Origin: a virus
Virus record (IMG/VR): IMGVR_UViG_3300040946_000369
Span: 1 to 22,250 of that record
Length of the DNA stretch: 22,250 bases
Strand: one strand, 5' to 3'
Part shown: positions 1 to 22,250 of the stretch, piece after piece
Numbering within the stretch: position 1 is the stretch's first letter
Layout: every line of letters starts with the position of its first letter
Notes under the pieces: generated by a model
Databases searched by the model: none
The model's input: the letters and a program-made list of their open reading frames with translations, nothing else
Told to the model about the DNA's origin: nothing
Translations under genes and position numbers: made by a program

Positions 1-36
1 ACGGACATGCGCCTCGGTAATCGCTAGCTCAGCCAT
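1..36 (-). CDS. 5' end of a gene running off the left edge
   Basis: An ATG on the minus strand at 34-36 opens a frame that stays open to the window edge and reads MAELAITEAHVR. A GAGG lies about 10 nt upstream, a slightly long SD spacing. It would be the next gene after the 607-aa gene in the leftward series, but a plus-strand gene lies between them. Twelve codons are too few to suggest a function, and the call rests only on the start codon, the weak SD and the orientation of the neighbours. Confidence 0.35.
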   Translation of the reverse strand, partial: MAELAITEAHVR

Positions 37-83
37 GAAAAACGAGCCTCAAAACGGGCATAACAACTATGGAGGATAGCACA

Positions 84-284
84 ATGACACCCTATTTGAT
101 GCTCGATAAAGTAAAGGCATCATTCATCGCGGTTGAAACGAAGCTGCAACGCGCAGAGGCTTACGATAGCGTAATGCCCAATCTATACGCGACGGAAGAG
201 ATAGCAGCGATGCGAGAGGAGCTGGAGGATCTACGCCAAGTCATTGACGGACTCGAAAGACAATTTACGAGCGTGGCATCTTAG
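84..284 (+). CDS. Small coiled-coil protein, unknown function (66 aa)
   Basis: The ATG at 84 is preceded by GGAGGA (71-76) at a 7-nt spacing. That makes it a better start than the in-frame ATG at 69, which lies upstream of the SD. The 66-aa product is mostly helical, with a charged heptad-like second half (EEIAAMREELEDLRQVIDGLE), and has no membrane segment. It is one of four plus-strand genes in a mostly minus-strand window and converges on the 607-aa gene, with a short terminator-like hairpin between them. Function is not recognised; small helical phage proteins are often regulators or accessory factors, but nothing here shows which. Confidence 0.65.
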   Translation: MTPYLMLDKVKASFIAVETKLQRAEAYDSVMPNLYATEEIAAMREELEDLRQVIDGLERQFTSVAS

Positions 285-297
285 GCGTTGAGAGAAG

Positions 298-314
298 AAC
301 CCAGTTGGGTTTTT
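298..314 (+). terminator. Short rho-independent-like terminator
   Basis: AACCC, an AGTT loop and GGGTT form a 5-bp stem followed directly by a T run. It lies 14 nt after the stop of the plus-strand 66-aa gene and just before the stop of the convergent 607-aa gene. The stem is short, so efficiency is uncertain. Confidence 0.5.
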
Positions 315-315
315 C

Positions 316-2139
316 TTAGCCGTTGATTGCGCCGCTAATAGCGCCACCGACACCACCGGCAAGAGCTCCCACTCCAGCACCAATTGGACCGGCTCCTACA
401 AGACCTGGAATAGCTCCAGCAGCGGCACCTGGAACCGCGCCCCTGATAGCACCCTTAACGCGCTGCATGATCCCAAGAGCAGTCTTGGCCATAGCTTCAG
501 CAGCCTTTTGGATAGAGGCCGTTTTCCACTCTTCTGGCATAGGCGTTTTCGCATGCTCATTTAATGCTTTGTTGCCTACAGAATTGGCGTGTATCTGATT
601 CCAAGCATCGCCGATTCCGGCACCAAGAGGCCCTCCCAAACCCAATCCGGCAGCGCCAAACCCAATGGCATTATCTACTGCTGCGTCATGGCCAATAGAT
701 CCATGATCTGGAGAACCAAAATAACCCAGCGCTGCACCACCTAAACCACCGATGCCAGCACCTACCAGACCCCCTTTAACAGCGCCCATAGGAGAACGCG
801 CAGTGTCATAGGCAGCACGTCCTTTATCAAAACTTTGATCAAGTAAAGTAGCTAAATAAGCAGTATTTCTAGCTTGATCGCGTGTAAGCTCTTTACCCTT
901 AAGTACTGAATTACGATACACGTTATCCACAACAGACTTACGCACAGCTGCCGCGTCTAAAGGATTCTCGCCTTCAGCCGTTTTAGCCATCTCTTGCTTA
1001 TACCCAATATGGGCAAGAGCTCTACCAGTCAGGTCAGCATAATAGGCTGAAGCTTGCTTATCTTGATCGTTATTACCGGTGAGTGCGCTAGCCGCAAGAG
1101 CGCCTCCCGCTGTAGCAAGAATAGGATGACGGCCAGCAAAACGAATTGCTTTACCGCCGATTCCACGAGAGCCTTGCGCCTGTTGCCACAGTCTCGCCCC
1201 CGTCGATTGCGCGGGAGAGACAACACCTGCTTGTGCCGGCGTCTGCGCTACAGGGATCTGACCTGTATTCTGTGTTTTACCTAGACCGAGCAGACCACCA
1301 CTGCGAATAGGCTGAGTTTTCACGTTGGCGACAGCTCCGGCTGGTCCAGTAGCGGATCCAAAAGCAGGAGCAGGTGTATGCGCTGGCGCAGGAAGAGAAG
1401 CTTGCTGCGGCGCAATCAACGGCTTGGCGACACCAGGTACAGGCAACCTAGGAGCTACCATGGGCCTAGGCAACGGTGTAATAGGCATTCCAACGCCGGC
1501 CGTCTTCACCTTAGTAAACGGCATCGGCGTAGCCGTTACAGTTTGCGGAGTGGGACGAGAAGGTGCGCTTACACCCTGCATCTTTACTGGCACAATCGGC
1601 TTAACGGTAATACCAGGTGCAGAGGTTTTGATGAGTGCGTCGACAAAGCAAGCCGCAGCCTTTTTCTCCGCTGTAACTGCCTTACCCTGAGGCTCTACAT
1701 CCGGTACGTGCTCTTCGTCTTTTTCTTCAGGCTCCTCCTCTTCGAAGACACCTTCTTCGTCACCACTATCCGCACTGTTATTCGCTCTAGAAAGCTCCAA
1801 ATCCAGCTGCCGTTTCTTTAGCCGGACCATATCTTCTTGCGCGTAAAGATCTTCGGGCTCGGGCTCTGAGCGTTCAAGGCGCTTTTGAATACGCTTACCC
1901 TCGACCGCGAGAAGGTCTTGTGCAAGGCCGAGAGCCCTATCGTAAAGAGGCGTACCCTCGTATTTACTAAGCCATTTACCGTCGTCACCATCGGCGCAAT
2001 ACGCCTGCGTAACGCTGCCCAAAGAAGCAATTTTCTGAATCTCTGCGATAGGCAGCGTCATCATAATTTTGGTCAGCTCATCCTCGGCTTTCTTATCCGA
2101 GGCGTTCTTAACCAGCGTATTCAGGAATGCATCCAGCAT
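316..2139 (-). CDS. Glycine-zipper virion-type protein with K-T/Q-A motifs (607 aa)
   Basis: No family is recognised. Layout: a helical N-terminal region (about 1-120), a very acidic stretch (about 125-150), a long Pro/Ala-rich linker (about 190-310), a helical segment (about 355-445), then two glycine-zipper segments (about 451-511 and 555-607) with GxxxG spacing and hydrophobic filler. The C-terminus is one such zipper. Five K-[TQ]-A motifs occur near residues 211, 361, 386, 539 and 552. The start has AGGAG 6 nt upstream, and that SD overlaps the stop codon of the preceding -1-frame extension, which implies translational coupling. Zipper helices can insert in or traverse membranes, so an internal or ejected virion protein is possible. 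A tape-measure or scaffold-like role is the alternative. Both are inference. Confidence 0.85.
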   Translation of the reverse strand: MLDAFLNTLVKNASDKKAEDELTKIMMTLPIAEIQKIASLGSVTQAYCADGDDGKWLSKYEGTPLYDRALGLAQDLLAVEGKRIQKRLERSEPEPEDLYAQEDMVRLKKRQLDLELSRANNSADSGDEEGVFEEEEPEEKDEEHVPDVEPQGKAVTAEKKAAACFVDALIKTSAPGITVKPIVPVKMQGVSAPSRPTPQTVTATPMPFTKVKTAGVGMPITPLPRPMVAPRLPVPGVAKPLIAPQQASLPAPAHTPAPAFGSATGPAGAVANVKTQPIRSGGLLGLGKTQNTGQIPVAQTPAQAGVVSPAQSTGARLWQQAQGSRGIGGKAIRFAGRHPILATAGGALAASALTGNNDQDKQASAYYADLTGRALAHIGYKQEMAKTAEGENPLDAAAVRKSVVDNVYRNSVLKGKELTRDQARNTAYLATLLDQSFDKGRAAYDTARSPMGAVKGGLVGAGIGGLGGAALGYFGSPDHGSIGHDAAVDNAIGFGAAGLGLGGPLGAGIGDAWNQIHANSVGNKALNEHAKTPMPEEWKTASIQKAAEAMAKTALGIMQRVKGAIRGAVPGAAAGAIPGLVGAGPIGAGVGALAGGVGGAISGAING

Positions 2140-2148
2140 GACGGGCTC

Positions 2149-2529
2149 CTAGGCTTTCTTCTTTGGAAAGATTTTATTCGTGAGCGCATTAGCTCCATAA
2201 CCGATAGCAACAGGAGCTACGGATCGTACGATACCGCTACCGACATCCATAGCAGCGGCTGGAAGTGGATGCGCTACAGCAAGCTCTCTATTGGCAAGAC
2301 TCTTTTTGGCCTGCGCCAGCTGATACGCCTTCCAAAAGCCGCCGTCTTGTTTACTCTCAAGCGCTTCTACTCGCTTTTGAACAGGTTCAGTACCCGCACG
2401 GCTACCACGGTACGTACCAATGGCATTCTTTGCCCCTGTTACAGTACCGATTACACCAGCGCGGATAAGTGCATCCGTCAGTTTACCTGCCTCTTTTTGT
2501 GCCGCCGCTACCTTGGCAGCACTCGGGCT
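2149..2529 (-). CDS. -1-frame C-terminal extension of the 676-aa ORF (126 codons, no own start)
   Basis: This frame is open from a stop at 2563-2565 down to TAG at 2149-2151. It holds no ATG, GTG or TTG before an ATG about 38 codons from its end, so it cannot start conventionally at full length. Its product reads like a real protein: an Ala/Lys-rich helical start (SPSAAKVAAAQKEAGKL), a central helical part with QKRVEALESKQ, and a hydrophobic Gly/Ala/Val C-terminus ending KIFPKKKA. Its stop codon overlaps the SD of the 607-aa gene, as normal neighbours do here. It is in the -1 frame relative to the upstream ORF, and the overlap contains a slippery heptamer and hairpin. A frameshift would give a 670+126 = 796-aa protein. 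The alternative is a one-base sequencing or natural indel in the AAAA run. Confidence 0.75.
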   Translation of the reverse strand, partial: SPSAAKVAAAQKEAGKLTDALIRAGVIGTVTGAKNAIGTYRGSRAGTEPVQKRVEALESKQDGGFWKAYQLAQAKKSLANRELAVAHPLPAAAMDVGSGIVRSVAPVAIGYGANALTNKIFPKKKA

Positions 2530-2535
2530 TTTGGG
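2499..2535 (-). promoter_or_regulatory. Programmed -1 ribosomal frameshift signal (slippery heptamer plus stem-loop)
   Basis: On the coding strand the heptamer CCCAAAA (2535-2529) is read in the zero frame as C_CCA_AAA, matching X_XXY_YYZ. It is followed by a 6-nt spacer (GCCCGA) and a stem GTGCTGCC / GGCGGCAC of 8 bp with one G-U pair. The stem encloses an 8-nt loop, AAGGTAGC, that contains the zero-frame stop TAG. After a -1 slip, reading continues CCC AAA AGC CCG into the 126-codon frame. Heptamer, spacer length and stem are as expected for bacterial and phage -1 frameshift sites. Efficiency cannot be judged from sequence. Confidence 0.75.
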
Positions 2536-4538
2536 AGCAGCGCCCTCCGGTAAGCTGCGGTCTTACCTACCTGAGTAATCTGCTGAGCCATGTTGGGATC
2601 TGGTCCAGGAGGGCCGCTCGCATTGGCGTTCATATCAGGCGAGCCCGCTGGGGGTGCAGATCCAGGTGCAGTTTGCTGGTCTGGGGAGGCCCCTGCTGGC
2701 CCTCCTGGTGGTCCGCCGCCGCTGTCACCCTGAGCTGGCGGGTTAGGCGGTCCACCAGCCAAGCCCGCGTCAGGAGACGGGGCTGCACCGCCATTAGGGT
2801 CCATACCCATAGCTTGCCCTGGGTCGCCCATCATCGGTGTAGCTTGTCCCGTCGTCTGCGTAAGGCTTAGGGCCGCTTGCATGGCAGGGTCTTGTGATGC
2901 CAGTTCCATAAGCTTCATGCGCATATCCTGCTGCGCAATACGGAGCTGAGCCGCGGTCTGTGTTTGATTTAACGCGTCGTCTTTGGCCCTCATCGCTTGA
3001 TCGATGGCCGACTTGACCTTTACTTCCGCATTTGCGGCATCTTGTTGTGCTTGCGCAGCCGCCTGCTGAATCTGCTGTACTTGCATTTGAGCCTGCTGCT
3101 GAGCCATAGCCGCTTCTTGCTTAGCTTGTGCAGCTTGCTGCCTATAGAAATTGGCCTCATTGCGCTCTTGATACTGCTGTCCCATCAATTCAGCGTTGAG
3201 GTAATTTACCGGGGCTACCTCGGCATTATCCGTAGGAGATGCCATAGGCGCCTCTATATTAGGCGTGGCCCCCTCTTCGCCGTCAGCTTGCTTACGCAAC
3301 CAACCGACCATGGCCGCCGCCATGTCAGTGACAGATGCGTGCTTATGCCGCGCAACATCTACTTCAGTACCAAGCTCTCCCCCAAGACGATGGCCTGCCA
3401 TACCGCCGAGTGCTGCGCCACCCAAGGTTGCGGCAGGGTGACCTTTACCCAAGGCATGACCCAACGCTGCGCCCGCGCCTGCGCCAGCCAGCATACCGGT
3501 GCTTCTTCCAACGCGTTCCCCTCGACGAGCAGCTTCTCGATGGTGCTCTGCAGAAATTGTAGTAACCGCACGCTGTCTACCCGTTTCCTTAAGCTCTGCG
3601 TCACTAGGGTTCTCTTTGGCCCATTTCACAAGAAGCGCGGCTACCTTGTTAATGCCACTAGCTTTCTTTGTACCTGGCACCTCAGGTTCTTCTTCTTCTG
3701 AAGCTTCCCCAGGAGCACCACCAGCTTCGGTAAGATAATCCTCAACAGGATTGGGCTCGCTTTCTTGCTGACCCTCAGCACCTTCGGCAGCTTCCGGCTC
3801 CTCACCCTCTTCTTCACCGGGCTGCTCAACGCCGGCTGCTTCCTCAGCCTGCTGGTACTCAGGACTCTCTACAGCTTCTTGTTCTGGAGTTTCTCTCACC
3901 TCATTCTGCTCCATATGAGCAGGCGGCTGAGGAGCCATAGGTTTATTCCCATAGTCGGGCGGCAGAGCTTGCCAATAGCTGTCCAAATGCGCCTGGCATT
4001 CGCCCATAAAGAATTTAATCTTGCCTTTCATTGGGTTATTTCCGAGCACGTTGACAAGCTCGTGGTAGCTTTGAATCATTTCTTGCTCAGCTCGAATCAT
4101 TCGCTGAGCCACAGAAAGAGGATCAGTACTGGCTGGAGGCATATCTGTGTCTGGAATATGCGGGGCGCCAGCAAGGACAGACATACGCTCTACCAGATAT
4201 TCAAATGCGTGCTTATGGTCGTATTGACCGCTGCAAAGCGCACTCTTTACCTCAGCGGCGTAGGGACCTCGAATGCTGTTATGATAAATAAGGCTCGCAG
4301 TCATGAGACGCAGCAAACCCATGCAGCATTTGCCCATCAGGCTAACAGCGAACTCGAGGGGTACCTCAAATTGACCCTCCAGTACGCCTGTCTCGTCTGG
4401 CGAGTCTTGCCAACCTGCCGTTTTAACGAGCGCCGAAGCCGTATTACTCGGCGCTTTCATCGCCAAGAAGTAAGAGCTGGCCTCGTGGATAGGAATCTGT
4501 GCCTGATCTCCCCAAAGAGCACGCTCAAAGCTATTCAT
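2508..4538 (-). CDS. Virion-type protein with ferritin-like N-terminal domain (676 aa, zero frame)
   Basis: Residues about 60-192 resemble the four-helix ferritin/bacterioferritin fold: helix A at 60-85, a D107-x-x-H110 site in YDHKHAFEYL followed by an LAGAPHIPD loop, a third helix with E151/E153 in IRAEQEMIQSYHEL, and a fourth with E180 and H184. The helix A glutamate is not evident and helix D is ExxxH rather than ExxH, so metal binding may be partial or lost. Next come an acidic Pro/Glu/Gln linker (205-290), helices with K-x-A motifs, a glycine zipper (345-390), a Gln/Ala-rich coiled coil (453-550) and a Pro/Gly-rich tail (563-650). The zero frame ends six codons after a frameshift site. 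GGAG lies 8 nt before the ATG. A structural role is inferred; metal storage or redox activity is speculative. Confidence 0.85.
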   Translation of the reverse strand: MNSFERALWGDQAQIPIHEASSYFLAMKAPSNTASALVKTAGWQDSPDETGVLEGQFEVPLEFAVSLMGKCCMGLLRLMTASLIYHNSIRGPYAAEVKSALCSGQYDHKHAFEYLVERMSVLAGAPHIPDTDMPPASTDPLSVAQRMIRAEQEMIQSYHELVNVLGNNPMKGKIKFFMGECQAHLDSYWQALPPDYGNKPMAPQPPAHMEQNEVRETPEQEAVESPEYQQAEEAAGVEQPGEEEGEEPEAAEGAEGQQESEPNPVEDYLTEAGGAPGEASEEEEPEVPGTKKASGINKVAALLVKWAKENPSDAELKETGRQRAVTTISAEHHREAARRGERVGRSTGMLAGAGAGAALGHALGKGHPAATLGGAALGGMAGHRLGGELGTEVDVARHKHASVTDMAAAMVGWLRKQADGEEGATPNIEAPMASPTDNAEVAPVNYLNAELMGQQYQERNEANFYRQQAAQAKQEAAMAQQQAQMQVQQIQQAAAQAQQDAANAEVKVKSAIDQAMRAKDDALNQTQTAAQLRIAQQDMRMKLMELASQDPAMQAALSLTQTTGQATPMMGDPGQAMGMDPNGGAAPSPDAGLAGGPPNPPAQGDSGGGPPGGPAGASPDQQTAPGSAPPAGSPDMNANASGPPGPDPNMAQQITQVGKTAAYRRALLPKARVLPR

Positions 4539-4540
4539 TG

Positions 4541-4999
4541 CTAGTACTCCACCACGACATAAAGACCATCAAGGCGCGGCTTGCTCCCACACTCGATGAA
4601 CCTAGGAGTATCTCCTGTAGGACCATTGAATGCGACGTTACCTGTGTTCGAAGCCGTTGTAAAACCAAATACAGTATTCGCTGTACCTGATTTACTAAGG
4701 CTAACACCGGCAATAGGAACTATTTCTACAAGGCTCAGACATTGGTTTTTCCACAAAACTGAAAGTCCTGTCATCACTGAAGTGATTTGCGAAGCTACGG
4801 CAGGCGCTGTAAGACCATCGCCGGTAGTATCCACGAAAGTTACAGTGCCGGCGACAGGCTTTAGAAAAATGAGTGTGGCCCCGTTAAGGTTCTGAATTCT
4901 AGCTGCCGGGCCAAAGACGCGTGCGCCGCCAGAGATCCCTCCGCGAAGGAAGAAGCTCATCTCGCTAACAGTGTCGAACTCGTAGGTATTGAGGCTCAT
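4541..4999 (-). CDS. Beta-rich virion protein candidate (152 aa)
   Basis: No family is recognised with confidence. The sequence is rich in Gly, Thr, Ser and Val with alternating hydrophobic strands (LNGATLIFLKP, GTVTFVD, LDGLYVVVEY), and has no signal peptide or membrane helix, which fits a small beta-structured capsid or tail component. AGGA lies 8 nt before the ATG. Its stop is 2 bp upstream of the next gene's start codon, and the next gene's SD falls inside its last codons, so the two are probably translationally coupled. It sits among head-cassette genes downstream of the major capsid protein, where head-completion, decoration or minor tail proteins are often found; that role is inference from position. 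Confidence 0.8.
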   Translation of the reverse strand: MSLNTYEFDTVSEMSFFLRGGISGGARVFGPAARIQNLNGATLIFLKPVAGTVTFVDTTGDGLTAPAVASQITSVMTGLSVLWKNQCLSLVEIVPIAGVSLSKSGTANTVFGFTTASNTGNVAFNGPTGDTPRFIECGSKPRLDGLYVVVEY

Positions 5000-5043
5000 G
5001 GCTATGTCCTAATTAGCGGGCAGTATGAAAGGCAGAGTATATA

Positions 5044-5595
5044 TTAGTAGGACAGGAAGGAGCTATTCACTGCCCACGCTTCTGAGTGCACGCCGCAATT
5101 TTGTGGCCCCAATATTTGATTGATATTCAACGCTATTTTAACACGTAGAGCCATCTGCTCTGTAGTCCCCTTGTAGTACTGGAGCCAATTCATGATGAGC
5201 GGTGTCTTGTCGTTTACTCCAACATTTACGCCTCCGTTGGAATAATTGATGTGATTCCGCGTTTGTAAAAGGCCTACAGACTCCAAAAGCGAGCAGGTAA
5301 CCATGCGCAGTAGCAACGCATGTTGGTGCCACTGAAGCAAGTCTTCTAGCCGGAACGCGCCTAGTATCGGAGGCATTCCGTTAAAATAGGATATCGCGTC
5401 CATTACCGCCCATGCGATAATACGATCCGTAGACTCTTCACCGGCTACAAGACGATTAAGCTGAGGGTGATCCCTGGTATAAAGACGCACCGTTTGAACA
5501 AACGCCTGCATTACCGGGCTAAGCGCCTGGACTCCCTGTAGCCGTTCATCCGTAGGTAGCTGCATGGATCTACCGGCGCTTGCGCCTGCCACCAT
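5044..5595 (-). CDS. Helical virion protein candidate (183 aa)
   Basis: The frame is open to 5631, but the ATG at 5595 has AGAGGTG 5 nt upstream, while the ATG at 5631 would overlap the preceding gene by about 60 bp. I therefore place the start at 5595, which leaves a 26-bp overlap. The product is mainly alpha-helical with conserved-looking segments (AWAVMDAISYFNGMPP, NHINYSNGGVNVGVND, PLIMNWLQYYKG) and no membrane segment. The layout of long helices with a short Gly/Asn-rich turn suggests a compact head-tail joining or minor capsid protein, but no family could be assigned. It lies in the short-gene group between the major capsid protein and the ferritin-like protein. Confidence 0.8.
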   Translation of the reverse strand: MVAGASAGRSMQLPTDERLQGVQALSPVMQAFVQTVRLYTRDHPQLNRLVAGEESTDRIIAWAVMDAISYFNGMPPILGAFRLEDLLQWHQHALLLRMVTCSLLESVGLLQTRNHINYSNGGVNVGVNDKTPLIMNWLQYYKGTTEQMALRVKIALNINQILGPQNCGVHSEAWAVNSSFLSY

Positions 5596-6031
5596 AAGAC
5601 ACCTCTTCTTGAGGTGCCGGCTCTTCGACATAAGGGATTTCGAATGGTGCTTCTACCGTACTACTCGAAATAGCCTCGATGCCAATAGGTTCAGGCTCTG
5701 GAATCACTTGAATAGTCTCTGCCTCTTGTTCTGCTTCTTTGACTACCGGTTCCTGTACACTGAGAACACGAAGCGTTGGGATTTCAACGCGTCTATTTTG
5801 GCTGTCGTAAACACGAATAAGCCCCTTGCGTTCTTTGTCCTGAACTTCCGCAAGATGGTTACGGAGGAAGGTCTCAGTTACTGGAAAAGGACGACCCCGA
5901 ACGAGACGTATAAGGCCACCCGCCAAAAATAGATTCTTCGTGCTGCACTCAGGGCTAGGCAGCGCACGACGCGTAGCATTGGTGTGAATAGAGCGAGTGG
6001 TGTTGTGGATGTAGTAAGTTTGCTGTTGCAC
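5570..6031 (-). CDS. Virion-associated protein candidate with acidic tail and basic C-terminus (153 aa)
   Basis: The start is a GTG at 6029-6031, and the nearest purine-rich SD (GGAG) is about 12 nt away, so initiation may be weak. Residues about 35-85 look like one small folded domain (GGLIRLVRGRPFPVTETFL through NRRVEIPTLRVL). The rest is Glu/Pro-rich and probably disordered, then the chain ends GGRRKRR, a cluster of basic residues that could bind nucleic acid or an acidic partner. It is the first gene after the stem-loop that follows the major capsid gene, and its last codons overlap the next gene. No family is recognised; head completion is a guess from position. Confidence 0.75.
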   Translation of the reverse strand: MQQQTYYIHNTTRSIHTNATRRALPSPECSTKNLFLAGGLIRLVRGRPFPVTETFLRNHLAEVQDKERKGLIRVYDSQNRRVEIPTLRVLSVQEPVVKEAEQEAETIQVIPEPEPIGIEAISSSTVEAPFEIPYVEEPAPQEEVSYGGRRKRR

Positions 6032-6056
6032 GAGAGTATCTTACTCCATAAACGCG

Positions 6057-6090
6057 AAAGAGGGCACCGACACGTGCCGGCGCCCTCTTT
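6057..6090 (-). terminator. 17-bp stem-loop after the major capsid gene
   Basis: A 34-nt near-perfect inverted repeat (outer arms AAAGAGGGC / GCCCTCTTT, core around CACGTG) pairs along its whole length with two G-U pairs. It lies 40 nt after the capsid stop and 26 nt before the next start. Only three T follow it on the minus strand, so it may be a partial terminator, or a processing or mRNA-stability element that sets capsid expression apart from the genes downstream. Confidence 0.65.
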
Positions 6091-6130
6091 ACCTACGAGC
6101 CAACCGAGGCAGCCCGCCTTTTCACACAGA

Positions 6131-7252
6131 CTAGTTGTTTGTAATCTGCGGGAATACCAGCCCTTCACCAACACGGTTGTTGATAGCACCGAGTGAATCC
6201 TCGAGAACTGGAATGAAGTTATCGAGAAGACCATCCGCATTGTTTGCCGTGGCATCCGCCGAGTAAAGCTCGACCTTGCGCACAGACGCGATATTGATAA
6301 CGCTCATAGCGATGTCTTCCCACGCCTGGAACGTAATCGTGTTGGCAACCTTGTCGATGTAGAACTTCGTCTGATTCAGAACGTAGAACTTGCCGAAGAA
6401 CTCAGGTGCCGTGAAGAAGTAGATGTTGCCACGCCGCAAGATGTCCGTCTTGACAGTGCGGATGTACGGCCGCCCAACAAGTAGGTTGTACTTGTAGCCG
6501 TCAACAGTAGTCTCCGACTGAATACGATCGCCGTTGTCTTCGACGGTCCAAGAAAGCACGTCGTCGAAATCAGGTTCTGTCATCACGTACCGTTCACAGC
6601 GCAGACGGTTACTGTCGATAAGCTTAAAGCCTTCGACAATATCTTTGCGCTGAACAGGACGAATGGTCGCATCGTTGGTGCTCGCGGCGCGAGCAAGCTC
6701 GCCTTTGCGCACCGAGAACTCAACAGGCGGAGAAGTACTCTGAAGAGCGCTGGCGTTAAGCGTGGTGACCACGCCACCATTAGCCTCTGTCTGAAGAGCC
6801 TGTACAGCGGCCTCGATATGGATCGTAAACTCACGATCCTCGATCTCTTGAATGTCCTTCACCGAGTTCTCTTCGATGATCTTGGTGACGGGCATCTCAT
6901 AGGCGAGAAGCTCTTGCTCCGTCTTCTGGAAGACCTCGGATGAGATCGTAAAGAAGGCTACCTCGGCGCGCTCACCTCGGATAAACCGAGCTGTGGGCTG
7001 GCCACGGAAGGAGATGGCCATAGCACGGCTCTTCGGCTCGATGTCAACCAGCTTCACAAGGGTGTCATGCCGTGTGCTGCGCTGACAGTCCGTCCGTGTG
7101 ACCTGCTCCGGTGGGATGATCTTACGGACGTAGGAAACCTCGCGTAGGCGATCCCGAATGTAGGAGCCGCCAAACTGCGCAAGCTTCTCCTTACCTCCGG
7201 GCTCCCCGAGGCGCGCGTTGAACAAGTCATTTACGGTACGAGCCGAGGCCAT
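6131..7252 (-). CDS. Major capsid protein, HK97 fold (373 aa)
   Basis: This is the likely shell subunit. The N-terminal arm (1-60) contains SYVRKIIPPEQVTR. Residues 65-115 (VDIEPKSRAMAISFRG, then an R-G-E-R turn and FFTISSEVFQKTEQEL) look like an E-loop and spine-helix region, with EDREF at 138-142. The last third (TAPEFFGKFYVLNQTKFYID, then ITFQAWEDIAMSVIN and VRKVELY at 323-330) matches the way many HK97-fold capsid proteins end. Length is typical. The ATG has TAGGAG 8 nt upstream. It follows the decoration candidate and is followed by a strong stem-loop. There is no K-[TQ]-A motif and no obvious cleavable N-terminal extension, so any scaffolding domain is probably a separate protein. The call rests on pattern recognition plus position, without a database match. 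Confidence 0.82.
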   Translation of the reverse strand: MASARTVNDLFNARLGEPGGKEKLAQFGGSYIRDRLREVSYVRKIIPPEQVTRTDCQRSTRHDTLVKLVDIEPKSRAMAISFRGQPTARFIRGERAEVAFFTISSEVFQKTEQELLAYEMPVTKIIEENSVKDIQEIEDREFTIHIEAAVQALQTEANGGVVTTLNASALQSTSPPVEFSVRKGELARAASTNDATIRPVQRKDIVEGFKLIDSNRLRCERYVMTEPDFDDVLSWTVEDNGDRIQSETTVDGYKYNLLVGRPYIRTVKTDILRRGNIYFFTAPEFFGKFYVLNQTKFYIDKVANTITFQAWEDIAMSVINIASVRKVELYSADATANNADGLLDNFIPVLEDSLGAINNRVGEGLVFPQITNN

Positions 7253-7277
7253 TGTGCTATCTCCTATCTCACGTTTA

Positions 7278-7293
7278 AGGCAGCTTGCTGCCT
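7278..7293 (-). other. Intergenic hairpin upstream of the major capsid gene
   Basis: AGGCAGC and GCTGCCT form a 7-bp inverted repeat around TT (6 bp with a 4-nt loop in RNA), between the decoration candidate and the capsid gene and about 15 nt upstream of the capsid SD. No T run follows. It could be an mRNA stabiliser or processing site; no function is shown. Confidence 0.4.
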
Positions 7294-7302
7294 ACCGAAT
7301 CT

Positions 7303-7842
7303 TTAGTAGAGCGTTCCTCCACGAATACGAAGCCAGCCGTTGTTCGCCGCGGGCAGCCTGGTGACGTAACCAACGATGCGATCCGACTCTGATGCCCCAT
7401 GGCCAACGAGACCACTAAGTGTGCGCGTACCGAAGAAGCCGCCAATAGAAATGCTGGCAACTTTGACAGGCTGCAAAATTGCAGTGATCGCTGCACCGGA
7501 GTTAACAACAGCTGCCGGATCGAAAATACGGGTTTCGAACTCCCACGCGTTGAGCCAAAGAACAGGAGTCTTGTTATCGGCCATCGCCTGGATGTCGAAC
7601 CGGCCGTTCTCTGCCCACAGTGGCCAGCAAAGCTGGGTACCTGCCCAAACACTTCCCGCGGTTTGCGTGATGTCGAACGGACGAACCAGCTGCGCGTTGG
7701 AATTCAGCGTAACCCATTCGCCGTCAATGAGCGAAAGAGGGTTGGCCGGATTTACCAGCGTTTTATCCGCAGGGAGCAGATCACGGCGAACGACAGGCAG
7801 GACGTCGGTAACCGGTCGGAAATTCTCACGATACGTAGTCAT
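7303..7842 (-). CDS. Probable capsid decoration/cement protein (179 aa)
   Basis: The protein directly precedes the major capsid gene. It is rich in beta-strand, Gly and aromatic residues, has no membrane segment or signal peptide, and ends with a strand-rich segment (IVGYVTRLPAANNGWLRIRG). N-terminal residues (YRENFRPVTDVLPVVRRDL) look like an extended arm. A small beta-rich protein beside the capsid gene is the usual layout for decoration or cement proteins, so the role is inferred from position and composition. A minor virion or tail protein cannot be excluded. The ATG has AAGGAGAT with good spacing, among the best SDs in the window, which suggests high expression as expected for a capsid-stoichiometry protein. 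Confidence 0.7.
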   Translation of the reverse strand: MTTYRENFRPVTDVLPVVRRDLLPADKTLVNPANPLSLIDGEWVTLNSNAQLVRPFDITQTAGSVWAGTQLCWPLWAENGRFDIQAMADNKTPVLWLNAWEFETRIFDPAAVVNSGAAITAILQPVKVASISIGGFFGTRTLSGLVGHGASESDRIVGYVTRLPAANNGWLRIRGGTLY

Positions 7843-7863
7843 TGATCTCTATCTCCTTATTAT

Positions 7864-7903
7864 CTTGCTTGAGGCGCAAGCTGCCTTGGCTCCGGTTAAC
7901 CGG
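7864..7903. other. Intergenic inverted repeats between coiled-coil and decoration genes
   Basis: The gap of about 70 nt holds a 5-bp hairpin (CTTGC / GCAAG, 7-nt loop, 7864-7880) and a perfect 12-nt palindrome CCGGTTAACCGG (7892-7903). No T run follows either. They may affect mRNA processing or bind a protein dimer; nothing further can be supported. Confidence 0.3.
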
Positions 7904-7915
7904 TATTACCCTTCG

Positions 7916-8290
7916 CTACCCGATGTCTCCAATGATATACCGTTCGAAGTCAGAACCCGTAGAAGCGCTGACATTTGTTCCAACAGCGGCTGTCTTCAGC
8001 ATATCGGGACCGGTAATATTGAGCGCCTCACGAAGAACCTCAAACCCATGAGGATCTTGATGCGCTTTCTTTTCAAGCTGATCCGTGAGGTCTTCAAAAG
8101 AAACGCTGGTATGCACTCCTTTATCATGCATATCCATGGCTACTTTCTCAGCCTCCATGCGCAAGCGCAAGGATTTGACCTCAGAAGCCAGCTTAGTGTT
8201 CTCTTGCGCCAGATGATCTCGTTCATGAGAAACCTGAACCAACGCAGTGGCGCCGTCACGAAGTACTTGAGCAATCTTTGTCTGGTCCAT
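7916..8290 (-). CDS. Coiled-coil protein, scaffold-like candidate (124 aa)
   Basis: The N-terminal 55 residues form a long heptad-patterned helix (VSHERDHLAQENTKLASEV and on). A second helical part carries SFEDLTDQLEKKAHQD, and near residue 100 is MLKTAAVG, a copy of the K-T-A motif shared by the head proteins. It lies just upstream of the decoration and capsid genes in transcription order. Small, helical, charged proteins in this position are often scaffolding proteins or chaperones, so that is a plausible but unproven role. The ATG has AGGT 7 nt upstream. No enzymatic motif is seen. Confidence 0.75.
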   Translation of the reverse strand: MDQTKIAQVLRDGATALVQVSHERDHLAQENTKLASEVKSLRLRMEAEKVAMDMHDKGVHTSVSFEDLTDQLEKKAHQDPHGFEVLREALNITGPDMLKTAAVGTNVSASTGSDFERYIIGDIG

Positions 8291-8301
8291 GACTTACCTG
8301 T

Positions 8302-8321
8302 CTAGAACTCCAGGAGTCTAG
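8302..8321 (-). other. Intergenic hairpin between the 686-aa and 124-aa genes
   Basis: CTAGA-a-CTC pairs with GAG-TCTAG across a CAG loop (8 bp with one bulged A). It occupies most of the 36-nt gap before the coiled-coil gene. No T run is present. It resembles the other small intergenic hairpins in the head region; function unknown. Confidence 0.35.
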
Positions 8322-8326
8322 CTTCC

Positions 8327-10387
8327 TTACATCGGCTGGCTGGCGTTAAAGCCGCTGGCTGCTTGAGGGGTATTAGGAGCACTTCCACCACCCATCATTG
8401 CCTTTTTCGTCTTCTTCGACTTGGGAGGCTCGCCCGCAGTTTTCTGCTGTTCAGCCAATTTGGCAAGAACAGCTCGCGCTGCCGCAGTCTTCGTCAACGA
8501 CGCATTTACGCTAGCGAACTTGGTACCAGCCTCTTCGGTATGATCGAATGCTTCCCTAAGCGTGCGGTCATGCTGCATAGAAAGCGCAGGCTCATTAATG
8601 ATGGCGCCAAGATCATGCTTGGGATCTGCCTTAGCCTGTTGCTTCTTGTAATTGATAGCCGCCTCGTTTGAAGCAATTAGGTTCTTCTGCGAATTCACGT
8701 CGCTCGGCTCGGGAGGGCCATCGGTTTCAGAAGCAGAAACGCCATCGGGTAGATTGGGTCCGATCGTGTCATTGATTTTACCGGCGTCGATTTGCGCTGG
8801 GAATATGGCATCCTCAGCTTGCTTGTACAAACCGACGGCCATCAGATTACGAGCGTAGACAGAACCTGTTTTAGGAGCACCTTCAGCTGCCTGCGCCTCA
8901 AGAGCCTTATTGGCCAAAAAGTCATTTACTGCTTTTTGGTGTCCGCTAACCATACCGTAGCCGGCGCCGATGCCAGTACCAAGACCAGCACCAATACCGC
9001 CGCCAATAAGCGCGCCTTCCCCTGCGCTTCCATAAAGTGCACCCAGACCAGCGCCACCAAGTGCGCCTACACCACCCCCAACACCAAGCCCGGCAAGGCT
9101 ACCAAGCAGATTACCTCGCAGACCTTCTTCAGCAGCTTGATGACCACCCGCAGCGTCTCCTGTCTGCATACGGCCAAGCCCATAGCCAACAGGGTTCATG
9201 AATGTAGCAAGCGGTAGACGCGCCGTCTTTGCCATAGCGGCAGCCGCTTGTTCAATCGCCGAAGCGTGCTTTGCACCTTTTGGAACGTGTTTGCCAACGC
9301 CCATTCTGGTTAGACCGCCACCAATCGTTCCAATTCCTCTAGCGACGCGTCCACCACCAAGCGCTTTAGCGCGCTGATGCCCAGCGGTACTACCAGCGAT
9401 AGCACCAGTAACTTTACCAACAGTGCCACCTACGCTGCGCCCCTTGCGCTCAAGGGGTGTTTCATCTTTTGCCGCGGCAATCTTACCGACACCACCGGTT
9501 TTTACGAGCTGAAGATTGCCTTTGCCGTCCGTTTCGATACGTGCAAGACCAAGAGTGACGAGATTATTTGCGTAAGCAGCCGAGGTTTTCTGTCCCTCAA
9601 TACTTGTCTTTTGATTGGGGATGGGCTCTTCGGGTTGCTCTGGATGCTCCACGGCATCGTTGGTCTGAAGCCCGGTACCAGGGTCAGCAGGACGGGTAGG
9701 ATCCTTCTGCTGCTCAGGATTTTTGGGAGGCTGCTCTAGCGCTCTACCGCTCTCATTTGGCTGAAGCGGGGGGTTGGAGCTTACCGCGTGCGTAACATCC
9801 AATGCACCAGGGCCTTCCCCAGGACCAACACCCGTCGTTGTTCCAGAATCAAGCTCGATTGCGGCAAGCTTTGGATTCATCTTCTTTGCAATAGAATCCA
9901 AGGCACCGGCCAACTTGATGGTCAGCGTTGTAGGCATACTCGTAGGTCGCGCCGACGCAGTTTTTGTCTGTGTAACCGGAGGCGTACCTCCGTTATTCGC
10001 GATTTGACGAGCCGCTTCAAGGCCCACATCGACCCGTGCTGCAGCACCCGCCGTGGCTTGTTTGATCAATTCCTGGAGCGAGGGTCGCCCGGTCATCGTA
10101 GGCATCGAACTGTTCTCCTGTACGGACGCAACCTTAGGTAGGAACTCAAGCCCACGTGGAGCTTGTGATTTTTGAGCGCTGGCTCCCATATCGGGTGTTG
10201 GCGGAGTTCCTGTATTCACGCGAGAGTACGTTGTACGGCCACCAAGACCTACCGGCCCACGCTGTCCAGGCGCAGGTTTATTCTCAATTGCCGTTTGTGG
10301 CACAGGCGCTTGACGAGCTGGGGCGGTGCTAGGATCAGGAGTTCCCGACCCGATACCATCCGCCAGCTTGTACAAAACCTGCCCCAT
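8327..10387 (-). CDS. Large glycine-zipper virion-type protein with six K-T/Q-A motifs (686 aa)
   Basis: No family is recognised. Order: a Pro/Gly-rich disordered N-terminus (1-100), helices with K-x-A motifs (about 85-175), an acidic/Pro linker (185-260), a first Gly-rich segment (317-367), a short helix bracketed by KHAS and AKTA (373-389), a second long glycine zipper (424-482, GxxxG repeated), a helix bracketed by KTGS and YKQA (506-524), and a Lys/Ala-rich end. K-[TQ]-A motifs are at about 109, 142, 387, 522, 633 and 649. Its composition closely parallels the 607-aa and 676-aa proteins. The zippers suggest membrane contact, for example an internal protein ejected with DNA, but this is inferred. 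The SD is weak (AAAGG at a long spacing). Confidence 0.85.
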   Translation of the reverse strand: MGQVLYKLADGIGSGTPDPSTAPARQAPVPQTAIENKPAPGQRGPVGLGGRTTYSRVNTGTPPTPDMGASAQKSQAPRGLEFLPKVASVQENSSMPTMTGRPSLQELIKQATAGAAARVDVGLEAARQIANNGGTPPVTQTKTASARPTSMPTTLTIKLAGALDSIAKKMNPKLAAIELDSGTTTGVGPGEGPGALDVTHAVSSNPPLQPNESGRALEQPPKNPEQQKDPTRPADPGTGLQTNDAVEHPEQPEEPIPNQKTSIEGQKTSAAYANNLVTLGLARIETDGKGNLQLVKTGGVGKIAAAKDETPLERKGRSVGGTVGKVTGAIAGSTAGHQRAKALGGGRVARGIGTIGGGLTRMGVGKHVPKGAKHASAIEQAAAAMAKTARLPLATFMNPVGYGLGRMQTGDAAGGHQAAEEGLRGNLLGSLAGLGVGGGVGALGGAGLGALYGSAGEGALIGGGIGAGLGTGIGAGYGMVSGHQKAVNDFLANKALEAQAAEGAPKTGSVYARNLMAVGLYKQAEDAIFPAQIDAGKINDTIGPNLPDGVSASETDGPPEPSDVNSQKNLIASNEAAINYKKQQAKADPKHDLGAIINEPALSMQHDRTLREAFDHTEEAGTKFASVNASLTKTAAARAVLAKLAEQQKTAGEPPKSKKTKKAMMGGGSAPNTPQAASGFNASQPM

Positions 10388-10405
10388 GACTAAAGCCTTT
10401 GGCGC

Positions 10406-11158
10406 TTACGCCGGAACCTGAGACCAATCGATCGGGTAACCAGCAGACTCCATGAGCTCAAGCGCGCGAACGTTGAGCGTGTGGTCGTAATTACCCTTCG
10501 TAGCGGCAGAGGCCGTCTTGTCCATCGGAGGAACACCCAGCGTAAGAAGCGCATTCAACCGATTGGCGGCGTCGTTGACGTCCATATTGGCTGCCTGCGC
10601 CAACTTGAGCGCGTACTTGGCCGCCTGAACGTCAAGGGCAGATGCAGCCTGCTTTACAGCAGCCGTTTTCGCCGTAGGGACAACGACAGGTACCTGCTTA
10701 CCGGAAACCGCAGAAGCTTCAGCCAGCTTGATCTTCTGCTGCTCATCGTGGAGAGCATGCGCCATAGTGCGCCCAAGGTAATCAGCTTCAGCAACCTTCT
10801 GTTGCCACTCAGCCATTGCATAGGCTTGCGCCTGTGCCTCCTTTTTCTCCTCCTCCTCTTTTTCCTCTTCTTTCTTCTCTTCCTCTTTCTTCTCTTCGTG
10901 CGTCTCCCCCTCGCCGTCCCTGTGCTCACCCTCTTCCTTGTTCTCTTCGAAGGGGTTCTCACCGGCTTGCTTGGTGAAAGCGCTGTAGAGCTCGGTACGA
11001 GCCTCAGGAGTCATAGCCGACAGATCAATTCCGTTGGCCGCCGCTGATTTGGCGAACAACTCCAGATGGGCTTGTTTGCGCATCTCTTGATTGACAACAT
11101 CGCCGTACCCATGAGTATTGTAACGAGCTGCGAGCTGGGGGTTCATACCGGTATTCAT
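10406..11158 (-). CDS. Charged helical protein, scaffold candidate next to the protease (250 aa)
   Basis: The protein has a helical N-terminal part (1-65) with two K-Q-A motifs, an almost pure Glu/Lys stretch (71-107) predicted to be a stiff single helix, then Ala-rich helices carrying AKTA, VKQA and DKTA, and a C-terminus ending SGYPIDWSQVPA (truncated view of ESAGYPIDWSQVPA). No enzymatic or membrane motif is seen. It lies directly downstream of the prohead protease. In many phages the scaffold sits there and is degraded by that protease, which fits the highly charged helical composition, but the assignment is by position and composition only. SD AGAGGA lies 5 nt before the ATG. The Glu/Lys stretch is encoded by an uninterrupted 61-nt purine run. 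Confidence 0.8.
   Translation of the reverse strand: MNTGMNPQLAARYNTHGYGDVVNQEMRKQAHLELFAKSAAANGIDLSAMTPEARTELYSAFTKQAGENPFEENKEEGEHRDGEGETHEEKKEEEKKEEEKEEEEKKEAQAQAYAMAEWQQKVAEADYLGRTMAHALHDEQQKIKLAEASAVSGKQVPVVVPTAKTAAVKQAASALDVQAAKYALKLAQAANMDVNDAANRLNALLTLGVPPMDKTASAATKGNYDHTLNVRALELMESAGYPIDWSQVPA
10837..10897. repeat. 61-nt uninterrupted polypyrimidine (+) / polypurine (-) tract
   Basis: Every base from 10837 to 10897 is C or T on the plus strand. The coding strand is therefore all purine, made of GAA, GAG, AAA and AAG codons for a Glu/Lys helix. Such tracts can form triplexes or slip in replication. Selection for the Glu/Lys helix is the simplest explanation. Confidence 0.85.
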
Positions 11159-11191
11159 TCTCTTCCTCTTACAGAGCGAGAAGCTGTCTAG

Positions 11192-12835
11192 CTAATGATA
11201 AAGTTGTATCATCCGGGACGGCAAGTATGCAACTTCGTCCAGGTATGCATCGCGTAAGTAACAATAAGACAATGGCGTAAACACCTCTTCAGGAGTAGCT
11301 GAAGCGATTTTAAGGATATCAATATCCTTCTTTGTCGCCGTTTTCTGAAGCAGGCTTTGCGCGTAGGGGGCCATGGCCAGAGCTTGTTTTCTATATCCGT
11401 TATAAGCGGCCCCAATCTTACGAAGAAGCTCAGAGTCATGGGAAGTACTCTCCCTTGGAGAATCCCCAGAAGAGCTAATCACAACAACGCGGCGCTCAAT
11501 GGCTGGAGCCAGAGCCGTGCGCTGATCAAATAAAGGCAAAAGCATTCGCGCCAACGCAGGCATAAACGAATCAGGAGACAACGGGCATTCTGCGCTATCC
11601 TCCGATTCTGGAAATACCTTGTTGTCTTTTTCTAACGAATCTGCCAACGCCCCTCTACCCGCCCTTATCAAAACAATTCTTTGGAACTCTCTGGGGCGCA
11701 ATAGCATGCCAAGTCCACTCGTTGTGCTTAGAGCACTCGACGTGGGTACACCAGCTAGCGCACTAAGAATTTCTTTAGGTATATCCGGCTCATTCTTGGT
11801 CATGAGCGGGATAGCTTTCGCGGCAGCTGGGATAGGAGTTACCTCTTTATCTATTTCGGCGTTCTTGTCTTTTGCTGATTTACCCAAGAAGGCAACTTTC
11901 AAAGCGTCCTGTGCTTCAGCAACTTTCTCAAAGCCGACGTAACGAACAGAAGCTGTCTTAGCCTCAGGCTCGCTCTGCACCGAACCATTACGCGCGATAT
12001 AAACCATCACCTTAGCGGTGCGGTCTGCCCCAATGAACACGAAACTGATATCAAAGAATCTAGGATAGTCGTTGTAGACGAATACCTTCCTGCCATCAGG
12101 CAGGATCTTGTTCATGCTTTTAAGGCAATACTCATCGTAGTCATCCCGGGTAATGCTGAGACCCTTAATGGGATCTTTCTTGTGGTATTCAAGGACAGCG
12201 ATACCTGGGTGCTTGTGCTTTTTAGGATCAAACGTCGCCTGCGCTTTGCGGTATTTATCCCAATCAAGAGTGATCGAGCTGCAGTCATATGGGACCCTTG
12301 TGCCCATGCTGACATCGGCGTATTGCCCAGCCTGCAGCTTATCCCAAACCGGGATACCCCCGAACTCGATACAGTTAGCATGGTCTACTCGAACAACGAG
12401 CTCGACCCGCTTCATGTGGTCATTCCAAACCGCAAGCTCTACGCTGCCATAAGCGCGATTTATATCCTTATTTTTGTGGTGGGAAAATACACCAGCGTTG
12501 TAAAAGGTAGGAAAGCCATAAGACCAATTAGTGGACAGGGCCCTATCAACACCAGGGTTATCTGACCAATTCGATGGCTTGTGAACAAGTCCAGCTTCTG
12601 TAAATGCATCTCCATTAATATTACTGGAGTAATACTCACTGGCGCCCAACGCGTTTACGAGAACGTATTGCGCGTCTTGTCTAGGCCTAAGCCCGGCTAT
12701 GTATTGCGCGATAGGAGTGAGCAAATGCGAGGCGGCAGTCTTCTCAAACGCCCGATCTACCTCAGGAGTGCTAAAGAGAGGTATCGCGGTGTAGCCAAAG
12801 TCGTTCTGACGTGAGAAGGTACTGAGCTTAAGCAC
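11192..12835 (-). CDS. Prohead maturation protease, assemblin-like, with long C-terminal extension (547 aa)
   Basis: The first roughly 280 residues fit the herpesvirus-assemblin/prohead-protease pattern: NINGDAF (72-78), GVFSHH (115-120) with candidate catalytic His119/120, GSVELAVW (130-137), a strand with VVRVDH, and ADVSMGTRV (173-181) with candidate nucleophile Ser176. These proteases cleave scaffold and other head proteins inside the prohead during maturation. The C-terminal 260 residues go beyond the usual domain; they are Ala-rich with K-T-A motifs (for example EAKTASVRYVGFEKVAEA) and may be a scaffold-like or self-cleaved part. The start is GTG at 12835 with a poor SD. The 184-aa gene ends 8 bp upstream. 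Recognition is from motifs, so the catalytic assignment is moderately sure. Confidence 0.78.
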   Translation of the reverse strand: MLKLSTFSRQNDFGYTAIPLFSTPEVDRAFEKTAASHLLTPIAQYIAGLRPRQDAQYVLVNALGASEYYSSNINGDAFTEAGLVHKPSNWSDNPGVDRALSTNWSYGFPTFYNAGVFSHHKNKDINRAYGSVELAVWNDHMKRVELVVRVDHANCIEFGGIPVWDKLQAGQYADVSMGTRVPYDCSSITLDWDKYRKAQATFDPKKHKHPGIAVLEYHKKDPIKGLSITRDDYDEYCLKSMNKILPDGRKVFVYNDYPRFFDISFVFIGADRTAKVMVYIARNGSVQSEPEAKTASVRYVGFEKVAEAQDALKVAFLGKSAKDKNAEIDKEVTPIPAAAKAIPLMTKNEPDIPKEILSALAGVPTSSALSTTSGLGMLLRPREFQRIVLIRAGRGALADSLEKDNKVFPESEDSAECPLSPDSFMPALARMLLPLFDQRTALAPAIERRVVVISSSGDSPRESTSHDSELLRKIGAAYNGYRKQALAMAPYAQSLLQKTATKKDIDILKIASATPEEVFTPLSYCYLRDAYLDEVAYLPSRMIQLYH

Positions 12836-12843
12836 AAAAGGCT

Positions 12844-13398
12844 CTATGGAGTACCCAAAGACTCCTTAAGGTTCTTTTCCTTCTGCATTAGCTCCAGCGC
12901 TTTAACGCGCTCTGCCTGTGCCGCGAGCGGGTCGACCTGGCGAGCTCCAGCAGAAAGTGCATTACCAATGCCAGGACCAGCGCTGGTGAAAGCTTTTGAG
13001 ATAGAAGACTGAGGTAGTTCTTTGACTTGACCTCGCGCCTCTGCCGCAACAAGCCCAGGCGCCTGTGTATTACCCAGCATCTTCTTCATGTACGCGCTGG
13101 CGATGAGAGGGTCTGAGGCAAACTCAGGATTCATCTTATGCAGCGCGTTGAACATCAAATTGAACCTTTTTGGGTCCTGCGCGTGATGCTCCTGCAGCTC
13201 TTCATCGTTGGCCAACATATTATTGAAATGGTGGCTCTTAGTAACCGCGTTGTAGATTTTACTAGCGGCGACAGGAAGGGCCGCGGCGGCAACAGTGGCA
13301 CCCGCATGAATACCAGCGTTACGAAGCGCAGGCCCCCAACCGTGCTCTTGCGGACCTTCGGCTTGCTTCGTCGAGAGGTATTCCTCTACCGGATCCAT
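12844..13398 (-). CDS. Helical virion-type protein (184 aa)
   Basis: GTG (13401) and ATG (13398) are adjacent in frame. The ATG is preferred because GAGGTG sits at about 7 nt, and its A is shared with the TGA stop of the 320-aa gene (TGATG), a typical coupled junction. Residues near 11 contain TKQA. A short hydrophobic Ala-rich stretch (about 28-48) is followed by a helical domain with FNNMLANDEELQEHH, RFNLMFNALHKMNPEF and ASDPLIASAYMKKML, then an Ala/Gln-rich C-terminus. It lies between the 320-aa gene and the protease. The family is not recognised. The central helical domain looks like a conserved fold, and an internal head protein role is inferred from the neighbourhood. Confidence 0.8.
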   Translation of the reverse strand: MDPVEEYLSTKQAEGPQEHGWGPALRNAGIHAGATVAAAALPVAASKIYNAVTKSHHFNNMLANDEELQEHHAQDPKRFNLMFNALHKMNPEFASDPLIASAYMKKMLGNTQAPGLVAAEARGQVKELPQSSISKAFTSAGPGIGNALSAGARQVDPLAAQAERVKALELMQKEKNLKESLGTP

Positions 13399-14360
13399 CA
13401 CACCACCTCAGAGTAATGCTGGTTTACCAAGCGCTCAAAAGTAGTGAGCTGGTTAATTCCATCCACGACCTCGTTTCTAGAAGCTCTAAGCTGCGCCAGC
13501 TTTGCCAGAGTATCGCAATAAGCGTCAAACGTGACGACTACGGGATGCTTCTCGTTCACAACAAGCCTTGTCCCAGCCGTCTTCTCAATAGAAGCTCCTA
13601 GAGCGTCCCAAGAACTAAAAACTTCTTCTTGCAATCGGGGGCTAAGAAAAGCGAACGCTGCTTTTACTAGCTCAGGCTTTGGTGCTAGCGCTTGATTCCA
13701 CGCTTGCACAATAGCGCCTAGAGACGTTCCAGATAACGCGGCTTGTTTAACTTGGTGATACATCTCCTCAGATACGCTGAGCAGGTCAACTTCAAGCTCC
13801 GACATTTGAGCCGTATGCGCGTCCTTGATCGTGGCGAGCTTGTCCCGAAGATCGTAAACATCAGCCAATGGCTTCGCGAACGGAATAGGAGCAGCTTTTT
13901 GACCTACGCGAAATACCTCAGCCAGAATGTCATCGTCAGCTACAGCCGCCGCCGTTTTTTCAAAGCCACGTGCAGCAGAAGTTTTTATAGGCGTATGCGA
14001 ATAATCAGCGATGCCCCTGTCAAACACCGTTCCGCCACCACCGTCATTCAAATCCTTTATCACTTCGCCAAAATGGGCTGGGCCACCATCAAACACCACG
14101 TACTTGCTAGCGGCGCCTTCTTTGTTAAATTCAGACAAGAAGGCACACGTGTTCGCGAACTCGACTACGCGGCGTACCTGCTCCGGCGCAAGTCCAGCGC
14201 TTTTAACCGTTTCCACGACAGCTGCGTTAAGTGTTGGCTGAGCGCCACTGCCGTAAAGATCCGCAGCATGATTCCCGTAAGTCTCCAGCTCTTCTCCGCT
14301 AACAGCGCGTGCTGAAGATTGCTGAATCAGTGTCTGCGGTGGTAGGTCGTACTGGCTCAT
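13398..14360 (-). CDS. Virion-type protein of unknown function, K-T/Q-A motifs (320 aa)
   Basis: The protein is mostly helical. Residues about 85-125 form a Gly/Asp-rich part (VVFDGGPAHFGEVIKDL, then DGGGGTVFDRG). After IKTSAARGFEKTAAA (about 125-140) comes a long helical region with VKQAAL (about 206) and IEKTAG (about 262). This combination of a folded N-terminal part and K-T-A-marked helices resembles the 250-aa and protease proteins, so it is probably packaged in or processed with the prohead. No SD is visible before the ATG at 14358-14360. Its start is 23 bp from the start of a divergent plus-strand gene, so its leader, if any, must run into that gene. It occupies the place after terL where a portal is often encoded, but it is too short and shows no portal features. 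Confidence 0.8.
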   Translation of the reverse strand: MSQYDLPPQTLIQQSSARAVSGEELETYGNHAADLYGSGAQPTLNAAVVETVKSAGLAPEQVRRVVEFANTCAFLSEFNKEGAASKYVVFDGGPAHFGEVIKDLNDGGGGTVFDRGIADYSHTPIKTSAARGFEKTAAAVADDDILAEVFRVGQKAAPIPFAKPLADVYDLRDKLATIKDAHTAQMSELEVDLLSVSEEMYHQVKQAALSGTSLGAIVQAWNQALAPKPELVKAAFAFLSPRLQEEVFSSWDALGASIEKTAGTRLVVNEKHPVVVTFDAYCDTLAKLAQLRASRNEVVDGINQLTTFERLVNQHYSEVV

Positions 14361-14383
14361 CGATTGTCTAAAGAGGGTACAAC

Positions 14384-15088
14384 ATGCGCGAGGACAGCGG
14401 AAGTAAAGAGAAAGTTGTAACGCTGCGAGAGACCGCAGAGATTCTTGGGGTGACTCCGGATCGTGTCACTGGCCTAATTCGTAATGGCACGCTCAAGAGA
14501 GTCCCTGGAAATCTGAAGTCAGAAGCGTTGCTCTATGCCGCAGACGTTGAGGCTCTCTACGAAACGCGCCTAGAAGGACGTCAAGGCCCCACGTCTCTTC
14601 AGATAAGAATCGCTACAGCAGAAAAAAAGAATAAGCTATTAGAGCATCGAATAGAGCTTCTCGAGCGGATGCTCGGCTTGGTCCCTCCGGCCGTACGCTA
14701 CGACAAAACGGAAATTCTCGACTTTCTCAACCGTGTGCATGAGGCGTTGAAGGAACCACCCACCGAGACACTGGAGATCCTTGATTGGTGCGCTTGCCTT
14801 TTCAGCATCCACGAAGAGCTGTTTGATCTTATCGAAGCTTATACCAGTAACCCCGAGCCATGGGTTGAGATCATGCTCTTGGCTGAGAGGATGTACAAGA
14901 ACAGCGAAGGGCGTTTGGACGATCAAGAACTCTTGAACGCCTATACAGAATTGGCGGCAGCAAGAAGAAGCCTTCGGCATGCGGTCTTCTTCTACATTTG
15001 GCGCCGGCAGGGAAGAGAAAAGGCTACGGAGATTATCCCCGAAGTGAGCCCCGATATTTTGCATAAAATTGGTAAATACGTTCGATAG
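14384..15088 (+). CDS. Helix-turn-helix plus coiled-coil protein, small-terminase candidate (234 aa)
   Basis: Residues about 10-60 form a MerR/excisionase-type winged helix: VVTLRETAEILGVTPDRVTG, then LIRNGTLKRVPG and LLYAADVEALYE. This is followed by a coiled coil (about 75-100, TAEKKNKLLEHRIELLERML) and a helical C-terminal region (110-230). The same order of winged helix then coiled coil occurs in Nu1-type small terminase subunits, which bind pac/cos DNA and recruit the large subunit. A transcription regulator is the main alternative. AGAGG lies 8 nt before the ATG. The gene is on the opposite strand to terL and is tail-to-tail with it, with 13 bp between stop codons, and head-to-head with the 320-aa gene. 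Placement beside terL supports, but does not prove, a packaging role. Confidence 0.8.
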   Translation: MREDSGSKEKVVTLRETAEILGVTPDRVTGLIRNGTLKRVPGNLKSEALLYAADVEALYETRLEGRQGPTSLQIRIATAEKKNKLLEHRIELLERMLGLVPPAVRYDKTEILDFLNRVHEALKEPPTETLEILDWCACLFSIHEELFDLIEAYTSNPEPWVEIMLLAERMYKNSEGRLDDQELLNAYTELAAARRSLRHAVFFYIWRRQGREKATEIIPEVSPDILHKIGKYVR

Positions 15089-15101
15089 TGGGGCGTATTG
15101 C

Positions 15102-16877
15102 CTAGCTTTGATTGGTTGGCCCCGTATAGGGACTGAGTGGTTTACCATCGGGGCCTTCAATCGAAGGCGCGATGATGTCTGGGCGGCGGATTACTACCAT
15201 AGACGACAACCAGCAAAACAAGAATGAGTGAAAGGAATCGTCTGGAGTACCCGCTTTATGGTCGTATTTGACCATGCGTAACGTGTCATTGTACTCGCTA
15301 TAAATTGCCGTAAAGTCCTCAGCGAACGGCTTCTTGAACTCGTCCCATTTGGGGAACTCGGCTTTACCTTTTTTGATGGCCTCAAAGATGGCGCTCATCA
15401 CAGCGGTACGATGGACCTTCCAGCGCATCATTTTGACGTCAAATACGACCTTCTTATTTATGCGCGCCATGTACTGAAACTGATGAACACGGGCGTTACC
15501 AAATGCGCGTACTAGGTGATGGTTCATCCCGAAACCATAGCCGTGGTCACAGCCTATTGTGGCGGCATTGAAATGGTTAGCAGTGTCCAGAATGATCTTT
15601 ATCTGAACGCCTGGATCTGCTTCCTCACCCACAAAGCGGTGCATGTACACGACACGAAAGCGATCCTTTACGTAAGTCGCTATCGTCATTACAGTGTAGC
15701 TGTTATTACCACTCCCCCAATCTATACCAAAAAAGAATGGCTCAGATAACGACTGGTTACGGATTGATTCCAGCTCCGATATCGAGTGTGTACCACACTG
15801 CGCCTGAAGCTGCGCTCTAGTGATTGGGCGAGTGCCGGCCTCATAAGAAATACCCAAACACTCATTCATAAACTGAGCGCGTGGATAATTTTCGTAGTCG
15901 TGCAGAACCTCACCCCAGCTACGGATCTTCCATGGCACCATGAGCTGAGGGATACGGTAGCTTTCCCAAGGTACCTTCTGCCGTTCTTCATCAGGCTCTA
16001 CCATCCACGCCCATTGAGATCGTTCGCCTTGTGGATCAATTGCTTTTCCACACTTAGCGCATATTGGTCCCACTTTACCGATATTCTTCTCACCCAATAT
16101 ATTCCAGTTGCCGCACCCTTCGCAGGGAACAACCCACTCTCCCTGTGTACTCCTATTCGCCCGGTACTCCTCCATGATGTTATCCAAGCTTTTGGGCGTA
16201 CCTGAGTATGTATATCCTTTCCAACGCTCTATGGCGTGTGATGTGCACTGTTCAATGATAGGAACACAAGCGCGAAGGATATCCTGGAATTCATCTATGC
16301 TTAATCTATCGACGGCGTTACCTCGCGTTCGATCGGCGTTGAGAAACGCATAACGAAGAACGATCTTTGAGCGGTTTATGAACTGCTTCTCAAAGATATT
16401 CTGACTCAGCATCCGCGTAGTAAACTGACTGAGTATGGGACTTGTCTCAATGGGCTCTTTAATGCGGTCATTCGAAAATGTCTTCGTCTGCGATGCGGAA
16501 GGGCTAACATACATTTGACGCAAACCCGCTACGAGCATAGCGTAACAAAGTGATCTATTTCCGAGTAATGTCGTCTTTTCAGTCTGACGGGCTGCACACA
16601 GCAAAATACGCCGTGCTGGGCTGTCGTAAATTTGCTTTAAGTGCCGGCGTCCAGCAAAAGAAAAAGGTCCGTACCCAGTGCCGTCATCTTTAGGAATAAG
16701 AAATGTTCGCGCTGTGAACTGAGATGGGCGCAGTGCTGGTATACTTGGCGCGGTCTCTTTAGCTCTGCGCAAGACAATAGACTCTTCTTTAGGAGGTACT
16801 TCAGGCACCCAAGGCTCGTCATCAAACCAGGTATCGTCGTAGTCGTCCTCAGGCTGTATTTGTGCGGAGATACCCAT
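15102..16877 (-). CDS. terL: Large terminase subunit (591 aa)
   Basis: This is the ATP-driven DNA packaging motor with headful or site-specific nuclease. ATPase domain: a deviant Walker A at 96-103 (ARQTEKTT, with Glu in place of the usual Gly before Lys101), Walker B at 191-196 (RLSIDE, D195/E196) and a coupling motif YSGTPKS at 224-230. A zinc-ribbon-like insert has C252/C255 and C273/C276. The RNase H-like nuclease domain starts FFGIDWGSG (D386), with GCDHGYGFG (D444) and GTPDDSFH (D546/D547). Length is usual. CGAGG lies 6 nt before the ATG. The start codon overlaps the start of a divergent plus-strand ORF in the tetramer CATG. The assignment rests on motif order and is firm. Confidence 0.93.
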   Translation of the reverse strand: MGISAQIQPEDDYDDTWFDDEPWVPEVPPKEESIVLRRAKETAPSIPALRPSQFTARTFLIPKDDGTGYGPFSFAGRRHLKQIYDSPARRILLCAARQTEKTTLLGNRSLCYAMLVAGLRQMYVSPSASQTKTFSNDRIKEPIETSPILSQFTTRMLSQNIFEKQFINRSKIVLRYAFLNADRTRGNAVDRLSIDEFQDILRACVPIIEQCTSHAIERWKGYTYSGTPKSLDNIMEEYRANRSTQGEWVVPCEGCGNWNILGEKNIGKVGPICAKCGKAIDPQGERSQWAWMVEPDEERQKVPWESYRIPQLMVPWKIRSWGEVLHDYENYPRAQFMNECLGISYEAGTRPITRAQLQAQCGTHSISELESIRNQSLSEPFFFGIDWGSGNNSYTVMTIATYVKDRFRVVYMHRFVGEEADPGVQIKIILDTANHFNAATIGCDHGYGFGMNHHLVRAFGNARVHQFQYMARINKKVVFDVKMMRWKVHRTAVMSAIFEAIKKGKAEFPKWDEFKKPFAEDFTAIYSEYNDTLRMVKYDHKAGTPDDSFHSFLFCWLSSMVVIRRPDIIAPSIEGPDGKPLSPYTGPTNQS

Positions 16878-17268
16878 GCAAAACCTCGAAGAAACGAACG
16901 ACCCTAGAAAGGCACTTGAGGAAATCTATAGCTGGTTGAGCGCAGGTGGAGACTACTTTCTAGGCGGTTGGTCTATGGATACCGACGAAAGAAAAGAGTC
17001 GCACAGGGTGACACTCCAGGTTCAGCATATTCCCGCGACGATGCACCGGGCAATTAAAGGCGTTATTCAAGACGTAGCTTTATGCGTAGGCTGGAGAGCT
17101 TTGGCTTTGAAAATCACGAATAGCCTGGTGGAGTTTACGCTCAAACCCTACCCGCGTGAGGAGCGGACGCGGCGAGAAGCGCGTCGTGAAGAGTATCGTC
17201 AAGACGCAAAAAGAAAGCGTCTAGATACGCCGCCAAGTCAAGAAGGTGACCATAACCCTGAGCTTTGA
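16876..17268 (+). CDS. Small protein of unknown function (130 aa)
   Basis: The ATG at 16876-16878 has GGAG 6 nt upstream and shares CATG with the terL start on the other strand. The first 95 residues look folded, with alternating strands and helices (DYFLGGWSMDTDERKE, HRVTLQVQHIP, ALALKITNSLVEFTLKPY). The last 35 are very charged and probably disordered (REERTRREARREEYRQDAK). The 3' 128 bp overlap the end of the convergent 156-aa gene. Both ORFs have a good SD and protein-like composition, so both are kept, though one of them could be shorter or unexpressed. The family is not recognised. Its place against terL suggests a packaging or regulatory role only by association. Confidence 0.6.
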   Translation: MQNLEETNDPRKALEEIYSWLSAGGDYFLGGWSMDTDERKESHRVTLQVQHIPATMHRAIKGVIQDVALCVGWRALALKITNSLVEFTLKPYPREERTRREARREEYRQDAKRKRLDTPPSQEGDHNPEL

Positions 17269-17611
17269 ACCACCAGCTTGCTACTTCAGGCGTGTATTTT
17301 GCCACAATTCTTGGCGCATCGGCCTTGAAATGCTCCTTAGCTACTACACTAAGCGTAGCGGCGAACGTGTTGAGCCACCAGTATTCCAATTGTTTGATGT
17401 CCCACGCTGCCTTAAGCTTGTCCGACACAAAGAAATGGATAATTACAGCCCTGTCGTTGAGCGTATGCTCCGCAGTAAAATAACGAAAACTGACAGGAGT
17501 AAACGTAAGGGCCTGAGGTACACCCATATGCCCTTGAAACTCAGCTGCAGCAAAGCTCTCGGGGCTACCATCTGCTACGGCCACTACTCGCTCTGACACG
17601 TTACTTGTCAT
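17141..17611 (-). CDS. Unknown protein upstream of terL (156 aa)
   Basis: The ATG at 17609-17611 has GAGGT 5-6 nt upstream and overlaps the end of the preceding 335-aa gene by 11 bp, so translation is probably coupled. The sequence is mixed alpha/beta with many aromatics (VSFRYFTAEHTL, AVIIHFFVSDKLKAAWD, LEYWWLNTF, GYGHLLDLAAYLDAFF). No signal peptide or clear membrane helix is seen. Its 3' end overlaps the plus-strand 130-aa gene by 128 bp. No family is recognised. The position just before terL would suit a packaging accessory factor, but nothing in the sequence demonstrates it. Confidence 0.75.
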   Translation of the reverse strand: MTSNVSERVVAVADGSPESFAAAEFQGHMGVPQALTFTPVSFRYFTAEHTLNDRAVIIHFFVSDKLKAAWDIKQLEYWWLNTFAATLSVVAKEHFKADAPRIVAKYTPEVASWWFKAQGYGHLLDLAAYLDAFFLRLDDTLHDALLAASAPHAGRV

Positions 17612-18608
17612 TGTCTACCTCTGTGTGTGCAGGGAGCTCTAGGCTCTCTGTAAAGTTACCATTGGACAGCGCTCTGACTGTAGGAATTTCATTTAGATCT
17701 GTAGTCAACGCCACTAGCGCCAGGTTCTTATTACTTTCTACAATCCCGTCATCTTTAGCGCGCAGGATATTATCCATATTTACGGCTACGGTAGCTAGAT
17801 CGCGCGCCTCCGTAGCTGACTTAGGACCACCCCTAAGCAAAGCTTCTTGCACCGCGATGATGGAGATCGTCCTAGCCCCTTCTGCCAACGCGCTGTAATC
17901 AGCCCTGTTCGGCTTTAGTCCATGCCGCAGCTGAAGCTTCATAGCTGCCAGCTTGGGCGTTGGTGAATTGACTGCCATGTAGCGCGCGTCGCTGTACATA
18001 GCCTGCTTCATCGCTTTGGCACGAATTAAATCCTCTGGGGAGCTACCATCTAGCATCATGTCATCAACGCGAATGGACATGAGGGCACGTAACTCTGTGG
18101 AGTCTACGAGGCTAGTGTTAAAAAAGAAATGCTCAAAGTACTCGATGGCCTTGGGCGCAACATTAAACCCAAAGCGCCTAAGGCGCGTACAGATTACAAG
18201 CAATGGCTCTTCAACAAGAATAAGCGCTTCTACTAGCTCTTTTGCACGAGGATCCTCTAGAATACTTAAGGCATTTGTAGCGTGCGCATTACGAAAGAAA
18301 AGGTTGTGTACCTTATGCTGCTGCAGAAAAGTGTAGGAGGGAACATCGGACTCCACCATAGGGAAAAACGGAGTTGGTGGATGCAACGTAGCTCGCAACT
18401 GCGCTAAGTATCGACCGCCAGGATAATCCAAGTGATGCTCGCGCAATGTCCTTATGATGTCTTCATCCGACAGCTTGTCGGGTAAAAGCATCAGGTAGCG
18501 AATATAGACCTCAGCGGGGCTTCTGCGCACAGCCATGCTTAGACCATACACCGTGCAAAAGATCAGCGCCAGCAGGCATAACAGTAATGGAGGAACCAAT
18601 GACGCCAA
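17601..18608 (-). CDS. Helical protein of unknown function before terL, start uncertain (335 or 311 aa)
   Basis: The longest form starts with a TTG at 18608 and would begin with a very hydrophobic stretch (LLLCLLALIFCTVYGL, residues 8-23), like a signal anchor. The first ATG is at 18536 (MAVRRSPAEVYIRYLM, 311 aa). Neither has a convincing SD. The body is alpha-helical, with DKLSDEDIIRTLREHHLDYP near the N-terminus and a region rich in Leu/Arg/Phe (LVICTRLRRFGFNVAP, IEYFEHFFFNTSL). Helical proteins just upstream of terL can be packaging subunits, but no helix-turn-helix is clear. The stop at 17601 overlaps the next gene. The plus-strand 65-aa gene's ATG lies within 10 bp of the TTG, so the long form would overlap it. 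Confidence 0.75.
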   Translation of the reverse strand: MASLVPPLLLCLLALIFCTVYGLSMAVRRSPAEVYIRYLMLLPDKLSDEDIIRTLREHHLDYPGGRYLAQLRATLHPPTPFFPMVESDVPSYTFLQQHKVHNLFFRNAHATNALSILEDPRAKELVEALILVEEPLLVICTRLRRFGFNVAPKAIEYFEHFFFNTSLVDSTELRALMSIRVDDMMLDGSSPEDLIRAKAMKQAMYSDARYMAVNSPTPKLAAMKLQLRHGLKPNRADYSALAEGARTISIIAVQEALLRGGPKSATEARDLATVAVNMDNILRAKDDGIVESNKNLALVALTTDLNEIPTVRALSNGNFTESLELPAHTEVDNDK

Positions 18609-18796
18609 AACTGGAAGAGAAGCTTCGTACCCTTAATAGCGAAACCTCGCGAGGTATTCTCGAGGCGCGTGAGCTCATTGAGTTCACTGAAAAAATCGCA
18701 GACGCTGCACGCGCTGCGAACCGACACGTTATTCGTCTAGCATTACCTGGTTTACAAATACCTGGAGAACGCTCCAGGTTGTTCTGTGAGCGCTAA
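18599..18796 (+). CDS. Small helical protein, unknown function (65 aa)
   Basis: The ATG at 18599 follows GGAGGA (18589-18594) at a 4-nt spacing, a strong SD. That is better than the in-frame ATG at 18587, which lies before the SD. The product is helical and charged (KLEEKLRTLNSETSRGIL, ELIEFTEKIADAARAANR), with a Pro/Gly turn near the end. It is divergent from the 335-aa gene and convergent with the 684-aa gene. The last codons carry an 8-bp hairpin. Function is unknown; the short length leaves some chance that it is not a gene. Confidence 0.55.
   Translation: MTPKLEEKLRTLNSETSRGILEARELIEFTEKIADAARAANRHVIRLALPGLQIPGERSRLFCER
18760..18779 (-). terminator. 8-bp hairpin, possible minus-strand terminator
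   Basis: ACCTGGAG and CTCCAGGT pair perfectly around a 4-nt loop. On the minus strand it lies about 90 nt after the 684-aa gene and is followed by ATTTGT, a weak U-rich tail. On the plus strand it is inside the 65-aa ORF. It could end fibre-gene transcription before the packaging genes. Confidence 0.4.
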
Positions 18797-18845
18797 AAGC
18801 TCAACACCGTAAACAGCAATGCCCTGCGCCGAAGGCCATAGGTAA

Positions 18846-18883
18846 GCGCGCTACGCGCAAAGAAAAGGTGCTACCTTTTCTTT
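18846..18883. terminator. Tandem hairpins overlapping the 684-aa gene's stop codon
   Basis: GCGCG-CTA-CGCGC (18846-18858) abuts AAAGAAAAGGT-GCT-ACCTTTTCTTT (18859-18883), a perfect 11-bp stem with a 3-nt loop. The second stem encodes LKKR and the stop of the 684-aa gene. Its 3' arm is U-rich on both strands, so it may work in either direction between the two convergent genes. Confidence 0.5.
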
Positions 18884-20925
18884 AGCTTATAAAACGCGCT
18901 TACTCTTGGCGCTATAGTACCAATATGCTTCTTATCACTAGGTGTGAATACAGTAACTGTGGGCGTTACTCCGTGCAAGACAGCAATGAGAGGGTTAGCC
19001 CTTACATCTACTCTGCTACCTACCGCTGCGCCAATTACTGTACTTGGCGCTTGCTTTTTCGCTAGTGCAGCTACGCATACTTTTGGTGCTGGCGCATAGC
19101 TGTATAAAGGTGGAGCTGCCGGACCTGATAAAGGTGGAGCTGCCGGACCTGGTAAAACCTCCGCATCAAACCGTAGCAACGCCGACTGCCGTATAACCAA
19201 GTCAGCAGGGCAAAGCACGTATTCGTATTGTCCCCGAGTCAGCGCAGCATGAAAAATGGGTGCATCCTGCACCACGCTTATTTCTTCAGACGCGCTTCGG
19301 CTATACCCTACACTAAGCCAATTGCTATCGTTTAAGCTGTAAACCGCATCTTGTAAACTACGCCATACTTGCAGCAAGTTGCTAACAATGTCGTTAGGCG
19401 CACAGGTGCACTCGCCAATATTTATTGCTAAAACAAGCAGTCTGTCTATTGAATCAACTTGCGCATACAAGTATTCCGTACCTATACGTACTAAACCGGT
19501 ACACCGCGTAATAAAATCTGTAGGCGCACTCAGGTACTCCAGTCCAACACGTGTACGCGAAAGCATGCGCTGTTGAGTATCCACTAGCGCGTCGATGGTT
19601 TCTACCACGTTTCTGTACAACGAGCGCTGCTCATACTCAAAATCAGTCGCAGCGCCTACAGTGTCATAAATAGCTCTATACTCATTGCAGGCTCTAGCAG
19701 CTACATCGGCTATTGGTGCAAGTGGCTCTGATGCTGCGCGTGTACCGGCTACTACACGTACAGCCACGTCTGACACCGCCATCAACGCTTCCGTCAAAAC
19801 TCGCAGGCCATAAAACACACGAGCTGTAACATCCATAATGGCTGCCACGGATTCCGTCGCGTACACGTGAAGCACCCGTTGCAGCAGAGAGAAATCCGAG
19901 AGTACGCTAAGGCTTTCAGGCAAATAACGATGCAAAACTTGTGCATGCGCCGCCACGTCACTTGGTAAGAGCGTGGTCTCGTAAAAGCTCCTACCGAGCG
20001 TAGTTGCTCGTATAAAAGCATCTGTAGTAGCAGCTACACTCTCAGGCTCACCCCTAATATGCGTAGCTGTACGCCCAAGAGAGTCTGTAGGCGCAAGCAC
20101 ATTCTCAGAGTATCCCCTAGTCAATACCTGTGTTCTGCTAAATGCGTCTATTACCGCACTTGTACTTTCAGAAAAACCGCGGTGTAGAACCTGAACTTTA
20201 ACCAAGCCATCCGTTACCGCAGATACTGATTCAGCAAGTGTACGGGTAAGTATCTGTGCACGCGATGAGGAATCTGCAGTGGCCGTGACTGTTTCTGCAC
20301 CAGCTCGATACAAGCCACGTGCGCTGCTAGGTGCGTCTATAAACGAAGACATCGTTTCACTGACCGCGTTGATTAATACCTGGGTACGCCCAACGGAGTC
20401 GATCAATACCAATATAGACTCCGCGGCACCACACTGCAGCGCTTGGGTACGCGTAGGAACATCCGTAGGTGCCAGCGCTGTCTCGCTAGTACTATTTGGT
20501 ATCGTTACCGCACGCAACACAGAATCAGTAAACGCACTTACAGCTTCTGTACCACCGCGCGCGAGTGTACTTACTCGTACCGGCGCGTCTGTTAGCCCAA
20601 TTGCACTTTCTGCAGCATTGCGAGATTCTGCCGCAACACGCGTTGGAGTATCAACAGGAATAAAAACCGTATCTGCTGCATTTCGCCCCAGTGCATCTAC
20701 TCGAGTAGCTGCATCCGTTAGAATGCTGACGCTATCGTTTGAACCACGAAGTAGCGTCTGTGCTATGGCAGGTGCAGCTGTAGGCGCACTTACGTTTTCG
20801 CTACTTCCTTTAGAAAGCTTAAGAATAAACGGTTCATCAATATCGAACCAAATAGGCGCGGATAAATCCTTGTCAAACCAGCCGAGAGGTCGCGCATCCG
20901 CTTCGAACGTAGCTAGGTTTGCCAC
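18871..20925 (-). CDS. Fibre-like protein of 26 tandem 21-residue repeats (684 aa)
   Basis: After a short N-terminal module (1-37, with LGWFDKDLSAPIWFDID), residues 38-583 divide without gaps into 26 units of exactly 21 residues. The pattern is x-R-x-x-x-E-[ST]-[VL]-x-[AS]-x-x-D-x-x-x-R-x-x-x-L. Glu at unit position 6 and Asp at 13 are the most constant. Units are diverged, so the array is old and not a recent DNA-level expansion. The C-terminal 101 residues include a Gly/Pro/Ala linker with an 8-residue duplication, then a beta-rich end (VCVAALAKKQAPSTV, TVTVFTPSDKKHIGTI). A regular array fits a solenoid or long fibre shaft, for example a tail fibre or head fibre. The start is GTG at 20925; AGGG lies about 9 nt upstream. 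Confidence 0.82.
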   Translation of the reverse strand: MANLATFEADARPLGWFDKDLSAPIWFDIDEPFILKLSKGSSENVSAPTAAPAIAQTLLRGSNDSVSILTDAATRVDALGRNAADTVFIPVDTPTRVAAESRNAAESAIGLTDAPVRVSTLARGGTEAVSAFTDSVLRAVTIPNSTSETALAPTDVPTRTQALQCGAAESILVLIDSVGRTQVLINAVSETMSSFIDAPSSARGLYRAGAETVTATADSSSRAQILTRTLAESVSAVTDGLVKVQVLHRGFSESTSAVIDAFSRTQVLTRGYSENVLAPTDSLGRTATHIRGEPESVAATTDAFIRATTLGRSFYETTLLPSDVAAHAQVLHRYLPESLSVLSDFSLLQRVLHVYATESVAAIMDVTARVFYGLRVLTEALMAVSDVAVRVVAGTRAASEPLAPIADVAARACNEYRAIYDTVGAATDFEYEQRSLYRNVVETIDALVDTQQRMLSRTRVGLEYLSAPTDFITRCTGLVRIGTEYLYAQVDSIDRLLVLAINIGECTCAPNDIVSNLLQVWRSLQDAVYSLNDSNWLSVGYSRSASEEISVVQDAPIFHAALTRGQYEYVLCPADLVIRQSALLRFDAEVLPGPAAPPLSGPAAPPLYSYAPAPKVCVAALAKKQAPSTVIGAAVGSRVDVRANPLIAVLHGVTPTVTVFTPSDKKHIGTIAPRVSAFYKLKKR
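19104..19151. repeat. Two perfect 24-nt tandem copies
   Basis: The 24-nt unit ATAAAGGTGGAGCTGCCGGA+CCTG occurs twice back to back (19104-19127 and 19128-19151). It lies in the linker after the 21-residue array of the 684-aa protein and encodes G-P-A-A-P-P-L plus one variable residue. It is a recent in-frame duplication. Confidence 0.9.
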
Positions 20926-20935
20926 GAGCTAAACC

Positions 20936-21967
20936 CTAACTGTACTGATCAACAATCCAACATCCAGCAGATCCATTACCGCCAGTACGCACAGCAGACG
21001 CACCAGTAAACGCGCCGCTGCCGCCTGCTCCATACCCTGTTGCATTATTTCCATTACCGACAGCGTTAATACCCAACCCACCCGCACCAAGTGGGCTTGA
21101 TCCACCATTACCGCTGACTCCAATAGGCGTAGCAACAACCAACGTTACACCAGGGTAACCAGGATATCCTGCTATATTCACGTCACCGTTTGTAGATACA
21201 GCGCCACCAGCGCCGCCTAGATACGAAATAAGCGTCGTAACCGCAGTTGCTACAGGAGCACCCACGCCACCGTTCGCTGTATACGTAGTCACGCCAACAA
21301 CAAAGGTGCTATTCGTGCCGTTGCCACCAAGTGCACCGCTAGCCCCAGCTCCTGCTGGACCGCACGTGTACGCATAAGAAGTATTAGGAGATACAGCAAC
21401 AGTCTTTTCTATGTAGCTTCCAGCGCCACCTCCGCCACCGGCAGCAGCCGCAGATGCCAAAGAAGTGCATCCAGCACCACCTGCTCCGCCACCTACACCG
21501 CGAATACGGATTGTGCTGCAACTACCCGTCGTAGTGAAATTTCCAGAAGCCGAAGTAAGCAACGTGCTGCCAAGGTATCGACCGGTAAGCGGTGTCTGTA
21601 TCTTACCGCCACTAGAATCATAAAGAGACCAATCAACGCCCTCTTCATAACTAAACGTGTAGCTCGGCTGTAACGCAAATGAGAATAGTGGCTCAACGTT
21701 TGTGCCATCCGTATGCTGAAGCGTGATAACGTTCGAGGATGCCCCACCGTTACGAACAGTAATTTTCTTTACGTTGGTATACGTGCTCGATGCCACCGCA
21801 GGTGTAATCTGCGTCGTTGTAGCCGTCGAGATTGTAGCTGTATTTTGATACTCTGGCGTTACAGTAGTGCCGCTAATGCTTACGCATGAGACATGCGCAT
21901 TGATCGTCCCGGCCGACCCGGTAATCAGATTTATGAGCGATCCGGTTGTACAAAGCAGATATCCCAT
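20936..21967 (-). CDS. Glycine-rich fibre/adhesin-like protein (343 aa)
   Basis: Residues 1-135 look like a small beta-sandwich domain common in phage fibre-region proteins (TNVKKITVRNGG, VITLQHTDGTNVEP, GVDWSLYDSSGGKI). Residues 136-160 lead into a glycine-rich domain (about 160-335) with many GG and GxGG runs, resembling polyglycine adhesin-type tips and ending GNGSAGCWIVDQYS, a typical C-terminal closing strand. This would act at the particle surface in receptor binding or fibre assembly. The ATG is at 21965-21967, with a weak AAGC-type SD. It is followed 10 bp later by the repeat protein and preceded by another beta-rich fibre-region gene. It could equally be a baseplate-attached or head-fibre protein. 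Confidence 0.78.
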   Translation of the reverse strand: MGYLLCTTGSLINLITGSAGTINAHVSCVSISGTTVTPEYQNTATISTATTTQITPAVASSTYTNVKKITVRNGGASSNVITLQHTDGTNVEPLFSFALQPSYTFSYEEGVDWSLYDSSGGKIQTPLTGRYLGSTLLTSASGNFTTTGSCSTIRIRGVGGGAGGAGCTSLASAAAAGGGGGAGSYIEKTVAVSPNTSYAYTCGPAGAGASGALGGNGTNSTFVVGVTTYTANGGVGAPVATAVTTLISYLGGAGGAVSTNGDVNIAGYPGYPGVTLVVATPIGVSGNGGSSPLGAGGLGINAVGNGNNATGYGAGGSGAFTGASAVRTGGNGSAGCWIVDQYS

Positions 21968-21977
21968 GTCTGCTTAG

Positions 21978-22250
21978 CTAGTTGATTGTGATAGTGATCG
22001 TCTGCGCAACGGTATCCCCTGCCGCCAGCACTGCGTTAGGCGACTCGCTCGATTCGAATGGCATAACCCCAAGGTTAATAACCGCTGAGCTGAATTCAGC
22101 TTCCTCAGCTACAGTTGCAGAACCTGTAGCTGTAAACGTATGTGTCAGCGTGAACGTTGTTGCATTGAGCGCGTGACTCCAAGAACCAATAGCTCTTGTA
22201 AGTCCGCTGCCAGAAAACTCTGAGTTAAGCGTCGTATCTGATGTGGCTGG
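21978..22250 (-). CDS. C-terminus of a beta-rich virion protein (partial, 90 codons)
   Basis: The frame is open from the right edge to TAG at 21978-21980, and the start lies outside the window. The visible part has strand-rich, Thr/Ser/Ala-rich sequence (FTLTHTFTATGSATVAEEA, GDTVAQTITITIN) like the C-terminal domain of many small phage tail or fibre-region proteins, with an alternating pattern up to the last residue. It ends 11 bp before the next gene, so the two are probably cotranscribed. Only the domain style is recognisable, not the family. Confidence 0.75.
   Translation of the reverse strand, partial: PATSDTTLNSEFSGSGLTRAIGSWSHALNATTFTLTHTFTATGSATVAEEAEFSSAVINLGVMPFESSESPNAVLAAGDTVAQTITITIN

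Follow-up and report, generated by a model that had tools for sequence, protein, structure and literature searches.

The window analysed here, a 22,250-base viral contig whose minus strand bears most of the genes, very probably contains a dnaX-type programmed -1 ribosomal frameshift cassette near the 3′ end of a 676-aa gene (4538..2508, minus strand) that sits among the head genes of a large tailed phage. The majority of ribosomes would terminate at the zero-frame TAG and release the 676-aa protein, and a fraction, shifting back by one base as the pairing changes from CCA-AAA to CCC-AAA, would append a 126-aa domain, giving a product of 796 aa. The cassette would set the proportion of protein molecules that carry this Gly/Ala-rich helical domain; both slippage at the site and its rate are properties that we infer from the DNA.

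All elements of the cassette are located on the minus strand. The slippery heptamer C_CCA_AAA (CCCAAAA, 2529..2535) lies where the two frames overlap, in X_XXY_YYZ phase with zero-frame codons CTC CCA AAA, and is followed by the 6-nt spacer GCCCGA (2523..2528) and, 6 nt downstream, by a predicted 8-bp hairpin (2499..2522). The hairpin stem GTGCTGCC/GGCGGCAC pairs 2522..2515 with 2506..2499 in eight pairs, one of them G-U, and the loop AAGGTAGC (2514..2507) carries the zero-frame TAG stop (2510..2508). The -1 frame (2149..2529) comprises 126 codons and ends at a TAG at 2151..2149; it contains no usable start, its sole ATG/GTG/TTG being located 95 codons past the heptamer. An earlier sequence-only reading had described heptamer phase, 6-nt spacer, 8-bp stem, stop in the loop and 126-codon -1 frame correctly to the base, and the computed lengths of 676 and 796 aa agree with the isoforms that it proposed. 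The follow-up additionally identified an element absent from that reading, a Shine-Dalgarno (SD)-like GGAGG (2544..2548) 8 nt 5′ of the heptamer, as is characteristic of dnaX-type sites.

Within the 676-aa gene, the hairpin ranks in the best 0.6% of 30-nt windows, and anti-SD pairing 5′ of the heptamer in the best 2.7% of positions. Overall structure in the 106-nt site region was no greater than in shuffled sequences (z = 0.15), so that the local hairpin alone stands out. In-phase X_XXY_YYZ heptamers with Y = A/T occur at 6.2e-4 per codon in the phage family, and at this rate the probability of a chance heptamer in the 55-nt overlap of the window is about 1.1%. The combination of SD-like element, heptamer and strong hairpin was found at 7 of 207,200 in-phase positions, four of which are at the locus of the 676-aa gene.

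Used as a direct query, the 676-aa protein retrieved no relatives among the scanned viral contigs, and a protein search of the phage collection found no homologue. Loci were instead gathered via the head protein and the terminase, and tblastn together with a C-terminal-domain profile then identified the domain in about 37 distinct contigs. The domain is fused in one frame in 32 of these, including the nearest relatives (L003, L002 and L009), and is encoded in the -1 frame in five (the window, L029, L045, L057 and L065). The extension in the window is homologous to the in-frame C-termini, matching L003 at 8e-16 in a pairwise comparison and the domain profile, which includes its own sequence, at 8e-29. 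The five split contigs belong to three separate lineages, and at least three separate changes are needed on the head-protein tree to account for the split state. Each split overlap (31-70 nt) contains exactly one in-phase heptamer (5/5 contigs), for which the chance per overlap is 0.6-1.4%; the heptamer is C_CCT_TTA in all four contigs other than the window. When the slip products are aligned to fused relatives, zero-frame residues match before the heptamer and -1-frame residues after it, and this frame change is clearest in the protein alignments of L065 with L155 and L137. L145, which is close to L065, stops short of the site. L010 and L011 are devoid of the C-terminal domain, which can thus be lost.

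Furthermore, five fused relatives retain C_CCT_TTN at the matching place, as C_CCT_TTA in L058, C_CCT_TTC in L059, L137 and L149, and C_CCT_TTT in L155. A slip in these relatives would lead to a -1 stop after 3-11 codons. Runs that short are expected at 4-17% of positions per gene and the C_CCT codon context accounts for 2-15% of prolines in each gene, an uncommon choice; multiplying these values does not yield a probability, given that the five loci are related to one another and that the site had been specifically sought. A conserved Pro-Phe could account for part of the heptamer conservation. In most in-frame relatives, including L003, L002 and L009, a strong heptamer is missing at the junction, and a universal site is therefore not claimed. 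Since these nearest relatives are fused without a strong heptamer, the window site represents a separate and recent event, and its heptamer appears to have arisen independently of the C_CCT_TTN group. By analogy with dnaX, both the -1 layout and the fused layout with heptamer would yield a long and a short isoform, and the retention of the slip site despite rearranged frames suggests that the isoform ratio matters.

An SD-like sequence is located ahead of 9 of 10 sites, at a distance of 8-21 nt, and doubles as Lys-Glu-Val coding sequence in the L065 group. L029, L045 and L057 have a GGCAG/CTGCC hairpin in common, positioned 6 nt downstream, whose loop contains the zero-frame stop as it does in the window; a search pattern for this cassette matched those three contigs only. 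Ranked within their own genes, the hairpins of L058, L045, L057 and L029 fall in the best 0.4%, 2.6%, 6% and 17%, respectively, and those of L065, L149 and L155 are weak. On the question raised by the sequence-only reading, whether related phages keep heptamer, stem and frame relation, four other contigs keep the layout, but the nearest relatives are fused and the stem is weak in some relatives. Frameshifting itself gains from independent relatives that share the frame relation together with a canonical heptamer, although its nearest homologues encode the fusion. That reading had also named one-frame homologues as grounds for rejecting frameshifting. Most homologues, the nearest included, are literally of this kind, yet they do not refute it, because the -1 layout persists in others and the heptamer in some of the fused ones.

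A one-base deletion introduced by assembly or sequencing, the true product being an in-frame 796-aa fusion as in the nearest relatives, is an improbable explanation. Lengthening either CCC or AAAA by one base would restore such a fusion, and L003, L002 and L009 are fused; against this, both runs are short, a second contig agrees exactly over 13,094 bp, the joint occurrence of heptamer, hairpin and SD-like element is unlikely to be accidental, and the -1 layout is common to independent relatives. The site itself is covered by no second assembly, as the other contig ends at window position 9157 and a DNA pattern scan yielded no other copy. We give slightly less credence still to a genuine recent mutation that truncates the protein and leaves the -1 frame as a dying remnant. 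The complete lack of the domain in L010 and L011 would be in line with such a loss, but random indels should produce +1 relations equally often and without a heptamer, whereas all five split cases are -1 with a canonical heptamer, and the 126 codons form an intact frame with matches to both the domain profile and L003. The co-occurrence of all three elements in the correct frame, combined with the habit of the family, makes programmed frameshifting much more likely than a deletion or an assembly error.

Coupled starts in overlapping genes are common among phages, which would favor separate production of the C-terminal domain through internal or coupled initiation. This alternative is largely refuted, and we consider it very remote, given that the sole start codon in the window lies 95 codons past the heptamer and that the other split contigs have no shared start position before the domain. 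Equally far-fetched is transcriptional rather than ribosomal slippage as the source of the extra base: the resulting protein would be identical, but 3-4 identical bases in a row fall short of the 9 that make up the run used by Thermus dnaX (PMC5009743).

In an unbiased scan covering both strands of 2.8 Mb, 19 sites combined a heptamer close to the end of an ORF with a -1 extension, five of them in the locus of the 676-aa gene and eight in the next gene downstream, which in the window (316..2139, minus strand) encodes a 607-aa protein with Gly-zipper-like segments. A next-gene site in L053 was set aside, as an ATG overlaps the stop and ordinary coupled initiation explains it. Homologues of the 607-aa protein in seven relatives carry their own heptamer, C_CCA_AAA in L013 (position 17350), L017 (14716), L024 (16674), L069 (17337) and L154 (14196) and C_CCT_TTA in L045 (17400) and L057 (18113), and in all seven exactly one codon separates the heptamer from the zero-frame stop. 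Among 1,852 ORF ends, 9 have a heptamer one codon ahead of the stop, compared to at most 5 for each other distance. The -1 extension of L045 and L057 is in frame in L029, and that of L013 matches the in-frame sequence of L003 as well as the -1 frame of L017. On this sequence evidence, the seven sites likely constitute a second -1 frameshift site, although the window's own copy of the gene contains no comparable heptamer. We regard it as an even call whether, in a large uncultivated phage family with genomes near 185 kb, slippage serves as a standing isoform-ratio device in two adjacent head-region genes, with selection acting on the ratio and small indels moving the C-terminal domain from the zero to the -1 frame or back, so that an extending slip would become a truncating one and vice versa.

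The terminase large subunit and the major head protein of the window were assigned via PHROGs and are followed by three small genes and then the 676-aa gene. An HTH-type DNA-binding protein is encoded on the plus strand (14384..15088), opposite to and between the terminase and the other late genes. Window positions 9157..22250 (13,094 bp) are identical to contig IMGVR_UViG_3300018017_000005 (L082), indicating that the same phage was assembled twice across that part. No tape measure gene was identifiable by PHROGs in the L057 genome.

The 676-aa protein consists of a ferritin-like helical domain, a Gly-zipper-like segment, a Gln-rich coiled coil and a Pro/Gly-rich linker. The ferritin-like domain, encoded near the head protein gene (3894..4538, minus strand), has a fold closest to Dps and mini-bacterioferritin: AlphaFold models the N-terminal 215 residues as a four-helix, ferritin-like bundle (pLDDT 82), for which Foldseek returned Dps and mini-bacterioferritin at E about 7e-4, and the match to Pfam Ferritin is below the cut-off. 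The ferritin-like N-terminus assumed in the sequence-only reading is consistent with these structural matches, and its Ala/Gly-rich helical tail is borne out by a prediction of four helices with Gly/Ala-rich stretches for the extension. A PDB structure search with the C-terminal domain model gave no match. The position among head genes points to a virion-type (particle) protein, and the extension domain is probably an internal or ejected module of the Gly-zipper type. The motif K-x-A-[AGS] occurs 37 times in proteins encoded on the minus strand of the window, compared to 11 expected from shuffling, with examples in the genes at 4538..2508, 10387..8327 and 2139..316 and none in the head protein or terminase. 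It adjoins the junction in many relatives and possibly represents a processing site; the extension might be an internal module that becomes released.

Tail assembly chaperones and coat-protein extensions are the best-known cases of frameshifting in tailed phages. As in lambda G/GT, a late phage gene here carries a -1 heptamer close to its 3′ end, but the zero-frame product is a 676-aa protein with a ferritin-like domain encoded among head genes; a G/GT-type chaperone was rejected on the basis of this size and the lack of a PHROG or Pfam chaperone match. Frameshift extensions of coat proteins in T3/T7 (gene 10), Lactobacillus phage A2 and Listeria phages A118 and PSA are Ig-like or short, and they likewise place a C-terminal extension on a minority of a structural protein (PMC5009743). 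Such a domain is in frame in some relatives, and how the two frames relate appears to differ by chance from case to case (PMC5009743). In contrast, the protein described here is neither a major capsid nor a major tail protein, its extension is a Gly/Ala-rich helical domain rather than an Ig-like one, and several fused relatives retain the slip site. Salmonella phage Arash and Vibrio phages D69, D148 and D181 are distant relatives with similar genome size and 25-28% identity in the major capsid protein, but the search of the phage collection with the 676-aa protein returned no homologue.

The closest parallel is dnaX, in which the tau and gamma isoforms with or without a C-terminal domain arise from an SD-like element, a heptamer and a hairpin; slippage truncates the product in Escherichia coli and seems to extend it in a few other bacteria (PMC5009743). 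The protein is unrelated and encoded by a phage gene here, and both layouts occur in one phage family, with a comparable site in the adjacent gene. Gene callers will shorten such proteins, which calls for caution in annotation. The present case is a variant of known recoding that would work like dnaX, and a cassette in a ferritin-like/coiled-coil gene whose slip would extend or truncate the product depending on the relative offers a natural experiment on isoform ratios in phages.
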